A stretch of DNA of 64,000 nucleotides. Origin: Methylotenera oryzisoli. Its GTDB lineage: Bacteria > Pseudomonadota > Gammaproteobacteria > Burkholderiales > Methylophilaceae. Both the position numbers and the translations under genes were made by a program. The notes under the pieces were generated by a model. The model saw nothing but the letters and a program-made list of their open reading frames with translations. It was not told where the DNA came from and did no database searches. Shown piece after piece: positions 1 to 64,000 of this stretch. The stretch covers positions 1 through 64,000 of the forward strand of contig CAMCVF010000003.1 of NCBI GenBank assembly GCA_945881735.1, given 5' to 3'. The stretch's first letter is position 1. Each line of letters opens with the position of its first letter.

Positions 1-1284
1 GATGACTGCAGCTTTTTTCAAAATATCTTTTTTTGATGAGCTCAACATATTATGACCTATCTCAGCATGAGTCCGCATGATGCTCATCTCTTGTTCCGTA
101 AGTCTGCCTGCCTTGTTGAGGATAGAATCCGGAATCGCAATTTTACCTAGATCATGCAATGGAGATGCATATTCTAAAATACCAGCATCTTCAGCAGACA
201 AGCCATATTTTAATGCTAGTAACTTAGAGATTTTCGCCACTCTTTTTATATGGCTTCCTGTTTCTTTAGATCTAGACTCTACAGCTCCACCCAGCAAGTA
301 AATGATCTCTTTTTGAGTCTCATCTACATCTTCGATTAGATGAAGATTTTCAAGTGAAATTGATATATTTTTCGTAAATAATTTAATTAAATCTTTTTCC
401 AAACTAGAAACATGGTTTATGCCTTCAAAAATTAAGGCATTTTTGTTGCCTACTCTGTCTTCAAAATATGCAATGATTAAATTTTCCTCGAAAAAGTTTT
501 GTTTAGTTTCTTCAGCTTTTTTAAGTTTTAGATATGTGTTCTTCTTCACAAAAGATGCCAAATTTGCATGATGATGATTGGCATATTTGCCAAGACCTGC
601 CATTTGCCTCCATTCTTCATCTTCGTAAGTTGCAGCAATACTATTTACTTCCCCTTCCCTCAAGAAATTAGTAGCTGGATTCGTGCGTATAAAAGCTGTT
701 AATTGCTCAAGTACACCGGTAGTGAAAAGCTCGATCGATTTTAGGGCAAAAATGTCTCTAGTTGCATCGATAATATGCGTTAGACCTACCCGACTCATCT
801 CAATGGTATTGATATCTGCAAAAGCTCTAAGTGATGAAATCACCATAGTAAACAACTTGGTAGAAGTTAATTCTGTCTTTTCTTTGTAATCATCAATATT
901 GTAATTAACAACAATATCTCGTTCAGGAGCCTGTCCAGGCTGGCCAGTTCGCAAAACAATTCTGATGCGATTGTTATGGATGACCTCACGTATATATTTC
1001 ACAAGTTCTAAGCCAGCTGAGTCTGTCTCCATCACTACATCAAGCAATATAAGCGCAGCATCAGGGTTATTTCTGACGGCTGCTTGTGCCTCACTAGCTG
1101 AATAACAGGATATAAAATTAATTGCTCTACCCTCATATTTAACGCCTGCTAGTGCCATTAAAGTGACTTCATGAACGGCTACTTCATCGTCAACTATTAT
1201 TACCTTCCATGGCGTTAGTAGCAACTTTTGGCGAGTAACTTTACTTTCTTCAACAAAAACTAAATCACCTGAATCACTTTGCAT
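1..1284 (-). CDS. Response regulator, receiver-DUF3369-HD-GYP (partial, C-terminus off the left edge)
   Basis: I translated this by eye from the ATG at 1284; it stays open for 428 codons to base 1, so the C-terminus is missing. Residues about 27-140 form a receiver domain with the acidic pair D32/D33, the expected phospho-acceptor in LLDVVMETD (D82) and a conserved lysine in DYKEKTEL. The middle region (about 150-310) resembles DUF3369. The end begins an HD domain with HDLGKIAIP, the signature of HD-GYP c-di-GMP phosphodiesterases; the GYP part would lie outside the window. The start abuts the stop of the upstream kinase gene with no gap, so the two are almost certainly co-transcribed and work as a sensor/regulator pair. 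The predicted role is phosphorylation-controlled c-di-GMP hydrolysis; the signal is unknown. Confidence 0.85.
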   Translation of the reverse strand, partial: MQSDSGDLVFVEESKVTRQKLLLTPWKVIIVDDEVAVHEVTLMALAGVKYEGRAINFISCYSASEAQAAVRNNPDAALILLDVVMETDSAGLELVKYIREVIHNNRIRIVLRTGQPGQAPERDIVVNYNIDDYKEKTELTSTKLFTMVISSLRAFADINTIEMSRVGLTHIIDATRDIFALKSIELFTTGVLEQLTAFIRTNPATNFLREGEVNSIAATYEDEEWRQMAGLGKYANHHHANLASFVKKNTYLKLKKAEETKQNFFEENLIIAYFEDRVGNKNALIFEGINHVSSLEKDLIKLFTKNISISLENLHLIEDVDETQKEIIYLLGGAVESRSKETGSHIKRVAKISKLLALKYGLSAEDAGILEYASPLHDLGKIAIPDSILNKAGRLTEQEMSIMRTHAEIGHNMLSSSKKDILKKAAVI

Positions 1285-3186
1285 TTAACTTACTCCTTTT
1301 ACAACACAGCCTGGAATTAAAATCTCGAACCTGACTCCTTTGTCAACCTCGCTGCGAACATCAATCTTTCCAAAAAACGTTTGATTAATAATGTTAAAAA
1401 CGACGTGCAAGCCTAGGCCACTTCCGCCGCTGCCTTTTTTGGTGGTAAAAAATGGGTCAAAAATTTTACGTAAATTTTCTTTTGGAACACCTTTACCATC
1501 ATCTTCGTACACAAGCACAAGATCCTGCTTTTCAATTACAGCTGATATTGTTATCAGTCCTGGCTGATTTTCATCAAAACCATGATGCAGAGAATTTAAA
1601 AGTAAGTTTGAGATAACTTGTGAAAAAGCCCCGGCTTGAATTTTTAGCACTAGATTTTCATTAATGTTAGATAACTCGATATTGATTGGCCGTTTTTTAA
1701 AGTTAGGTTGTAAGCTCATGAGTATCTGCTGAATATAAGCTAGTAGATTGATTTCTCTTATATCCTCACCTGATTGATCCACAGATACTTCCTTAAAGCT
1801 TCTGACTAAATCAGACGCGCGGTTTAGATTAATTTCAATAATTCTTGTGGCGTTAACGATGACTTCAAAATACTCCTCAAGATTGCTGCGTTTAATTAAA
1901 TTTGTGCGATATAGATCGATTAAATCATGCGACTTTTCTCTGAGGTGAGAAATCGCAGTAACGCCGACCCCTATTGGCGTGTTTACTTCATGCGCCACAC
2001 CAGCAACTAAAACACCCAAGGATGCGAATTTTTCCTTTTCAATAAGTGCATTTTGTGTCTCAAGTAAAACTCTTTCCGCGGCTTTTCTCTCTTCTACCTC
2101 AATTTCCAAATCTTTAGTTCTCTCTTTAACCTTTTCCTCGAGTGTTTCATTCAGCAACTTTAGATCATTTAAGTATTGCCTGATCGTAAATTCGCTTGAT
2201 TCTAACTTGTTGTGCTCGTTAAGCAATTCCGACTCAATTTTTTTTCTTTGCTCAATCTCTTTACTTAATTTTTTGTTAGCACTATATAGAAAATGGGTCA
2301 CCAAAGACGATAGTGCTAATATAAAAAATATAAGTTTGTAATTTATATTTTTCTCTTTTGTTGGTTTAAGTGTCCATGCGTCTAAAATACTCTTACGTTC
2401 ATTTGCTGATATTGCGTTAATTGCTTTCTCAATTGATGATCGAAGCAAAGGTAAGTTAGTTTTTACCGCCATGTAAATTTTAAACTTATAGGGTGTTATT
2501 CCAGATACTTTTAAATCACGGAATCCCTGATTTATCAACGTGTAATCGATAATGATTGAATTTCCAATATAAGCATCAACCTTTCCGGACCTTACAGCAT
2601 CGAGTGCTTCTTCTACAATATCGGCTGCGTACAAGTCGAGTTCAGGGTGATTAAGTGCCAAGCTTTGGGCTATATAGCTTGTTCGGAATACAGCAACTTT
2701 TTTACCCTCTAGATTTCTTAATACCTTGAAGTCATTTTCTTTTTTTGAATAAATTGCAAATGAAGAATCTAAATAAGGCGCATTTAATGGAGTGTAGAGA
2801 GACTGCTGATGGAGTGTTGCGGGGGCCACTGCAATTATAATATCAGCAGTCTCCTGCATAATATCTTCTTTTGCCTGAACTCTATCGAATCTTACACCCA
2901 GTTTTTGTTCAACTTTCTTTAGAAGGTCAATTGAAATGCCTCTAAATTCACCATTCTCGGATAAAAAAGCAATAGGTGCCCAACCAGGTTTAACGGACAC
3001 GTATAGATTTTTGTTATTAGCCAGCCATGCATGCTCTTCATTTGTCAGTCTAATGGGCGCGTCATGAATGGCAGTCTGATTAGACTGGTTAGATTCTTCA
3101 AGCGCTATATAAATTAGCAAACTAAAAAAAATTAAAATGAAACTTGAAATTAAGATTTTTTTGTTATTTACCATCAATTTGAACAA
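1285..3186 (-). CDS. Membrane sensor histidine kinase with periplasmic SBP_bac_3 domain
   Basis: The protein has 633 residues. Order: transmembrane segment at 11-29, a periplasmic family-3 solute-binding domain at about 50-272, a second transmembrane segment at 284-302, a long charged coiled coil at 303-385, then a kinase core. The phospho-acceptor box is AGVAHEVNTPIGV with H399, the HEVNTP variant common in hybrid/NtrB-like sensors. The ATPase domain shows an N box (NLLLNSLHHGF), a G1 box (DDGKGVP) and a G2 box (GGSGLGLHVV). The stop codon directly precedes the ATG of the receiver-HD-GYP gene, which is its obvious partner. The solute-binding domain suggests sensing of an amino acid or similar small polar ligand, but the ligand cannot be read from the sequence. 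Confidence 0.9.
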   Translation of the reverse strand: MFKLMVNNKKILISSFILIFFSLLIYIALEESNQSNQTAIHDAPIRLTNEEHAWLANNKNLYVSVKPGWAPIAFLSENGEFRGISIDLLKKVEQKLGVRFDRVQAKEDIMQETADIIIAVAPATLHQQSLYTPLNAPYLDSSFAIYSKKENDFKVLRNLEGKKVAVFRTSYIAQSLALNHPELDLYAADIVEEALDAVRSGKVDAYIGNSIIIDYTLINQGFRDLKVSGITPYKFKIYMAVKTNLPLLRSSIEKAINAISANERKSILDAWTLKPTKEKNINYKLIFFILALSSLVTHFLYSANKKLSKEIEQRKKIESELLNEHNKLESSEFTIRQYLNDLKLLNETLEEKVKERTKDLEIEVEERKAAERVLLETQNALIEKEKFASLGVLVAGVAHEVNTPIGVGVTAISHLREKSHDLIDLYRTNLIKRSNLEEYFEVIVNATRIIEINLNRASDLVRSFKEVSVDQSGEDIREINLLAYIQQILMSLQPNFKKRPINIELSNINENLVLKIQAGAFSQVISNLLLNSLHHGFDENQPGLITISAVIEKQDLVLVYEDDGKGVPKENLRKIFDPFFTTKKGSGGSGLGLHVVFNIINQTFFGKIDVRSEVDKGVRFEILIPGCVVKGVS

Positions 3187-3696
3187 TACTTTCTCAGGGT
3201 TACTGATAATTTATATGTTGTGATGTATTTTCGTTTAACCCGTCAGATAAGGTTTCTATTCATTAATACAAATTGTAGTCGACTTATCTATCGGAATAGA
3301 ACTTGTGAGCACTAGCGTACATTAAATAATAATCAAAATCTATACACTATGTTCGGTAACAAACATACTTGAGATGTTAAAAGGCGTATCTTGCGAAGAT
3401 TGTAGATTTACGATTTAAAGTCATAGATGAATCAGTCAAGGCATTAGGCAATAAAAAAGCATCATATGTTCAAATAACCTAATGAAACCTTGACTGACTC
3501 TCCTGATTTACAAAGTCGGCATGCGCTATGAATGTTGTGCAATCTTAATCAATTAAAAGCAGCGATTAAAAAAGCCGTTCAGCATTTTGATTGCAGGCTA
3601 TCGATTAAATCGTTGGGTAAAGCTTTTGGTGAGGTCGTTTTTTATCCATTTCTGAAAATAGCAGTTTTCTACAAAATGACCTTTACACAAAATTAT
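3187..3696. other. Intergenic region with an imperfect inverted repeat
   Basis: This stretch of about 510 bases lies upstream of the kinase gene and downstream of the GGDEF-EAL gene. I see no convincing gene. The main structure is an imperfect inverted repeat at 3429-3446 and 3480-3500, listed separately. A short open frame at 3532-3717 has no recognisable family and runs into the end of the opposite gene. The kinase promoter should lie just upstream of 3186 but I could not single out convincing boxes. Confidence 0.5.
3429..3500. repeat. Imperfect inverted repeat, about 17-bp arms
   Basis: The left arm (3429-3446, GAATCAGTCAAGGCATTA) matches the reverse complement of the right arm (3480-3500), with the core AGTCAAGG/CCTTGACT perfect, one mismatch and a two-base insertion. 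The arms are separated by about 33 AT-rich bases. There is no T-run to make it an obvious terminator. It could be a regulatory hairpin or the remnant of a small mobile element. Confidence 0.45.
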
Positions 3697-6330
3697 TTAC
3701 ACCCTCTTTTTTATTGACGCATCGTACTCGTTTCTCGGCAAAGGTTTACCAAACAAGAAACCTTGAAACGCATAACATCCGCGCCGTTCTAGAAAACTAC
3801 GCTGCTCTATAGTTTCTACACCCTCTGCAATGACTCTTAAGCCCAGATTTTTTGCCATTACTAAAATGGTTTCAATGGTAACGCCATCCAAATGACTAGG
3901 CACATTTATGTTTTGCGTTAACGACTGGTCAATTTTTAATTCAGATAATGGCAACTGAGTCAAACAAGACAAAGATGAATACCCTGTTCCAAAGTTATCC
4001 AAAGAAAATTCTATGCCAAATTTTCTAAGGTCATTCATTTTCATTACACAGTCATTAATATCGTTTAGCAGTATGCTTTCCGTTAGTTCTAACTTAATCT
4101 TACTTGAATCAATAGCTTTACTTTTTATTAATGCTTGGATAGATTCCACAAAATCTAGTCTTTGGAAATGGGTGGCGCTGATATTAATTGAGATGGTTTG
4201 GTTTTTAGCGTGCGGTAACTCCTCCCAACGCTTGAGTTCTGCAAAGGCAGTATCTAGCACCCACTCTCCTATGGGTTGAATTAGACCAACCTCTTCAGCC
4301 AATGGTATAAATTCACCGGGTAAAATGATGCCTAATTTAGGATGGTTCCAGCGGATTAATGCTTCAGCGCCTATGGGTTTATTATTATCTATCTGCTGTT
4401 GGTAATAAAGTTCAAACTGATTATTTTTAATGGCGCCACGTAACGCATTTTCCAAAGTGACACGACTGCTAATATCTTTTTGCATATTTTGATCGAAAAA
4501 CCTGTAGGTATTTCGGCCTGCTTTTTTCGCTTGATACATAGCAATATCTGCTTGCTTAAGAAGCTCATCAATCGATTCAGAGTGGTTGTTAAATAAAGTA
4601 GCACCAAGGCTAGTAGAGATTTGTGTTTTATTTCCTATCAATTCACAAGGTGTATTAATGGCATCCAATATTTTATTCGCCACTAAAGCGACTTGTTTTG
4701 ATGGAATTTGGCCAAGCCCACCCAAGCCCTCTAATATAATGACAAATTCATCTCCGCCAATACGCGCCAACGTATCCACTTTGCGAATACAGGTTTGCAA
4801 GCGATTGGCGACATTTTGTAGAAATAGATCACCAGCATCATGGCCGAGCGTGTCGTTTAAAGTCTTGAAGTTATCAAGATCTATAAAAATAACCGCACCC
4901 TTTAATCCAGTTCGAGTACTGGTTTCAAGTGCTTGCTTAAGCCTATCTATCAGCAAACGCCTATTGGGTAATTTGGTAAGTGGGTCGTAAAAAGCTAAGG
5001 CGAAAATATCTTCCGTAGATTTTTTAGCCTGAGTAATATCCGAGAATGAAAACGAGTAATTAACAAAGGCATCGTTGGAGTCCTTTAATCTAGTAATAGT
5101 TAAGTGCTGTGGAAAAGTTTCACCATTTATACGCTTACCCCAAACTTCCCCCACCCAACTACCATTGGCATTCATTTTATTTAGAATACCTGAATAGAAA
5201 TCATCCTCATGTTCACTGGATTCAAAAATATGTGGCTTGGAGCCAATTACGTCAACTGGGCTGTAACCGGTCATATCCATAAAAGCTTGGTTGACACGTA
5301 ATATTTGCATCTTAACATCAGTTATAGCAATGGCTTCTATGCCACTAGAAGACATGGTAGAAAAACGAACCTCTTCTAGAGATTTCTTTTTAAATGAGAG
5401 GTCGCGTATAAAACTATTAAAGTGATAGCTATTCTGATGTTTTATACCAATAAAGCTAAATTCAATGGGAATATCTGAACCGTCAGCATGCCTTGCCATT
5501 ACTTCGATACGCTTGCCTATGTAAGAACTAATATGAGTTTTTAAAAATTTAGCAATATCATTTTTGATGTTTTCGTATACATCTGACGTTAAAATGAGTT
5601 TGTAAAAATTACTATTCATTTGCTCGTTTAGTGAGTACCCAAAAATAAAGGCTGCCTCATTGTTGAAATAAATTAAACGTAAATCTTGATTGACAGTAAT
5701 CACTGCGTCAAAAGCAGCATCCAAAATCTTGCGTGAATTTACCTCAAGTTGATACCGTTCGATAACTTCTTGCTGAAGTTCAGACTGAAGCACAATATTT
5801 TCTGACTGCAATCTCAACTCAGCACTTCTTAGTAGGGCTAGAGTTTTTTGAAGCTCCAATTGATTGATGACCGTTTGACTTAAGTATCTCAGGGAAGATT
5901 TTTGATAATCATTAAGTTTCCGTGGCTTAGTATCAATTGCGCACAGTGTTCCTAAAGCCATCCCATTGGGCGCAACTAAAGGAGCGCCTGCATAGAAGCG
6001 GATTTTAGGATTTTCTTTAACAAGAGGGTTTTCAGAAAAACGCGGATCAATTTGTGCGTCAGTAACTTCTAGAATTTCATCTGGGTTTAAAATGGCATGT
6101 GCGCAAAAAGCTACCTCACGTGAGGTTTCTTGAGCTTTTATTCCAACACTAGACTTAAACCATTGGCGATTTTCGTCCACAAGTGAAATTAGTGCAATCG
6201 GCACCTCGCAAATACTAGCTACAAGCTTTGTAAGGTTATCAAACACCTCTTCAGACTGCGTATCTAGCACGCAATAACTATTTAAGGTTTGAAGTCGCTC
6301 AGCCTCATTAATGGGTAATGGCGGCTTCAT
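3697..6330 (-). CDS. Diguanylate cyclase/phosphodiesterase (GAF-PAS-PAS-GGDEF-EAL)
   Basis: The protein has 877 residues and no membrane segment, so it is probably cytoplasmic. Order: GAF (about 24-165), a helical linker, PAS (about 200-315), PAS (about 325-440), GGDEF (about 445-612) and EAL (about 625-870). The cyclase site is intact (GGDEF at 525-529) and an inhibitory-site RxxD (RKVD, 516-519) lies five residues before it. The EAL domain keeps EALIRW (656-661), ELTES, LKIDQS with the catalytic lysine, and EGVET. The loop-6 motif normally read DDFGTG is DNFGTG here (D778, N779). Phosphodiesterase activity may therefore be weakened while cyclase activity looks intact. The gene stands alone; its target may be the polysaccharide genes in this window, but that is only inference. 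Confidence 0.92.
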   Translation of the reverse strand: MKPPLPINEAERLQTLNSYCVLDTQSEEVFDNLTKLVASICEVPIALISLVDENRQWFKSSVGIKAQETSREVAFCAHAILNPDEILEVTDAQIDPRFSENPLVKENPKIRFYAGAPLVAPNGMALGTLCAIDTKPRKLNDYQKSSLRYLSQTVINQLELQKTLALLRSAELRLQSENIVLQSELQQEVIERYQLEVNSRKILDAAFDAVITVNQDLRLIYFNNEAAFIFGYSLNEQMNSNFYKLILTSDVYENIKNDIAKFLKTHISSYIGKRIEVMARHADGSDIPIEFSFIGIKHQNSYHFNSFIRDLSFKKKSLEEVRFSTMSSSGIEAIAITDVKMQILRVNQAFMDMTGYSPVDVIGSKPHIFESSEHEDDFYSGILNKMNANGSWVGEVWGKRINGETFPQHLTITRLKDSNDAFVNYSFSFSDITQAKKSTEDIFALAFYDPLTKLPNRRLLIDRLKQALETSTRTGLKGAVIFIDLDNFKTLNDTLGHDAGDLFLQNVANRLQTCIRKVDTLARIGGDEFVIILEGLGGLGQIPSKQVALVANKILDAINTPCELIGNKTQISTSLGATLFNNHSESIDELLKQADIAMYQAKKAGRNTYRFFDQNMQKDISSRVTLENALRGAIKNNQFELYYQQQIDNNKPIGAEALIRWNHPKLGIILPGEFIPLAEEVGLIQPIGEWVLDTAFAELKRWEELPHAKNQTISINISATHFQRLDFVESIQALIKSKAIDSSKIKLELTESILLNDINDCVMKMNDLRKFGIEFSLDNFGTGYSSLSCLTQLPLSELKIDQSLTQNINVPSHLDGVTIETILVMAKNLGLRVIAEGVETIEQRSFLERRGCYAFQGFLFGKPLPRNEYDASIKKRV

Positions 6331-6452
6331 AGCAGTTTATAAATTTTCATACACTTTATAACCCAAAATGATCAATTTTTTTATAACTGTAAAGTTATTA
6401 TACGCTTATAAAATATAAGATATGTACGCTACCAAACATAGCGCTTCACAAT
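6331..6452. other. Upstream region of the GGDEF-EAL gene
   Basis: This AT-rich stretch lies between the GGDEF-EAL start and a decayed gene. Several TATAAT-like strings occur on the minus strand but no paired -35 box is convincing. Together with the pseudogene at 6453-6746 it makes up most of the 6331-6807 interval. Confidence 0.4.
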
Positions 6453-6746
6453 GTTTATATTATTGAGCTGTCGAATGATGTGCTTTAAGAAGCAAAATTT
6501 AATCCTAATTACATAACCGGCAAGCCTTGCGTTTATGTCGGTATGACTGGCTTAGACCCTGATCTACGCTTTGATAAACACAAAGCGGGCATTCAATCTA
6601 ATCGCTACTTTAAAATATATGGGCTACGCTTATTACCTGATTTATATGAAGGATTTAATCCACTAAGCTATGATGAAGTCGTTAGCTTAGAAATAGAGAT
6701 TGGCATTGATTTGAGAAGCGCAGGTTTTGGTGTTTGGCAGGCTTAG
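6453..6746 (+). pseudogene. Decayed GIY-YIG-like nuclease-family gene (in-frame stop, no start)
   Basis: Reading the frame back from the ATG at 6543 gives a continuous family-like sequence, VYIIELSNDVL, then a TAA at 6486-6488, then EAKFNPNYITGKPCVYVGMT and on through FDKHKAG to GFGVWQA before the final stop. PCVYVGMTG followed by an HKAG segment is what I recall from small GIY-YIG-like proteins. The homology continues on both sides of the TAA in the same frame and no start codon lies upstream, so I read this as a gene broken by a point mutation and N-terminal loss. An internal start at 6543 could still make a 67-residue fragment. The family assignment is from memory of the motif. Confidence 0.65.
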
Positions 6747-6807
6747 TTATGTAATAGAACCAGTTAGTTATCGGGATTGGTGAGCCAAAAAAATCAAAAG
6801 CAGATTT

Positions 6808-7902
6808 TTATGCATATTGTCGAACAAACATCTCAATTTCATCATTCAATTCACCATGAGAAGTTAATTCGTATATCCAGCGTTTTGGAATAGCCCCCAC
6901 GCCTAGAGTAGCACCGATTATTGCACCTAGAACGGCACCGCGATGGCAATTATCACCACCCACATTGGTGTTAGCAATCAGCGCGCTTTCAAAATCATCA
7001 TGATAGCGGGCGGCTAAATAGAGCACGGAAGGAAAAGATTGATCAATATAGCAGGCAGGGCTAAGTAGCCCGCCAATAACATCTAAATCTGAGCTTTGGT
7101 TGAGACGAACACTCTGAATGACCTTAGCAACTGGAAAACCAAGTCGGCTTGCTACTTTGCAAGCCAACTGTTCTGTGTCTGGGTCGATATCGTTAACAAT
7201 ATGAAATAGAAGTTGGCTTAGTTCGAGGGTGTGGCGCTCAAGCAGAGATGAGCGGTGCGTAAGACGCTGTTGCGTTAAAGCAGCCATTTCGGTGGCTAGT
7301 AAATTATTATCGCGCAAGCTCGCCAAAATAACGATAGGCAAACTTACCAAACCGCCAATTGATGCGGTGTCATGCCCTTCTGCGCCTGCACAGTTTTCGG
7401 GCGGGATACCGTTTGCATAGTTGGCAAAAAAGTCACGGTGATACGATTCGGCGTAAGTATCGTTATGCCGGTCTGGCTCAGTCATAAAACGAATATATTC
7501 ATGCAAAAAATCGGTTGAATCGTAATAGCCTTTGGTTATGAGAGAGCGCAACAATACGCGCGCGCACAACAAATTCAGCGTGTTATCACCCGCTTGCATT
7601 CCTTGATGGTAATGGCGGTTGGCTTGCCCCCAGTGCTGTTTCTTGCCTTTTAAAATGACACTTCCCACAATGTTGCCATCCTGAGTACCCCGCCCCGCCT
7701 TGGCAGTATTGGCCAGCGCCATAATAGAGTTTGGATGATGCTCCTTCGGTGCCTGATAATCTCTAATTTGACCAAAATCTTGCCATAAGGCGGCAATGTT
7801 GTAATACCAATGCACGGGCATCGCCAACGCATCACCAACAAACATTCCCCACAGTGCGCCTCGCATGCGATCTGCTTTATTAAGTTGATTGCTACTGTTC
7901 AT
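6808..7902 (-). CDS. ADP-ribosylglycohydrolase family protein
   Basis: The 364-residue protein begins with RGALWGMFVGDALAMPVHWY, the N-terminal signature of the ADP-ribosylglycohydrolase (DraG/ARH) fold, and is all-helical in character. The C-terminal metal loop, usually GGDTDT in DraG-type enzymes, reads NVGGDNCHRGAVLGA here. I recall GGDN-HRGAVLG as typical of a distinct bacterial subfamily, so this is probably a normal member of that group, not a broken DraG. Substrate is unknown: it may act on an ADP-ribosylated protein or nucleotide, or on another N-glycosidic bond. It is divergent from msrB with about 290 bases between them and shows no operon partner. Confidence 0.85.
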   Translation of the reverse strand: MNSSNQLNKADRMRGALWGMFVGDALAMPVHWYYNIAALWQDFGQIRDYQAPKEHHPNSIMALANTAKAGRGTQDGNIVGSVILKGKKQHWGQANRHYHQGMQAGDNTLNLLCARVLLRSLITKGYYDSTDFLHEYIRFMTEPDRHNDTYAESYHRDFFANYANGIPPENCAGAEGHDTASIGGLVSLPIVILASLRDNNLLATEMAALTQQRLTHRSSLLERHTLELSQLLFHIVNDIDPDTEQLACKVASRLGFPVAKVIQSVRLNQSSDLDVIGGLLSPACYIDQSFPSVLYLAARYHDDFESALIANTNVGGDNCHRGAVLGAIIGATLGVGAIPKRWIYELTSHGELNDEIEMFVRQYA

Positions 7903-8192
7903 TTCATCCTAATTATTTTCTTTTATTTTAAACCTAATTATTTATTGAGGCCGCTATTCATCAGCGAAGTTCAAACATCAGTAACTCATAAAACTTAATG
8001 TCAATATCCGACAATATGATTAAAAATAATGACTGAAATAATGACGCTTAAAATATTTGTATTTGTTTTTAAATTAGGTAATATGCACTTTCAAAGACAC
8101 TATTTGTGACTTGCGCAGTCGATAAACAGGACTAGTTTCAAAATACCAAATCACACAATTTGCTAATCATCTACAACCCTTTGGATACTTAA

Positions 8193-8636
8193 ATGCTTAC
8201 TTGGCAAGATATAGAAAAATTTGTGACTGAAGGCAACCCGCCGGCCGACCAGCGCATGGTTAAAACAGGTATGCAATGGCGCAGTATATTGCCCAATGAC
8301 GTTTTTGAAGTGACGCGCAACGCAGGAACCGAGAGCCCTTTTAGCTCGCCAATGTGTACGCTCTTTGAACCAGGTATTTATGCTTGCGCCTGTTGCGATA
8401 CATTATTATTTGATTCAACAGAAAAGTTTGACTCAGGTACTGGCTGGCCTTCATTTACACAACCTATAAAGCATAATACAGTGGCTTATTATAAAGATGA
8501 CAGCTTAAATAGAATGCGTGTAGAAATCACCTGCAATTCTTGTGATGCTCATTTAGGCCATGTGTTTCCAGATGGACCAGCACCAAGCCGGCTTCGCTAT
8601 TGCGTAAATGCGCTTTCATTAAAACGTAAAACTTAA
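8193..8636 (+). CDS. msrB: Peptide-methionine (R)-S-oxide reductase MsrB
   Basis: The 147-residue protein is full length for MsrB, which reduces the R epimer of methionine sulfoxide in proteins with thioredoxin. Two zinc-binding CxxC motifs are visible (CACC and CNSC), together with the family strings SGTGWPSF and HLGHVFPDGP. The catalytic cysteine is C137 in RYCVNALSL. There is no signal peptide, so it is cytoplasmic. The gene is monocistronic, ends at a clear hairpin terminator and converges on the ABC exporter gene. Confidence 0.97.
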   Translation: MLTWQDIEKFVTEGNPPADQRMVKTGMQWRSILPNDVFEVTRNAGTESPFSSPMCTLFEPGIYACACCDTLLFDSTEKFDSGTGWPSFTQPIKHNTVAYYKDDSLNRMRVEITCNSCDAHLGHVFPDGPAPSRLRYCVNALSLKRKT

Positions 8637-8651
8637 TCTATAGCGGTTTTA

Positions 8652-8677
8652 GGTAAACATGTAAATGTTTACCTTTT
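8652..8677 (+). terminator. Rho-independent terminator of msrB
   Basis: A perfect 9-bp stem (GGTAAACAT, loop GTAA, ATGTTTACC) is followed by TTTT. It lies 15 bases after the msrB stop and reaches into the stop of the converging ABC transporter gene. On the minus strand the hairpin is not followed by a T-run, so it serves mainly msrB. Confidence 0.75.
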
Positions 8678-10490
8678 ATGATTGGCTCTGTGTTTGCTGC
8701 ACACGCCACATTTCAGCATACCGTTGATTAAGCATTAATAGTGATTTATGCGTTCCCCTCTCGATGATTTCTCCTGCAGACATGACTAAGATTTGATGGG
8801 CATGCGTGATGGTTGAGAGGCGGTGCGCAATAATTAAGGTGGTATGATTTTTTGCAAGCTCGTTTAATTCTTTTTGAATCGTGCGTTCAGTTTCAGAATC
8901 AAGCGCGGATGTGGCTTCATCAAACACCAATAGCGCAGGATTTTTTAACAACGTTCTTGCAATTGCCACCCGCTGTTTTTCGCCACCAGAAATCTTAAGG
9001 CCTCGCTCTCCTACATCGGTGTTGTATCCATCAGGTAAGCTGATAATAAAATCGTGAATTTGTGCCGATTGTCCAGCCGTTTCGATTTCTGCTTGACTTG
9101 CACCTGGTCTACCGTAGGCAATATTAAAGCCAATAGTGTCGTTAAACAGAACAGTGTCTTGAGGCACAATGCCAACGGCTTGCCTAAGACTTGCTTGTTT
9201 GACTGTTTTAATATCTTGCCCATCTATATAAATGGCGCCCGATTGCACATCGTAAAAACGGAATAACAATCGAGATAAAGTACTTTTGCCTGCGCCACTA
9301 TGACCCACCACTGCTGTCGTTTGACCTGGCAATATATCAAAAGACACATGATTTAATATGCCACGGTTTTGTTCATAATAAAAACAAACATCTTTAAAGC
9401 TAACATGTGGCCCTAATTTAGGCGATTGAATTACCAAATCTGGGGCATTTGGTTCATCTGCAATTTCTTGATCGGTTTCAAGTAAGTTAAACATTTTGTC
9501 GATATCTGTCAGGGATTGCTTCATCTCACGATACAGAACACCTAAAAAATTGAGTGGGATATACAACTGAATCATCAGCACATTGACCAACACCAAATCG
9601 CCTATGCTCATTTTGCCACTTGCCACGCCTTTACTAGCTAAGCCTAGAATAAAAACCAAGCCAACAACAATAATCGTTTGCTGACCAAAGTTTAAAAATG
9701 CTAATGACTTTTGCGATTTAATGGCCGATTGCGCATACTTTTTTAAATTGACATCATAACGTGCCGATTCATATTGTTCATTTCCAAAATATTTGACTGT
9801 TTCAAAATTAATCAATGAATCAACCGCGCTTTGGTTGGCCTTAGAATCCAAGCTATTCATTTCACGTCTAAAATGTGTGCGCCACTCAGTAACTAACACC
9901 GTGAATACTACATAACAAAATAGAGCAGTAAAAGTCACCACCATAAACAAAATATCATAAGCATAAAAAAAGTAGCCCAGCACCATTGCAAGCTCAATAA
10001 GCGTTGGAATAATGCTGTAAAGCGAAAATGAAATAAGCGATTGAATGCCCCGCGTGCCGCGCTCAATGTCTCGCGTCATGCCACCTGTTTGACGTGTGAG
10101 ATGAAAGCGCAAAGACAAGGCATGCAAGTGGTTAAAGACTTGTAATCCCACCTGCCTTACTGCATTCTCAGTCACTTTAGAAAAAATCAACTCACGCAGT
10201 TCGGCAAATAAAGAGGCTGAAAGCCGCAATAATCCATAAGCCGTAATCAAGCTCACGGGCACCACTAGTAATGCTTGAGATGTTGTGTTTATGCTCATTG
10301 CATCCACAATTTTTTTAAGCATTATAGGAACGCCTAAGTTGGCTGCTTTGGCCACCACCAAGCATAACAATGTAAAAATGATTCTTGCTTTGTAGGCCAT
10401 TAAATATGGCCATAAATTTTTAATGACTTTCCAGTCTTGCAGTTGGCGCTTATGTGTATTTGGGCTGGATTCTGTTTTGAAGTGTTGCAT
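8676..10490 (-). CDS. ATM1-type ABC exporter (permease-ATPase half transporter)
   Basis: The 604-residue protein is a half-transporter: six membrane helices in the first ~330 residues, then an ATPase domain with Walker A (GHSGAGKS), a Q-loop (VPQDTVLF), signature (ISGGEKQR), Walker B (LLVFDEATSALD) and an H-loop (IIAHRLST). The sequence RETGGMTRDIERG-like stretch before helix 3 (TRQTGGMTRDIERG) is typical of the ATM1/HMT1 group, whose members export glutathione-linked compounds, sulfur intermediates or metal-thiol complexes. It starts 33 bases downstream of ovoB on the same strand, so it may be the third gene of the ovothiol operon and could handle a thiol-linked cargo. That link is inference. 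Confidence 0.9.
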   Translation of the reverse strand: MQHFKTESSPNTHKRQLQDWKVIKNLWPYLMAYKARIIFTLLCLVVAKAANLGVPIMLKKIVDAMSINTTSQALLVVPVSLITAYGLLRLSASLFAELRELIFSKVTENAVRQVGLQVFNHLHALSLRFHLTRQTGGMTRDIERGTRGIQSLISFSLYSIIPTLIELAMVLGYFFYAYDILFMVVTFTALFCYVVFTVLVTEWRTHFRREMNSLDSKANQSAVDSLINFETVKYFGNEQYESARYDVNLKKYAQSAIKSQKSLAFLNFGQQTIIVVGLVFILGLASKGVASGKMSIGDLVLVNVLMIQLYIPLNFLGVLYREMKQSLTDIDKMFNLLETDQEIADEPNAPDLVIQSPKLGPHVSFKDVCFYYEQNRGILNHVSFDILPGQTTAVVGHSGAGKSTLSRLLFRFYDVQSGAIYIDGQDIKTVKQASLRQAVGIVPQDTVLFNDTIGFNIAYGRPGASQAEIETAGQSAQIHDFIISLPDGYNTDVGERGLKISGGEKQRVAIARTLLKNPALLVFDEATSALDSETERTIQKELNELAKNHTTLIIAHRLSTITHAHQILVMSAGEIIERGTHKSLLMLNQRYAEMWRVQQTQSQS

Positions 10491-10523
10491 AAGTGGCTTA
10501 ATTCAATGCGCTTAAATATATTG

Positions 10524-11738
10524 CTAGGACAACGAGCATTTTAAACGGGTAAGTGCTGCAATCAAATTGGCTTTAGTGGTACCAATATTCATGCGCATAA
10601 AGCCCTCCCCACCTCGGCCAAACATGGCACCAGGCGATAAGCCTAATTTGGCTTCTTGAATAAAAAAACGGTTTAAGGCTTGATCATCCAAGTTTAGTTT
10701 TCGACAATCCAGCCAAAGCAAATAAGTACCTTGTGGGCTAATCACATTAATTTTTGGCAAATTCTTTTTAATAAACGCTATCGCCTCGTCGCGCGTATTT
10801 TGCAAATACGCCATTAAAGCGTTTAGCCAATCAAAGCCTTCGCGATAGGCCGCTTCAAACGCAACAAGATTGAATGGATTAGTCACAGAAACCCCCATTT
10901 TATTTAGATGCGATTGAATCGTCTGACGATGTGCCTCATTGGGTACTATCAATGCAGATAACCCTAATCCTGGAATATTAAACGTTTTACTGGGTGAAAC
11001 GGCCGTGATGATGCGGTGCGAACCGTCTGAAATTGATGGTAGTTCAGATTCAGAGACCAAGTGACTTAGGCTTTGGTGTTGCGCGTTTGAATAAACCAAA
11101 TCGGCATGAATTTCATCCGATAAAATAATCAAGTCCCGCTTGTTCGCGATAGCTAATAATGTCAGTAGCTCATCTTTTTGCCAAACGCGCCCTACTGGAT
11201 TGTGCGGTGAGCAAAGTAGCATCAGTTTTGCCTCTTTGGCACAGGCATCCAAATGTTGAAAGTCCATTTGGTAGTGCAAATTACCGAAAGTATCGTCTTT
11301 TAACTGCAATGGGTTTTCAACTAACCGACGATTTTGATTGGTTACTGCCGAAAAAAACGGAAAATAGACCGGCGGTTGTACTATCACGCCTGTATTTTCT
11401 GCTGTTAATGCTGCTACAACTAAATTTAATGACGGCACCACGCCTGGCGTCAGCACAATCCACTCACGTTTTACTTGCCAGTGATGTTTTGCCAGTAACC
11501 AATCTATTAGGGCCTCGTAAAGGCTTTCGGGCGCAATGGAGTAGCCAAAAACAGGATGTTTTGCCCGAGCCTGTAACGCTTTTGAAATTGCTTCTGGAAT
11601 CGCGAAATCCATATCAGCAACCCACATTGGCATGACATCATTGGTGCCAAAGGTTTGAAGTTTGGCATCATACTTTAGTGATTGTGTGCCTTCACGTGAG
11701 ACAGATCGGTCAAAAGACTGGGTTAAAGTATGCTTCAA
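10524..11738 (-). CDS. ovoB: PLP-dependent C-S lyase of the PatB/MalY family, probable OvoB
   Basis: This is a fold-type I PLP enzyme with the PatB/MalY N-terminal pattern (REGTQSLKYD), the ring-binding aspartate in LSDEIHADLVY and the Schiff-base lysine in SPSKTFNIPGL. It directly follows ovoA, so the likely job is OvoB: cleaving the histidylcysteine sulfoxide made by OvoA to give 5-thiohistidine. I chose the TTG at 11738 because it overlaps the ovoA stop as TTGA, the same coupling seen at pseB/pseC in this window; an in-frame TTG at 11753 would add five residues. Without the neighbour it would be called cystathionine beta-lyase PatB. Confidence 0.85.
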   Translation of the reverse strand: MKHTLTQSFDRSVSREGTQSLKYDAKLQTFGTNDVMPMWVADMDFAIPEAISKALQARAKHPVFGYSIAPESLYEALIDWLLAKHHWQVKREWIVLTPGVVPSLNLVVAALTAENTGVIVQPPVYFPFFSAVTNQNRRLVENPLQLKDDTFGNLHYQMDFQHLDACAKEAKLMLLCSPHNPVGRVWQKDELLTLLAIANKRDLIILSDEIHADLVYSNAQHQSLSHLVSESELPSISDGSHRIITAVSPSKTFNIPGLGLSALIVPNEAHRQTIQSHLNKMGVSVTNPFNLVAFEAAYREGFDWLNALMAYLQNTRDEAIAFIKKNLPKINVISPQGTYLLWLDCRKLNLDDQALNRFFIQEAKLGLSPGAMFGRGGEGFMRMNIGTTKANLIAALTRLKCSLS

Positions 11739-13840
11739 ATCATGCGTTCCCAAAGTGTTACTTCGGAAAGCGTATGCTGAAATTTGTGGCGAGTTTCACG
11801 AATCACAAAAGGAATATCCACTGGTGTCTGCAGTAATTTAAAATGCAGACCCAATACCTCTTTTAAACCATCTAATGTTGTCACATTTTCACCATCTTTT
11901 TTGTAGCCGCCAATCCATTCTTCGCGCGGCGTATGCTCTTCTAACCAAGTATATGGTGATGCAACCATCAACACGCCTCCAATATTTAAACGATGGTGAA
12001 TATTAGTTAGTAATTGGCGTGGGTTATATAAGCGATCAATTAAATTGGCCGCTAAAATAAAATCATATCCTGTAAATTGCGGTTTAAGGTTACATGCGTC
12101 GCCTTGCCAAAACTCTACTTTATGCGCGACATGCTTTAGATCAAGCTCAGCCAAACTGCGATCTTGATAACTAACCAAGTCACCTTCGTTGACCATGGTG
12201 TATCGCAACACACCTTGCTGGGCAAGCTTAAGCGCTAGGCCGACAAATCGAGCAGAAAAATCAATGCCAGTAACGTGATCAAAATGCTTAGCAAGTTCAA
12301 ATGTAGCTCGTCCTGTGGCGCAACCCAAATCTAAAGCAGTTTTACTTGGTTTGGATTTTAGGCTTTTTATCGCAAAATCACTGAGTGCTTTGGGGAAATT
12401 GGGCACTCCAAAGTAGGTATCACCATAATGAAACTCCGCATATTCGGAAAGTTGTTTATCTGATTCATAATGCGATGTGTTATTTTCAATAGGGGTATCA
12501 GTCACAATATAGCGAAATCCTGCATGTTGAAAAAAATGTCGTCTAAACGCGTAACGGGCACTCTTTAATGCCTCGTTGCCACTTGAAACCCACGAACCAC
12601 CTTTGATTATATTATGGCGACCATCAAAGGTGGGCGTTGTAAAATCATCGTATAAAGGGTGCACTTTAAAGCCATCAAAAGGGTAAATAGGCGTTTCTGT
12701 CCACTGCCAAACATTTCCAACCACATCATATAAATCGCCATGTGCAAACTGATTCACAGGACAAGAGGATGCATAGTGATCTAAAAAGAGATTAGCATTT
12801 TTACTGGTCATCACCGTTTGATCTGACAAGCCAGCATGCGCATATAAGCAATTCCACTCAAGCTCAGTCGGCATTCGCACAGTCTTACCCAATTGTACCG
12901 ATTGCCATTGACAAAAGGCCTTTGCCTCATGATAGTTGACTTCTACAGGCCAACTCCAAGGCATGCTGACAACTTCTGTCATCAACCTCAGCGCCCAAAT
13001 GCCGTTCTGTTTTAGCCAAAAACAAGGATGCTCAGCATGTGTATATTGTTTCCAAGCTAAACCTTCCTCTTGCCAATATTGATCGTCTTGATAACCGCCT
13101 GCCTCTACAAATGCTAAAAATTCTGCATTAGAAGTGAGGTACTTTGCTACTTGAAAGGCCAGACAATGTGCTTCAAATTGACCGTATTCGTTATCCCAAC
13201 CATAATATTCGGTTGATTTACTTAATTTAATATCCATGGCGGGAATATCCACCAAACTATTAATTGGAGCAATCACATTAACAGATTTGCAAGGCGCCCA
13301 ATCCGCTAAAGGTTGCACAAACTGTAAGGCATGCTGCCGTATTAAAACTGAACTGGTTTCTAAATGAATCCGTTCATGCTCGATACCCATCAAAATGGGC
13401 CACCACTGGCTTTCCCAATCGATTGGTAAGTTGATTGGAAGCGTGCTAATTAATTCATCAATCACTAGTCGCACACTTATACGATACGCTTTTACCTCTG
13501 CTGGAGTTGGCCAATGATAGTTTTTATCATTAACATCGTCCCATCCCATTTCATCGACACCAACAGCAAACATAGACTCAAACTGAGGATTTACACGTTT
13601 TGATATTAAACCGGCCAAGATCAATTTATTGATGAAAAACGTATAGGTATGGCCGAAATAAAAAATTAAGGGATGCCTCAAATTAATGGGCTTTATGTAA
13701 TAAGCTTCATCACTGTTTAAGGATTGAAATAAACTTTCATATAAATCCGAAGTTTGATGAAAATAAACGCGTATCTGCTCCCGTGTTAATAATGTATTGA
13801 TACCGTTAATGACAATGCTACGATTAGAAAGATTGTTCAT
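11735..13840 (-). CDS. ovoA: OvoA: 5-histidylcysteine sulfoxide synthase fused to the methyltransferase
   Basis: The 701-residue protein has three parts. The N-terminal DinB/EgtB-type domain (about 20-185) carries the iron motif HxxxHxE (H155, H159, E161 in EHERIHLE). A formylglycine-generating-enzyme-like domain spans about 205-450 (VGNVWQWTE, KGGSWVSSGNEALKS, RRHFFQHAGFRY). A SAM methyltransferase domain (about 465-701) has the glycine loop LDLGCATG at 503-510. This is the architecture of OvoA, which joins cysteine to C5 of histidine with oxygen and, through its C-terminal domain, N-methylates the product to ovothiol A. An EgtB-only protein would lack the methyltransferase. The gene overlaps ovoB by a few bases, so the two are translationally coupled. 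Confidence 0.93.
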   Translation of the reverse strand: MNNLSNRSIVINGINTLLTREQIRVYFHQTSDLYESLFQSLNSDEAYYIKPINLRHPLIFYFGHTYTFFINKLILAGLISKRVNPQFESMFAVGVDEMGWDDVNDKNYHWPTPAEVKAYRISVRLVIDELISTLPINLPIDWESQWWPILMGIEHERIHLETSSVLIRQHALQFVQPLADWAPCKSVNVIAPINSLVDIPAMDIKLSKSTEYYGWDNEYGQFEAHCLAFQVAKYLTSNAEFLAFVEAGGYQDDQYWQEEGLAWKQYTHAEHPCFWLKQNGIWALRLMTEVVSMPWSWPVEVNYHEAKAFCQWQSVQLGKTVRMPTELEWNCLYAHAGLSDQTVMTSKNANLFLDHYASSCPVNQFAHGDLYDVVGNVWQWTETPIYPFDGFKVHPLYDDFTTPTFDGRHNIIKGGSWVSSGNEALKSARYAFRRHFFQHAGFRYIVTDTPIENNTSHYESDKQLSEYAEFHYGDTYFGVPNFPKALSDFAIKSLKSKPSKTALDLGCATGRATFELAKHFDHVTGIDFSARFVGLALKLAQQGVLRYTMVNEGDLVSYQDRSLAELDLKHVAHKVEFWQGDACNLKPQFTGYDFILAANLIDRLYNPRQLLTNIHHRLNIGGVLMVASPYTWLEEHTPREEWIGGYKKDGENVTTLDGLKEVLGLHFKLLQTPVDIPFVIRETRHKFQHTLSEVTLWERMI

Positions 13841-14069
13841 ACTTTGTTCGGATTGAGTTAAGGGCAGATTTTATGATGCCATTTGAATAGGATTTGATAA
13901 AAATGATAATAAACTTAGGTTTCAAAAGTGCGTCTTTTATTAAGCACTAATTTTTTCATTGCGATTAGGTTTACATATTGTGCCATTTTGAAAATATAAG
14001 TTCATTAAAAATAATTCAAAAAAACTTTTTTCAATCATTTCTAATCAAAAATTTTAAACAAAATACACA

Positions 14070-14279
14070 ACATGAAATCATCAACTCTGACGATAGTCCG
14101 TTAAGGTCAATTTCTTGCATTATAGCGAGCTAACGAACTATTTCCCCATTTGGAATGCAACCGCGCGCAAACCAATTAATATCATGACCAGGCAAATCAG
14201 CAATTGTACGCCATTTATATTTACCGTAAGGCATTGTAATTGTTAGCAGATTTTGTAAATCTTGCTGGTTAATGTTAAT
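14070..14279 (-). pseudogene. Decayed DUF3820-family gene (start lost, in-frame TAG)
   Basis: On the minus strand the frame reads INQQDLQNLLTITMPYGKYK, then WRTIADLPGHDINWFARG, then CIPNGEIVR, a TAG at 14132-14130, and continues in the same frame as LAIMQEIDLNGLS. The pattern MPFGKY...ADLPGHYLNWFA...GEIG...LALMQEI.HNGL is what I recall for DUF3820 proteins. The codon where the start is expected is ATT (14273-14271) instead of ATG, and a stop splits the conserved C-terminal part. Both lesions fit a point-mutated pseudogene of a small (about 70-residue) protein. The rest of 13841-14380 shows nothing else except the csp terminator. Confidence 0.7.
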
Positions 14280-14317
14280 ACGACACTTAAGGTTAATTTA
14301 TAAGCAGATAAAAAAAA

Positions 14318-14350
14318 CCAAAAAAAAATGGCCCAATTACGGGCCATTTT
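14318..14350 (-). terminator. Rho-independent terminator of the cold-shock gene
   Basis: Read on the minus strand, a 10-bp stem (AAAATGGCCC, loop GTAATT, GGGCCATTTT) is followed by a run of T residues. It lies about 30 bases downstream of the csp stop codon. Confidence 0.85.
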
Positions 14351-14380
14351 AATAATTACAATTTTTTAACTTTTGATAAC

Positions 14381-14584
14381 TTAAGCTTTTTGGATGTTTG
14401 AAGCTTGTTTGCCTTTTGGTCCATCAGTCACATCAAAGCTAACGCGATCGTTTTCTTTTAAGCTTTTGTAACCACTATCAACGATAGCTGAGAAATGCGC
14501 GAACAAATCGTCGCCACCTGCGTCTGGAGTAATAAAGCCAAAGCCTTTTGAGTCATTAAACCATTTTACAATACCTGTTGCCAT
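14381..14584 (-). CDS. Cold-shock protein, CspA family
   Basis: The 67-residue protein is one cold-shock domain starting [20 protein letters not shown], with both RNA-binding motifs (KGFGFI and DLFAHFSAI). It binds single-stranded RNA/DNA and acts as an RNA chaperone. I place the start at 14584; an in-frame ATG 11 codons upstream at 14617 would add residues not found in the family. A sigma70 promoter with perfect spacing lies at 14693-14721, which implies a leader of roughly 100 bases, as is usual for csp genes. It is divergent from infA. Confidence 0.95.
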
Positions 14585-14692
14585 AATCTTACTTTCATAC
14601 TTTAAAAAAGGGGGCACCCTAAAAGTTTGGGTTTTTAAAATATTACTAGTTTCGAAAACTCAACAATTTAAAAATTCAAACGCCTATCGCGC

Positions 14693-14721
14693 TTTATACG
14701 TAAATGTAACCGCTCTGTCAA
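14693..14721 (-). promoter_or_regulatory. Sigma70 promoter for the cold-shock gene
   Basis: On the minus strand TTGACA (14721-14716) is followed by exactly 17 bases and TATAAA (14698-14693). Transcription would begin near 14686 and give a leader of about 100 bases before the csp start. The -35 box is a perfect consensus, and this is one of the best promoters in the window. Confidence 0.75.
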
Positions 14722-14771
14722 GCATTATTTAAAATTATTTTCACTATGCAAGGCCTTGTTTCATTGTTTGA

Positions 14772-14800
14772 TTGCTAATTTCACGAGGCAGGACTATACT
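14772..14800 (+). promoter_or_regulatory. Likely sigma70 promoter for infA
   Basis: TTGCTA (14772-14777), a 17-base spacer and TATACT (14795-14800) lie on the plus strand. The predicted leader to the TTG start of infA is about 150 bases. It shares the divergent region with the csp promoter. No further gene is seen between 14585 and 14959. Confidence 0.5.
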
Positions 14801-14959
14801 GAGTACACGTATGAGTGGTGTCCACACGTTGATTTAATTTATTTTCCACTATTCCCAAATTTGCCGATCTGATTAGCATGTGCTCAGCACTCGATTCTAG
14901 GTATATTCAAGTTTTATTTGGGTCTTAATGTTGATTGCAAATTATATTGGAGTGTAGGC

Positions 14960-15220
14960 TTGGCTAAAGAAGAATTAATTGAAATGAATGGTGTGGTAGA
15001 TGAAATTTTACCTGACTCACGCTACCGTGTAACACTAGAAAACGGCCATAAATTAATTGCTTACACCGGCGGCAAGATGCGCAAAAACCACATCCGCATT
15101 TTAGCGGGTGATAAAGTAGTATTGGAGCTCTCTCCTTACGATATTAATAATGGTCGCATTACTTTTAGGCATATTGAGTCAAAACAGGCTTATAGCCCGC
15201 CTAAAAGACGCACCTACTAA
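14960..15220 (+). CDS. infA: Translation initiation factor IF-1
   Basis: The 86-residue protein is an S1/OB-fold IF-1: after the initiator, [20 protein letters not shown], then [20 protein letters not shown], then [17 protein letters not shown]. It binds the A site of the 30S subunit during initiation. The start is the TTG at 14960, because the family N-terminus is MAKEE and GGAG at 14949-14952 is seven bases upstream; an ATG at 14918 in the same frame would add 14 foreign residues. The C-terminal extension ending SPPKRRTY is longer than the 72-residue copy of ribosomal operons and matches the second IF-1 of betaproteobacteria. It sits divergent to the cold-shock gene, which suggests a shared cold-response role (inference). 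Confidence 0.93.
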
Positions 15221-15244
15221 ATTGAACACCAACGTTTTAAATCT

Positions 15245-15268
15245 AAAAGCCAGTTATCTGGCTTTTTT
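15245..15268 (+). terminator. Rho-independent terminator of infA
   Basis: The stem AAAAGCCAG, loop TTAT and CTGGCTTTT are followed by further T residues, 24 bases after the infA stop and about 90 bases before mqo. Confidence 0.85.
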
Positions 15269-15357
15269 ACTGCCTGCCATGTTTACCCTGCAGTATTTGT
15301 AATGTGCTATGAGAGATATCTTAACTCTTGATAATAATTTTTAACTGACTTGATAAT

Positions 15358-16836
15358 ATGAAGAATGTAGACACCGATGTTCTGTTAGTGGGTGGCGGAA
15401 TTATGAGCGCCACTTTAGGTACTTTATTACAACAGTTAGATCCATTGCTTAGTATCACAATGGTCGAGCAGCTTAATGACGTGGCATTAGAAAGCTCTGA
15501 TGCCTTAAATAACGCAGGCACAGGCCATGCTGGATATTGCGAGCTAAACTACACCCCGCAAGCAGCAGATGGTTCAATCACCATTAAAAGAGCCCTAGAG
15601 ATTAACGCAGCCTTTGAAGTTTCTCTTCAGTTCTGGTCACACCTAGTTGAAACTGGCACTCTTCCCTCTCCCAAACAATTTATCAACAAAACGCCGCACA
15701 TAAGTTTTGTGATGCGCGACGAAAATATACATTTTTTAAAGCGCCGCCATGCCTTGCTTACTCAACATCATTTGTTTGCGGATATGCAATACAGTGAAGA
15801 TAAGGCGCAATTAAGGGCTTGGATGCCACTAATGATGGAAGATAGAGATTCGAGCGAAAAGTTGGCTGCTACCTTTGTCGCGCATGGGTCAGACGTTGAT
15901 TTTGGCGCACTAACCCGCTTTATGGTTGCCAAGCTCAATTCAAGCGCTAATTTCACAATTCTAAACAATACACGGGTTAAAAAATTAAAAAAAATTGGCA
16001 ATAGTTGGCATGTTGTGCTGGGAAATAAATCCACAAAGCACTGTAAAACGATTAATGCAAAATTTGTATTTTTGGGCGCTGGTGGCGGGGCATTACCTTT
16101 ATTACAAAAAGCGAATATCCCGGAAAGTATTGGCTATGGTGGCTTTCCTGTTAGTGGGCAATGGCTTATTTGCAATAATCCAGAGGTCATTAATCAGCAT
16201 CGGGTTAAAGTGTATGGCAAAGCCGCTGTAGGTGCACCACCGATGTCTGTACCGCATTTAGATACGCGCACGATTAACGGCAAACTTGCCCTGCTGTTTG
16301 GCCCTTTTGCAGGCTTTACTACTAAATTTCTTAAGCAAGGCTCACGGCTTGATTTAGCCAAATCAGTTAAACCCAACAACCTAAAAGCCATGCTAGGCGT
16401 TGGTAAGCATAATTTGGATTTAACCAAGTATTTGGTTGGTGAAGTTTTTCAAACGCATGAGCAACGCATGAACGCCTTGCGCGAATTTTTACCAAACGCC
16501 AAATCTGCAGATTGGCAACTGGCAAACGCGGGACAACGTGTGCAAATTATTAAAAAATGCGACGAAAAAATGGGCAAGCTGGAATTTGGCACTGAAATCG
16601 TTGCTTCAAATGATGGCACGCTTGCCGCGCTATTAGGTGCTTCGCCTGGTGCATCTGTTAGTGTGCAGGCCATGATTGACGTGCTTGAGCGTTGTTTTTC
16701 AGCACAATTAAGTACCAGCGCTTGGCAACATAAAATAAAACAGTTAGTACCTAGCTATGGTGAGTCTTTAGTTGAAAATGCGAATTTACTGAAAGCGGTA
16801 CGCTCACGCACTTTAAATACGCTTAAATTAGCTTAA
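15358..16836 (+). CDS. mqo: Malate:quinone oxidoreductase
   Basis: The 492-residue protein is full length for Mqo, the membrane-associated FAD enzyme that oxidises malate to oxaloacetate and passes electrons to quinone. The N-terminus has the FAD-binding loop VLLVGGGIMSATLG, followed by the family strings DALNNAGTGHAGYCELNYTP and, later, LFGPFAGFTTKFLK and GTLAALLGASPGASVSV. No membrane helix is expected; the enzyme is peripheral. It is preceded by the infA terminator and converges on rlmB with a ten-base gap. Confidence 0.97.
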   Translation: MKNVDTDVLLVGGGIMSATLGTLLQQLDPLLSITMVEQLNDVALESSDALNNAGTGHAGYCELNYTPQAADGSITIKRALEINAAFEVSLQFWSHLVETGTLPSPKQFINKTPHISFVMRDENIHFLKRRHALLTQHHLFADMQYSEDKAQLRAWMPLMMEDRDSSEKLAATFVAHGSDVDFGALTRFMVAKLNSSANFTILNNTRVKKLKKIGNSWHVVLGNKSTKHCKTINAKFVFLGAGGGALPLLQKANIPESIGYGGFPVSGQWLICNNPEVINQHRVKVYGKAAVGAPPMSVPHLDTRTINGKLALLFGPFAGFTTKFLKQGSRLDLAKSVKPNNLKAMLGVGKHNLDLTKYLVGEVFQTHEQRMNALREFLPNAKSADWQLANAGQRVQIIKKCDEKMGKLEFGTEIVASNDGTLAALLGASPGASVSVQAMIDVLERCFSAQLSTSAWQHKIKQLVPSYGESLVENANLLKAVRSRTLNTLKLA

Positions 16837-16846
16837 GCCTACTTTA

Positions 16847-17614
16847 TTAAATAAATCCACGTTGGCGGCGCACTTCGTATAAACATATTCCGCTTGCCAC
16901 GCTAACGTTTAAACTCTCTACAATTCCAAACATTGGAATAGTCACTAATGCATCGCAAGTTTCTGCCGTCAAACGGCGCATACCATCACCCTCCGCACCC
17001 AACACTAAGGCAATTGGGCCATTTAAATTAGTATCCAATAAACTCGTCGGCGAAGCCATGCCTTTCGGGGCTTCCATTAATGTACCCACAATAAACACAC
17101 CCGCATCTTTTAACTCGCGCAAAGTACGCGCTAAATTGGTTACCGCAATAAAAGGCACGGTTTCCGCCGCGCCGCAAGCCACTTTTCGCACGGTGGCATT
17201 TAAGCCCACAGCGCGGTCTTTAGGTGCTATCACTGCATGTACTCCCATCGCATCAGCCACACGCAAGCAAGCACCCAAATTATGCGGGTCTTCCACACCA
17301 TCCAATACCAAAAAGAACGGTGCTTCGGTTAAATCCGATTCTAAAATATCGTGAATGTCTTTGTAAGGAATAGGCGTATCGACCACTCGTGCAATCACGC
17401 CTTGATGGCGGCCGTTCATACCTGCCAAGCCATCTAAACGACTTCGCTCGACCTGCATGGTGCGCACATTGGATGCCTCTGCCATATTAAGCAAATCTTT
17501 CATACGCGCATCAATTCGGTCGCGGTCAATTAAAATCTCTTCGATGCTCGTTGCATGCTGACGAATACGGCTTAAAACGGAATGAAAGCCAAATAAAATA
17601 CGACTATCGCTCAT
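16847..17614 (-). CDS. rlmB: 23S rRNA (guanosine-2'-O-)-methyltransferase RlmB
   Basis: The 255-residue SpoU/TrmH-type (SPOUT) enzyme has an N-terminal L7Ae-like substrate-binding domain (about 1-85) and a knotted catalytic domain. Motif 1 is [18 protein letters not shown], motif 2 is [14 protein letters not shown] and motif 3 is [20 protein letters not shown]. It methylates the 2'-OH of G2251 in 23S rRNA. It lies 15 bases downstream of rnr on the same strand; the rnr-rlmB order is a common proteobacterial operon. Confidence 0.97.
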
Positions 17615-17629
17615 GTTACTTTTCTCATG

Positions 17630-20092
17630 CTATCTTTTGCCTTTATTTTTGGTATTTCTACTTTTTGAAGCCGGCTTTGCCGCAGACTTAGCGCCCGATC
17701 TAGAAACTGCTTTACCCATTTTTTTAGCTCCCGAGCGGTCTTTCTTGGCCTTTTCCAACGCACGCGTACTCATCATTTTAAAATCAGCTGATGACTTGTC
17801 TTTGTTAATGCCTAAAGGCTTATTGCTGTTTTTAACCTGCGCCGCTTCGTCACCTAAATGATGATTACTGTTTTTACTAGTGCCCGTCACTAACGTAAAG
17901 TCAATTTTAGTCGTTTCTAAATCGACTCGCGACACTTTTACAGTTAATCTATCACCCAACCTGTATCTAGCTGCCGTTCGCTCACCCAGCATTTCATGAC
18001 GTGCTTTATCATAATTGAAGTAATCGTTACCTAACTCAGTGACATGCACTAAGCCTTCTACGTATAAACCATCTAAGGCAACAAATAAACCAAAGCTAGT
18101 AACGCCCGCTATTGTGCCTTCATACACCTCACCAATTTTATCCTGCATGTAATAGCATTTAAGCCAATTGGTTACATCTCGCGTGGCATCATCTGCACGG
18201 CGCTCTGTCATAGAACAATGCACACCTAAGGCATTCCAATCTTTTGCTTTGTACTTTTCACCGCTTAGTACCGCTTTAATCCCACGATGAATGAGTAAAT
18301 CAGGGTATCGTCGAATAGGAGATGTGAAATGCGCATATGCTTCATAGGCTAAACCAAAGTGACCGACATTATCTGGGCTATACACCGCTTGCTGCATAGA
18401 CCTTAGCAAAACCGTTTGTAATAACTGTGCATCTGGGCGCGCTTTAATCAGGTTCATCAGCTTTCCATAATCTTTGGCACGCGGCTTATCTCCACCCGTT
18501 ACACCAAAACCTACTTCCGCCATAAAAGTACGCAAAGCTTCCAGCTTTTCTGGCGTTGGGCCTTCATGAATACGGTACAAAGCGGAATGTTCATTTTTGT
18601 GCAGGAAATCGGCGGCACATACATTGGCTGCTAACATGCATTCTTCAATAATTTTGTGCGCGTCATTACGACCAGTTGGCACGATACGCTCAATTTTACC
18701 GTTATCGTCAAAAATCATCATGGTTTCGGTTGATTCAAACTCAATTGCGCCACGCTTTTCTCGCTGAGCTAGCATTAGCTTAAATAAGCTATATAAGTTT
18801 TGCGCATGCGGCATCACATGGCTATATTCTTTAGCTGTATCTCCATCTGGGTTATGCAGCATTTCAGCTACTTTGGTGTAAGTCATGCGCGCTTTTGAAC
18901 GCATAACAGACGGATAAAACCGGTATTTTTGTACGATACCGGCAGTATCCAACTCCATATCGCAAACCATACACAAACGTTCTACATCAGGATTTAGCGA
19001 ACACAAGCCGTTAGACAAAGCCTCTGGCAACATAGGAATCACGCGACGCGGAAAATACACTGAATTACCTCGCTCAAAGGCTTCTTTATCCAGGGCATCA
19101 TCAGGCTTTACATAAAAACTCACATCGGCAATTGCCACTACTAAGCGCCAACCCAAGCTTGGTTTGTCACTACTTAGTAGCTCAGCATACACGGCATCAT
19201 CAAAATCTCGCGCGGTTTCACCATCAATAGTAATTAACGGCATCTCGCGCAAGTCAATGCGACCTTTATAATCAGCGGGCTGTACTAATTTAGGAATTCT
19301 CTCTGCTTGGCTGATGGCGGCAGATGAAAACTCATGTGGCAACTTGTGTTTGCGCAAAGCAATTTCGATTTCCATCCCGCTATCGGCATAGTTACCTAAA
19401 ATTTGCACCACTTTACCCATCGGGTGCGCATGCGAGCTTGGTTGCTCCGTTAATTCCACCATCACCACTTGGCCTGGTTTCGCGCCCATGTCTAGGTGAT
19501 ACGGAATCAAAATATCTTGATTAATTCGCTTATCTTCCGCGGCCACAATTGTCACACCTGTGCCACGCAAAATCCGCCCTACCAGTGTTTTGGTACTGCG
19601 CTCCAACACCTCGACAATCTTACCTTCAGGCCTACCTTTTCTATCTAACCCAGCTATACGCACCATGGCGCGGTCGCCATGCATCACCTGCGCCATTTCA
19701 CGTGGGCCTAAAAATAAATCGTCAGGGTGCTTGGTTTTATCATCAGGCACTAAGAAACCAAAACCATCTGGGTGACCTAAAACCGTGCCTGCAATAACAT
19801 GAATTTTTTCTGATAAACAAAGCGTATCTTTACGGTTACGCATGATTTGGCCTTCACGCTCCATAGCGTTTAGGCGTCTATTAAAATTCTCACGCTCGCT
19901 TTCGGCAATATCGAGCAAACTATGAATCTGCTCAACACTCAGCGGCACACCTTGGTCAGACATAATTTGTAAGATTAGCTCACGACTTGGTAACGGCGTT
20001 TCATATTGCGCCGCTTCGCGTTGAGCATGGGGATCACTACCGCGTTGATTAACAGTTGTTTTGTTAGTCGTGTCACTTTTTTTAATTGACAA
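17630..20092 (-). CDS. rnr: Ribonuclease R
   Basis: The 820-residue 3'-5' exoribonuclease degrades structured RNA and takes part in rRNA and mRNA turnover. Order: winged-helix N-terminus (about 35-95), cold-shock/OB domains (about 95-245), RNB catalytic domain with ARDFDDAVYAE (DFDDA at 296-300), an S1 domain (about 665-745, EGTIAGVTSFGLFVALDG) and a basic tail rich in Lys, Ser and Ala (about 750-820). The basic tail and S1 domain distinguish it from RNase II. It is the first gene of an rnr-rlmB operon; the tRNA-Leu promoter overlaps its start on the opposite strand. Confidence 0.97.
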   Translation of the reverse strand: MSIKKSDTTNKTTVNQRGSDPHAQREAAQYETPLPSRELILQIMSDQGVPLSVEQIHSLLDIAESERENFNRRLNAMEREGQIMRNRKDTLCLSEKIHVIAGTVLGHPDGFGFLVPDDKTKHPDDLFLGPREMAQVMHGDRAMVRIAGLDRKGRPEGKIVEVLERSTKTLVGRILRGTGVTIVAAEDKRINQDILIPYHLDMGAKPGQVVMVELTEQPSSHAHPMGKVVQILGNYADSGMEIEIALRKHKLPHEFSSAAISQAERIPKLVQPADYKGRIDLREMPLITIDGETARDFDDAVYAELLSSDKPSLGWRLVVAIADVSFYVKPDDALDKEAFERGNSVYFPRRVIPMLPEALSNGLCSLNPDVERLCMVCDMELDTAGIVQKYRFYPSVMRSKARMTYTKVAEMLHNPDGDTAKEYSHVMPHAQNLYSLFKLMLAQREKRGAIEFESTETMMIFDDNGKIERIVPTGRNDAHKIIEECMLAANVCAADFLHKNEHSALYRIHEGPTPEKLEALRTFMAEVGFGVTGGDKPRAKDYGKLMNLIKARPDAQLLQTVLLRSMQQAVYSPDNVGHFGLAYEAYAHFTSPIRRYPDLLIHRGIKAVLSGEKYKAKDWNALGVHCSMTERRADDATRDVTNWLKCYYMQDKIGEVYEGTIAGVTSFGLFVALDGLYVEGLVHVTELGNDYFNYDKARHEMLGERTAARYRLGDRLTVKVSRVDLETTKIDFTLVTGTSKNSNHHLGDEAAQVKNSNKPLGINKDKSSADFKMMSTRALEKAKKDRSGAKKMGKAVSRSGAKSAAKPASKSRNTKNKGKR

Positions 20093-20113
20093 GTTATTGG
20101 CTTTCTATAAAAT
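20086..20113 (+). promoter_or_regulatory. Promoter of tRNA-Leu
   Basis: TTGACA (20086-20091), a 16-base spacer and TAAAAT (20108-20113) are followed by a GC-rich discriminator (TCGGCGC), as in stable-RNA promoters. The tRNA begins about 30 bases downstream. The -35 box overlaps the first codons of rnr on the other strand. Confidence 0.65.
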
Positions 20114-20144
20114 TCGGCGCATTATTTATTTGTATCTAATATAT

Positions 20145-20229
20145 GCCCAGATGGCGGAATTGGTAGACGCGCAGGTTTCAGATACCTGTATCTAAGGATG
20201 TGGAGGTTCGAGTCCTCTTCCGGGCACCA
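20145..20229 (+). tRNA. tRNA-Leu (anticodon CAG)
   Basis: The 85-base class II tRNA has an encoded CCA. The D arm reads GGCGGAATTGGTAGAC, the anticodon arm is CAGGT-TTCAGAT-ACCTG with anticodon CAG, a long variable arm (ATCTAAGGATGT) follows, and the T arm carries TTCGAGT. The acceptor stem pairs GCCCAGA with TCCGGGC, leaving one A-C mismatch at position 5-68. It decodes CUG. It lies between rnr and the exosortase gene and converges on the latter. Confidence 0.95.
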
Positions 20230-20269
20230 ATAAACCGAAATAAAACAGATTCTACCGCGTAATAGCGTC

Positions 20270-21820
20270 TTAATCTGGAATATATTTTAGTAAAAGTGGA
20301 TAAGTAATACGAATAAAGTCTTCTAGTGCCCTATCTGATTCAACCTCCGATTTATATACAGGCACTGTATATCGCACAATTGCACCGTCAGTTCGGTTCA
20401 TTTTAATTGCATCATATAGTAGTGCAAATTTCATTGAAAACTCGTTAGACAAATCGCGCCCACGCTGATGGAACCAATAGTAAACTATTTGTTTTGACTC
20501 GCCTTTTGCAATCATCATGCGTGTTACTTTAATGGTCTTTTGATTATCAATCGCAACTTCATGTATTTTAGTATTTGTAATTTCCCAACCACCGCCAGGA
20601 ATACAGGCTTTAGGTGAATGTGGAACAGAACCAGAGCGCTGTGATTCGACATATCCGGCATACAAATTAATATTGGTGTTGGCTTTATTAAAGTTGATTA
20701 GTAAATAATCTTTTAATTGCAATATTTCATTTTCGCCATTTTCAAACTGATAAGTACGACCTTTCCATCCATTGATATCCAATGGAAACTCACTAAAATA
20801 AGCACGCTCAGGAATTACTTCGGCACGGTGTTTAATGGTGAATGTTGAGAATGACGCTAACAATACGATTGAAACACCAATAATAACTGGTAAGCGTTGC
20901 ACATCCGATTTAGCCCCGCTATCTAGTACTTGGTGTTGAGTTTCCAAATAATCAAAAGAGGCGGCTAGCGTTCTATCGTTTATTTTTAAGGCAACATTTA
21001 ATAATTTTGCCTCTAATAAAAGCAGTCCAATACAAATTAAGAAAATTACCCAGCCTTCAAAATAATGCATAAAGCCTTCCGCCGCTTCAATCCCTGAGTG
21101 ATTAACTAAAACAGCAACTACGGCAATTCGCGCACTATTCATCAAAATACTAATTGGCACACTAGATAAAAATAGTATGGCTCGCGCATAAAATGGGGCT
21201 TTGTACATATAGCCCATCATTAATCCAATTGTCATCAATGGATACATGTAATTAAGACCACTACAAGCTTCTACAACTTGTAATTTATATATACCTAAAT
21301 CAATTATATTACCATCTTGAAAAACCGTTAAACCCAACAAGCGACTAATCGCCACGCCCAAGTCAGATGATATCAGCTGCATTTTTCCTGATAGCATTAC
21401 ATCTAGCATATAAGGCAATGGAATCACCAAAAATAAATGCATAAATGGAATCAGTATTTTCTTAATTTGCTTGCCAATCATAGTCCAAGCCAGGCCAAAA
21501 CACATTAACAGCATGCCATATTGCACAATGGTCCAAATGGCACTAAGCTCACCAACAACTAGTGCAAAACCAGCGAAAATCGTAATCGCTACACCAATCC
21601 AAGGGCCGTCATTATGATTTTTAATTTCAAAGCGCTTAATCCAAATAAGATAAAGCGCCATAAAAAACACTAAAGGTGCATGTGAATAGCGCTCTTCGTT
21701 TGTCACTCTATAAAGCTGCTCAAACAAAGCATCTCTGAAAACAATCATCAAAAATATAACCAGCAGTACATACAGCACCGCTCTTATATGATTTCTTAAC
21801 CATTTAACAATTATTACCAA
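20270..21820 (-). CDS. Exosortase fused to an EpsI domain
   Basis: The 516-residue protein has an N-terminal polytopic exosortase half (about 1-280, roughly eight helices) with the catalytic cysteine in VVEACSGLNYMYPL (C186), arginine in NSARIAVVAV (R231) and histidine in GFMHYFEGW (H252). The C-terminal half (about 305-516) is an EpsI domain with the family string SPKACIPGGGWEI. Exosortases are membrane transpeptidase-like enzymes that process C-terminal sorting signals such as PEP-CTERM. The fused EpsI fits the exosortase A type, as in methylotroph eps clusters. It is the last gene of the long minus-strand cluster; no sorting substrate is encoded in the window. Confidence 0.93.
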   Translation of the reverse strand: MVIIVKWLRNHIRAVLYVLLVIFLMIVFRDALFEQLYRVTNEERYSHAPLVFFMALYLIWIKRFEIKNHNDGPWIGVAITIFAGFALVVGELSAIWTIVQYGMLLMCFGLAWTMIGKQIKKILIPFMHLFLVIPLPYMLDVMLSGKMQLISSDLGVAISRLLGLTVFQDGNIIDLGIYKLQVVEACSGLNYMYPLMTIGLMMGYMYKAPFYARAILFLSSVPISILMNSARIAVVAVLVNHSGIEAAEGFMHYFEGWVIFLICIGLLLLEAKLLNVALKINDRTLAASFDYLETQHQVLDSGAKSDVQRLPVIIGVSIVLLASFSTFTIKHRAEVIPERAYFSEFPLDINGWKGRTYQFENGENEILQLKDYLLINFNKANTNINLYAGYVESQRSGSVPHSPKACIPGGGWEITNTKIHEVAIDNQKTIKVTRMMIAKGESKQIVYYWFHQRGRDLSNEFSMKFALLYDAIKMNRTDGAIVRYTVPVYKSEVESDRALEDFIRITYPLLLKYIPD

Positions 21821-21841
21821 GCTATATCACCAAATACTTTC

Positions 21842-23086
21842 TTAAGCGCGAGCCAAAATAGCGCGCTTATATATATCAACCACTTCTTGAATCTTCTTAT
21901 CCCATAAAAAGTGTTCTTTAATTCTATCAATTGCAGCTTGACCAACTTGATAACGTAACTGTGGCGATAGAGCTAATTCATTAATTATGGCTGAAAACTG
22001 CTCTACCATATATCTTCTTGATTTAGGTTCAACCAGATAGCCTGATTCAGCAGTAATATAATCCTTTGGCCCCCCCCATGCGGTTGCTACCACAGGTAAG
22101 CCTCTAGCCATAGCCTCTAAAACAACAGCACCGCCGCACTCTCTAACACTTGGTAATGCAAAAATATCCGCTTTATCATAATATTTGTTTGTTTCTGAAT
22201 GCGGAACCAAGCCTAAAAAAACTACCTTGTATGGTGCTTTAGTATTTGCATAAGCTTCAAGTTGCTGCCGTAATGGTCCATCACCAAGAATTGTTAATCG
22301 TATATTAGATGAGCACTCACCAATGGCATCAATCAAGATATCAATTGTTTTCCAGTCGACTAATCGTCCAATATAAAGTACGTCAATTGTTTCTGTTTGA
22401 GCAATAGGTTTTGGCGTATCTAACACCGAAAATACACCATTTTCAACAATTTCATACACCTGCCCTAATCTAAACTTTGGCAATGTATTTCGTGTGCGTT
22501 GATTGGCTACTAATAAGTAATCTGCAAAAAATTTACCTGGAATACACAAATTATAAACAGAAGAAAATACACGCATGACCTTATATAGCAATCTTTCCGA
22601 CCTGCCAGACATATACTCAAAAGCTTGCGGAAAACACATACCGCCGTTCATGGGTCCAATGACAACGGCAACACCAAGCCCAAACATAGCAGACGGTTGT
22701 ACAGCTGATACTGGTGCAGGTTCATGTAAGACTTGAATCTGCTTTTCTTTAATAAGCTTACGCGCCAACTTCCATTGATAAAACTGTGTAATTAAATGCA
22801 TCAAAAAACCAAAGGTAACAATTCTGATACGCTCTGGGAAAAAAGTTGAATAGCGATGTAATAGCTTATGTGCAAATGTATCTGGCACATAAAAAACATG
22901 CTCTTGCTTTATTTCAGGAATCTTTTCAATAGACGCCTTTACGCGCTCATGCGTAACTAAATAGACAGTATGCTGATTTTTAGTCAGATACCTAGCGTAG
23001 TTAAGCGGCAACATTGCTTCACCACCAAATACATTAGAGGCGTGCTCACAAATAATGAGTATATTTAGTGTTTCCATCATTGGCAA
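21842..23086 (-). CDS. Glycosyltransferase, family 4 (GT-B)
   Basis: The 414-residue protein has two Rossmann-like halves: an N-terminal acceptor domain and a C-terminal donor domain (from about 205) with DVLYIGRLVDWKTIDILIDA, TILGDGPLR and the nucleotide-sugar E-x7-E region ALPSVRECGGAVVLEAMARG. It should be a cytoplasmic retaining transferase that adds a sugar to the lipid-linked repeat. It lies between the ATPase and the exosortase gene, the spot where XrtA clusters often carry a GT4 enzyme. The coding strand holds a run of eight G residues (complement of 22070-22077) inside the codons for AWGGPK, a possible slippage site. Confidence 0.88.
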   Translation of the reverse strand: MPMMETLNILIICEHASNVFGGEAMLPLNYARYLTKNQHTVYLVTHERVKASIEKIPEIKQEHVFYVPDTFAHKLLHRYSTFFPERIRIVTFGFLMHLITQFYQWKLARKLIKEKQIQVLHEPAPVSAVQPSAMFGLGVAVVIGPMNGGMCFPQAFEYMSGRSERLLYKVMRVFSSVYNLCIPGKFFADYLLVANQRTRNTLPKFRLGQVYEIVENGVFSVLDTPKPIAQTETIDVLYIGRLVDWKTIDILIDAIGECSSNIRLTILGDGPLRQQLEAYANTKAPYKVVFLGLVPHSETNKYYDKADIFALPSVRECGGAVVLEAMARGLPVVATAWGGPKDYITAESGYLVEPKSRRYMVEQFSAIINELALSPQLRYQVGQAAIDRIKEHFLWDKKIQEVVDIYKRAILARA

Positions 23087-23092
23087 AGACGA

Positions 23093-23911
23093 CTAAATAC
23101 CAAGAACGCCAAATTCTGCTCTATCTTTAATGACTTCTCTCACCAAACCAACATCTATTTTATCGGCATTGGTTGAGTAACCATAAACTAGCGCGGTATC
23201 ACAAAGAATATTTATACTTCGCGGAATGCCGCGTGAAGCTTCGCCGATAAGTCTTGTTGCGGCAGACGTAAACAATGGCGCATCGCGCCCTGCTATGCGT
23301 AAGCGGTGATGAATGTATTTATCGACCTCAAATGACTCTAAGGGCGGAATAAAGAAATCGACTGAAACGCGCTGGAAAAACTGTTGCAAATCGGGCCTGC
23401 GCAACAAATCTCTTAATTGCGGTTGACCAACCAAAATGATTTGAAGTAACTGATCTTTGTCTGCATTAATGTTGGACAGCATGCGTAATGATTCAAGCGC
23501 AGCAGGACTTAAATTTTGCGCCTCATCCACAATCAACACCACACGTTTGTTTTCGCTGTAGCATTTAATTAGGAACTGCTGAAAAGCGTCATACAAAGCT
23601 AGATTCGATTTGGCTTCATATGGTTGACCAAATGACAACATAATCCAACCTAGTAAATCGTCGATATGTTCATGTGTGTTGTAAACGATACCAACTGTTA
23701 GCTCATCACCCAAATTGTTTAGCAAATGACGAACAAGAGTTGTTTTGCCACAACCAATTTCACCACAAATAACCGAAAAGCCTGCTTTGTTTTGAACGCC
23801 ATACTCCAGCATAGCATAGGCCATACTATGGCGTGAGCTAAAAAATAAAAACTCCGGATCTGGTTGAATTGAAAAAGGTTTTTCTTTTAAACCGTAAAAC
23901 TCTTCATACAT
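23093..23911 (-). CDS. Exosortase-system ATPase (ExeA/TIGR03015-like)
   Basis: The 272-residue AAA ATPase starts with MYEEFYGLKEKPFSIQPDP, the N-terminus of the ExeA/MSHA-type ATPases, in the form found beside exosortase genes (TIGR03015). Walker A is GEIGCGKTTL, Walker B is VVLIVDEAQNL, and sensor/arginine elements follow (ILVGQPQLRDLL, GIPRSINILCDTAL). It lacks the periplasmic peptidoglycan-binding extension of ExeA, so it is cytoplasmic. It lies seven bases upstream of the GT4 gene. The likely role is energising or assembling the exopolysaccharide/exosortase apparatus; the exact function of this family is not established. Confidence 0.88.
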   Translation of the reverse strand: MYEEFYGLKEKPFSIQPDPEFLFFSSRHSMAYAMLEYGVQNKAGFSVICGEIGCGKTTLVRHLLNNLGDELTVGIVYNTHEHIDDLLGWIMLSFGQPYEAKSNLALYDAFQQFLIKCYSENKRVVLIVDEAQNLSPAALESLRMLSNINADKDQLLQIILVGQPQLRDLLRRPDLQQFFQRVSVDFFIPPLESFEVDKYIHHRLRIAGRDAPLFTSAATRLIGEASRGIPRSINILCDTALVYGYSTNADKIDVGLVREVIKDRAEFGVLGI

Positions 23912-23934
23912 ATGACATTATCCAAACTTAACAA

Positions 23935-26316
23935 CTATAACGATTTAAGCAACATAATTGCGTCATCTTTTTGTAAAAACGGCTGATTCTCACCTAATTT
24001 AATAGCTTTTTGCAAAGATTGCTTGGCTAATGTGGCTTCACTTTTAGCGATGTATACTTTTGCTAAATGAAAATGAAATATCGCGATATCAGGCATTTTT
24101 TCTAAGGCCTTTTTCAATGCAGTTTCTGCATCGTCAAATTTACCAACTTTGTAACTTGCCCAAGCAAATGAATCTAAAAATTGCGGCACTTCACTATCTT
24201 TTGCGAATTTAACTAAATTATAGGCACGTTCTATACTTTTTTGGTCGGTATGCACATCCAGTAAAAGACTAGCCAAATTATTATTTACAATTTCAATATC
24301 TGGACGTTTCTTTATCATTTCCTCGTAGGCTTTAATAGCATCATCTATGCGATTAGAAGCTTCATACAAACTAGCTTGAGTTAGCATCAAACCAAAATCG
24401 TTTGGTATAGCAACCAAGCCTGCCTTAATGGTTTGATGGGCTGCCTCATTTTGATTAGCACGTACTTGCGCGGTAACAAGTTGTTGATAAGCATTGGCAT
24501 TTTTTGGATCGCTGGTTATAACTGCTGAAAAAATCTGCTGCGCTTCTTGGTAATTTTTAGTCCCCATGTAAATTTGGGCTTTTAATAGCTTAGCATCAAC
24601 GTTACTTGGATTATCATTTAATACTTTATTAATAAAAGCAATCGCTTCAGTGGCTTTGCCTGACCTCATATAAGTTTTAACGATGGCAACAATGGGCTGC
24701 GCATCATTAGGGGCAGCCTCATGCGCACGTGTAAAAGCACTTAAAGCCCCTTCTGTATCATTTTTTTCAGCCGAGATTGCACCCATAATCTGATCGGCAA
24801 GCGGATTTCTTTCATCTAGCTTTTTGATTCTATCTGCCAACACTTGTGCGCCAGCGTAATCACCTCGAGCAATTTTTGCTTGAGCTAAAGATCGCAGAAC
24901 TATGGTGTTATTGGGGTTAGTTTCAAGCATATCTTCAAATACTTTTTCAGCACGCTCGGGCTGTTTGCGACGCATCAAAAATTGCGCATAGGGTACGCCG
25001 TAATTGGGTTGAAATTTACTCGTTTCAAAGGCTTTTAAATATTGCTCTTCAGCAAGTTCTGGTGAGCCGGCTTTTTCATGGGCAGAAGCCAGCATCAAAA
25101 GCGCGTTAAAAGCTGTGGGAGAATCACGTGTAACGGTTCTTAGATCAAGAATGGCAGCATCATAATTTTTATCTTCCAAGGCTAGACCAGCCCTTAAAGT
25201 GAGCGCCTGTCCATTGGTTTTATCATCGTCAAGAATGACATTTAGTATTTTACTGGCTTCTTCTTTTTTCCCAGCTTGAATCAATTTGTAGGCAATCATA
25301 CTTTGTGCCTTGTAACCGTTAATTGTTTTACCTGCTTTTTGTTGGATTTGATTCAAAAGCTTATCTTCTAACAACGGCTGTTTTTGCAATTGATATAAAT
25401 TGACTAAAGCGAAAGCTAATTCATAATTTTCAGGCTCTTTTTTTACATAGGCTTCTAACTCAGCTCTACCATCTTCGGCACCTTTGGTGGCAATAACAAA
25501 TCGAACAACATCCAACTTAGCCGACATGTCTGGCGAAATGTCAGCAATAGCGCGTATTTGTTTTTCAGCATCCGCTTGTCGATTATTTTTAAGTAAAAAC
25601 TGTGCGTAACTTTTTCTGATAACGGCTTTATCTGAAAACTCTTGCGTCAATTTTTGATAAGACTGCTCAACATCTTGCGGCCTGCTCATATCTTCTAGCA
25701 CTTTAATACGAATCATATGAACCGCTAAGTTTTTGCCATCTTTAGTCAACGCTTTATCTAAAAATTGCAGTGCCTGCTCGTTATCTTTAGCGGTTAGGCG
25801 CTCTGTTGCCAATAAAATATAAGCGTCTTGACTCTTTGGGTCTTTAATTAAAGCGGCACTGGCATATTCAACTGCACCTTTGGGGTCATTTAACTTTAAT
25901 TGAATCGCTGCACGCAAATTGAGCGCGCCCACATTGTTTTTATCAATGGCAAATGCTTTATTACTTCTTTCTAATGCAAGGTCAATTTTGCCAGCAGCAA
26001 GCATTATCTGGCCTGTTTTAATCAACGCATCAATATTATTTGGCTCTCTCTCAAGAACCTCGTTCATCAGCGCATAAGTTGCTTTAAAATCACCTTTTCG
26101 TTCGGCAATTAGCCCTAGTGCATAAACAGCCTTAGGAAACACTTTTTTCATCTGCAACGCATTTTGAAATTCTAATCTTGCTTTATCTGGACTTTCTTCA
26201 ATTAAAGCCATACCTTTTTGGTAGAATTTTTCAGCTTTTTCTTCGGGCGATGAACAACCGCTGATGAAAATAATCAGTGATAAAGTTATAAATAATTGCG
26301 TTACTGGGTTTTTCAT
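23935..26316 (-). CDS. prsT: TPR-repeat lipoprotein PrsT
   Basis: The 793-residue protein has a signal peptide and lipobox (FISGC, lipidated cysteine C21) followed by a solenoid of about twenty tetratricopeptide repeats over its whole length, with repeated A-x2-L-x4-P-N/D patterns. This matches PrsT, the TPR lipoprotein of exosortase/PEP-CTERM exopolysaccharide loci. It is probably anchored to a membrane facing the periplasm and may act as an assembly or export scaffold like AlgK or BcsC. It sits next to the ATPase gene, as in related clusters. Confidence 0.92.
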   Translation of the reverse strand: MKNPVTQLFITLSLIIFISGCSSPEEKAEKFYQKGMALIEESPDKARLEFQNALQMKKVFPKAVYALGLIAERKGDFKATYALMNEVLEREPNNIDALIKTGQIMLAAGKIDLALERSNKAFAIDKNNVGALNLRAAIQLKLNDPKGAVEYASAALIKDPKSQDAYILLATERLTAKDNEQALQFLDKALTKDGKNLAVHMIRIKVLEDMSRPQDVEQSYQKLTQEFSDKAVIRKSYAQFLLKNNRQADAEKQIRAIADISPDMSAKLDVVRFVIATKGAEDGRAELEAYVKKEPENYELAFALVNLYQLQKQPLLEDKLLNQIQQKAGKTINGYKAQSMIAYKLIQAGKKEEASKILNVILDDDKTNGQALTLRAGLALEDKNYDAAILDLRTVTRDSPTAFNALLMLASAHEKAGSPELAEEQYLKAFETSKFQPNYGVPYAQFLMRRKQPERAEKVFEDMLETNPNNTIVLRSLAQAKIARGDYAGAQVLADRIKKLDERNPLADQIMGAISAEKNDTEGALSAFTRAHEAAPNDAQPIVAIVKTYMRSGKATEAIAFINKVLNDNPSNVDAKLLKAQIYMGTKNYQEAQQIFSAVITSDPKNANAYQQLVTAQVRANQNEAAHQTIKAGLVAIPNDFGLMLTQASLYEASNRIDDAIKAYEEMIKKRPDIEIVNNNLASLLLDVHTDQKSIERAYNLVKFAKDSEVPQFLDSFAWASYKVGKFDDAETALKKALEKMPDIAIFHFHLAKVYIAKSEATLAKQSLQKAIKLGENQPFLQKDDAIMLLKSL

Positions 26317-26511
26317 CTTTTAAGTCTTTTTTTCAACAATGTGTTCAATTAAATTAAATGCTTTTTCAAAGCAGGTGTTATGTTTAAAGCCGTGTTAATT
26401 GTACTAGCAGTTTATCAGTAAAAAATGTATTCCTTAATATTGCAACCCATTTGAGCTATATTAATGTAATGATTCAACACTGATTTTAATGGTCTTATAG
26501 CAAACTTAAAC

Positions 26512-27600
26512 CTACTCATTTACATGCTCGGCAGGCGAAACAGGATTTAAATCAACAAAATTTGGCTCAACATAATAGGGTGCTGCTAATGGTTCACCAA
26601 CAAAAACTCCCTGAGCAGGCCAGAAAACACTTTTCCAGTATGATTCAATTAGCGTTTCCCCCACTAAATAGTGTGACAACATGACCGCTGGATTAGGAAA
26701 TTTTTGCCAATAGTTACAAGGCTCGTATACTGCGCCATAAGAACCAGTTGCACCAGCTTCTAGCCATTTTAAAATAGACATTTGACCACCTTCCTGCAAA
26801 ACTCCACCACCAGAGGTCAAATGATCTGCGACGGCGCCGGGCATAAAGTTTAGCGTATCTAAATGCGGAACAGAAACCATGCCCGTAAAATAAAACATAA
26901 TGTCTTTTTTATTTTTAATGCTGTCCGTCTTTATGGTTCGTAAAAAAAGCTTCTTGCTATCAATTCTTGTTAAATCTTTAGGAAAAAAAACTTCTCTTGG
27001 CTTGCTTCTTAAATCATCACTGGTTTTTAAAAAATATCCTGTGGCCTGGTTTAGTTTAAAGCCACTAATAACACCTCTATCAATAACACTTTTTGCTAAC
27101 TCCAAAGAGTCCGAAGGCAGTAATATGGATAAACGTATATTAAAATCTTTATGGGGATTACGCGATATGCTATTAAAATAGGGATTTTTAACGCCAGCAC
27201 CACAATGATTTTCACATAATTTTGATTCATAGCCCAACGTTATAGCTGATGTGATTGAATTACAACGCACCGCAAAAGGTTTAGTCCAAGCCATTACAAT
27301 CACTTGAATTTCATCGCCAAGATTTGTGTAAATTTGCTCTCTTAATGGTTTAAACTGCTCTTCTGAAAGCGTGGCTGTATTAAGCGGAATATCCACAATA
27401 ATTAAGTTTTTTTTAGGAATATTTCTAGCGCTTAAATAATAATCGCCGACAGCTACGCTGTTTGCATCGTTCTTATTCACCACAACAACTACTTGTTCAG
27501 GCAATAAAGTACCTGATTTTGGCAAACCTCCTGCCCATGCACTGTTACAAAAAAACAGAAGGCAGACACTGATTAGCTTAACCATATTTGATGAGAGCAT
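26512..27600 (-). CDS. TIGR03790-family secreted protein
   Basis: The 362-residue protein has a signal peptide (cleavage expected after SAWA, near residue 23) and no further membrane segment. The strings LPEQVVVVVNKND near the N-terminus and GVFVGEPLAAPY near the C-terminus are what I recall for the TIGR03790 family, which often accompanies exosortase loci. A glycine-rich TSGGGVLQEG and ATGSYGAVYEPCN lie between. Function is unknown; I do not assert a protease dyad. It is probably periplasmic or secreted. There is no PEP-CTERM tail, so it is not itself an obvious exosortase substrate. Confidence 0.8.
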   Translation of the reverse strand: MLSSNMVKLISVCLLFFCNSAWAGGLPKSGTLLPEQVVVVVNKNDANSVAVGDYYLSARNIPKKNLIIVDIPLNTATLSEEQFKPLREQIYTNLGDEIQVIVMAWTKPFAVRCNSITSAITLGYESKLCENHCGAGVKNPYFNSISRNPHKDFNIRLSILLPSDSLELAKSVIDRGVISGFKLNQATGYFLKTSDDLRSKPREVFFPKDLTRIDSKKLFLRTIKTDSIKNKKDIMFYFTGMVSVPHLDTLNFMPGAVADHLTSGGGVLQEGGQMSILKWLEAGATGSYGAVYEPCNYWQKFPNPAVMLSHYLVGETLIESYWKSVFWPAQGVFVGEPLAAPYYVEPNFVDLNPVSPAEHVNE

Positions 27601-27616
27601 TATTTAGCCAGTCGCT

Positions 27617-28426
27617 TTAATCTGCCGAAGCATTGCTATCGACTTGTAACTTTTTACGCAACAGCCACTCATTAAAAACTAACCAAGGAAAGACAATCGC
27701 ATCAAGCGTATAACGCAATGCCAATCGCTTTGGCTCTGAAAGCATGCGGTGCAACCATTCCAAGCCGATTTTTTGCATCCACAGCGGTGCGCGTGATTTT
27801 TCGCCCGCAATAAAATCAATGGTTGCGCCTACACAAAGTGCTACCTTGACTGAAATTTCGGATGCGTATTGAGTAATCCACAACTCTTGCTTTGGTGCAC
27901 CTAAGCCAACCACTAACAAATCGGCACCACTGTCGTTTATTTGCTCACAAATAGCTTTAGACACCAATGGTTTTTTATCAAATCCAAAATCAGGGCTTAA
28001 CGTGCCAACTACTTTAACCATTGGCCAAGTAGCATGAATAACCTCTTTTGCGCGGTCGGCAACGCCTGGCATAGCGCCTAACAAAAATATTGTCAGCTGT
28101 TTTTGATTATTTTGTACGTACCCAAAAATTGCAGGTACTAAATCACTACCTGGAACAGTACCTGGAATAGCCACCCCCAATAAATTGGCAGCCCAAACCA
28201 CCGGTTTGCCATCTGTCACAATGAGGGATGCCTGTTGGTAAGCCGCTTGCAAACCTTTGTCAGTTTGAAACTTTACAATATGGTCAACATTTGGCGTTAC
28301 CACAAAGCGGCAACTTTTTTGTGTATCATCCAGCCATGTATCAATTAATTTGACGCAATCTTGCATTGAAATTAAATCGATAGTGGCGCCAAACAATGTT
28401 ACTCGTTTTGTGCTATTTTGCATCAT
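27617..28426 (-). CDS. WecG/TagA/CpsF-family glycosyltransferase (GT26)
   Basis: The 269-residue protein matches GT26 enzymes: VTPNVDHIVKFQTDKGLQAA, VTDGKPVVWAANLLG, ERVPGSDL-like VPGSDLVPAI, then VVGLGAPKQELWI and VGATIDFIAGEKSRAP. Such enzymes add ManNAcA, ManNAc, glucose or similar sugars to an undecaprenyl-diphosphate-linked sugar on the cytoplasmic face. In this cluster it probably adds the second sugar after EpsB. It is 16 bases upstream of the TIGR03790 gene. Confidence 0.93.
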   Translation of the reverse strand: MMQNSTKRVTLFGATIDLISMQDCVKLIDTWLDDTQKSCRFVVTPNVDHIVKFQTDKGLQAAYQQASLIVTDGKPVVWAANLLGVAIPGTVPGSDLVPAIFGYVQNNQKQLTIFLLGAMPGVADRAKEVIHATWPMVKVVGTLSPDFGFDKKPLVSKAICEQINDSGADLLVVGLGAPKQELWITQYASEISVKVALCVGATIDFIAGEKSRAPLWMQKIGLEWLHRMLSEPKRLALRYTLDAIVFPWLVFNEWLLRKKLQVDSNASAD

Positions 28427-28607
28427 AACTGAATTTTTTCATTTTAATCATTACACGAACACACACTGCAATCGAGTTATCTGACACATTCATCAACGCC
28501 AAATTATTAGCGCCAATACTAAATTTGCTATTTTGTGCCGCACAGTCGCCTCGGTAAATTTTTAAATTTTGTTTGATATGAATAAGCATAGTTAAATTGT
28601 AGTGTCT

Positions 28608-29552
28608 TTATCTAAAAGGCACACCGCCAATTCTGGTTTTAATGGCGCTTGTAATAGTTAGCCTACTAAACGCAAAAAAATGGCTATTAAAGCGCCATCT
28701 AAACTTAATGATATCTTTCAAAAATTGAATGATGTCTGCCAAAATAACCAATAATACGTGTTGTAAACACGTAAAGAATCCATGATTTTTTCTAAAATAT
28801 AATAATTCACTTTCGGCTTGTAATACGCTCAGTTGCTTGCCACTATTTATCACACCACCGCCAGATTTGGCACTTTCTCCACCAATGTGCACCACCGTTA
28901 CATCGGCATAATACAGTACTTGCCAGCCTGCTTTTTTAACAGCAAAGCAATGATCAACTTCTTCACTATATAGAAAGTAGCGTGGATCAAAAAGCCCTAC
29001 TTGGTCAACCACTTGTTTACGAATTAAATAATAGCAACCCGGCACCCAGTCACAACTCATTGAAACAGAAGCGTCGCAATCACTATCATCGACTAACTGC
29101 AACCTAGGTAAAAAACGTGCTAGGCCTAGGCGTTGAACAAACAAATTAAAAGGTGTGGGAAAGTAACGGCAAGATGGTTGCTGCTCGTTATCGCGCCCAA
29201 TCAACCGAACACCTAATACGCCACATTTTGGTTGTGATTCAATGTATTGCAAAGATTTTGCAAGAGTATCTGGTTGCACAAAAGCATCTGTGTTGAGCAA
29301 AAGCACATAATCACCTTTTACTAAATCAAGCACCTGATTATTAGCGCGCCCAAATCCAACGTTGACTTTATTTTCAATGAGCGTGATTTTGGGAAACGCA
29401 CTTTTAATAAGCGCAACTGAGTCATCTTTCGACGCGTTGTCCACCACAAAAATTTCTAATTCAAAATCACCTTTTGATGAAAGCAAACTATTAATTGCCT
29501 CAATGCTCATTTTTGCCGTGTTGTAGCTAATGAATATAACGGAAATAATCAA
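28608..29552 (-). CDS. Glycosyltransferase family 2, rhamnosyltransferase-like
   Basis: The 314-residue GT-A protein opens with VIFISYNTAKMSIEAINSLL, then VVDNASKDDSV and NVGFGRANNQ, and has LLLNTDAFV as its DxD-like site. CDWVPGCYYLIRKQV and EEVDHCFAVKKAGW are typical of the WbbL/rhamnosyltransferase branch. A C-terminal hydrophobic stretch suggests membrane attachment. It probably adds one sugar of the exopolysaccharide repeat. About 180 bases without a gene separate it from wecG. Confidence 0.87.
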   Translation of the reverse strand: MIISVIFISYNTAKMSIEAINSLLSSKGDFELEIFVVDNASKDDSVALIKSAFPKITLIENKVNVGFGRANNQVLDLVKGDYVLLLNTDAFVQPDTLAKSLQYIESQPKCGVLGVRLIGRDNEQQPSCRYFPTPFNLFVQRLGLARFLPRLQLVDDSDCDASVSMSCDWVPGCYYLIRKQVVDQVGLFDPRYFLYSEEVDHCFAVKKAGWQVLYYADVTVVHIGGESAKSGGGVINSGKQLSVLQAESELLYFRKNHGFFTCLQHVLLVILADIIQFLKDIIKFRWRFNSHFFAFSRLTITSAIKTRIGGVPFR

Positions 29553-29624
29553 ATGAGTTAACCTTAATAATGACGAATAACCGTGAATCTATGAGCATTT
29601 AGTGTGCCAATTACCAATTGACTA

Positions 29625-30803
29625 TTAATCACGTTTTGAACGCACCCATTCTGCTTGGCGGCTCACAAAAAATTTAATATAGAGCGGTATTTTAATTAAC
29701 GCATAAATTGGCGCATAACAAAGCTGATTAAGGCTAATAATGTGTCGGCCAAAGAAAGCCCAAGCAATTAAAACCATGATGAATAATACTATTATTAATG
29801 AGCTTGCGTACGCAAAAGATAATGACAGGGAAGCAATCTGATAAAGACTTATACTTACCAAAAACACAAAACAGCACATTAAGGTAAGAACAGACAAAGG
29901 TGGCACAATTAAATCCAGCCCTAAAGCAAACATTTGCATGTTTCTTGTAGCAATGGCCTCTATAAATAATGAAGGCGCATCGCTGGTAATCACACTTAAA
30001 TGGCCATGTTCCCAGCGTGCGCGTTGCGTTTTAGTTGCACCTTGATCAAGGGGGAATGTGCTAGTGACCAATGCTTGCGGCAGGAAAATTGGCGCTTTTT
30101 TGATACGCGCAAAATCAACTCCCATTTTCATATCTTCTGCAATATAGCCGCTTGCTAGGTTAATGGAGCTTATATCTTGCCATAAGAAAGCCATGCCTGT
30201 TCCCATGAGCTGACAAGGTAATCCCAATTGATGAAACCCCAAAGGCCGCACATAGTTTTTTACAAGCCATGCAAATGCCGCAATGCGCTGTTTTAAATTG
30301 GGGTTGAACTGATTTTGCATTAAATAAAGGGCCTGAATGGGTCGCTGATAATTTATGCAAGCACTGGCCAGTTGCGCGATTGCATCAGCCTGCACAATAC
30401 AATCCGCATCAATCACAATCACCACATCTGGTGGGCTTTTTCTTAAATATTTCAGACCGTAATCTAAAGCATATCCCTTGCCGCGAAGCGTTTTATGTTG
30501 TCTTTCAATTACTGCCGCACCTAAATTTCTTGCGATATTGGCCGTTTCATCAGTACAATTATCGGCTACAACCAAAAGTTGTGATGCTGAGTCAAGCGCT
30601 GACGCTAGGTTTTTAATAGTTTCTGCAATCACTAAGGATTCATTATGCGCAGGCATTAAAATGGCTAATCGTAGCGATTGATTAATTGATGGTAAAAGCG
30701 GTTTTGTTGAATATGCTAAAGCGGCTAACACTTGAATGGCAAAAACTGCCACTGGTATAGCAAGTATGGCAATAAAAAAAATTAAGAAAGTCTGTAACAA
30801 CAT
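29625..30803 (-). CDS. Membrane glycosyltransferase family 2
   Basis: The 392-residue protein has an N-terminal helix (about 3-30), a GT-A domain (about 45-275) and two or three C-terminal helices (about 295-360). Visible catalytic strings are LMPAHNESLVIAETIKNL, VVADNCTDETA, VIDADC (DxD), the ED of AEDMKMGVD and QRARWEHGH, the QxxRW motif of processive GT2 enzymes such as cellulose and hyaluronan synthases. It is shorter than those synthases. It lies eight bases downstream of the GT4 gene at 30811-32025. Confidence 0.88.
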   Translation of the reverse strand: MLLQTFLIFFIAILAIPVAVFAIQVLAALAYSTKPLLPSINQSLRLAILMPAHNESLVIAETIKNLASALDSASQLLVVADNCTDETANIARNLGAAVIERQHKTLRGKGYALDYGLKYLRKSPPDVVIVIDADCIVQADAIAQLASACINYQRPIQALYLMQNQFNPNLKQRIAAFAWLVKNYVRPLGFHQLGLPCQLMGTGMAFLWQDISSINLASGYIAEDMKMGVDFARIKKAPIFLPQALVTSTFPLDQGATKTQRARWEHGHLSVITSDAPSLFIEAIATRNMQMFALGLDLIVPPLSVLTLMCCFVFLVSISLYQIASLSLSFAYASSLIIVLFIMVLIAWAFFGRHIISLNQLCYAPIYALIKIPLYIKFFVSRQAEWVRSKRD

Positions 30804-30810
30804 GGATAGA

Positions 30811-32025
30811 TTAGCTTTGTATTAACTGTGCAAGTTTGGCTACTTCAGTATCAATATTATGCCTAGAAATCACCTGCTGATAAGCCTTTTCGCCCATTTC
30901 TTGGAGCTTTTCAATTGGCGTAGCCAAAGCATTTTGCATGGTTTTTGCTAAATCATTCACATCACCCGCCACACAAAGCCAGCCATTTTCACTGTGCTTT
31001 ATCAGCTCAGGTATTCCCGCAATATAGGTTGAAATAACAGGTCGTTTCAGAGACATTGCTTCCATAATTACCACTGGCAAACCTTCAGCAAAGCTGGGTA
31101 ATACTAAAATTTGTGCATCCAATATATGCTGTCTAACAGCATCACTACTTATCCAGCCAGTAATGGAGATGCGATTTTGCAATGCATAATGCGCAATTAA
31201 TGCTTCAACTTCATGGCGCATTTCGCCATCACCTGCTAATACCAGCTCAAAATCAATATGATTGTCAGCCATAATCTTGGCTGCTTCGATTAACAAAAGC
31301 TGGCCTTTTTGCACACACAAGCGCCCTACACAAACCAATTTTGGCTTATTTGGTAGTTCAACCAAACTAACATTATAAAAACTGTTTTCTAATCCACAAT
31401 GCACAATGTTAATTTTTGGCCATTGCGAAAAAACTACCCAGCGTTGCAGTTGACTTTTACCAAAAGATGAAATGGCCACTGTAAACTTAGAACGATTGAT
31501 TTTCTCTTCTATTTTTAAAAATTGTGGCCGATCAAATTCTTCTGGGCCATGCACAGTAAAACTATAAGGGACCTTGCCCAACACTCCCATTAACATAGCA
31601 ACTTCGCTTGGATTAGTTCCAAAATGCGCATGAATATGCGTGGCTTGAAATTGGCCAGACCAAAGTGATGCTTGGCATGCTTCTAATAAATAAATAAGAT
31701 GATAGATTGGCGATCTGTCAGCTTTAAAACTCATTTTGATGGCTAATTTTAATGCCGCAGCAAAGGCACATGGTTGCTTAAATAGCACTTTAAGCGCTGC
31801 GATCAGCAGCGGAAAGGCACCACTTTTCAACACATACTGCGTTTTTATATGCTCGTTGATGTCTTCCGAGTCAATTTGCTTATCAGTCCATCCACGCATA
31901 GCTATTCGCTGCACGCTAAATCCCAAGCGTTCTAAAGCTAAAATTTCTCTTCGAATGAAAGTATGACTAACTTTGGGGTACTGGTTGATAAGGTAGGTAA
32001 CGCGCATGGGGATTTTGATGTTCAA
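30811..32025 (-). CDS. Glycosyltransferase family 4
   Basis: The 404-residue GT-B protein opens with YLINQYPKVSHTFIRREILA, the N-terminus of colanic-acid-type transferases (WcaL-like). The donor domain shows LVCVGRLCVQKGQLLLIEAA, LVLAGDGEMR and ILVLPSFAEGLPVVIMEAMS with the E-x7-E signature. It probably adds a hexose to the lipid-linked repeat in the cytoplasm. The next gene starts eight bases downstream. Confidence 0.9.
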   Translation of the reverse strand: MNIKIPMRVTYLINQYPKVSHTFIRREILALERLGFSVQRIAMRGWTDKQIDSEDINEHIKTQYVLKSGAFPLLIAALKVLFKQPCAFAAALKLAIKMSFKADRSPIYHLIYLLEACQASLWSGQFQATHIHAHFGTNPSEVAMLMGVLGKVPYSFTVHGPEEFDRPQFLKIEEKINRSKFTVAISSFGKSQLQRWVVFSQWPKINIVHCGLENSFYNVSLVELPNKPKLVCVGRLCVQKGQLLLIEAAKIMADNHIDFELVLAGDGEMRHEVEALIAHYALQNRISITGWISSDAVRQHILDAQILVLPSFAEGLPVVIMEAMSLKRPVISTYIAGIPELIKHSENGWLCVAGDVNDLAKTMQNALATPIEKLQEMGEKAYQQVISRHNIDTEVAKLAQLIQS

Positions 32026-32032
32026 AATAATG

Positions 32033-32338
32033 TCAGCTTAAACTTTGATAAGATTCGTTAAACCTTTGCTTATTGCAGTATTTAGGCCCCCAGCCAAAAG
32101 TCTTCTTGGCTTCAGAAATATTTAAAATGGATTGATAAGAAAGCACTTTGTAAACAATAGATTTAGCCCAAATTGGAATTGAATTAATATAAAATGAATC
32201 GTTGAAAGCAGGAATAGATGCAATACCCATCAAGCTTACTCCATTGCTAGGTGAATGCATGCCTTTGAATATCTGATAGGCGGCACCGATAATTGCGGTA
32301 TCAAAAAAGAAATTAGGATAATAGACTCTTATTTTCAT
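32033..32338 (-). pseudogene. 101-residue gene fragment, possibly chimeric
   Basis: I do not recognise this as a complete protein. It starts MKIRVYYPNFFFDTAIIGAA, which looks like the beginning of a glycosyltransferase or other GT-cluster protein, but ends ILNISEAKKTFGWGPKY plus a short tail. The pattern D/N-I-S-x-A-K-x-x-x-G-W-x-P-K-Y is typical of the C-terminal end of NAD-dependent sugar epimerases. It is far too short for either family. It may be what remains after an internal deletion joined two ends, or a small unrelated protein. It is seven bases upstream of the GT4 gene. Confidence 0.45.
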
Positions 32339-32347
32339 TTTATATTT

Positions 32348-32848
32348 TTAAACTCTAACTCTTGCAGGAATGCCAACAGCCGTTTTCCCAGCAGGCACAT
32401 CAATCAACACAACTGCATTTGCACCAATTTTTGCATGAGCACCTATTCGAATACCGCCTAACACTTTTGCACCAGCACCAATATCAACATGGCCTTCAAT
32501 AATTGGCAGACCACTTCCATCAATTGTTCCGATTGTAACCTGTTGTAAAATTAAGCAATTTGGGCCAATAATGGCATCTGGGTGAATGACAATTCCATTG
32601 GGGTGCGGAATTAGTAAACCGCCGCCAATATTGCAGTTAATTGGTATATCCGCGCCCGTTATCGCGCTCCAAAAAATATGTCTTAGCACTGCAAATTTTG
32701 CTATAAAATAAAGTATCGAATGTTGATTGTACTTCTGATAAGCACGAATACTTGCAAGCAAAGATCTTGATGGATGCCAAGAAAATACTCTCTTATATTC
32801 TCTACTCCAATCAGGCTCAACATCAGAAATATGATTATTTATATTCAA
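32348..32848 (-). CDS. Serine acetyltransferase-like hexapeptide protein
   Basis: The 166-residue protein has a short helical N-terminus and a left-handed beta-helix built of hexapeptide repeats (IIGPNCLILQQVTIGT, VDIGAGAKVLGGIRIG, AKIGANAVVLIDVPAGKTAV), ending GIPARVRV. It resembles CysE but lacks the long N-terminal part, as do the CysE-like proteins of polysaccharide loci. It probably O-acetylates a sugar of the repeat with acetyl-CoA. It overlaps the upstream GT2 gene by 14 bases. Confidence 0.88.
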   Translation of the reverse strand: MNINNHISDVEPDWSREYKRVFSWHPSRSLLASIRAYQKYNQHSILYFIAKFAVLRHIFWSAITGADIPINCNIGGGLLIPHPNGIVIHPDAIIGPNCLILQQVTIGTIDGSGLPIIEGHVDIGAGAKVLGGIRIGAHAKIGANAVVLIDVPAGKTAVGIPARVRV

Positions 32849-33824
32849 TTAGATGTATTTCTTCATTAAAATATTTTTGTTTGAAAAACTTAAACTGGCC
32901 AATCATTTCTGCGAATTTGCCTAAAACGAGGAAGAAAGCTTTTTGCCAATTTTTTGGTTTATTACTTTTTAATGCTAACCTAGTAACTTGAAGTGGATAC
33001 AACAAAATCATCAGCGAACATAGCTTTAAATTTAAAAAACACATAATAAAAATTAAAACTGGGAGTATAAAGCCCCATATCCAAGCTCTTCTAGATTCAG
33101 CAACCCAATGAAATTCAGGGGCAGCACCATGCAGCAGGGCTCCTTCAGCGTAAGCGTAACCTGCGCGCGTCGTGCGTTTCCACCATTGAAAAAAACTTGT
33201 TATATTGGCGTCATGTAGCATCATGCTTTCATCTAAATGCCAAATTTTCCAACCACTTTGCCGCAATCTTACACACAATTCGGGCTCTTCGCCTGCAATC
33301 AAGTTTGGTAAAAAACCACCGATTGCTTTGAAAGCATCGGCTCGCATCAGTGCATTACCACCGCAATACTTAATCTCACCTGCCGATGTCTTCCATTCAT
33401 CATCGCATAAAAAATTGTATATAGATTGTTCTGGAAATCTTTCCTTTAAAACACCACTTACAACGGCAACGTGTGGATTATTTTCTAAAAAAAACATACC
33501 TAGCTGAATCCATCCGCTTAATACCTCACAGTCTCCATCTACAAACTGTACAAATTTTATATTGGGAAAAAGTGAAGTGATTGAGTCGAAACCTGTATTT
33601 CTAGCTCTAGCTGCAGTAAATGCATACGACATATCCAATGAAACAACATGCGCGCGTCGCTTTTTTGCTTCTGCAACAGAGTTATCGGTTGAAGCAGAAT
33701 CCACATAAACAACTCTTGGCATTACTCCAGCTAAGGAATCTAAACAAGTAATTAAACGCAAGCCTTCATTGCGACCAATAATCACAACACCAACGGATAG
33801 AAGATTGATTTGCAAAGAGTTCAA
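32835..33824 (-). CDS. Glycosyltransferase family 2
   Basis: The 329-residue protein has a GT-A domain (VGVVIIGRNEGLRLITCLDS, VYVDSASTDNSV, the aromatic region AARARNTGF and VDGDC as the DxD) and a C-terminal hydrophobic segment (about 240-285) that should anchor it. The line LIAGEEPELCVRLRQSGWKI contains the expected E for acceptor activation. It probably adds one sugar of the repeat. Its end overlaps the acetyltransferase start, which suggests translational coupling. Confidence 0.87.
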   Translation of the reverse strand: MNSLQINLLSVGVVIIGRNEGLRLITCLDSLAGVMPRVVYVDSASTDNSVAEAKKRRAHVVSLDMSYAFTAARARNTGFDSITSLFPNIKFVQFVDGDCEVLSGWIQLGMFFLENNPHVAVVSGVLKERFPEQSIYNFLCDDEWKTSAGEIKYCGGNALMRADAFKAIGGFLPNLIAGEEPELCVRLRQSGWKIWHLDESMMLHDANITSFFQWWKRTTRAGYAYAEGALLHGAAPEFHWVAESRRAWIWGFILPVLIFIMCFLNLKLCSLMILLYPLQVTRLALKSNKPKNWQKAFFLVLGKFAEMIGQFKFFKQKYFNEEIHLIEYK

Positions 33825-33901
33825 CTTATTAATAACAGTTCTTAAATTTTATCTTTATAGATTCGTCACGCTTAATCGAACTTAACGAAATGAACTATGT
33901 T

Positions 33902-34768
33902 TTATAATTTCAGCTTGTCACGCACTCTTGTAAAAATCCTAAAAAAAACAGGTGGTGTTAAATCTTTCAAATAGTTATCAAATGTTGTACGCCTGATGAC
34001 TTTTTTAGTAGCAGCGTCTTCATTCCCTCTTGCTTTATACATAGTAGAGTGCGAAACAGACTCATCGTATATGCGCTTAGACGCTGTGTAGTAATAAAGC
34101 GCCATCGACCTACGCTTAACATCACCTGGAGTTGTCAAAGGATCTGGATGCCCATGAAAACTATCAGCATCCGTGTTAAATATCACGCAACGGTTAAATA
34201 AAGGCGCGACGCTATGCACTTTATTTTGCATGGTTTTATCCCATAACTCCAACATGCCACCATATTCATCTTTCCAATCTTTGTTTAAGTAGATAATCAT
34301 ATTAATTCGTCTATTTAAATGTAATTGCTCATTGATTCTGAAATCTGCATGTATGCCTAATTTGCCACCCGTAGAGGTTTCATGAAATCCCCCACCTACA
34401 TAGTGTGGATCAGGGATTAATGCTGAAATTGACGTTAATGACTCTAAAAACTGAACCATAGCTTTAGAGTTAAATAGCGCAAATACTTGACGAGAAAATC
34501 CGTTGCAATCGGCAGGGTCTACTTGTCGCTTGTGTAAACCTGCATATCCCATTTCAAAAACCACATCGTTTTCTAATTTTTCTTTAGGGAAATTTTCAAG
34601 AATTTTATCAATCAAGGCATCAGGCAAAAAGTTATCAATAACGATATGCGGGAATGGTTCAGCAAAACAGTAATCGCCGCTTAAACTTTCTCCGTACTGT
34701 TGAGCATCCTTAACATCTAAATGTATGCCATCGTGAATCGTGATTGGCAATGTTGCTTGTCGGAACAT
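33902..34768 (-). CDS. 2-oxoglutarate/Fe(II)-dependent oxygenase
   Basis: The 288-residue protein has a jelly-roll 2OG oxygenase core like prolyl 4-hydroxylase. The iron triad appears as H140 and D142 (GIHADFR) and H205 (SFHGHP); the 2-oxoglutarate-binding arginine is R219 or R220 (KRRSMALYYY). There is no signal peptide. It lies between epsG and the first glycosyltransferase gene, so it may hydroxylate or otherwise modify a sugar, a lipid-linked intermediate or a protein of the pathway. The substrate is unknown, and a role unrelated to the polysaccharide remains possible. Confidence 0.88.
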   Translation of the reverse strand: MFRQATLPITIHDGIHLDVKDAQQYGESLSGDYCFAEPFPHIVIDNFLPDALIDKILENFPKEKLENDVVFEMGYAGLHKRQVDPADCNGFSRQVFALFNSKAMVQFLESLTSISALIPDPHYVGGGFHETSTGGKLGIHADFRINEQLHLNRRINMIIYLNKDWKDEYGGMLELWDKTMQNKVHSVAPLFNRCVIFNTDADSFHGHPDPLTTPGDVKRRSMALYYYTASKRIYDESVSHSTMYKARGNEDAATKKVIRRTTFDNYLKDLTPPVFFRIFTRVRDKLKL

Positions 34769-34870
34769 ACTTTTTAATCCCTGAAAATTGTAAATAAATA
34801 TTTTCTAACAAGTTTAGGTTTACATACCTTAATTTGATGGCGTGTCTGTTTGGATAAAATTTAAACTAAT

Positions 34871-35710
34871 CTAATAATAATAATTTTTAGATTCAATTTC
34901 CGCTTTGTTAAACACCACACCCAATAAATTTTCTTTAGGTAGATGGTGTAATGTTTCTTCAATTTCAGATTGCGTAGACATCCCGTTTCCAATGACTAGC
35001 AAAATACAATCAACCTGCGGCAGTAAAACCATTGCGTCATCAGAATTTAATACTGGCGGGCAATCAAAAATAACGATTCTTGAATCGTAACGGTCTCTTA
35101 ACTCAGCGATTAGGTTAGTGACTTTATTGGAAGATAGTGTTTCGGCTGAGTTTGAAACAGGTTTCATTGTAGGCGCAATAACCAATCGATCAATACCAGG
35201 ATTAACAATGATGTCTTTTAGAGGAGCTTTATCTTGCAAGTAGTCATTCATGGATTTTTCTGTATGAATGCCTAAATAGGCAGCAACCTTTGGTCTGCGT
35301 AAATCAAAGTCGACCAAAATAGCTGTTTTTTGCGGTTGATGCGCAATACTAATCGCCAGATTTATTGATACTAATGTTTTACCAGATTGTGGCGTTGGCG
35401 AAACGACTGCAATGGTGCGCCAATTGTTTTCTTCCATTTTTTGTAGAATTTGCGTACGCAACGAATCAAAACTGTAGCTATTCGTATCACTTTTAGATTG
35501 CGCGACAATTCTATTTTTTTCTAAATGGGCACTATCTAATTTGATAACTGGGGTATCCAAATAATTAATCGCCCCCAACTCATTTTCTGTATTTGAAAAA
35601 CCTTTTGCCTCTTGTTGCATCACAACAGTTGGCGATGAAAACTTAGTGCTTAATCTAGTTTCGGCATGTTCTACTTTGGCTTTTGCAAGCGCGTCTTTAA
35701 TTTTTTCCAT
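34871..35710 (-). CDS. epsG: EpsG: tyrosine-protein kinase/chain-length regulator
   Basis: The 279-residue BY-kinase has Walker A (SPTPQSGKTLVSINLA), Walker A' (AILVDFDLRRPKVA) and Walker B (IVIFDCPPVL). The C-terminus ends ESKNYYY, a short tyrosine cluster that is the expected autophosphorylation site. It works with EpsF, whose gene is nine bases upstream, and cycles of phosphorylation control polymer length and export. The N-terminal ~80 residues are a linker with no recognised domain. Confidence 0.92.
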   Translation of the reverse strand: MEKIKDALAKAKVEHAETRLSTKFSSPTVVMQQEAKGFSNTENELGAINYLDTPVIKLDSAHLEKNRIVAQSKSDTNSYSFDSLRTQILQKMEENNWRTIAVVSPTPQSGKTLVSINLAISIAHQPQKTAILVDFDLRRPKVAAYLGIHTEKSMNDYLQDKAPLKDIIVNPGIDRLVIAPTMKPVSNSAETLSSNKVTNLIAELRDRYDSRIVIFDCPPVLNSDDAMVLLPQVDCILLVIGNGMSTQSEIEETLHHLPKENLLGVVFNKAEIESKNYYY

Positions 35711-35719
35711 AACCTGTCT

Positions 35720-37294
35720 CTATGCAAATCTTGCCATTATTTTGACAATCAACAAATCAAGTGGCATGTAAACAAAGTGAATAATCAGTAATAAAAGACC
35801 AACTCCAATCAGTATTGATAGGGTTAAATATTTATTAAAGTTCTTTTGACGTTTGATTTCAGATTTTGTTGATATGTAAGGAATAATGACAAGTGGCCTC
35901 ATATTAATCAAATTTGTCAGGGCGTCTACACCCCTTACTCTTCTATCTAAAGACTCTAACAATAAGGCAAAACTCAGAGCCGCAACTATTCCTCCAAGGA
36001 ATCCAAGCGCAATCACATTCTTGCGATTAGGCTTGGTCGGCTTATCAGGAAAAAATGGCGGTTCAAGCACTGAAAAGCGCTCTGCCTTATTTTCTTGCTC
36101 TAAATTTTCTGCAATTTTTGCATTAATTTGCTTCGATTTTACTTCTTCATATTTTGACTTAGCGTTTTCGTAATCACGCATTAAGGTAAATAGTCCGCGC
36201 TCAACCTGTGGACTTTGTGTCACTTGGCTTTGCAACTGATCCACCTTAGCTTCCAAAGACTTTCTTTGTTGTGCAAGAGATGCTAATCTGACTTTTGCCG
36301 CTTCTATCTGCGCCTGTACTTTCGCAATGACCAGCTCAGAAGCTAAATCAGCACGCGCAGGTTTAGTTTCTGGTTTCACTTCTACCGTTTTTTCTAAAGT
36401 CTCTATTTTTCTTTTTAAGGCGCGGATTGTCGGATGTGTTTCTTTGTATAAAATCAACGAACGCTCAAGCTCTGCTTTTGCTTTTTCTAATTCTGAAATT
36501 GGACTAACTGCCACACCATTGATATCGGTTTTAATATTTGCCTTAGATGATGCCAACTCAACATCAAGGTAGCGCAACTCCTCTTGCGTGGATTTATAAT
36601 CGCGATCAATTTCCTTAATATCTGATTCAGAACGCTGTAACATAGTCATATGCATTTCCATATGCTCAGGTAGTGAATCAGAGTGCTCTTGTTTGAAGGT
36701 GGCCACTCGGTTTTCAACACCCTCTAACTCTTTTCTAAGCGTTTCAACTTCTTGCGTCAAAAACTCAGTCGTCTCAGTGGCACGCTCAGTTCTCGCTTTT
36801 ACGTTTTCATCCAAGAACAAAGTCACAATTTCATTGGCTACTTTATGTGCAATTTCTGGTCGCTCATATTCAAAACCAACTTTAAAAGCAATTGCAGCCT
36901 TACCACCACCCTGAACATCGGCATTTAGAATGGTGACAAATATACTTGCACGCATATTGTCTATAAGCGTAGAAGTTGTTTCTGTGTCAATTTTTTTAGG
37001 ATACAAATTATATTTTTGAATAATGCGATACAAATTATCTCGCGTCATTACCCTTTGTTTAATCACCTCAATTCGCTCATCGGCATAACTAGTAACCGTT
37101 GCTTTTACAACATCATCCGGAATCTGCTGTGACTCAATTAAAATCGTACCTGTCGATTGATAGGTTGGCGGCAATAAAATTGCCGCGGATATAGCTGCCA
37201 ATAAAATGATAATAAATACTGCCAGCATCTGTAACCATCTGCGTTTAAAAATTGATAAATAGTCATTGAGAGTGAGTTCGTATTCAATTGCCAT
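35720..37294 (-). CDS. epsF: EpsF: chain-length determinant (Wzz-type) protein
   Basis: The 524-residue inner-membrane protein has helices at about 18-40 and 488-510 flanking a long periplasmic coiled-coil region (about 170-400, rich in E, K and Q). A PxxP-like string (FFPDKPTKPNRKNVIALGFL) precedes a hydrophobic segment near 440. This is the polysaccharide co-polymerase of the eps cluster and forms a unit with the EpsG kinase. It controls length of the polymer. Confidence 0.93.
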   Translation of the reverse strand: MAIEYELTLNDYLSIFKRRWLQMLAVFIIILLAAISAAILLPPTYQSTGTILIESQQIPDDVVKATVTSYADERIEVIKQRVMTRDNLYRIIQKYNLYPKKIDTETTSTLIDNMRASIFVTILNADVQGGGKAAIAFKVGFEYERPEIAHKVANEIVTLFLDENVKARTERATETTEFLTQEVETLRKELEGVENRVATFKQEHSDSLPEHMEMHMTMLQRSESDIKEIDRDYKSTQEELRYLDVELASSKANIKTDINGVAVSPISELEKAKAELERSLILYKETHPTIRALKRKIETLEKTVEVKPETKPARADLASELVIAKVQAQIEAAKVRLASLAQQRKSLEAKVDQLQSQVTQSPQVERGLFTLMRDYENAKSKYEEVKSKQINAKIAENLEQENKAERFSVLEPPFFPDKPTKPNRKNVIALGFLGGIVAALSFALLLESLDRRVRGVDALTNLINMRPLVIIPYISTKSEIKRQKNFNKYLTLSILIGVGLLLLIIHFVYMPLDLLIVKIMARFA

Positions 37295-37318
37295 ATTTAA
37301 AATGTTGTTTCTTAAGTA

Positions 37319-38512
37319 TTAAAGCTGTGGAATGTTATAAATGAAAGAGATACCAATATTATTATTCTTGGCAGAAAATTCGTTTTGTTTTTGACTTCTG
37401 TGCCCAGCAACCAATCGGGCTTGCCAAGCTTGTGAAATATAGTAAGAGTAAAAGCCAGTCAACTGAGCAGTTTCAGAAGCAAAATCAGATTGGTTTTTAC
37501 TAATATTGAAATCAATACCTGCTTTACTTACCTCAGAAAGTTCACGGGTGTAACCTAGGCCGAAAGTATCACTTTTTTGAAGAGCCCCTAAGCCTCCTGG
37601 TGACACAGAACGCGATAGCGATGCTTGCATGGTGTTTTTTTCTGAGAGATAACTTAATGTGTTACTAGAAATCCAACCCGAGCCCTCGTTTGAGCCAATA
37701 GCGCCTGAACCTCCATCATTAAATCCAAACCCATTATTGGTGCCTGATGTGGATATGCTGTTAACACCAATACTAGGTACAAACGTCAAGTGCGGAGTCA
37801 ATAACATTGTGCTGCCAACTGAAAAATTCTTTGAAGTGCTTGGCTGAGATAAATCACCTTCGGGTTTAAAGTCAGTTAAGCTTAGCTGCACGAAGGGACT
37901 TATTTTTTCTTTTAAGTCATAGGAAATCGTACCGTTAATTGTTTTAGATATTGAGCTAATAAAACTTGAATCAGTGAAGGTCGTTTTAGTGTAGTTTGCA
38001 CCCAATGATAATTTTAACTTTTCTGATAGTGAATGATTAAAATTAGCAGCTAAAGTTCTGCTAACTGAAGTGCCATCAACATCTAGTAGTGCATTGGTAT
38101 TAAATTGGGCAAAACGAGAGCTTCTTTTATCGTAGCCTGCGGTTATTGAAAATGCACCTTTTTCGAGCTCTCGCTGCCATCCAAGATTTAAATTTGGATC
38201 TTCACGATCGACACTAAGATTTTTGTTTGATGATCTTTGTAAAGTTAAAGCCAAATCACTAAACCATCTACTTTTATCATCGACCGCTGAAATAGAGTAC
38301 CTTGGAATTGTGGTATAACGCCACACGCCTTGCTTCTGTTGCGACAAATTCAGATTGGTATCGTAATCAACATTTATTGGCAGAGATGCTTGATGCAATA
38401 TAACCAACGCTTGAGCTGGTATTGAAAAAAGTAACGCACATGCAACCAAAACTGGAGCGTTGACTTTTTGCATCAAATTTATAGCTTTAGCAGTGAAATG
38501 TTTTGGTTTCAT
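37319..38512 (-). CDS. epsL: EpsL: outer-membrane beta-barrel of the exopolysaccharide cluster
   Basis: The 397-residue protein has an N-terminal signal segment (about 15-36, ending near PAQA) and then a run of alternating hydrophobic/polar strands rich in S, N, T and aromatic residues, ending with an aromatic-rich strand near IGISFIYNIPQL. It matches the EpsL-type outer-membrane protein of exosortase-linked eps clusters, between epsE and epsF. It probably forms the outer-membrane barrel for polymer release. Confidence 0.85.
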   Translation of the reverse strand: MKPKHFTAKAINLMQKVNAPVLVACALLFSIPAQALVILHQASLPINVDYDTNLNLSQQKQGVWRYTTIPRYSISAVDDKSRWFSDLALTLQRSSNKNLSVDREDPNLNLGWQRELEKGAFSITAGYDKRSSRFAQFNTNALLDVDGTSVSRTLAANFNHSLSEKLKLSLGANYTKTTFTDSSFISSISKTINGTISYDLKEKISPFVQLSLTDFKPEGDLSQPSTSKNFSVGSTMLLTPHLTFVPSIGVNSISTSGTNNGFGFNDGGSGAIGSNEGSGWISSNTLSYLSEKNTMQASLSRSVSPGGLGALQKSDTFGLGYTRELSEVSKAGIDFNISKNQSDFASETAQLTGFYSYYISQAWQARLVAGHRSQKQNEFSAKNNNIGISFIYNIPQL

Positions 38513-38539
38513 TTTAACAGTCGTTTTAAAATGAAAAAT

Positions 38540-39112
38540 TTATGGGACTAAAATAGTATCGCCCGTTTTTAATAAAACATTAGTTTCAAGCGCTTTACCT
38601 TGAATTAAATTATTATAGTTAACCGAGATTACACTAGAGCCGTTTTTTGTACTACGTAGCACTTTTAATTCGTCTGCTTCTGCAAACTTATCTAAACCGC
38701 CAGCTTGGCTTAATGCTTGTAAAACTGTTAAAGGGCTTGTTAACAATATTGGTCCAGATTTTAATACCTTGCCAATAACATATACCAGATTACCGTTTGT
38801 ATTAGAAATAACAACCGTCACTTGTGGATCAGGTAAATAGGTCTTCAATTTTTCGGTGATGCGCTTTTCCGCTTCTGGTGTTGTTGTACCGCCCACTTCT
38901 ACGCGACCAGCTAAAGGAAAAGTAATGCTGCCATCTGGCAACACTCTGATTTCTTTTTTGAGGCTTTCTTCACCCCAAACAGAAACTTCCAGGATATCGC
39001 CTTCACTGAGTTTGTACAATTCATTTGATTCTGAGGCAACCGCAGCACTTGAAATGAGAAAACCAGCTAAAAAAACAGAATAAAATAATTTGGCACTTAA
39101 GTGGGTATTCAT
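38540..39112 (-). CDS. epsE: EpsE: periplasmic polysaccharide export protein (Wza-like)
   Basis: The 190-residue protein has a cleavable signal peptide (residues 1 to about 26, SSAAVAS) and a Poly_export domain (KLSEGDILEVSVWGEESLKK, VLPDGSITFPLAGRVEVGG) followed by an SLBB domain (VYVIGKVLKSGPILLTSPLT). There is no lipobox, unlike Wza. I start at the ATG at 39112 because AGGAG lies seven bases upstream and a signal peptide begins there; an in-frame ATG at 39184 would add 24 residues. It should link the inner-membrane machinery to EpsL. Confidence 0.93.
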   Translation of the reverse strand: MNTHLSAKLFYSVFLAGFLISSAAVASESNELYKLSEGDILEVSVWGEESLKKEIRVLPDGSITFPLAGRVEVGGTTTPEAEKRITEKLKTYLPDPQVTVVISNTNGNLVYVIGKVLKSGPILLTSPLTVLQALSQAGGLDKFAEADELKVLRSTKNGSSVISVNYNNLIQGKALETNVLLKTGDTILVP

Positions 39113-39279
39113 TTTGTCGCTCCTGGTAAAAAAGTAATATATAAGCCAAACAATAATATAAGAAAGGCTTGTCAACCTTTTCATTAAAAAAAGAAAATCA
39201 TTAAAATGACTTATATCATATTTTTGCTAAATGTATCATTTAATTCAAAAATTACTGTCTGAATGAGCTTTACAGAAAG

Positions 39280-39307
39280 ATTCTATAATTTTTCTGCGAT
39301 TTCTCAA
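39280..39307 (-). promoter_or_regulatory. Possible promoter upstream of epsE
   Basis: On the minus strand TTGAGA (39307-39302), 16 bases, then TAGAAT (39285-39280) lie in the 238-base gap between epsB and epsE. It could give the epsE-xrt part of the cluster its own transcript. The boxes are imperfect. Confidence 0.3.
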
Positions 39308-39350
39308 TAGCCTAACTGGGTTTAATTTAGTACGCAAATGAACAAGAAAC

Positions 39351-40796
39351 TTAATAGGCACCTTTACCAGTAAAAGCGGTTGCCGTGCGCATTAAAATTG
39401 ATATATCCAGCCAAACTGACCAGTTATTAATATATTCGATATCAGATTCAATGCGCTTAGTCATTTGATCCAGCTCTTTTGTTTCACCCCTATAGCCGCG
39501 AACTTGCGCTAAACCTGTGATCCCTGGCTTAATATTATGGCGCGCGTAATAGTCGCCAATCCGTTTAGAATATAACTCGTCATGCTGTACTGCATGCGGC
39601 CTTGGCCCCACCAATGACATATCGCCTTTAATTACATTAAAAATTTGCGGCAATTCATCTAAACTTGTTCTACGGATAAATGCGCCGACTTTGGTAATGC
39701 GCGGATCATTCTTTTCAGCTTGTTTAAGCGGCTCATTTTCAGACACTTGCTGATTAGTGCGCATACTTCGGAATTTCCAAATACTGAATCCTTTACCATT
39801 CCATCCAGCTCTGTTCTGCCTAAAGAAGACAGGACCAGGACTATCAATCTTTACAGCAATGGCAACAGCAATTAATAATGGGATGATTAGAATCAGAATC
39901 AAAAAGGACAAGACTTTATCTTCAATGGCTTTAGAAAGCTTGCTCATGCCAGTTAATGGAGACTCTGATAACGTTAAGACAGGTATGCCTGCAATTTCTT
40001 TGACGCTGTGGTTAATCAATCGGAGTGAGAATATATCTGGAATCCAATGAATAGAAACATGCTTATCCAGCAACACAAAATAAAGCTCTTCTAACACCTT
40101 AGAAGACTCTAATGGCGTAACAATATAAATAGTATTAATGTCATACTCGTCAATTAAATCTGACAGTTCAGCCACTTTACCTAAATGAATACTACGACTT
40201 TTATCATATTTATTTAATTCTGATTTTTGCTCTTTACGTTGCTGAACGCCTTCTTCCTCAATCGAAACATTACCAACAACGCGTTCATTTAACCATGGGT
40301 TAGAAGAGATTTTATGCTCTAAATAGTTGGCCAATTGACCTTGACCAACAATAATCACGTTATCAGTAACATGGGAGTTTTTGTTAATACGCAGATTAAT
40401 TGTTCTGACAGCGAAATGGATACAGCTTTGCACCACAAAGCCCACCAAAAATAACTCTGTGATAAAGACGCGTGAATAAACATGACTTTGTTTAGTTAAA
40501 AACCCCAGTACTAAGAGCGCTAAAAAGCTGAATGACCAAGCGTTAAATAAACTAAACAGTTTTGATGCGAAACTTGAACTTGTCCGGTAAATGGCAAGTC
40601 GATCGTACATTACTGAAACCAAACCTAACAACACAAGTAATAAAATGACATAGTCTTGTGATAAAAAGCCTATATTTGACTCAATAAAATACCAAGCAAC
40701 AGCTAGAATTGCTGTGCCGTCTAGCAACGGTTGTAATACATTAATGAGGCTTCGTCTGCGTTGCAGCAAAGACCTTGATTTTGATCTAATTACCAT
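39351..40796 (-). CDS. epsB: EpsB: undecaprenyl-phosphate sugar phosphotransferase
   Basis: The 481-residue protein has four or five N-terminal helices, a cytoplasmic CoA-binding-like region and a C-terminal bacterial sugar transferase domain: FRQNRAGWNGKGFSIWKFRS, RITKVGAFIRRTSLDELPQI, NVIKGDMSLVGPRPHAV, GITGLAQVRGYRGET. It is of the WbaP/WcaJ type and starts the exopolysaccharide by moving a sugar-1-phosphate, probably glucose-1-phosphate, to undecaprenyl phosphate. It is 26 bases downstream of epsA. Confidence 0.95.
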   Translation of the reverse strand: MVIRSKSRSLLQRRRSLINVLQPLLDGTAILAVAWYFIESNIGFLSQDYVILLLVLLGLVSVMYDRLAIYRTSSSFASKLFSLFNAWSFSFLALLVLGFLTKQSHVYSRVFITELFLVGFVVQSCIHFAVRTINLRINKNSHVTDNVIIVGQGQLANYLEHKISSNPWLNERVVGNVSIEEEGVQQRKEQKSELNKYDKSRSIHLGKVAELSDLIDEYDINTIYIVTPLESSKVLEELYFVLLDKHVSIHWIPDIFSLRLINHSVKEIAGIPVLTLSESPLTGMSKLSKAIEDKVLSFLILILIIPLLIAVAIAVKIDSPGPVFFRQNRAGWNGKGFSIWKFRSMRTNQQVSENEPLKQAEKNDPRITKVGAFIRRTSLDELPQIFNVIKGDMSLVGPRPHAVQHDELYSKRIGDYYARHNIKPGITGLAQVRGYRGETKELDQMTKRIESDIEYINNWSVWLDISILMRTATAFTGKGAY

Positions 40797-40821
40797 TAAA
40801 AAATACTACAATCTATATCAT

Positions 40822-41580
40822 TCAATGCGTTTTGTACTTGGCAACAGCTTGCGCTCTGCAAGTTACATCTAATTTTTGAAAAATGCGTTTCAAGTGATTT
40901 TTGACAGTATTAGGACTAATTGTTAAAATAATTCCGATTTCAAAATTGGTTTTGCCTACTCTAACCCAGTGTAAAATCTCATGCTCGCGCTCACTTAAAC
41001 CGCCCATGTTGAGCTCTTCTGTTAAATCTTCTTGTAATGCTGGCGTTTCCATATATTCAACACGACGTAGCGCTGAATCAACATGCGGCATCAACAGTCC
41101 TAGTACAGAGCGCTGCACTTGAAATTCGTGGGCTTTATCAAAAAACACGTAAATACAATCATTTTTGCCGCGAGTATCACGCACACCATAAACCAATAGT
41201 GAGTTCATACCTACTAATTTTCGCGTAAATGGCGTAGGTGACTGTTCGTTAATGCCCGTAGCATCAAAATAATTAATGCGGAACCATCTTTCACCATTAT
41301 CTAACCAGCGCTGATGAAGATTTGACATTAGGTAGGCAAAAACGCCTGGTGCATCGATTAGCTTTTGAGTCCGAATATCATCGATGTTAGATGACACATC
41401 AAAATTGAGATCGCCTGTGACAAAATCACCCCATGCGGCAACTAAAATATCATGCGGCAGCACTTCATTAACGCTACCTTGCAACCATTTAAAAAAATCC
41501 ACATGCTTTTGAACTGAAAATGACTTTTGAATCACATTAAAAACTTGTTCCCAGTTTTGTGTTGTCGTATTGATGTCCAT
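40822..41580 (-). CDS. epsA: EpsA: LuxR-type transcriptional regulator of the eps cluster
   Basis: The 252-residue protein has an N-terminal sensory-type domain (about 1-175) and a C-terminal LuxR/GerE helix-turn-helix (LSEREHEILHWVRVGKTNFE, then NTVKNHLKRIFQKL). It matches the EpsA-type regulator found at the head of exosortase-linked eps clusters. I start at the ATG at 41580 because GGGGGAG lies seven bases upstream; a GTG at 41643 in frame would add 21 residues with no clear ribosome site. It is the first gene of the cluster and presumably controls it. Confidence 0.9.
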   Translation of the reverse strand: MDINTTTQNWEQVFNVIQKSFSVQKHVDFFKWLQGSVNEVLPHDILVAAWGDFVTGDLNFDVSSNIDDIRTQKLIDAPGVFAYLMSNLHQRWLDNGERWFRINYFDATGINEQSPTPFTRKLVGMNSLLVYGVRDTRGKNDCIYVFFDKAHEFQVQRSVLGLLMPHVDSALRRVEYMETPALQEDLTEELNMGGLSEREHEILHWVRVGKTNFEIGIILTISPNTVKNHLKRIFQKLDVTCRAQAVAKYKTH

Positions 41581-41847
41581 CACTGCACTCCCCCAACGAT
41601 TCATTTCGATTAGATGAGGATAAAGTAGCACTTTTAATGCCACCTTCGCTTATATTTTATCTTTATATGAATCAATGGGTTAAGATGATAAAATTGCTAT
41701 CAACTTTTCATGTAATGATTAAACATCATCAGTAGCGTCATTGATTTGACATTGCATAACAAATCAAACAGCATTTTTGTAATTAACGATATTGAATAAA
41801 TGAAACATATGATCAAGAAACATTTCTATTACATTTGGCTTACAAGG

Positions 41848-42387
41848 TTAATCCTGCAATGCATAAATAGAAGGAAGATTGCGCCACCAACCATAAACAT
41901 CCATACCACAACCAAATACATAACGATCTGGCACCATTAAACCCACATAATCAGCTTGAACAGGTTTAATTATATCCAACTGCTTTTCTACTAATACGGC
42001 AATCTTAATATTTGTTGCGCCCAACTGTTCGCATTCATCCACAATCGCTTTCAAGGTGATGCCTGCATCCAAAATATCATCTAAAATCAACACATTGCGA
42101 TTGTTGACACTATTTTTAGGCTTAACCAGCCATTCCACCACTTTACCGCTGGTACCACGGTAACGCGTAGCGTGAATATAATCAAACTCTAGCGGAAAAT
42201 TTAATTGTGATAGCAATTGCCCTGTGAAAAAAACGCCGCCACCCATTACACATAGCACAAAGGGTGGCTCAGTCGCGTAATCTGCATTGAGCTGAAGTGC
42301 TATGGTCGAGATGGCTTGATTAACGGCCTGCTGATCATGAATTAACAGCGCTTTATCTAAATAGTCTTGTGGATTATTTTGATGCAT
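41848..42387 (-). CDS. hpt: Hypoxanthine-guanine phosphoribosyltransferase
   Basis: The 179-residue type I phosphoribosyltransferase has the PRPP loop VLILDDILDAGITL and the N-terminal VMGGGVFFTGQL. It salvages hypoxanthine and guanine to IMP and GMP with PRPP. It lies nine bases downstream of galU and is not functionally tied to the polysaccharide genes, so it marks a housekeeping boundary between the two glycan loci. Confidence 0.9.
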   Translation of the reverse strand: MHQNNPQDYLDKALLIHDQQAVNQAISTIALQLNADYATEPPFVLCVMGGGVFFTGQLLSQLNFPLEFDYIHATRYRGTSGKVVEWLVKPKNSVNNRNVLILDDILDAGITLKAIVDECEQLGATNIKIAVLVEKQLDIIKPVQADYVGLMVPDRYVFGCGMDVYGWWRNLPSIYALQD

Positions 42388-42396
42388 CGTCTGTAT

Positions 42397-43266
42397 TTAC
42401 AATTGGACTGTTTTTAAATAAGCCAAAAAGTCTTTTGCAATTTCTGGGTGCTTAAGCGCCAACTCAACGTTAGCCCTCATAAAGCCAAGCTTGCTACCGC
42501 AATCATAACGCTTTCCTTTAAAACGATAAGCATAAATCGGCTCTAGCTGCATCAGGTCAGAAATGCCATCGGTAAGTTGAATTTCTCCACCCTTGCCTGG
42601 CTTTACTTTTTCTAAACAATCAAAAATTTTAGGCGTTAAGATATAACGGCCTACAACCGCTAAATTAGATGGTGCATCGGCTGGCTTTGGTTTTTCAACA
42701 ATGCTTTTAAGCTGCAATAGATTTACACCCACATTAAACGCATCAACGATACCGTAGCCGGCTGTCTCTGAAGGCATCACATCTTCAACACCTAGAACAG
42801 AACATCGTTTATCGGCATAAACTGCTGCCATTTGAGCGATAACTCCTGGTGTCGCATCAATCAAATCATCGGCCAAAATCACGCTAAAAGGTGAGTCACC
42901 TACCACAGGCTTGGCGCACAACACAGCATGACCTAAGCCAAGCGCCTTGGGCTGACGAATAAAAATACACGAAACATGTGAAGGCAATATGGCTTTTAAT
43001 GACTCTAGTAATTCTTTTTTGCCGCTGGCTTCTAATGATGCTTCTAGCTCACTGGCATTGTCAAAGTGGTCTTCAATAGAGCGTTTATTGCGTCCTGTTA
43101 TAAAAACAAGCTCAGTAGCACCTGCAGCAATTGCTTCTTCAGCCGCGTATTGAATTAATGGCTTATCAACAATTGGCAACATCTCTTTAGGGCTGGCTTT
43201 GGTCGCAGGTAAAAAGCGGGTACCTAAACCAGCTACGGGAAAAACAGCTTTTCGAATCACATTCAA
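42397..43266 (-). CDS. galU: UTP-glucose-1-phosphate uridylyltransferase
   Basis: The 289-residue protein is full-length GalU. The nucleotide-binding signature is [20 protein letters not shown], followed by [20 protein letters not shown] and VILADDLID. It makes UDP-glucose from glucose-1-phosphate and UTP in the cytoplasm. It is 14 bases downstream of the WbpM-like gene and could feed both nearby polysaccharide systems. Confidence 0.97.
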
Positions 43267-43280
43267 TTTATACTCTTTAT

Positions 43281-45179
43281 CTAATGTAAAGTGTTTTTTT
43301 GATTGGTTAATTCTGGATGCAGAGCAACGCTTGAATGTTGAGGACTGTATTCCTCAACCCAAGATCCCAGCTCATTTTTAATCGTCGCTTCATTAGTCCC
43401 TTGGGTTTGATTAATCCAATTTAACAATTTTTTAACCCATATTTTGTTCACTGGCCGCGCTAATGCGATGCGCAATTTTTCATGTGGGGTTGGTATCGTT
43501 TGCTCATCATCTGCCAGCAGTTCTTCATACAACTTTTCGCCTGGGCGCAAGCCAACATATTCAATTTTAATGTCGTCTAATTGCAAACCTGACAAACGAA
43601 TCATATCGGCAGCAAGGTTAGCGATTTTAACGGGCTCGCCCATATCCAACACAAAAATCTCACCACCATTGCCCATTAATCCCGCCTGCATGACCAACTG
43701 CGCCGCTTCAGGAATCGACATAAAATAACGTGTAATGTCAGGATGGGTGATAGTAATGGGGCCGCCTTTAGCGATTTGCTCTCTGAATTTAGGAATCACG
43801 CTTCCACTGCTGCCCAGCACGTTGCCAAAACGTACAATCACAAAGCGCGTGCCGTTATCATCAACTAAGTTTGCCTCTTGCAAGCCCTGACATACCATCT
43901 CAGCTAGGCGCTTGCTTGCACCCATAACATTGGTGGGATTCACCGCTTTGTCGGTTGAAATCAGAACAAACTTCTCAACATGACTCTCCTTACAGGCCAG
44001 CGCTAAAGTATGTGTGCCTAAAACATTATTAGATAAAGCCTCCCAAACATTGCCATTTTCCATTAGTGGCACATGCTTATAAGCGGCCGCATGAAAAACA
44101 ACGGAAGGCTGATATTGATCCAGCAAACTTTTGACACGATGACTATTTTTTACGTCACCAGTCACATAAACTAGTTTTACGGCGAATTTTTGAAGGCTGA
44201 ATTCCTGCTCTAAATTGTAAAGCGCAAACTCCGAGATATCTAAACACACCAAAGTATGAGGTTTGTATTTTAGAATTTGGCGGCAAAGCTCTGAGCCTAT
44301 TGAGCCACCTGCCCCGCTGACCAATACTGGCTTATTTTCAATTAAATGCTGTAGTCCACTACTATCTAATTTTACAGCATCGCGCCCTAGCAGATCCTCT
44401 ACATCCACTTTACGAATCTGCGAAATATTAACTTTGCCGCTGATTAAATCATCAAAGGCAGGCACTGTAAGTACGGTAAGTTCTGCTTTATTAGCCAAGT
44501 CAACTGCACGCCTTCTGGCTTGATGCGAAGCAGATGGCAATGCAACAATCGCGTTTTGCACGTCTAATTGATTAGCATAATCGGCTAGCTGATTTAAATC
44601 ACCCAACACTTTAACATCATGCAAATACCTCCCATGCATGCTCATATCATCATCAAGCATACCAACCACGCGCCATTCTGTACTTTTGGCTAGATCTTTT
44701 ACTAGCGCAATAGCGGCATCACCAGCGCCTAGTATCAACACTGGCTGACCACGCCCATGCGAATGACCGTAAAGTGTATGATCTTTAAAAGAGCGGTATA
44801 ACAGCCTGCTGCCACCCAAAATTAAAAGCAATATAAGTGGATTTAAGATTAATACCGACCTAGGCACAAAATTTTGTGGTTTAAACATAAATAAAATCGA
44901 CGCAATAATTAAAAAAGCCACAAAAACAGCTTTGAGAATCCGCTGCAAATCAGGAAGGCTAGCAAATCGCCATATGCCTTTATACAAACCAAACTGTATA
45001 AAGCATAATGCTTGCAAAGGAATTGCCCAGGCGGAAACCTGAATGAGTGAAGGCATAAATTCGGATGGAATACTAAAGTTGAATCGAAATAGGTAAGCTA
45101 ATACCAATGCCAATAAAGCTGCACATAAATCGTGGGTAAATGCTGACACAATTTGCCAGTTAGCGTATTTTTTTAGCAT
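43281..45179 (-). CDS. WbpM/CapD-like membrane nucleotide-sugar 4,6-dehydratase
   Basis: The 632-residue protein has four N-terminal helices (about 10-120), a CoA-binding-type Rossmann domain (about 140-260) and a C-terminal SDR domain with [15 protein letters not shown] and the active-site string [20 protein letters not shown], where Met replaces the usual Tyr as in WbpM-type enzymes. These convert UDP-GlcNAc to the 4-keto-6-deoxy sugar used for QuiNAc or FucNAc. It is the last of three genes (epimerase, WecA-like, this one) laid out like wbpK-wbpL-wbpM. Confidence 0.92.
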
Positions 45180-45284
45180 TTTTTATTTCGTTTTTTGCCA
45201 GACATAATATTTATGTATCATTCAAAATTAGTTTATAAATGTTATAACAATTACAAAAAATATCACTATACAGGTATAAGCTTA

Positions 45285-46235
45285 TTAATTGATCTGAACC
45301 CAGCGTTTATCGATCCACCGCATCATGATTAAGTAAGCAATCGCCCAAAAAAGTAATGCGCAAAAAACAATCAAAGCAGATTCTTTAAGCAGTAAAATTG
45401 CGCTTGCCGCCAAACTTATCATTAACATATATTCTGCGAGCGCCGTGTTGCGATGCCCCCAACCCAATCGCACTAAATGCTGATAATAATGACTGCGATG
45501 CGCTTGCCAGACTTTTTCACCTGCCAGTTGGCGCTTAAACAATGTCACAGTTGCATCTATAATAAAGGGGGAAAATACCAATAGTGGAAACCACACTGGC
45601 CATAGCGCATAGAAACAGCCATAGGCACCGATTGATCCCGCTAAAAAGCCAAGCGGGATCGAGCCTGAATCACCCATAAATATTTTGGCAGGATTAAAAT
45701 TAAAGAATAAAAACGCCAAGCAAGCGCTAGATACGGCCGCATTCATGGCGGCCAAATGCATATCGCCCATTATATAAGCAGCAATGGCGTAAGAGGCAAA
45801 TCCAAACAAACCCATACCGCCAGCCAAGCCATCAGAGCCGTCCATAAAGTTGTATAAGTTGGTCATCCAAGTAATCAGCAAGGTCAATAAAGCGACTAAC
45901 CACCAAGCTTGCGGAGGAAGCATCGCTAAAATAAACGCAGCACTTGCCATCAACTGCATTAAAAATCGCCATTTAACCGATAAATGATAAACATCATCCA
46001 TCAGCGAAATTAGCATTAAACTCAGCGGGAACAATATCCAATATAAATTGATAGGCATGAACAACCATGAAATCAACACGCCTGCCATAATCGCCAAACC
46101 ACCTGTGCGCGGAGTTAGCTTAGTATGTAAAGAGCGCTGATTTGGCGTATCTAAGGCAACATTGGCAATGCGCGTATTCAATATTAATAACAGCGCAATA
46201 AGGCATATAAAAAAGGAGATTAATAAATACTGCAT
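45285..46235 (-). CDS. WecA/WbpL-like undecaprenyl-phosphate sugar-1-phosphate transferase
   Basis: The 316-residue polytopic protein of the MraY/WecA family has about ten helices. The cytoplasmic motifs are LMDDVYHLSVKWR, NLYNFMDGSDGLAG and NPAKIFMGDSGSIPLG. At this size it is nearer WbpL, which moves FucNAc- or QuiNAc-1-phosphate to undecaprenyl phosphate to start an O-antigen. It is a second initiating enzyme besides EpsB, which argues for two separate glycans. It abuts the epimerase gene. Confidence 0.92.
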   Translation of the reverse strand: MQYLLISFFICLIALLLILNTRIANVALDTPNQRSLHTKLTPRTGGLAIMAGVLISWLFMPINLYWILFPLSLMLISLMDDVYHLSVKWRFLMQLMASAAFILAMLPPQAWWLVALLTLLITWMTNLYNFMDGSDGLAGGMGLFGFASYAIAAYIMGDMHLAAMNAAVSSACLAFLFFNFNPAKIFMGDSGSIPLGFLAGSIGAYGCFYALWPVWFPLLVFSPFIIDATVTLFKRQLAGEKVWQAHRSHYYQHLVRLGWGHRNTALAEYMLMISLAASAILLLKESALIVFCALLFWAIAYLIMMRWIDKRWVQIN

Positions 46236-46236
46236 A

Positions 46237-47196
46237 CTATGGGCGAGGGTTTTCTAATGATTTTAAATACCAGTCTGCAGTCTCTTTTAACCCCTGATCA
46301 ATCGTAAAAGGCGGCTTCCAATCTAAATCTTGGCGTATTTTTGAGCTATCAATCACTAAAGATTGAGTTAACTTATCTAAAGTATTTGATTTTTTAATTA
46401 ACTTAGTCAAAAAACGCATGATAAATAACGGAAAAGGGAACAATATTGATCTCTTGTTTAATAACTTTGCTATTTTTCTTAACAACTGTGTAGTAGAGAT
46501 GTCTTCACCATCGCTGACAAGATACGTTTGGTTGGAGGCTCGAGGATGAATGGCACATAAAATCAACGCGTCAATTAGGTTGCCTAAATAAATTAAGCTT
46601 CTAGAATTTTTAATACTTTTTAGAGGTAATGGTATACAAATATTCACTAAATTAATTAGCTTAAGCATGTTACCTGGGTTTTCTGGTCCAAAAACTAATG
46701 GTGGACGCAAGATAACTAACTCGATACATGAATTACTACACAACTGAATTAAACCTTGCTCAGCTAACCACTTAGATTTAGTATAATTGGATTTAGGTGA
46801 AATTGGGCTACTTTCGGTAAGTGGTTCACTAAAAGTATTTTCTCCATGAACTCCTATTGAGCTTACATAAACAAATCGCTTTACACCTGCCCTGATTGCC
46901 TCTTCTGCTAAATTTAACGTACCTTTGACGTTAGCTTCCATATACTCCTCGAGTGAGTCATCAGGCTTCTCGTTAGTTTTGTGTGCTCGAGCAGCTAAAT
47001 GGATAATCACGTCGCAATCTTTTAAAAATCCACTCCACACATCCTTAGCAGCAAAGTCTGGTACAGAAAATAGACCCTCGGTTTTAGAACTTAACAACTG
47101 ACGCGTAGCACCTACTACATGAATATTTCTCTCTTTCAATGCATGAATTAGCGACTTACCAATAAAGCCATTAGCTCCAGTTACTAATAGTTTCAT
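46237..47196 (-). CDS. NAD-dependent nucleotide-sugar epimerase/reductase (WbpK/WbpV-like)
   Basis: The 319-residue SDR protein has the NAD loop VTGANGFIGKSLI, the active-site YTKSKWLAE (YxxxK) after VYVSSIGVHGE, and LRPPLVFGPENPGN. It probably reduces the 4-keto product of the dehydratase to QuiNAc or FucNAc, or acts as a 4-epimerase. It is the first gene of the minus-strand trio and is divergent from pseB over 370 bases. Confidence 0.88.
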   Translation of the reverse strand: MKLLVTGANGFIGKSLIHALKERNIHVVGATRQLLSSKTEGLFSVPDFAAKDVWSGFLKDCDVIIHLAARAHKTNEKPDDSLEEYMEANVKGTLNLAEEAIRAGVKRFVYVSSIGVHGENTFSEPLTESSPISPKSNYTKSKWLAEQGLIQLCSNSCIELVILRPPLVFGPENPGNMLKLINLVNICIPLPLKSIKNSRSLIYLGNLIDALILCAIHPRASNQTYLVSDGEDISTTQLLRKIAKLLNKRSILFPFPLFIMRFLTKLIKKSNTLDKLTQSLVIDSSKIRQDLDWKPPFTIDQGLKETADWYLKSLENPRP

Positions 47197-47566
47197 AGGC
47201 TGCTAGTAACCGTTTTTTTAAATCCCAGCGTCGGGTTTATTATTAAACCGTTTTTAAAATGTGTGTGGCATTTATTAAACACAATAGTGGTTAAATGAAT
47301 TAAAGATAATATCTTACTTCGGTTATGCAATACGAATCAATGAATCTTGTTTATTGTTTCAAAAGTATCATAAGTTTATAAGTTTATAAAATGACTACTA
47401 TAATGGAAAATACAAAAATGTTAACGGGGACTAGCGTGCACAATGGTTTATACAATAAAATTTAATATTAATTAAAAAGAAAATATTAAGTTAATTTTTT
47501 ATATGGCTTTTTACAAAAAATTTTTAAATTATTTTACAAACATAAACTCTAAATACTGGTAAAAAA
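47197..47566. other. Divergent intergenic region before the pse operon
   Basis: The 370-base AT-rich region lies between the epimerase gene and pseB. A TATAAT at 47399-47404 on the plus strand could be the -10 of the pse operon, but its -35 partner is weak. A short direct repeat (ATAAGTTTATAAGTTTATA) lies just upstream. I saw no JUMPstart/ops element and no gene. Confidence 0.4.
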
Positions 47567-48565
47567 ATGTTAACTAATTCATCCATTCTTATTACTGGTG
47601 GTACTGGCTCTTTTGGCCATACGTTTGTGCCAATGACGCTAAAAAAATACAATCCGCATCGATTGGTAATTTTTTCACGTGATGAAATGAAGCAGTGGGA
47701 AATGGCAAAGATTTATGGCCACGACGAGCGAGTGCGTTTTTTTATTGGAGATGTAAGAGACAAGGACCGGCTTGCAAGGGCACTTCACGGTATAGATTAC
47801 GTGGTGCACGCAGCAGCTACAAAAATTGTGCCTACGGCTGAATACAATCCTTTTGAATGTGTTAAAACTAATATAAATGGTGCAATGAATTTGATTGATG
47901 CAGCTATAGACCAAGGAGTGAAAGGGGTTGTTGCACTCTCTACTGATAAAGCTAGTAGTCCGGCAAATTTATATGGTGCTACCAAATTGGTATCAGATAA
48001 ATTGTTTGTTGCAGGCAACTCATATTCAGGAAAGGATTCCACTAAATTCTCGGTTGTTCGATATGGAAATGTTATGGGTTCGCGTGGTTCTGTGATTCCT
48101 TTTTTTATGTCCATTGCTGATAAGGGTGTTTTACCAATTACAGATGAACGTATGACTCGCTTCATGATTACGCTTGAGCAAGGAGTTGAACTGGTTTGGC
48201 ATGCTTTTGAAGATATGGTAGGTGGTGAAATTTATGTAAAAAAAATACCATCCATGAATATTGTTGATATTGCAAAGGCTTCTGTGCCAAATTCTAGTCA
48301 TCAAGTTGTTGGAATCAGACCTGGTGAAAAGCTTCATGAACAGATGATTGGATATGAAGACGCACTTTATACATATGAATATCATGAACACTATAAAATA
48401 TTACCTGCCATTCATAATTGGTGTGAAGACCCCGAAAGAATAAATGGAGGGAAAAAAGTTGCCCCTGACTTTACATACAGCTCGGACAATAATACAGAAT
48501 GGATGAGTATTGAATTTTTGCAAACTTGGATTAATCAATATCGTGACAAGGTTGGTAAGATTTGA
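47567..48565 (+). CDS. pseB: PseB: UDP-GlcNAc 4,6-dehydratase (inverting)
   Basis: The 332-residue SDR enzyme has the NADP loop ITGGTGSFGHTFV, FSRDEMKQWEMAKIYG and the active-site region LSTDKASSPANLYGATKLVS with D, K and Y in place. It carries out the first step of CMP-pseudaminic acid synthesis, 4,6-dehydration with C5 inversion. It heads the operon; its TGA overlaps the TTG start of pseC. Confidence 0.96.
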   Translation: MLTNSSILITGGTGSFGHTFVPMTLKKYNPHRLVIFSRDEMKQWEMAKIYGHDERVRFFIGDVRDKDRLARALHGIDYVVHAAATKIVPTAEYNPFECVKTNINGAMNLIDAAIDQGVKGVVALSTDKASSPANLYGATKLVSDKLFVAGNSYSGKDSTKFSVVRYGNVMGSRGSVIPFFMSIADKGVLPITDERMTRFMITLEQGVELVWHAFEDMVGGEIYVKKIPSMNIVDIAKASVPNSSHQVVGIRPGEKLHEQMIGYEDALYTYEYHEHYKILPAIHNWCEDPERINGGKKVAPDFTYSSDNNTEWMSIEFLQTWINQYRDKVGKI

Positions 48566-49731
48566 ACGCGCACATACCGTACGGTAGGCAAGATATATCT
48601 GAAGCCGATATACAGTCGGTGGTCGATGTATTGCGTTCAAATTATCTTACGCAAGGCCCTGTAGTGCCTGCATTTGAGAGCGCGGTTGCAAATTACTGCC
48701 AAGTTAAACATGCCGTTGCTGTAAATAGCGCAACTAGTGCCTTGCATATTGCCTGTTTAGCTTTGGGTGTAGTTGAGGGCGACATTGTCTGGACCAGCCC
48801 AGTAACTTTTGTTGCTAGTGCAAATTGCGCTTTATATTGTGGAGCAGAGGTCGATTTTATTGATATTGATTCACGTACCTACAATATGAGTGTTGAACGC
48901 CTAGCTGAAAAATTAGCGAAAGCAAAAATAGCTGGGCGTTTACCTAAAGTAGTTATCCCTGTGCATCTTTGTGGCCAACCTTGCGATATGGCAGCAATAC
49001 AACTACTTGGTCGGCAATATAATTTTAAAATTATTGAAGATGCATCACATGCAATTGGGGGTAAGTATCTAAATGAGGCTATTGGAAATTGCCGATATAG
49101 TGACATTACCGTGTTTAGCTTTCACCCGGTCAAAATTATTACTACTGGTGAGGGTGGCATGGCATTGACCAACGATTTGCAACTTGCAAAACGTATGCAA
49201 CTATTCCGAAGTCACGGCATCACCCGCGAAGTAACTGATATGACCCAAGCGCCAGATGGCCCTTGGTATTATGAACAGATAGAGCTGGGTTTTAATTACC
49301 GCATGACGGATATTCAGGCTGCATTAGGTTTAAGCCAGATGCAGCGATTAGATGAGTTTGTGTTCAAACGCCACGCCATTGCAAATCGATATGAGAAATT
49401 ATTAGCTAATCTGCCCGTGTTAACTCCTTGGCAGCATCCGGAGGGTTATTCTGGTTTGCATCTTTACGTGATTAGACTTAAATTGAATGAAATTAAGAAA
49501 TCACATCTTGAAGTTTTCGAAGCGCTACGTTCAGCTGAGGTTGGGGTGAATCTGCATTACATTCCAGTATATCGTCAGCCATACTATAAAAGGATGGGAT
49601 TTAAAATTGGTCATTGTCCAGAAGCAGAAGCGTATTATGCTGAGGGGTTTAGTCTCCCGATATATCCAGGATTAACAAACCAACAACAAGACCAAGTAAT
49701 TACAGTATTAAAAGAGACCTTAGGAGCATGA
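48562..49731 (+). CDS. pseC: PseC: UDP-4-amino-4,6-dideoxy-N-acetyl-altrosamine transaminase
   Basis: The 389-residue DegT/AryC1/EryC1-type PLP aminotransferase has SPVTFVASANCALYCGAEVD, EDASHAIGG and the PLP lysine in FSFHPVKIITTGEGG. It adds the 4-amino group in the second Pse step. It begins at a TTG at 48562, four bases overlapping the pseB stop; the family N-terminus (IPYGRQDIS) starts just after it. It ends in an ATGA overlap with pseF. Confidence 0.96.
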   Translation: MNAHIPYGRQDISEADIQSVVDVLRSNYLTQGPVVPAFESAVANYCQVKHAVAVNSATSALHIACLALGVVEGDIVWTSPVTFVASANCALYCGAEVDFIDIDSRTYNMSVERLAEKLAKAKIAGRLPKVVIPVHLCGQPCDMAAIQLLGRQYNFKIIEDASHAIGGKYLNEAIGNCRYSDITVFSFHPVKIITTGEGGMALTNDLQLAKRMQLFRSHGITREVTDMTQAPDGPWYYEQIELGFNYRMTDIQAALGLSQMQRLDEFVFKRHAIANRYEKLLANLPVLTPWQHPEGYSGLHLYVIRLKLNEIKKSHLEVFEALRSAEVGVNLHYIPVYRQPYYKRMGFKIGHCPEAEAYYAEGFSLPIYPGLTNQQQDQVITVLKETLGA

Positions 49732-50423
49732 GAATAGCTGTCATTCCAGCTCGTGGGGGCAGTAAGCGCATTCCACGTAAGAATATTAAAGACTTTTGTG
49801 GCAAGCCTATGATTGCTTGGTCCATTGAAGTGGCTAAGGCATCTGGACTTTTTGACCACATCATAGTTTCAACGGATGATACTGAAGTTGCTGAGATAGC
49901 AAGAAAATGGGGTGCAGAGGCTCCCTTTACAAGACCCGTAGAGTTATCCAATGACTATGCAGGCACAACTGAAGTGGTTGCACATGCAACTCGATGGTCT
50001 ATTGATCAAGGTTGGTCAGTTTCTGCCGTTTGTTGCATTTATGCAACTGCTCCATTTGTTCAGGTAGATGACCTTGCGCGCGGGCTTCGCTTATTGGAAT
50101 CAGGTAATTGGTCTTTTGCATTTACTGCGACAGATTTTGCTGCACCTATTTTTCGTGCATTTAAACAAATGCCTGAGGGAGGCGTTGAAATGTTTTTCCC
50201 TGAAAATTTTGAGACTCGCTCACAAGATTTACCCATTGCGCTACATGATGCTGGACAGTTTTACTGGGGGTGTCCCTCTGCTTGGATTGATGGTAGGCGT
50301 ATTTTTGACCGACACTCAATCCCAGTGGTTATTCCTCGCTGGAGAGTGCAAGATATCGATAATCAGGATGACTGGATACAAGCGGAACTTATCTATAACC
50401 AATTGAAAGATAGCCATATATGA
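49728..50423 (+). CDS. pseF: PseF: pseudaminic acid cytidylyltransferase
   Basis: The 231-residue CMP-sugar synthetase has the CTP-binding signature IPARGGSKRIPRKNIKDFCG and KPMIAWSIEVA, with VSTDDTEVAEIA. It makes CMP-pseudaminic acid, the activated form, from CTP and Pse. Overlaps of four bases with both neighbours show tight coupling. Confidence 0.95.
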   Translation: MRIAVIPARGGSKRIPRKNIKDFCGKPMIAWSIEVAKASGLFDHIIVSTDDTEVAEIARKWGAEAPFTRPVELSNDYAGTTEVVAHATRWSIDQGWSVSAVCCIYATAPFVQVDDLARGLRLLESGNWSFAFTATDFAAPIFRAFKQMPEGGVEMFFPENFETRSQDLPIALHDAGQFYWGCPSAWIDGRRIFDRHSIPVVIPRWRVQDIDNQDDWIQAELIYNQLKDSHI

Positions 50424-51055
50424 TTAAGACAACCAACTATACAACACCACAAGAAGAATTCTGGGCAAGTAGCTTTGGCACGGAATATATAGGGAGAAAT
50501 GACAGCAGTCAGCTTTTGGCTTCTAACCTAAACTTCTTTGCTAAAGCACTTAACCAGGCTGGAAAAATTTCATCATGTTTAGAGTTTGGCGCCAATATCG
50601 GAATGAATCTAAAGGCACTTCAGTTGCTTTATCCCGGAGTCATTTTGAAAGGAATAGAAATTAATGCTGATGCAGCTAAAGCACTCCGAGATTTAGTCGG
50701 CCATAAAAACGTTTACGAAGGATCAATTTTTTACTACCCAGTAACCGATAAAGTTGATGTATCTTTGATAAAGGGTGTATTAATTCATATAAATCCAGAT
50801 ATGTTAAACGTAGTATACGAAAACCTTTACCAAGCTTCAAACCGTTACATATTAGTCTGTGAATACTACAACCCATCACCTGTTGCAATTCCATATCGCG
50901 GGCATACAGAGCGTCTGTTTAAACGTGATTTTGTAGGTGAAATGCTAGACAAATATACAGATTTATCGCTTATTGATTATGGTTTTTCTTACCGCAGAGA
51001 TCCAGCCTTCCCTCAGGATGATATTACATGGTTCTTAATGGAAAAAAAGGGTTGA
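50420..51055 (+). CDS. Pseudaminic acid biosynthesis-associated methylase
   Basis: The 211-residue SAM methyltransferase has the glycine loop LEFGANIGMNLKAL and an ILVCEYYNPSPVAIPYRGH region. It matches the TIGR03587-type methylase found beside pse genes, often next to pseF. It may methylate the nonulosonic acid or an intermediate; the exact position is not known. It overlaps pseF by four bases. Confidence 0.85.
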   Translation: MIKTTNYTTPQEEFWASSFGTEYIGRNDSSQLLASNLNFFAKALNQAGKISSCLEFGANIGMNLKALQLLYPGVILKGIEINADAAKALRDLVGHKNVYEGSIFYYPVTDKVDVSLIKGVLIHINPDMLNVVYENLYQASNRYILVCEYYNPSPVAIPYRGHTERLFKRDFVGEMLDKYTDLSLIDYGFSYRRDPAFPQDDITWFLMEKKG

Positions 51056-51056
51056 T

Positions 51057-52205
51057 ATGCTGAAATACTGTGTTCGCTGTGTAATGCCACATACCAAGCC
51101 AGATCTCCATATTGATGAAGTTGGTGTATGTAACGCTTGCCGATCAATGGAAAAAAGGAAAGAAGTTGATTGGGAGTTGCGAAAAAAAGAGTTGCATGAA
51201 ATACTTGAAAAACACCGCAAAGATGGTGGTAGTTGGGATTGTATAGTGCCTGTGAGCGGAGGTAAAGATAGCACGTATCAGGTAATTCGTATGTTACAAC
51301 TTGGGCTTAATCCTTTATGTGTCACCTCAAGCACATGTGATCTCTCGGAAATTGGCCGAAAAAATATTGAAAATATTAAGAAGCTGGGTGTTGATTACAT
51401 GGAATTCTCGCCTAATCCTTTGGTTAGGGCGAAACTTAATAAAATAGGTTTGGTAGAAGTCGGGGATATTTCTTGGCCTGAGCATGTTGGAATTTTTACT
51501 ATCCCAGTAAGAGCCGCTGTTCAATTTAATGTTCCACTCATTGTTTGGGGTGAAAATTCTCAAAATGAATACGGTGGCCCAGCAGCTTCAACGGAAAACA
51601 ACACGTTAACCCGCCGATGGCTAGAAGAGTTTGGAGGGTTACTTGGAATGCGTGTGTCTGATTTATCTGAAACTTATGGTATTGAGTCAAGGCAATTACT
51701 GCCTTATCAATATCCAAGTGATGAAGATCTTCAAAGGGTTGGTGTTACCGGTCTTTTTCTCGGGCATTATTTACCTTGGGATGGTCTTTCTAACACCTTA
51801 ATTGCGCAAGCGAATGGATTTGTTACCTATGATAAGCCTGTAGAAGGCAGCATGGTCAATTATGAAAATCTTGATAATCATCAAACTGGCGTTCATGATT
51901 ATTTTAAATTTCTTAAATTTGGATTCTCTCGTGCAACCGATATTGCCTGTTTACATGTTCGCCGAGACCGAATCAGCCGTCAGGATGCGTTAGAAGTTGT
52001 TAAAGCTCGTGATGGTAAGTTTCCATGGACATATCTAGGTAAGCCACTAAAGGATATTCTTGAGCCATTAGATATGACGGTAGATGAGTTTATTAAGATT
52101 TGCGATAAATTCACTAATAAAAAGATTTTTAAGAAAGATGCATCAGGTACCTTGCTGAAAGATAAGCACGGCAACCTAGAAAAATTAAACTACGATAACG
52201 CATGA
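51057..52205 (+). CDS. N-acetyl sugar amidotransferase (WbuX/PseA-like)
   Basis: The 382-residue protein has two cysteine pairs at the N-terminus (CVRCVMP, CNACRS) for a zinc site and a PP-loop ATP-binding motif (PVSGGKDSTYQV). This family (TIGR03573) changes an acetamido group to an acetamidino group on a sugar, with ammonia from a HisH/HisF-like pair. PseA of Campylobacter does this on pseudaminic acid. The gene directly precedes hisH/hisF-like genes, as in other loci, and overlaps hisH by four bases. Confidence 0.92.
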   Translation: MLKYCVRCVMPHTKPDLHIDEVGVCNACRSMEKRKEVDWELRKKELHEILEKHRKDGGSWDCIVPVSGGKDSTYQVIRMLQLGLNPLCVTSSTCDLSEIGRKNIENIKKLGVDYMEFSPNPLVRAKLNKIGLVEVGDISWPEHVGIFTIPVRAAVQFNVPLIVWGENSQNEYGGPAASTENNTLTRRWLEEFGGLLGMRVSDLSETYGIESRQLLPYQYPSDEDLQRVGVTGLFLGHYLPWDGLSNTLIAQANGFVTYDKPVEGSMVNYENLDNHQTGVHDYFKFLKFGFSRATDIACLHVRRDRISRQDALEVVKARDGKFPWTYLGKPLKDILEPLDMTVDEFIKICDKFTNKKIFKKDASGTLLKDKHGNLEKLNYDNA

Positions 52206-52825
52206 AAGTAGCAATTATCAATTACGGCATGGGTAATTTAAACTCAGTGCGCAGATCTTTTGAAGAAATCGGCGCAGATGTTGTGATTGCTAATCACCCA
52301 TCTTGTTTGTATGAAGTTGATAGAATTATTCTGCCAGGCGTTGGCGCATTTACTGAAGGTATGGCGCACTTGAATCAAGGTGGATGGGTCACTGCACTGA
52401 ATGATGTGGTGAATATTCAGAAAAAACCATTACTTGGCATTTGTTTGGGAATGCAAATGCTTGCCAGCAAAGGATATGAAGGCGCTGCAACTGAGGGGTT
52501 AGATTTTATTTCTGGAGAAGTAAGGAGAATCGATCTGATAGGTTGCGATGAACGTATTCCACACATGGGATGGAACGAAGTTCGTTACAAATCAGAAAAT
52601 GTAATGTTTAACAGTATTCCTAATCTATCAGATTTCTATTTCGTCCATAGCTATGCTTTTGTACCCACTAACTCAAGCAACTTAATTGCAACAGTGGATT
52701 ATGGATGTGAACTAACGGCAATTGTTAGTAACAACCATGTCTTTGGATGCCAATTTCACCCAGAGAAGAGCTCAAAGGCTGGACGTCAAATGCTGAAAAA
52801 TTTTATGAGTTATTCTGTATGTTAA
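52202..52825 (+). CDS. hisH: HisH-like glutamine amidotransferase subunit
   Basis: The 207-residue class I glutaminase has the nucleophile cysteine in GICLGMQML and the His-Glu pair in GCQFHPEKS, plus PGVGAF near the oxyanion site. Histidine operons use HisH for imidazole-glycerol-phosphate synthesis, but here, after a WbuX-like gene, it is more likely the ammonia source for sugar amidination (WbuY role). It overlaps the following hisF-like gene by seven bases. Confidence 0.88.
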   Translation: MKVAIINYGMGNLNSVRRSFEEIGADVVIANHPSCLYEVDRIILPGVGAFTEGMAHLNQGGWVTALNDVVNIQKKPLLGICLGMQMLASKGYEGAATEGLDFISGEVRRIDLIGCDERIPHMGWNEVRYKSENVMFNSIPNLSDFYFVHSYAFVPTNSSNLIATVDYGCELTAIVSNNHVFGCQFHPEKSSKAGRQMLKNFMSYSVC

Positions 52826-53601
52826 AGGTAAGAGTCATTCCAACGCTTTTGTGGAAGGATTTTGGGCTAGTAAAGGGAGCAGTTTTCGATAGTTGGCGCC
52901 GTGTTGGTTCAATTTTACCTGCTATTAAAGTTTATAACTCAAGAGATGTCGATGAATTAATAGTGGTCGATATAACTGCTTCAAATGAAAGAAATCAGCC
53001 TGACCACGAGTCGGTAGCGGATTTTTCAGAAGAATGTTTCGTACCATTAACAGTTGGTGGTGGCATTACAAGCCTTGAAGACGTTTTACACCTATTGCAC
53101 TCAGGTGCAGATAAAGTTTCAATTAATACCGCAGCTTTTGCCGACCCAGGCATTATTGATAGTGTTGCCTCTCGGTTCGGCGCTCAGTGTATTGTGGCTA
53201 GTATTGATGTTAAATATTTTGACGATAGCGGTTACCGATGTTTTAGCCATTCAGGTTCGCAAGATACTGGGAAAGATCCTGTCGAATGGGCAAGAGAGCT
53301 TGTTAGTCGTGGTGCAGGTGAAATTTTACTAACATCAATTAACAGAGACGGTACGATGCAAGGTTACGATTTGGAGCTTACAGAGCGCGTTGCTAAAGCA
53401 GTAAATGTACCTGTAATTGCTTCTGGTGGAGCTGGTAATTATCAGCACATGATTGATGTTGTTTTACACGCAGGCGCATCTGCCGTTGCGGCAGCAAGTA
53501 TTTTTCATTATACCGAACAGACTCCATCGGGCGCAAAGCAAGCAATGAAGTTGGCGGGCATTCCTATCAGGCAAAATTTTATTGGCTTGGTTAATAAATG
53601 A
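52819..53601 (+). CDS. hisF: HisF-like synthase subunit (WbuZ role)
   Basis: The 260-residue TIM barrel starts at the ATG at 52819 (MLKVRVIPTLLWKDFGLVKG), which matches the family N-terminus; an upstream in-frame start at 52747 lies wholly inside hisH and is rejected. VVDITAS, PLTVGGGI, KVSINTAAF and PVIASGGAGN are HisF motifs. It should form the ammonia channel with the HisH-like subunit and pass it to the WbuX-like enzyme. Confidence 0.9.
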   Translation: MLKVRVIPTLLWKDFGLVKGAVFDSWRRVGSILPAIKVYNSRDVDELIVVDITASNERNQPDHESVADFSEECFVPLTVGGGITSLEDVLHLLHSGADKVSINTAAFADPGIIDSVASRFGAQCIVASIDVKYFDDSGYRCFSHSGSQDTGKDPVEWARELVSRGAGEILLTSINRDGTMQGYDLELTERVAKAVNVPVIASGGAGNYQHMIDVVLHAGASAVAAASIFHYTEQTPSGAKQAMKLAGIPIRQNFIGLVNK

Positions 53602-55106
53602 AGATAGCTTTCAGAGTAGATGCTTCGATGCAGATTGGCACAGGCCATGTGATGCGGTGCTTAACATTGGCAGATGGCTTGGCCGGCGATGATACAACGA
53701 TACATTTTATATGTAGGTATCTGCCAACAGGTTTAGAAAAATTGTTGCGGGATAAAGGATTCAACGTTTCCATTTTTCCCGCAAGTGAAAAATCTAAAGA
53801 AGAATTCCCACTAGCCCATTCTGAATGGTTAGGTGTTTCTCAAGAAATGGATGCAGAGGCAACATTAACCATAATCCAGAAGCAAGGATACGATTGGTTG
53901 ATAGTGGATCATTACGCTTTGGATATTCGTTGGGAAAAAAAAATAAGGTCGGTGGTAAAAAAAGTCATGGTGATTGATGACCTTGCTGATAGGCAGCACG
54001 AATGTGATGTTTTGCTTGATCAGAACCTATATGTCAATCAAGAAACTAGATATAAAAACAGGCTTCCAAGTCAATGTAAAACACTTATTGGACCACGTTA
54101 TGCACTACTAAGAAAAGAGTTTGCTGAATATCGAAAAAGGGTTAAACCGAGAGAAGGTAAGGTAACTCGCATTTTAGTATTCTTTGGAGGGGTCGATGCC
54201 AATGACTTTACAACAAAAACAATGTTGGCGTTATCTCAAATAACGAAATACAACTTTACCGTAGATGTAGTAATAGGTGATCAACATCCAAATAAAGTAG
54301 AAATTATGACGTTATGTCAACGTTTAGGTTACTACTGCCATGTGCAAACAAACAGAATGGCAGAGTTGATAGCTAATGCAGACTTTTCTATTGGATCTGG
54401 TGGCGGAACGGTTTGGGAGAGGGCTTGCTTGATGTTACCAACACTATCAATACCTATAGCACAAAATCAAATTAAACAACTTGTTGATATTGCATTAAGA
54501 GGAGTTTCCTACACTTTCGATGCAGAAAACTACACCTTAGAAGAAATAAAAATGCATACTGAACTGTTGCTAGATAACAGCTCACTTAGAAATTTACTAT
54601 CGACAAGGTCTGCTGACACTGTTGATGGCAATGGTGTTTATCGAGTTGTTCAAGCATTACGCTCTGATGTAGAAGTTAACTTGCGGCAGGCTGGTGCATT
54701 AGATGAGGAGTATTTGTTTGAATGGAGAAATCATCCTAAAATTAGAGAGGTTTCATTTGATAAAAATGTAATACCTTGGGATCAACATCACTGCTGGTTT
54801 AGTGCTTTGCTAGCAAATAGTCAAAAAGTGTTGCTTATAGGTGAATATAAAAAGCAACCTTTAGGCGTTGTTAGGTTTGACCTGCAAAATGACAGCGCTG
54901 AAATATCTATTTATCTTGTGCAAAAAAATGAGAGTAATGGGCTAGGGCTGCCTTTGATTAGAAGTGCTGAAAAGTGGATTCGTGAACACCGGAGTGCAAT
55001 TAAGAAGTTGAATGCGAATGTATTAGAAAACAATACGATATCTCATAATTTTTTTATAAAAGCTGGATACATTCCAGTAACTAGAAAGTATTGTAAAGAG
55101 CTATAG
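53598..55106 (+). CDS. pseG: PseG-PseH fusion: UDP-sugar hydrolase plus N-acetyltransferase
   Basis: The 502-residue protein has two enzymes. Residues 1 to about 345 are PseG, the UDP-2,4-diacetamido-altropyranose hydrolase, with the catalytic histidine at H17 (MQIGTGHVMRCLTLAD) and the GT-B donor region SIGSGGGTVWERACLMLP. Residues about 355-502 are a GNAT domain (EWRNHPKIREVS, the acetyl-CoA region QKNESNGLGLPLIRSA) equal to PseH, which acetylates the 4-amino group before hydrolysis. Fusion places two successive steps in one protein. It overlaps hisF by four bases. Confidence 0.93.
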   Translation: MKIAFRVDASMQIGTGHVMRCLTLADGLAGDDTTIHFICRYLPTGLEKLLRDKGFNVSIFPASEKSKEEFPLAHSEWLGVSQEMDAEATLTIIQKQGYDWLIVDHYALDIRWEKKIRSVVKKVMVIDDLADRQHECDVLLDQNLYVNQETRYKNRLPSQCKTLIGPRYALLRKEFAEYRKRVKPREGKVTRILVFFGGVDANDFTTKTMLALSQITKYNFTVDVVIGDQHPNKVEIMTLCQRLGYYCHVQTNRMAELIANADFSIGSGGGTVWERACLMLPTLSIPIAQNQIKQLVDIALRGVSYTFDAENYTLEEIKMHTELLLDNSSLRNLLSTRSADTVDGNGVYRVVQALRSDVEVNLRQAGALDEEYLFEWRNHPKIREVSFDKNVIPWDQHHCWFSALLANSQKVLLIGEYKKQPLGVVRFDLQNDSAEISIYLVQKNESNGLGLPLIRSAEKWIREHRSAIKKLNANVLENNTISHNFFIKAGYIPVTRKYCKEL

Positions 55107-55109
55107 ATA

Positions 55110-56165
55110 ATGGAAAAAAATATAAAAATCGGAACGAGTATAGTGGGCGTAGGTCAAGCCCCATTTATTATTGCAGAAATGTCAGGTAACCATAACCAAT
55201 CGCTTGAACGAGCGCTTGAGCTTGTGGATGCAGCGGCCAAAACTGGTGCGCATGCGTTAAAAATACAAACCTATACTCCAGATACGATGACGCTTGATTT
55301 GGATGAGCGTGAATTCCACATTAGCGACCCAAAAAGCATTTGGGCCGGAAGTTCGCTCTACAAGCTTTATGGTGAAGCCTATACCCCATGGGAGTGGCAC
55401 AAACCAATTTTTGATCATGCGCGTGAATTAGGAATTATAGCGTTCAGTACGCCATTTGATAATACAGCCGTTGATTTTCTCGAAAGCTTAGATGTGCCAT
55501 GCTATAAAATTGCCTCATTTGAAAATACAGACTTACCGCTGATTAGGCGTGTCGCGGCAACAGGTAAACCTCTTATTATCTCTACTGGCATGGCGAGTAT
55601 TGCTGAGTTAGATGACACCGTTCGTGCGGCGCGTGAGGCGGGTTGTAGAGATTTAATTTTACTAAAGTGTACCAGCACATACCCAGCAACCCCAGAAAAT
55701 ACCAATATCCTGACCATTCCTCACATGCGTGAAATGTTCGATTGTGAGGTTGGTTTGTCTGACCACACAATGGGTATAGGTGTTTCTGTAGCCAGTGTTG
55801 CTATTGGTGCAACGGTGATTGAAAAGCACTTTACCCTCAACCGTGCCGAAGGAGGCGTAGATAGCACCTTCTCCATGGAGCCATCAGAAATGGCGCAGTT
55901 AGTGGTTGAAACTGAGCGTGCTTGGCAAGCGATGGGAAAGGTTAGCTACGGCGCAACAGAAGCAGAAAAAAAATCACTGGTATTTAGACGGTCACTTTAT
56001 ATAGTTAAAGCTTTGGAAGCTGGGGATGTCTTGACCAAAGATAACGTTCGAGCGATTCGACCTGGTTTGGGTTTGCCAACAAAATATTTAGAAGTTGTGT
56101 TGGGAAAAAAGGTGAATAAAAATGTGCTACGAGGAACTGCTTTATCTTGGGAGTTAATGGTTTGA
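55110..56165 (+). CDS. pseI: PseI: pseudaminic acid synthase
   Basis: The 351-residue NeuB-family enzyme condenses 2,4-diacetamido-2,4,6-trideoxy-altrose with phosphoenolpyruvate to pseudaminic acid. The TIM barrel (about 10-280) shows IIAEMSGNHNQSLERAL, HALKIQTYTPDTMTLD and LKCTSTYPATPE; the C-terminal SAF/antifreeze-like domain (about 290-351) has IRPGLGLPTKY. It is three bases after pseG and completes the pathway. Confidence 0.96.
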   Translation: MEKNIKIGTSIVGVGQAPFIIAEMSGNHNQSLERALELVDAAAKTGAHALKIQTYTPDTMTLDLDEREFHISDPKSIWAGSSLYKLYGEAYTPWEWHKPIFDHARELGIIAFSTPFDNTAVDFLESLDVPCYKIASFENTDLPLIRRVAATGKPLIISTGMASIAELDDTVRAAREAGCRDLILLKCTSTYPATPENTNILTIPHMREMFDCEVGLSDHTMGIGVSVASVAIGATVIEKHFTLNRAEGGVDSTFSMEPSEMAQLVVETERAWQAMGKVSYGATEAEKKSLVFRRSLYIVKALEAGDVLTKDNVRAIRPGLGLPTKYLEVVLGKKVNKNVLRGTALSWELMV

Positions 56166-56173
56166 CCATCAAT

Positions 56174-57595
56174 ATGAAAATTAAAAACCCTCGTGTTTTT
56201 GTTTTCTGTCGCCCATATTTAATACCTGATTTTCAGGAGAATGTTGCACCGTTAACCGATGAGTTTGAGTTTAAGTTTTTAACAGACGGGCTTAACCGAC
56301 TTGGCGTGGCAGACACACGTAAACGCTTTTACGAAAGATTAGAAACTGCAACTATACCTTCAGGATTTAGCCTAGATGATGAGTTAGATGTGGTTGAACG
56401 TTGTAGATACTTGCGAAATCTGCCACGCACACTAGCACTTAAAATGTTACGTGCAATGGCTTCGGTATTAGAAGAGGATCTCAATTCCTATCAGCCAGAT
56501 GTTGTACTGGCGCAGATGGTTGATGAATACATCACCCATCTTCTTTCTGAAATATCAAAGCGTCGTGGTATCGTTTATGTTGGATATATATATTCATACT
56601 TTCCAGAGCGGGCGCAAATAGTATTGTTTTCAGATGGGAGTCCCTTAAAAGTTAGAGAGCCTTCTGAAATAGAGGTAAAAGAAACATTGTTGGCAGTTTC
56701 GCCACAGACTTTTCGACAAAATTATAAGCAAAGAAATAATTATTCAAAAATACAGCATTTAAAATCAATGTTAAGGTATCGAGTTAAAAAGTTAGCTTTT
56801 AGTTTATTGGCGTGGTTTGAAAATGACCCGTTAAATCTACACTATGGTTGTCTACCCTATGTAGTTGAGCGTCGTCATTGGCGTGATTTTCCATCGAAAT
56901 ATGACTTTCATCAAAACTGGCGTCAATTAATAGAACAATCTAAGCGTTATCAAGATAAGCCTATCATTTACTTTCCATTGGCTTACTATCCTGAGTCATC
57001 CACAGATTATTGGATAGTAAATAAAGGAATTCTGGATTATCAAAACATTACGCTGAATATTTTCAAAATTTTAAGTGAGCATTTCACAATCGTTGTAAAA
57101 GAACATATGCATATGTTGGGTGGGGGAAATACTCAATACTATCGTGAAATTAAAAAAATAAATGGAGTGGTTAGCGTTCCACCCTCGATAAATAGTAATG
57201 ATGTCTTACTAATGTCCGATGCTGTGATTCTCGGAGGCGGTAGCGTAGGAATTGAGTCATATATAAGAGGTAAGCCTATTCTATCTTTTTGTAATACTAG
57301 TTGTTGGTTTGCAGCCTCTGGTGCAACAGAACTTGATTTGTCAAATATATCATCTTGGGTCGATAAAATTAACAGGGCGATTCTTACATATGAGATACCC
57401 TCGGAATTCCAACAACACGAGTTTTTGAAACGCTGTCTGGAAAGTACAGTGAGAATGAAGAAGTCTGGAGCCGTATGGCCAATTTGTAATGCAGAAGATC
57501 TTAGGCATTTATTAGATATAACAATCTCAAATAACACCCAAGTTGTTGGCATGATGCATAGCACCAGTTCTATTAACAACCCCAAAAAATTATAG
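56174..57595 (+). CDS. Capsule-synthesis-like surface carbohydrate protein
   Basis: I do not recognise a named gene. Started at the ATG at 56174 (nine residues shorter than the longest frame from the TTG at 56147 within pseI), the protein has 473 residues and no membrane helix. The second half contains KPIIYFPLAYYPESS, VVKEHMHMLGGG and SDAVILGGGSVGIESYIRGK, a pattern like capsule-synthesis or glycosyltransferase proteins of the KpsS/Capsule_synth type, with a GT-B donor fold. Because it follows pseI directly, it is a good candidate for the transferase of the nonulosonic acid, but that is inference. Confidence 0.75.
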   Translation: MKIKNPRVFVFCRPYLIPDFQENVAPLTDEFEFKFLTDGLNRLGVADTRKRFYERLETATIPSGFSLDDELDVVERCRYLRNLPRTLALKMLRAMASVLEEDLNSYQPDVVLAQMVDEYITHLLSEISKRRGIVYVGYIYSYFPERAQIVLFSDGSPLKVREPSEIEVKETLLAVSPQTFRQNYKQRNNYSKIQHLKSMLRYRVKKLAFSLLAWFENDPLNLHYGCLPYVVERRHWRDFPSKYDFHQNWRQLIEQSKRYQDKPIIYFPLAYYPESSTDYWIVNKGILDYQNITLNIFKILSEHFTIVVKEHMHMLGGGNTQYYREIKKINGVVSVPPSINSNDVLLMSDAVILGGGSVGIESYIRGKPILSFCNTSCWFAASGATELDLSNISSWVDKINRAILTYEIPSEFQQHEFLKRCLESTVRMKKSGAVWPICNAEDLRHLLDITISNNTQVVGMMHSTSSINNPKKL

Positions 57596-57606
57596 GATTT
57601 TTTGTC

Positions 57607-58584
57607 ATGAATAGTAAATTAGCTAACTTTAAGCTTAGCGGACTTTTGTCATATCTGATAACTCGCACGAAATTACGTTTTGTAGATAAGGCTAGTATTA
57701 TTGCTGGTAGCAAAATCGCCGTTATTTTAGGCCAAACCGTAACCTTGGATTTAATGGATCTAGAGCAAAAGTATTTAGCAGCAGATTGTGTAAGAGAGCC
57801 AGAAAATCTAATTGTTTACCGAGCAATTGCTGACTCTGGCTTGGTTGATACTTTTATTGACATAGGCGCGAATTGTGGACACGTAGCCGCTTCTATAATG
57901 AATGACTATAAACATGTGCTTTTATTTGAGCCTAACCCTAAGTTGGCGGCATTGTTACAAGGTATATTCAAAAAGCAAGAAAATATTGAAATTCATGAGT
58001 GTGCTATTGTAGATCAGGCCTCTACTGGTAGTTTAACGTTAACTGTGCCTGACGAAAGCTCGGGGTTAGCTACCCTTGGAAGCACTGACTTAAGTAAGCA
58101 ATATAACCAAGTTCATACATACAATGTTAGAGCTTCGACATTAGCGTCTGAAGTCAATGGGCTTTCTATAAGAAATGCATACATCAAGATTGATGTTGAA
58201 GGTTTTGAGGCAAATATCATTGAGTCAGCAAGAGAGTTAATTAATAGTCAAAGGCCAATTGTTGGTTTTGAGGCTCTTTCTAATGAGGCAGCGCTTAGTT
58301 GCGCACGACTATTTGATGACTACAATTTTTATTGCGCCCGATTTGATTTTTTAGAAAATGGAGGAGCCCTGTCAAGAAGTGTTCTAGGTATGATAAAAGC
58401 ACTTATATTTGGCGGTAATATTGAAGTGCTAAAACTCCATCATCTAGAAAAAACCAATCTAGATAACTTTAGCCAAATTTACTCCGTTCCGCGCGAAAAG
58501 GTAGAAGATTTTGAAAAGTCAATATTAACTTACTCAACAAAAAATCCTGTTTTCGATTTAAAAAGCTTGAAGATATGGTCTTAA
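57607..58584 (+). CDS. FkbM-family methyltransferase
   Basis: The 325-residue protein has the SAM-binding loop FIDIGANCGHVAASI, the acidic FEPNPKLAALL and IKIDVEGFEANIIESA, all typical of FkbM methyltransferases. It probably O-methylates a sugar in the surface glycan. It lies eleven bases after the previous gene and just before the flippase. Confidence 0.9.
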   Translation: MNSKLANFKLSGLLSYLITRTKLRFVDKASIIAGSKIAVILGQTVTLDLMDLEQKYLAADCVREPENLIVYRAIADSGLVDTFIDIGANCGHVAASIMNDYKHVLLFEPNPKLAALLQGIFKKQENIEIHECAIVDQASTGSLTLTVPDESSGLATLGSTDLSKQYNQVHTYNVRASTLASEVNGLSIRNAYIKIDVEGFEANIIESARELINSQRPIVGFEALSNEAALSCARLFDDYNFYCARFDFLENGGALSRSVLGMIKALIFGGNIEVLKLHHLEKTNLDNFSQIYSVPREKVEDFEKSILTYSTKNPVFDLKSLKIWS

Positions 58585-58588
58585 TTGA

Positions 58589-59878
58589 TTGAAAAATTCG
58601 TTTAGAGCAGTTACTTTGAAATTAAGTGATTTATGGAGTAGTGGTAGATATCTTGCAATGATGACCTTTGCCGCAGGGATAGCATTAGTGCGCGGATTTT
58701 TTCTGGCAGGAATTCTTGATGCGACTTCATTTGGACTGTATGTATCTATTGTTGCTGCTGGTATGTTCTCATCTTTACTGATCAGTTTTGGTGAAAATGA
58801 ACGGACTATAAAAAAATTCCCACGTATATGGGCTAGCCAAAACAATCATGGAGTAATGATAAGCCAATCGGATAAATCTGCTAAGGCCATGATATTACGC
58901 GCAAGCATAGTTTTGATTTTTCTCTTAAGCTGCATTTTTGTGAGTAGTTTTATATACCTTGCCCAGATGGGGATTTTTGTCGTACTGGTTGCTTTAAGTG
59001 CGGCGTTAGCTAGTTTATATTCATCGGCAATTCGCGCATCTGGAGACGTTGAAATTCTGGCAGGTAATACATTAATTCGCACAATGTTTGTTATCTTACT
59101 TGGAGTTGCTGGTGCGTTTTTCTTTAGTTGGCAGGGTGCGATTCTTGGCGAAATTTTTGGGGCTCTATTAGGAGTCATTGTTACACGGTACTCTGTAGTT
59201 AAGCAAACTAAGTTGCCTGATCATAGCAATGTGATTGCTGGTAGTGAAGACTTCAAAACTTCGCAAGATCGTGGTCTTTGGCTTTTTTTTGCAGGTTTAT
59301 TAGCAACTGCTCCAGCATATCTGGATCGAACATTTGTTGCTCTTGTATTAGGAGCGTCGTTGGTAGGAACTTTTGGGTTTCTTATGCTATTTGTAACAAG
59401 CGCGAATGTTTTTGTTGGTATTGTTGCTCAAAAAATCGGCCCCCAACTTATTAAAATGGAGTATTTGGGAGACTCGGTTATTATTCAAATAAAATATACA
59501 TTGCGCTGGCTAAGCCTAATTTTTCTCGTGTGTTTTTTAGGTATGACGTTTGTTTGGCTGACGTTGATTTACGGACCAGCACAGTATTTTTACAATAAAT
59601 TTCATTTGAATTTCAGCTTAATTCAGGCAACAACTGCATTATCTATGTTGCAGATTGGAGTATTAGCCGATTTCATTATGATTTCTAGAAACCAAGAACG
59701 AGCGATATTTTTATCTGCCAGCTGGTATTTATTGACGATACTAGCGGTTGTATTGATTGTGATTTGGCTGAAACTTTCACTACTTAGTTTTATATGGCTT
59801 TTAGCGCTAGCTAAATTAATTCATATTGCTGTCCAAGTTGGATTTATTGGAGTCGCCTATCGTAAAGATAATTGTTAA
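58589..59878 (+). CDS. wzx: Wzx-like polysaccharide flippase
   Basis: The 429-residue protein is all membrane: about 11-12 helices with short loops, as in the polysaccharide transport (PST/MATE-like) family. It starts at a TTG at 58589, four bases after the FkbM stop. Its site between the methyltransferase and the polymerase gene supports a role as Wzx, which flips the lipid-linked repeat across the inner membrane. Sequence identity in this family is low, so the call rests on topology and context. Confidence 0.8.
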   Translation: MKNSFRAVTLKLSDLWSSGRYLAMMTFAAGIALVRGFFLAGILDATSFGLYVSIVAAGMFSSLLISFGENERTIKKFPRIWASQNNHGVMISQSDKSAKAMILRASIVLIFLLSCIFVSSFIYLAQMGIFVVLVALSAALASLYSSAIRASGDVEILAGNTLIRTMFVILLGVAGAFFFSWQGAILGEIFGALLGVIVTRYSVVKQTKLPDHSNVIAGSEDFKTSQDRGLWLFFAGLLATAPAYLDRTFVALVLGASLVGTFGFLMLFVTSANVFVGIVAQKIGPQLIKMEYLGDSVIIQIKYTLRWLSLIFLVCFLGMTFVWLTLIYGPAQYFYNKFHLNFSLIQATTALSMLQIGVLADFIMISRNQERAIFLSASWYLLTILAVVLIVIWLKLSLLSFIWLLALAKLIHIAVQVGFIGVAYRKDNC

Positions 59879-59891
59879 TTGGATGGATGAT

Positions 59892-61187
59892 ATGACTAGA
59901 CTGAAACTTGGTGCTTTGAAATATCCCGTGTTTATCATGGCTGCATGGATTACGGTTTTGTTACTTAGGTTGATACCAATAGGTGGAAAATGGGGTAGCT
60001 TAGATGATTTTACATGGTTTGTATTTATCATCTGGTTCGTTGTTTATTTTTCTGCAATGCTTTTCGGTATTTCCTATAAGCCCAAACATACCATAAATAC
60101 CAACTCCTTTCCAGTCAAATGGCAGAATTGCTGGATTACACAATTGAGTTTTTACTCAATAATCGGTGCAATGCTTATAATTTATGAATTTGCGATTACG
60201 CGACATTATGGCTTCAGTACTCCAGTTTCTATAATTCGCATATTAGAGATTGAAGCCGCAAATGCGGGCTTTAAAGGTTCTTGGATAAGTGGTGCTGGTC
60301 GAATGCTGACCCCTGCGCTAATGGTTGCTTGGGTGCTCGCTTCGCTTGCTTGGAAGGAAGTGGCTAAGCGCACACTCATTATACTGTGGACTGCCAGCGC
60401 AGTGGTGTTTTATCAACAAATGTTGTTTGAAGGTGGTCGATTTTATCTTGGGGCTTTATTTGTGATGATATTTTTAGCAAAATTTTTTGCAATTCAGCCG
60501 CGTTTACAAAAGCATGTGCTTATTGGGAAAACCTTATGGGTCGGTTTTTTTCTTGCAGTGTGTTTGCTTTTTGGATATATGTTCATTGATCGATATGAGC
60601 AACTTAACCGAGCTTTTTATGAGGCTTATGAAACTTGGACATTGAATTTTGATTTGGAAATAACTGATGCGGTCCGATCAAGACTTTCTGGTGAGATGCC
60701 AGGTTTTTGGTTGGCAATAAATATGCTTTGGGCATATGTGACACAAGGCCTTAATGAGTTAAATGTCATTTTACTCTCGTGTCAGCCAGATATGGGTTGG
60801 GGCAGAATTAATTTTACGCAAATTGCACAGATGTTGGGCAAACTTACTAATTTGGATTTTAAATATGACTCGAATTACAACATGCCAAAGACTGGAACAT
60901 ACATTACACTTTACGGTGCAACTTATATCGATTTTGGCCATGTAGGCGGATTAATATTTATAAGCATCGTTGGCTGGGTTACTGGTATGTCTACTAGGCT
61001 ATTACACTCTCGCTACTTTAACGGCCTTTCAATAAGTGCCCCACTCTTGCTTACACTGGGTATTTTTTCACCAATTGTATCTTTGGTTTTGAATTTATGG
61101 CCTGCTTTTTGTTGGGCTTTACTTGTTGGGTGGACTTTAAAACTTTCTTATTACCGTGCGTCTTCAATTGCTACAAATGTCTTGTAA
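59892..61187 (+). CDS. wzy: Wzy-like O-antigen polymerase candidate
   Basis: The protein has about 431 residues from the ATG at 59892, with GGATGG five bases upstream; the in-frame ATG at 59883 and a longer one at 59826 inside wzx are alternatives. It has about ten helices and a large polar loop (residues about 255-345, near AVRSRLSGEMPGFW and GWGRINFTQIAQML), the layout of Wzy polymerases. It probably joins repeat units in the periplasm. Wzy proteins share little sequence, so the call rests on topology and its site next to wzx. Confidence 0.72.
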   Translation: MTRLKLGALKYPVFIMAAWITVLLLRLIPIGGKWGSLDDFTWFVFIIWFVVYFSAMLFGISYKPKHTINTNSFPVKWQNCWITQLSFYSIIGAMLIIYEFAITRHYGFSTPVSIIRILEIEAANAGFKGSWISGAGRMLTPALMVAWVLASLAWKEVAKRTLIILWTASAVVFYQQMLFEGGRFYLGALFVMIFLAKFFAIQPRLQKHVLIGKTLWVGFFLAVCLLFGYMFIDRYEQLNRAFYEAYETWTLNFDLEITDAVRSRLSGEMPGFWLAINMLWAYVTQGLNELNVILLSCQPDMGWGRINFTQIAQMLGKLTNLDFKYDSNYNMPKTGTYITLYGATYIDFGHVGGLIFISIVGWVTGMSTRLLHSRYFNGLSISAPLLLTLGIFSPIVSLVLNLWPAFCWALLVGWTLKLSYYRASSIATNVL

Positions 61188-61214
61188 ACTTATTATGAAA
61201 TTGGGTATCTGTTC

Positions 61215-62357
61215 ATGAATATTCTTATCACAGGCGGTGCTGGATTTATTGGTCAGCACCTTGCACATGCTCTACTTGCTCAAGGTGAAAAAGTACGTAT
61301 TCTCGATAACTTTAGCCCACAGATTCACTTTAATGATGAACTCCCAGAGTCACTCAACGGTAGGGTCGAACTTATAAAAGCTGATGTGCGAGATCGTGAA
61401 GCAATGAAGCATGCCCTTGTCGGTGTGGATACATTAGTACATTTGGCGGCGGAAACGGGAACAGGGCAATCAATGTATGAAATTGAGCGTTATTTTAGCG
61501 TAAACGTGCAAGGCACAGCTACACTAATTGATTTACTTCAAAATGATACTTGCGGTAAAAGTTTACGTTCAATAGTTGTGGCATCTAGCCGGGCGATTTA
61601 TGGTGAAGGTGCCTATCAGTGCGAAGCCCATGGATTAGTATATCCGCACCAGCGTCAGCGTGAACAAATGGCACGTGGGCAGTTTGAGCCAATTTGCCCA
61701 CAATGTAACGCGCGAGCTTATTTGTTGCCAACGTCTGAAATAGCACCCTTTAAACCGATGTCAATGTATGGATTGACTAAACAAGTGCAAGAGCAAGCTA
61801 TATTGTTGTTTGCTCGTACGCGCGGTATTAATGGTTTTGGATTACGTTATCAAAACGTATACGGGCCTGGTCAATCATTAAAAAATCCATATACTGGAAT
61901 ATTGGCTGTTTTTTCTAACTTGGCACGTCAAAACCAAAGCATAGAAATTTATGAAGATGGCTTAGAGTCTCGGGATTTTGTTTATATTGATGATGTGGTA
62001 GAAGCAACTGTTCGAAGTATTAACTATAATGGGGTGTTTGTTGGGGAGTTGAATGTTGGGTCTGGCGTTGGTACCAGCGTTATGAACGTTGCCCAAGAGA
62101 TTAAGACATTTTTTTCTAGTGAAAGCATTATTCAGGTAACAGGGGAATTTCGTATGGGTGATATTCGTCACAATATTGCTGATATAACTAAGCTGAAAGA
62201 CGTATTGGACTATATTCCATGTGTGCTATTCAAGCAGGGTTTGTCTAACTTTTTAGGTTGGGCAGAAAAGCAGCCGGATGAAGATAAATCTGCCTACTTA
62301 CGTTCTGTAAATGAGCTTGCGGCACGTGGTTTAATGGGTAAGGCATATACACAATGA
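61215..62357 (+). CDS. NAD-dependent sugar epimerase, dTDP-L-rhamnose 4-epimerase type
   Basis: The 380-residue SDR protein has the NAD loop ITGGAGFIGQHLAHAL, the active-site SMYGLTKQVQEQ (YxxxK) and FGLRYQNVYGPGQS. An insert of about 45 residues before the active site has cysteines in YQCEAHG and ICPQCNA, a likely zinc knuckle. I recall this insert in the WbiB-type dTDP-L-rhamnose 4-epimerases that make 6-deoxy-L-talose. UDP-glucose 4-epimerase remains possible. It overlaps the next gene by four bases. Confidence 0.8.
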   Translation: MNILITGGAGFIGQHLAHALLAQGEKVRILDNFSPQIHFNDELPESLNGRVELIKADVRDREAMKHALVGVDTLVHLAAETGTGQSMYEIERYFSVNVQGTATLIDLLQNDTCGKSLRSIVVASSRAIYGEGAYQCEAHGLVYPHQRQREQMARGQFEPICPQCNARAYLLPTSEIAPFKPMSMYGLTKQVQEQAILLFARTRGINGFGLRYQNVYGPGQSLKNPYTGILAVFSNLARQNQSIEIYEDGLESRDFVYIDDVVEATVRSINYNGVFVGELNVGSGVGTSVMNVAQEIKTFFSSESIIQVTGEFRMGDIRHNIADITKLKDVLDYIPCVLFKQGLSNFLGWAEKQPDEDKSAYLRSVNELAARGLMGKAYTQ

Positions 62358-62935
62358 AAAACGCATGCAAAATGAATCAGATTTGGAATTTCAAACTAAT
62401 TCCTTTTCTGGTAGCAGATTTACGACGTGCACGGACACTAATTCATGGTGAGTCCGATAGTATGTCTGATTTTAGATTGTGGCTAGGAGTTCTGTCGCCA
62501 AGGTTTTTGCCTGTTCTGCTTTGTAGGGTAGCGCATTTTTTTTATTGTATTAAGTTAACTTCTGTTGCCAAGTTTTTTTCGTTGCTTAATTTTTTATTTT
62601 TCGGCATTGAAATAGCCATTCAATGCCGAATAGGAAAGGGTTTGTTTTTACCACATACTCAAGGTACGGTTATCGGAGCGTACTCCATTGGTGAGAACGT
62701 TACCATTTTCCAAGGTGTTACATTAGGCGCGCGTGAGCTTGATTTTTCCTACAAAGAGCTGTCACGACCTTCTGTCGGTGACGCCGTAACTATCGGTGCT
62801 GGTGCCAAAGTGTTGGGTGGGTTGAACTTAGGTTCGGGCGCGCGTGTTGGCGCAAATGCTGTAGTTCTGGAATCTATCCCCGAAAATTTTTTAGCAGCAG
62901 GTGTTCCAGCTCGTGTAATAAAGCCATTGAGTTGA
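62354..62935 (+). CDS. Serine acetyltransferase-like hexapeptide protein
   Basis: The 193-residue protein has a helical N-terminus with a hydrophobic hairpin (about 45-80) and a left-handed beta-helix (CRIGKGLFLPHTQGTVIGAY, ENVTIFQGVTLGA, VTIGAGAKVLGGLNLGSGAR) ending GVPARVIK. It is a second CysE-like protein in the window and probably O-acetylates a sugar of the surface glycan. It overlaps the epimerase gene as ATGA. Confidence 0.86.
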   Translation: MKNACKMNQIWNFKLIPFLVADLRRARTLIHGESDSMSDFRLWLGVLSPRFLPVLLCRVAHFFYCIKLTSVAKFFSLLNFLFFGIEIAIQCRIGKGLFLPHTQGTVIGAYSIGENVTIFQGVTLGARELDFSYKELSRPSVGDAVTIGAGAKVLGGLNLGSGARVGANAVVLESIPENFLAAGVPARVIKPLS

Positions 62936-62959
62936 TGGTTCTCATAAGAAAAAGAATAA

Positions 62960-63958
62960 ATGAAACAAAATCTTGTGAATAAAAAAATTCTATTTATAGC
63001 CCCAGAATTTTTTGGCTATGAAAAAGAAATTGTCGCAGAATTGGAAAGGCGGGGTGCTGAAGTTGACTTTATTCCAGACAGGCCTTTTAAGTCTCCATTT
63101 ATGAAAGCTGTTACAAGACTTAGGCGTGAGTTGGTTTTGAAGCTAGCTGAAAGTTTTTTTTTGAAAGCCATAAAAAGATTTAATCGTAATAATTACGATT
63201 TAATTCTAGTGGTTTTGGGTGAATGTGTTTCACCTAAATTACTTACTAATTTGAGAGTGCAATTTCCCAAAGCAACATTTACCCTGTATATGTGGGACTC
63301 CTTTAAAAACAGGAAATTTCTTCCAAAAAATGTACCTTATTTTGATAAATGCTTCACATTCGATTTTGACGATGCTAAAAATTATGGCATGCAATTCCGC
63401 CCTTTATTTTATTCTAATGGATTTAAAAAGACTGAAGAGAAAAATTTAAAATTTGATATTAGTTTCATCGGAACTGCGCATTCTGATCGCTACAAAGTAG
63501 TTTCCAAAGTTGTAGCTAATTTACCAAAAGATACAAAAAGTTATTTGTATTTATTTTTACAAGCGCCCTGGGTATTTTGGTTACATAAACTTTGTAATAG
63601 TAAATTTAAAGGGGCGGCAATCCGAGAGTTTAATTTTTTGCCACTTTCTAAAGCTGAAGTAAAAAAAATATTTTCTGACTCACTTATCATTCTTGATATT
63701 GAACATCCTAAACAAACTGGCTTAACTATGCGAACGTTAGAAACATTAGGTGCCCAAAAGAAATTGATTACAACTAACTCTAATGTAGTTGACTATGATT
63801 TCTTTAACCCGAATAACATATTTGTTATGGATAGAGAAAATGTTGGACATATACCTAATTCATTTCTTTTACGACCTTATGAGCCTCTTAGTGATCAACT
63901 TTATGAAAAGTATTCTATAAAAGGTTGGTTAGATGATGTACTTGGTGTTAAAGCATAA
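62960..63958 (+). CDS. Glycosyltransferase-like protein (CgeB-like)
   Basis: The 332-residue protein opens with KKILFIAPEFFGYEKEIVAE and has FDISFIGTAHSDRYKVVSKV at the start of the second half and LDIEHPKQTGLTMRTLETLG near the C-terminus, like the CgeB/Glyco_trans_1_2 type of GT-B proteins. The donor sugar is unknown. It follows the acetyltransferase by 24 bases. The last 42 bases of the window show nothing. Confidence 0.7.
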   Translation: MKQNLVNKKILFIAPEFFGYEKEIVAELERRGAEVDFIPDRPFKSPFMKAVTRLRRELVLKLAESFFLKAIKRFNRNNYDLILVVLGECVSPKLLTNLRVQFPKATFTLYMWDSFKNRKFLPKNVPYFDKCFTFDFDDAKNYGMQFRPLFYSNGFKKTEEKNLKFDISFIGTAHSDRYKVVSKVVANLPKDTKSYLYLFLQAPWVFWLHKLCNSKFKGAAIREFNFLPLSKAEVKKIFSDSLIILDIEHPKQTGLTMRTLETLGAQKKLITTNSNVVDYDFFNPNNIFVMDRENVGHIPNSFLLRPYEPLSDQLYEKYSIKGWLDDVLGVKA

Positions 63959-64000
63959 ATTAATATCATTTAAATGATCATCAAATAAATATGCATGTTC

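Follow-up and report, generated by a model that had tools for sequence, protein, structure and literature searches.

A pseudaminic acid operon carrying a methylase and an amidotransferase trio may encode a doubly decorated sugar

We analysed a window of 64,000 nucleotides, the whole stretch of DNA under study. The earlier note had placed a pse operon at 47567-56165, with methylase and amidotransferase genes between pseF and pseG, and we confirmed this arrangement at those positions with all genes on the + strand (Table 1). The genes formed one compact run in the order pseB, pseC, pseF, TIGR03587 methylase, wbuX, hisH-like, hisF-like, pseG-pseH fusion and pseI. The genes overlapped or nearly touched, as had been claimed: junctions ranged from −7 to +3 bases, and five of the eight were 4-base overlaps. 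Families were assigned by comparing NCBIfam bit scores with the curated cut-offs; only the fused PseH domain and the HisF/WbuZ-like protein scored below theirs. Because near full-length matches lay in a single run with such close junctions, chance is not an issue.

Table 1. Genes of the run and its downstream neighbours, with scores and cut-offs in bits.
Feature	Position	Strand	Evidence
pseB, inverting UDP-GlcNAc 4,6-dehydratase	47567-48565	+	TIGR03589 529, cut-off 408
pseC, aminotransferase, TTG start	48562-49731	+	TIGR03588 561, cut-off 424; pseB overlap 4 bases
pseF, CMP-pseudaminic acid synthetase	49728-50423	+	TIGR03584 310, cut-off 206
SAM-dependent methylase (Pse_Me-ase)	50420-51055	+	TIGR03587 290.3, cut-off 112.05; AlphaFold2 model
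wbuX/pseA-like N-acetyl sugar amidotransferase	51057-52205	+	TIGR03573 330.6, cut-off 203.2
HisH-like glutamine amidotransferase	52202-52825	+	TIGR01855 228, cut-off 105; PF00117
HisF/WbuZ-like ammonia-transfer partner	52819-53601	+	Best model WbuZ (TIGR03572) 295.9, cut-off 299.7
pseG-pseH fusion: UDP-sugar hydrolase (aa 1-293) and GNAT acetyltransferase (aa 362-494)	53598-55106	+	PseG 301, cut-off 154; PseH 73.3, cut-off 93.1
pseI, pseudaminic acid synthase	55110-56165	+	TIGR03586 505, cut-off 340
GT-B-like protein without a family match, candidate nonulosonic acid transferase	56174-57595	+	Located 3' of pseI here and in L056; low-confidence model
FkbM-family methyltransferase	57607-58584	+	TIGR01444 79.5, cut-off 37.7
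Wzx-like flippase	58589-59878	+	PF01943 20.3, below cut-off 28.2
Wzy-like polymerase, ORF as listed, TTG start	59826-61187	+	TIGR04370 36.7, just under cut-off 40

The canonical pseudaminic acid (Pse) pathway comprises six activities (B, C, H, G, I and F). A complete seven-step pathway had been described for this locus; PseB, PseC, PseG, PseI and PseF stood above their cut-offs, whereas the PseH domain did not, and the count reaches seven only if amidation is included. pseH had no gene of its own: the pseG reading frame encoded it at its C-terminal end. Against solved structures the fused protein matched 3hbm (E 5e-17), and the match to 4xpk (PseH) was weak (E 1.6e-4 for the whole protein). 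These family scores support a CMP-Pse pathway that is complete apart from the PseH domain scoring below its cut-off.

The WbuX translation contained the PP-loop motif SGGKDS, and the part aligned to its nearest solved relative, 8wex (E 1.4e-41), included this loop. The HisF-like protein fell below the WbuZ cut-off when scored with an over-long start, and it also failed the HisF model (262 bits against 294.6). It carried Leu in place of the Asp of the CLDV motif, which is catalytic in the HisF of histidine synthesis and is kept in the genome's true HisF. Since the true HisF is a separate gene elsewhere in the genome (368 bits), its paralogue in the operon looks dedicated. Known amidation trios are named WbuX-WbuY-WbuZ and WbpG-HisH2-HisF2, and the same three protein types lay side by side here. 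Unlike in those systems, the trio sat inside the pse operon, behind the methylase.

The methylase was a clear member of TIGR03587, the pseudaminic acid biosynthesis-associated methylases, a family graded as a hypothetical equivalog. Our literature search found no experimentally tested member of it. The AlphaFold2 model (pLDDT 88) had class I methyltransferase neighbours: NodS (N-methylating, Z 18.8, rmsd 3.2 over 187 residues), MfnG (O, 18.1), NTMT1 (N, 17.6) and TylM1 (N, 17.2). These Z values lay so close together that N- and O-methylation could not be separated by fold. NodS and TylM1 are sugar amine methylases. A phmmer search of the methylase against the PDB gave a best E of only 0.32.

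Downstream of pseI, the protein at 56174-57595 gave no match to PF05159 (Capsule_synth, cut-off 20 bits) at E up to 1. Four of its relatives did match; L073 (57.3) and L130 (33.3) passed, and L056 (18.2) and L054 (16.8) fell below 20. Its structure model, built from 5 rows, had a mean pLDDT of 61.7 and a pTM of 0.52. GT-B-like neighbours reached Z 13.2 with an rmsd of ~9-13 over the whole chain, and the C-terminal half was the better part (Z 12.0, rmsd 3.2 over 142). From its family, the FkbM-type methyltransferase is a possible second methyl source. A Flagellin_N search of the 92.7% complete genome returned no match, making flagellin glycosylation an unlikely role here. Given that result, and the GT-B-like protein and Wzx/Wzy-like genes after pseI, the sugar is likely to end up in a surface polysaccharide. 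At two methylase loci in other genomes (L002, L020), frames near the methylase began like flagellins, judged from the protein starts.

We compared this operon with the 80 most similar of 186 confirmed methylase loci, which had been found by short peptide patterns. Among these best 80, wbuX lay directly downstream of the methylase in 39, spread over three phyla, and hisH and hisF came next in 37 of the 39. Two of the 39 were incomplete, L061 having 34 WbuX residues at a contig end and L064 a WbuX in two segments. Because of how the loci were found and chosen, 39 of 80 probably overstates the family-wide rate. Same-strand tblastn with this operon's proteins matched PseB in 32 of the 39 loci, PseC in 38, PseF in 22, HisH and HisF in 37 each, PseG and PseH in 29 each and PseI in 32; all parts were matched in 5. 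Locus L078, of Limnohabitans sp. 2KL-51, had matches to all ten parts. By these matches the full set of ten parts is conserved less well than the methylase-trio core, and tblastn may miss divergent replacements. In L003 there was no PseB-like frame directly before pseC.

The methylase tracked Pse synthesis. At least two of pseB, pseC, pseF and pseI were matched by tblastn at 73 of the best 80 of 186 loci, and five of the other 7 genomes had a PseI above cut-off elsewhere. In a phylum sample, a Pse synthase occurred in 12/16 methylase genomes and in 57/382 others (Fisher P = 3e-7). Enrichment of the trio with the methylase was weak in that sample (5/16 versus 37/382, P = 0.019) and not significant among its PseI-bearing genomes (4/12 versus 7/57, P = 0.09). 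Judged from gene order, the methylase-wbuX core is not unique to this genome, and a similar block recurs in many bacteria. The trio, the near-complete pathway and the tie to Pse synthase make an acetamidino Pse that may be methylated the best reading, as the earlier note had proposed without assigning a position to the methyl. Its hint that such a sugar would be rare was not supported; wbuX adjacency is common among these best loci, and a methylated acetamidino group is known on legionaminic acid in Legionella (PMC13306086) and Campylobacter coli (PMC13317340).

We consider it an even call that the operon product would be a CMP-activated pseudaminic acid with an acetamidino group and a methyl elsewhere than on the amidine nitrogen, destined for a Wzx/Wzy-made surface polysaccharide. 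From their family memberships, PseB, PseC, PseH, PseG, PseI and PseF would yield CMP-Pse5Ac7Ac. As in WbuX/WbpG-type amidation, HisH would free ammonia from glutamine, the HisF-like partner would carry it, and WbuX with ATP would convert one N-acetyl into an acetamidino group. The methylase would methylate the nonulosonic acid off the amidine nitrogen, most likely at a hydroxyl, as its occurrence in genomes with no WbuX match suggests. The GT-B-like protein would probably move the sugar into the polysaccharide.

A less probable reading, which we regard as doubtful, is that the acetamidino group is what the methylase acts on. The product would then be an N-methylacetimidoyl pseudaminic acid, equivalent among Pse sugars to the one in Legionella and Campylobacter coli. 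The legionaminic precedents favour this reading: Legionella ORF8 acts on the 5-acetimidoylamino group (PMC13306086) and PtmH serves Leg5AmNMe7Ac (PMC13317340). So do the frequent methylase-wbuX adjacency among the best 80 of 186 loci and the presence of TylM1 and top-ranked NodS among the fold neighbours. Across the 14 loci with the close WbuX and all six compared genes, methylase distances correlated most with those of HisF (0.96) and WbuX (0.91), followed by PseF (0.88), PseC (0.84) and PseI (0.81). Such a ranking would also be consistent with methylation of the amidine in this lineage. When all 17 such loci were included, the ranking was the opposite (WbuX 0.58, HisF 0.66, PseC 0.79, PseF 0.79, PseI 0.81).

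Against N-methylation, wbuX was not next to the methylase in 30 genomes, and 20 of these, one a complete Emticicia chromosome, had no WbuX match anywhere. Emticicia sp. 21SJ11W-3 carried pse genes and the methylase and gave no WbuX match. The 30 include several close relatives and many metagenome bins of untold completeness, so that these are not 20 independent cases and a missing WbuX may be a gap; the search used TIGR03573, to which an amidotransferase outside that family is invisible. The pseF-methylase-pseG layout also occurs where the trio is absent (L001 and L010 among others), and trio adjacency changed 9 times on the best methylase tree (74 rows with known state). The genomes with no WbuX match suggest that the methylase does not generally depend on WbuX, and thereby favour a different target site, which may be a hydroxyl. 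On this comparison, the evidence leans against the amidine nitrogen. Genomes with pse and the methylase alone, set beside those with pse, methylase and trio, form a natural set for the methyl position.

It is improbable that the methylase instead targets a neighbouring sugar, a lipid-linked repeat unit or the like, leaving a Pse that is acetamidino-modified only. The authors of PMC3765264 place the methyls of Shewanella oneidensis, which has a methylase-like SfmD (395 aa), on an outer residue and not on the Pse-like sugar. A distant methylase copy (L136) lay in 16 kb with no recognised nonulosonic acid gene, judged from protein starts, and only 3/6 stand-alone methylase genomes had a PseC over cut-off. 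The company of pse genes at most of the best loci, and of PseI elsewhere in 5 of the remaining 7 genomes, argues against this target.

It is very unlikely that the modifying genes are unexpressed or nonfunctional, leaving the cell with plain Pse5Ac7Ac; no promoter stood out in the gap upstream of the run (3 promoter-like sites against 3.3 expected from shuffles of the scanned stretch), but the reading frames were intact and overlapping and the methylase kept 59/59 invariant columns (55 rows aligned including itself, of 81).

Nonulosonic acids shape bacterial surface charge and recognition, and their best-studied decorated forms come mostly from pathogens. The gene block is compact and widespread; it predicts that environmental bacteria make a pseudaminic acid with two decorations, and it bears on the function of TIGR03587 methylases. 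More tentatively than for this operon, we suggest that the methylase-WbuX-HisH-HisF block could specify an undescribed class of Pse, bearing a charged acetamidino group and, at another site, a methyl, in surface polysaccharides of many environmental bacteria, and that TIGR03587 could comprise Pse O-methyltransferases that also work without the amidotransferase.

Our literature search found no report of acetamidino and methyl groups together on pseudaminic acid; a mass-spectrometry survey from 2020 that covers microbial nonulosonic acids may contain methylated forms. Shewanella oneidensis was rejected as a methylated-Pse precedent because its O-methyl is assigned to the outer residue (PMC3765264). 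The combination is documented for legionaminic acid in Legionella (PMC13306086) and Campylobacter coli (PMC13317340). Polylegionaminic acid of Legionella pneumophila sg1 is likewise a nonulosonic acid of a surface polysaccharide bearing an acetimidoyl group with methyls, and differs in being legionaminic acid methylated on the acetimidoylamino group via ORF8 (PMC13306086). Leg5AmNMe7Ac of C. coli VC167, made with PtmG/PtmH, also joins acetamidino and methyl on one nonulosonic acid, yet is a legionaminic acid on flagellin (PMC13317340). The Campylobacter Pse/PseA pathway shares the six Pse enzymes and an amidotransferase, PseA, and yields Pse5Ac7Am (PMC13317340). Its sugar is flagellar, whereas the genome studied here gave no flagellin match, pseG and pseH are fused, and the methylase and a dedicated HisH/HisF pair lie within the operon.

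The operon is real and intact, and its core is widespread. The gene map proposed in the earlier note was correct: nine genes, preceded by a divergent gap of 370 bases, run on one strand with junctions of -4, -4, -4, +1, -4, -7, -4 and +3 bases, in order. All parts passed the NCBI curated cut-offs of their family models except two. The PseH domain, located C-terminally in the PseG frame, reached 73.3 bits (cut-off 93.1), and the HisF-like protein, nearest to the WbuZ model, reached 295.9 bits when scored with an over-long start (cut-off 299.7).

Features of the operon, the genes that follow it and selected loci elsewhere
Feature	Location	Strand	Remark
pseB, pseC, pseF, TIGR03587 methylase, wbuX, hisH-like, hisF-like, pseG-pseH fusion, pseI	window 47567-56165	+	gene order as listed
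473-aa protein	window 56174-57595		directly after pseI
FkbM-family methyltransferase	window 57607-58584		two genes after pseI
Wzx-like flippase			under its cut-off
Wzy-like polymerase			under its cut-off
Dehydratase/epimerase-like protein
EpsC/CysE-like acetyltransferase	window 62354-62935		just under cut-off (142.3 vs 150)
WaaS/CpsH-type glycosyltransferase	window 62960-63958		end of locus; 297 vs cut-off 60
Small acetyltransferase-like frame, not PseB	L003 7620-9309		precedes pseC
Distant methylase copy	L137 (G254) 5298-8503		~1.5 kb downstream of 213-bit synthase
Distant methylase copy	L136 (G151) 6164-8973		beside 665-aa reading frame
PseI match in a phylum genome	G301:C29:21799-22752		three in-frame stops; apparently decayed gene

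A pattern-based scan of 84,980 species genomes gave 186 confirmed methylase relatives, and the best 80 were kept. Among these best 80 of 186, a wbuX match began ≤200 bases downstream of the methylase in 39 loci. Downstream wbuX was absent from 30 loci despite at least 3.5 kb of sequence, lay elsewhere in the locus in four, and the contig end was too near in seven. We observed that hisH and hisF came next, in the same order, in 37 of the 39 wbuX-adjacent loci; neither was present within the short contigs of the other two (L008 and L061). By record title, the 39 loci belong to Pseudomonadota, Cyanobacteriota and Bacteroidota, with wbuX >70% identical to that of the window in 33 and 46-49% identical in six, all Bacteroidota. 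The pse genes around this core were more variable (all ten parts matched on the same strand in 5/39). PseB matches were absent from loci L003, L004 and L007, where the first step of pseudaminic acid (Pse) synthesis must therefore come from elsewhere. Within the organism's own family, the methylase exceeded its cut-off in 2 of 150 genomes, the window's own included, and this rarity suggests acquisition by transfer from outside the family.

The acetamidino group is the product of enzymes of the WbuX/WbpG type, and the Asp of the CLDV motif is catalytic in HisF. WbuX has a solved relative, 8wex, named as an N-acetyl sugar amidotransferase (E 1.4e-41). Compared with the genome's true HisF, which lies on another contig (368 bits) and adjoins a weaker match (92 bits) taken to be a putative HisA, the operon HisF-like copy has Leu in place of this Asp. 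The Asp was also gone from the four related copies aligned, with Leu or Thr instead. Judged from sequence, wbuX and its hisH-like and hisF-like partners look like a dedicated amidation set, and the predicted operon product is very probably an acetamidino Pse. Three methylase loci (L002, L005 and L049) hold elsewhere a second WbuX, only 31-35% identical, with HisH and HisF; this set probably serves another sugar.

In a sample of 398 Pseudomonadota genomes, the window's included, 16 had the methylase; 69 matched PseI at an E value of 1e-90 or lower, 62 of them over cut-off. PseI was found in 12/16 methylase genomes vs 57/382 without the methylase (p 3e-7). None of the four exceptions had PseI over cut-off. 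G249 has frames starting like PseB, PseC and PseF beside its methylase, which sits at a contig end, and no synthase was found in this assembly. G310 is 69% complete, with partial synthase matches only. The synthase of G254 is of a different type and lies ~1.5 kb upstream of the methylase (213 bits for PseI, cut-off 340), a layout from which the methylase family may also serve other nonulosonic acids. In G151, weaker synthase matches lie on contigs other than that of the methylase, and no pse gene was recognised near its methylase from protein starts.

At least two of pseB, pseC, pseF and pseI were matched within the available stretch in 73 of the 80 methylase loci. PseI was over cut-off in the genomes of five of the other seven; the remaining two, G548 and G552, reached 328.8 and 226 bits (cut-off 340). 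A synthase-like match at E 1e-10 occurred in all seven, but equally in unrelated control genomes. PseC was over cut-off in three of the six of these genomes searched for it, including G548 and G552, and in G552 it lies ~3 kb from the 226-bit synthase. In five Bacteroidota loci (L019, L024, L035, L037 and L067), the methylase is isolated, and the genes around it seem, from their starts, unrelated to sugar synthesis; these genomes have PseI or PseC over cut-off elsewhere.

If the methylase acted on the acetamidino nitrogen, an amidotransferase would be expected in every methylase genome. Thirty genomes carry the methylase without a wbuX next to it. Of these, 20 had no WbuX match at E 1e-20, in a search blind to amidotransferases of another family, and ten had at least one WbuX over cut-off. 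Among these 20 are Emticicia sp. 21SJ11W-3, represented by a complete chromosome, Emticicia sp. BO119, Ulvibacterium marinum and Crocinitomix algicola; most others are metagenome bins with completeness not given, and several are closely related, four of the records being Methylobacter or Methylococcaceae. In the best tree of the methylase, which has many weak branches (28 of 77 inner branches are drawn open, and the bootstrap had not converged), trio adjacency changes nine times over 74 rows of known state; well-supported branches alone force at least five changes for the close-wbuX group. Because of these WbuX-less genomes and repeated changes, the methylase seems to work without amidation in general, which favours a hydroxyl or other position on the Pse core as the methyl site. 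Specialisation of the methylase within the close-WbuX lineage may have occurred, since its distances tracked HisF (correlation 0.96) and WbuX (0.91) more than PseF (0.88), PseC (0.84) and PseI (0.81) in the 14 loci that combine the close WbuX with the full set of six compared genes; these values carry no p value, and over all 17 such loci together the order was reversed. The AlphaFold2 model (pLDDT 88) has a class I methyltransferase fold, with N- and O-methylases as structural neighbours at similar scores. We predict that acetamidino Pse carries the methyl group, which is fairly likely, and regard the complete interpretation, which places the methyl elsewhere than on the amidine, as evenly balanced.

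The available text of PMC13317340 assigns PseA to Pse5Ac7Am and PtmH to Leg5AmNMe7Ac. It also predicts methylated Pse for Clostridium butyricum; the enzyme assayed there was PseB. Excerpts of PMC8053191 list the synthase of Accumulibacter sp. 66-26 and report mass-spectrometric detection of Pse/Leg (legionaminic acid) in an enrichment of Accumulibacter, with no methylated form noticed in those excerpts. Locus L006 of Accumulibacter sp. 66-26 has the methylase-trio block. Sections of PMC7281560 and PMC9290775 describe pseudaminic acids, the sugar without a methyl group; those of PMC7371886 name acetamidino legionaminic acid and lack the term 'methyltransferase'. No report of a Pse with both acetamidino and methyl groups was found in the partly covered open-access literature.

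No Flagellin_N match was found in the genome. The 473-aa protein after pseI has no Pfam or NCBIfam match. It is rare, found in 2/299 phylum genomes, the window's own included, and a 41% relative likewise follows pseI in a Rhizobium-like locus (L056), adjoining a pse-methylase-trio block. PF05159, a capsule synthesis family, was matched by 4/4 aligned relatives (E <0.01, two above cut-off), and not by the window's own protein. Its model is GT-B-like at low confidence, and we regard it as a candidate CMP-nonulosonic acid transferase. Another relative (27%), from G431 (L130), is encoded in a stretch of genes whose translations resemble a legionaminic-type cluster. The FkbM methyltransferase may be a further enzyme that methylates this glycan of the window's organism.
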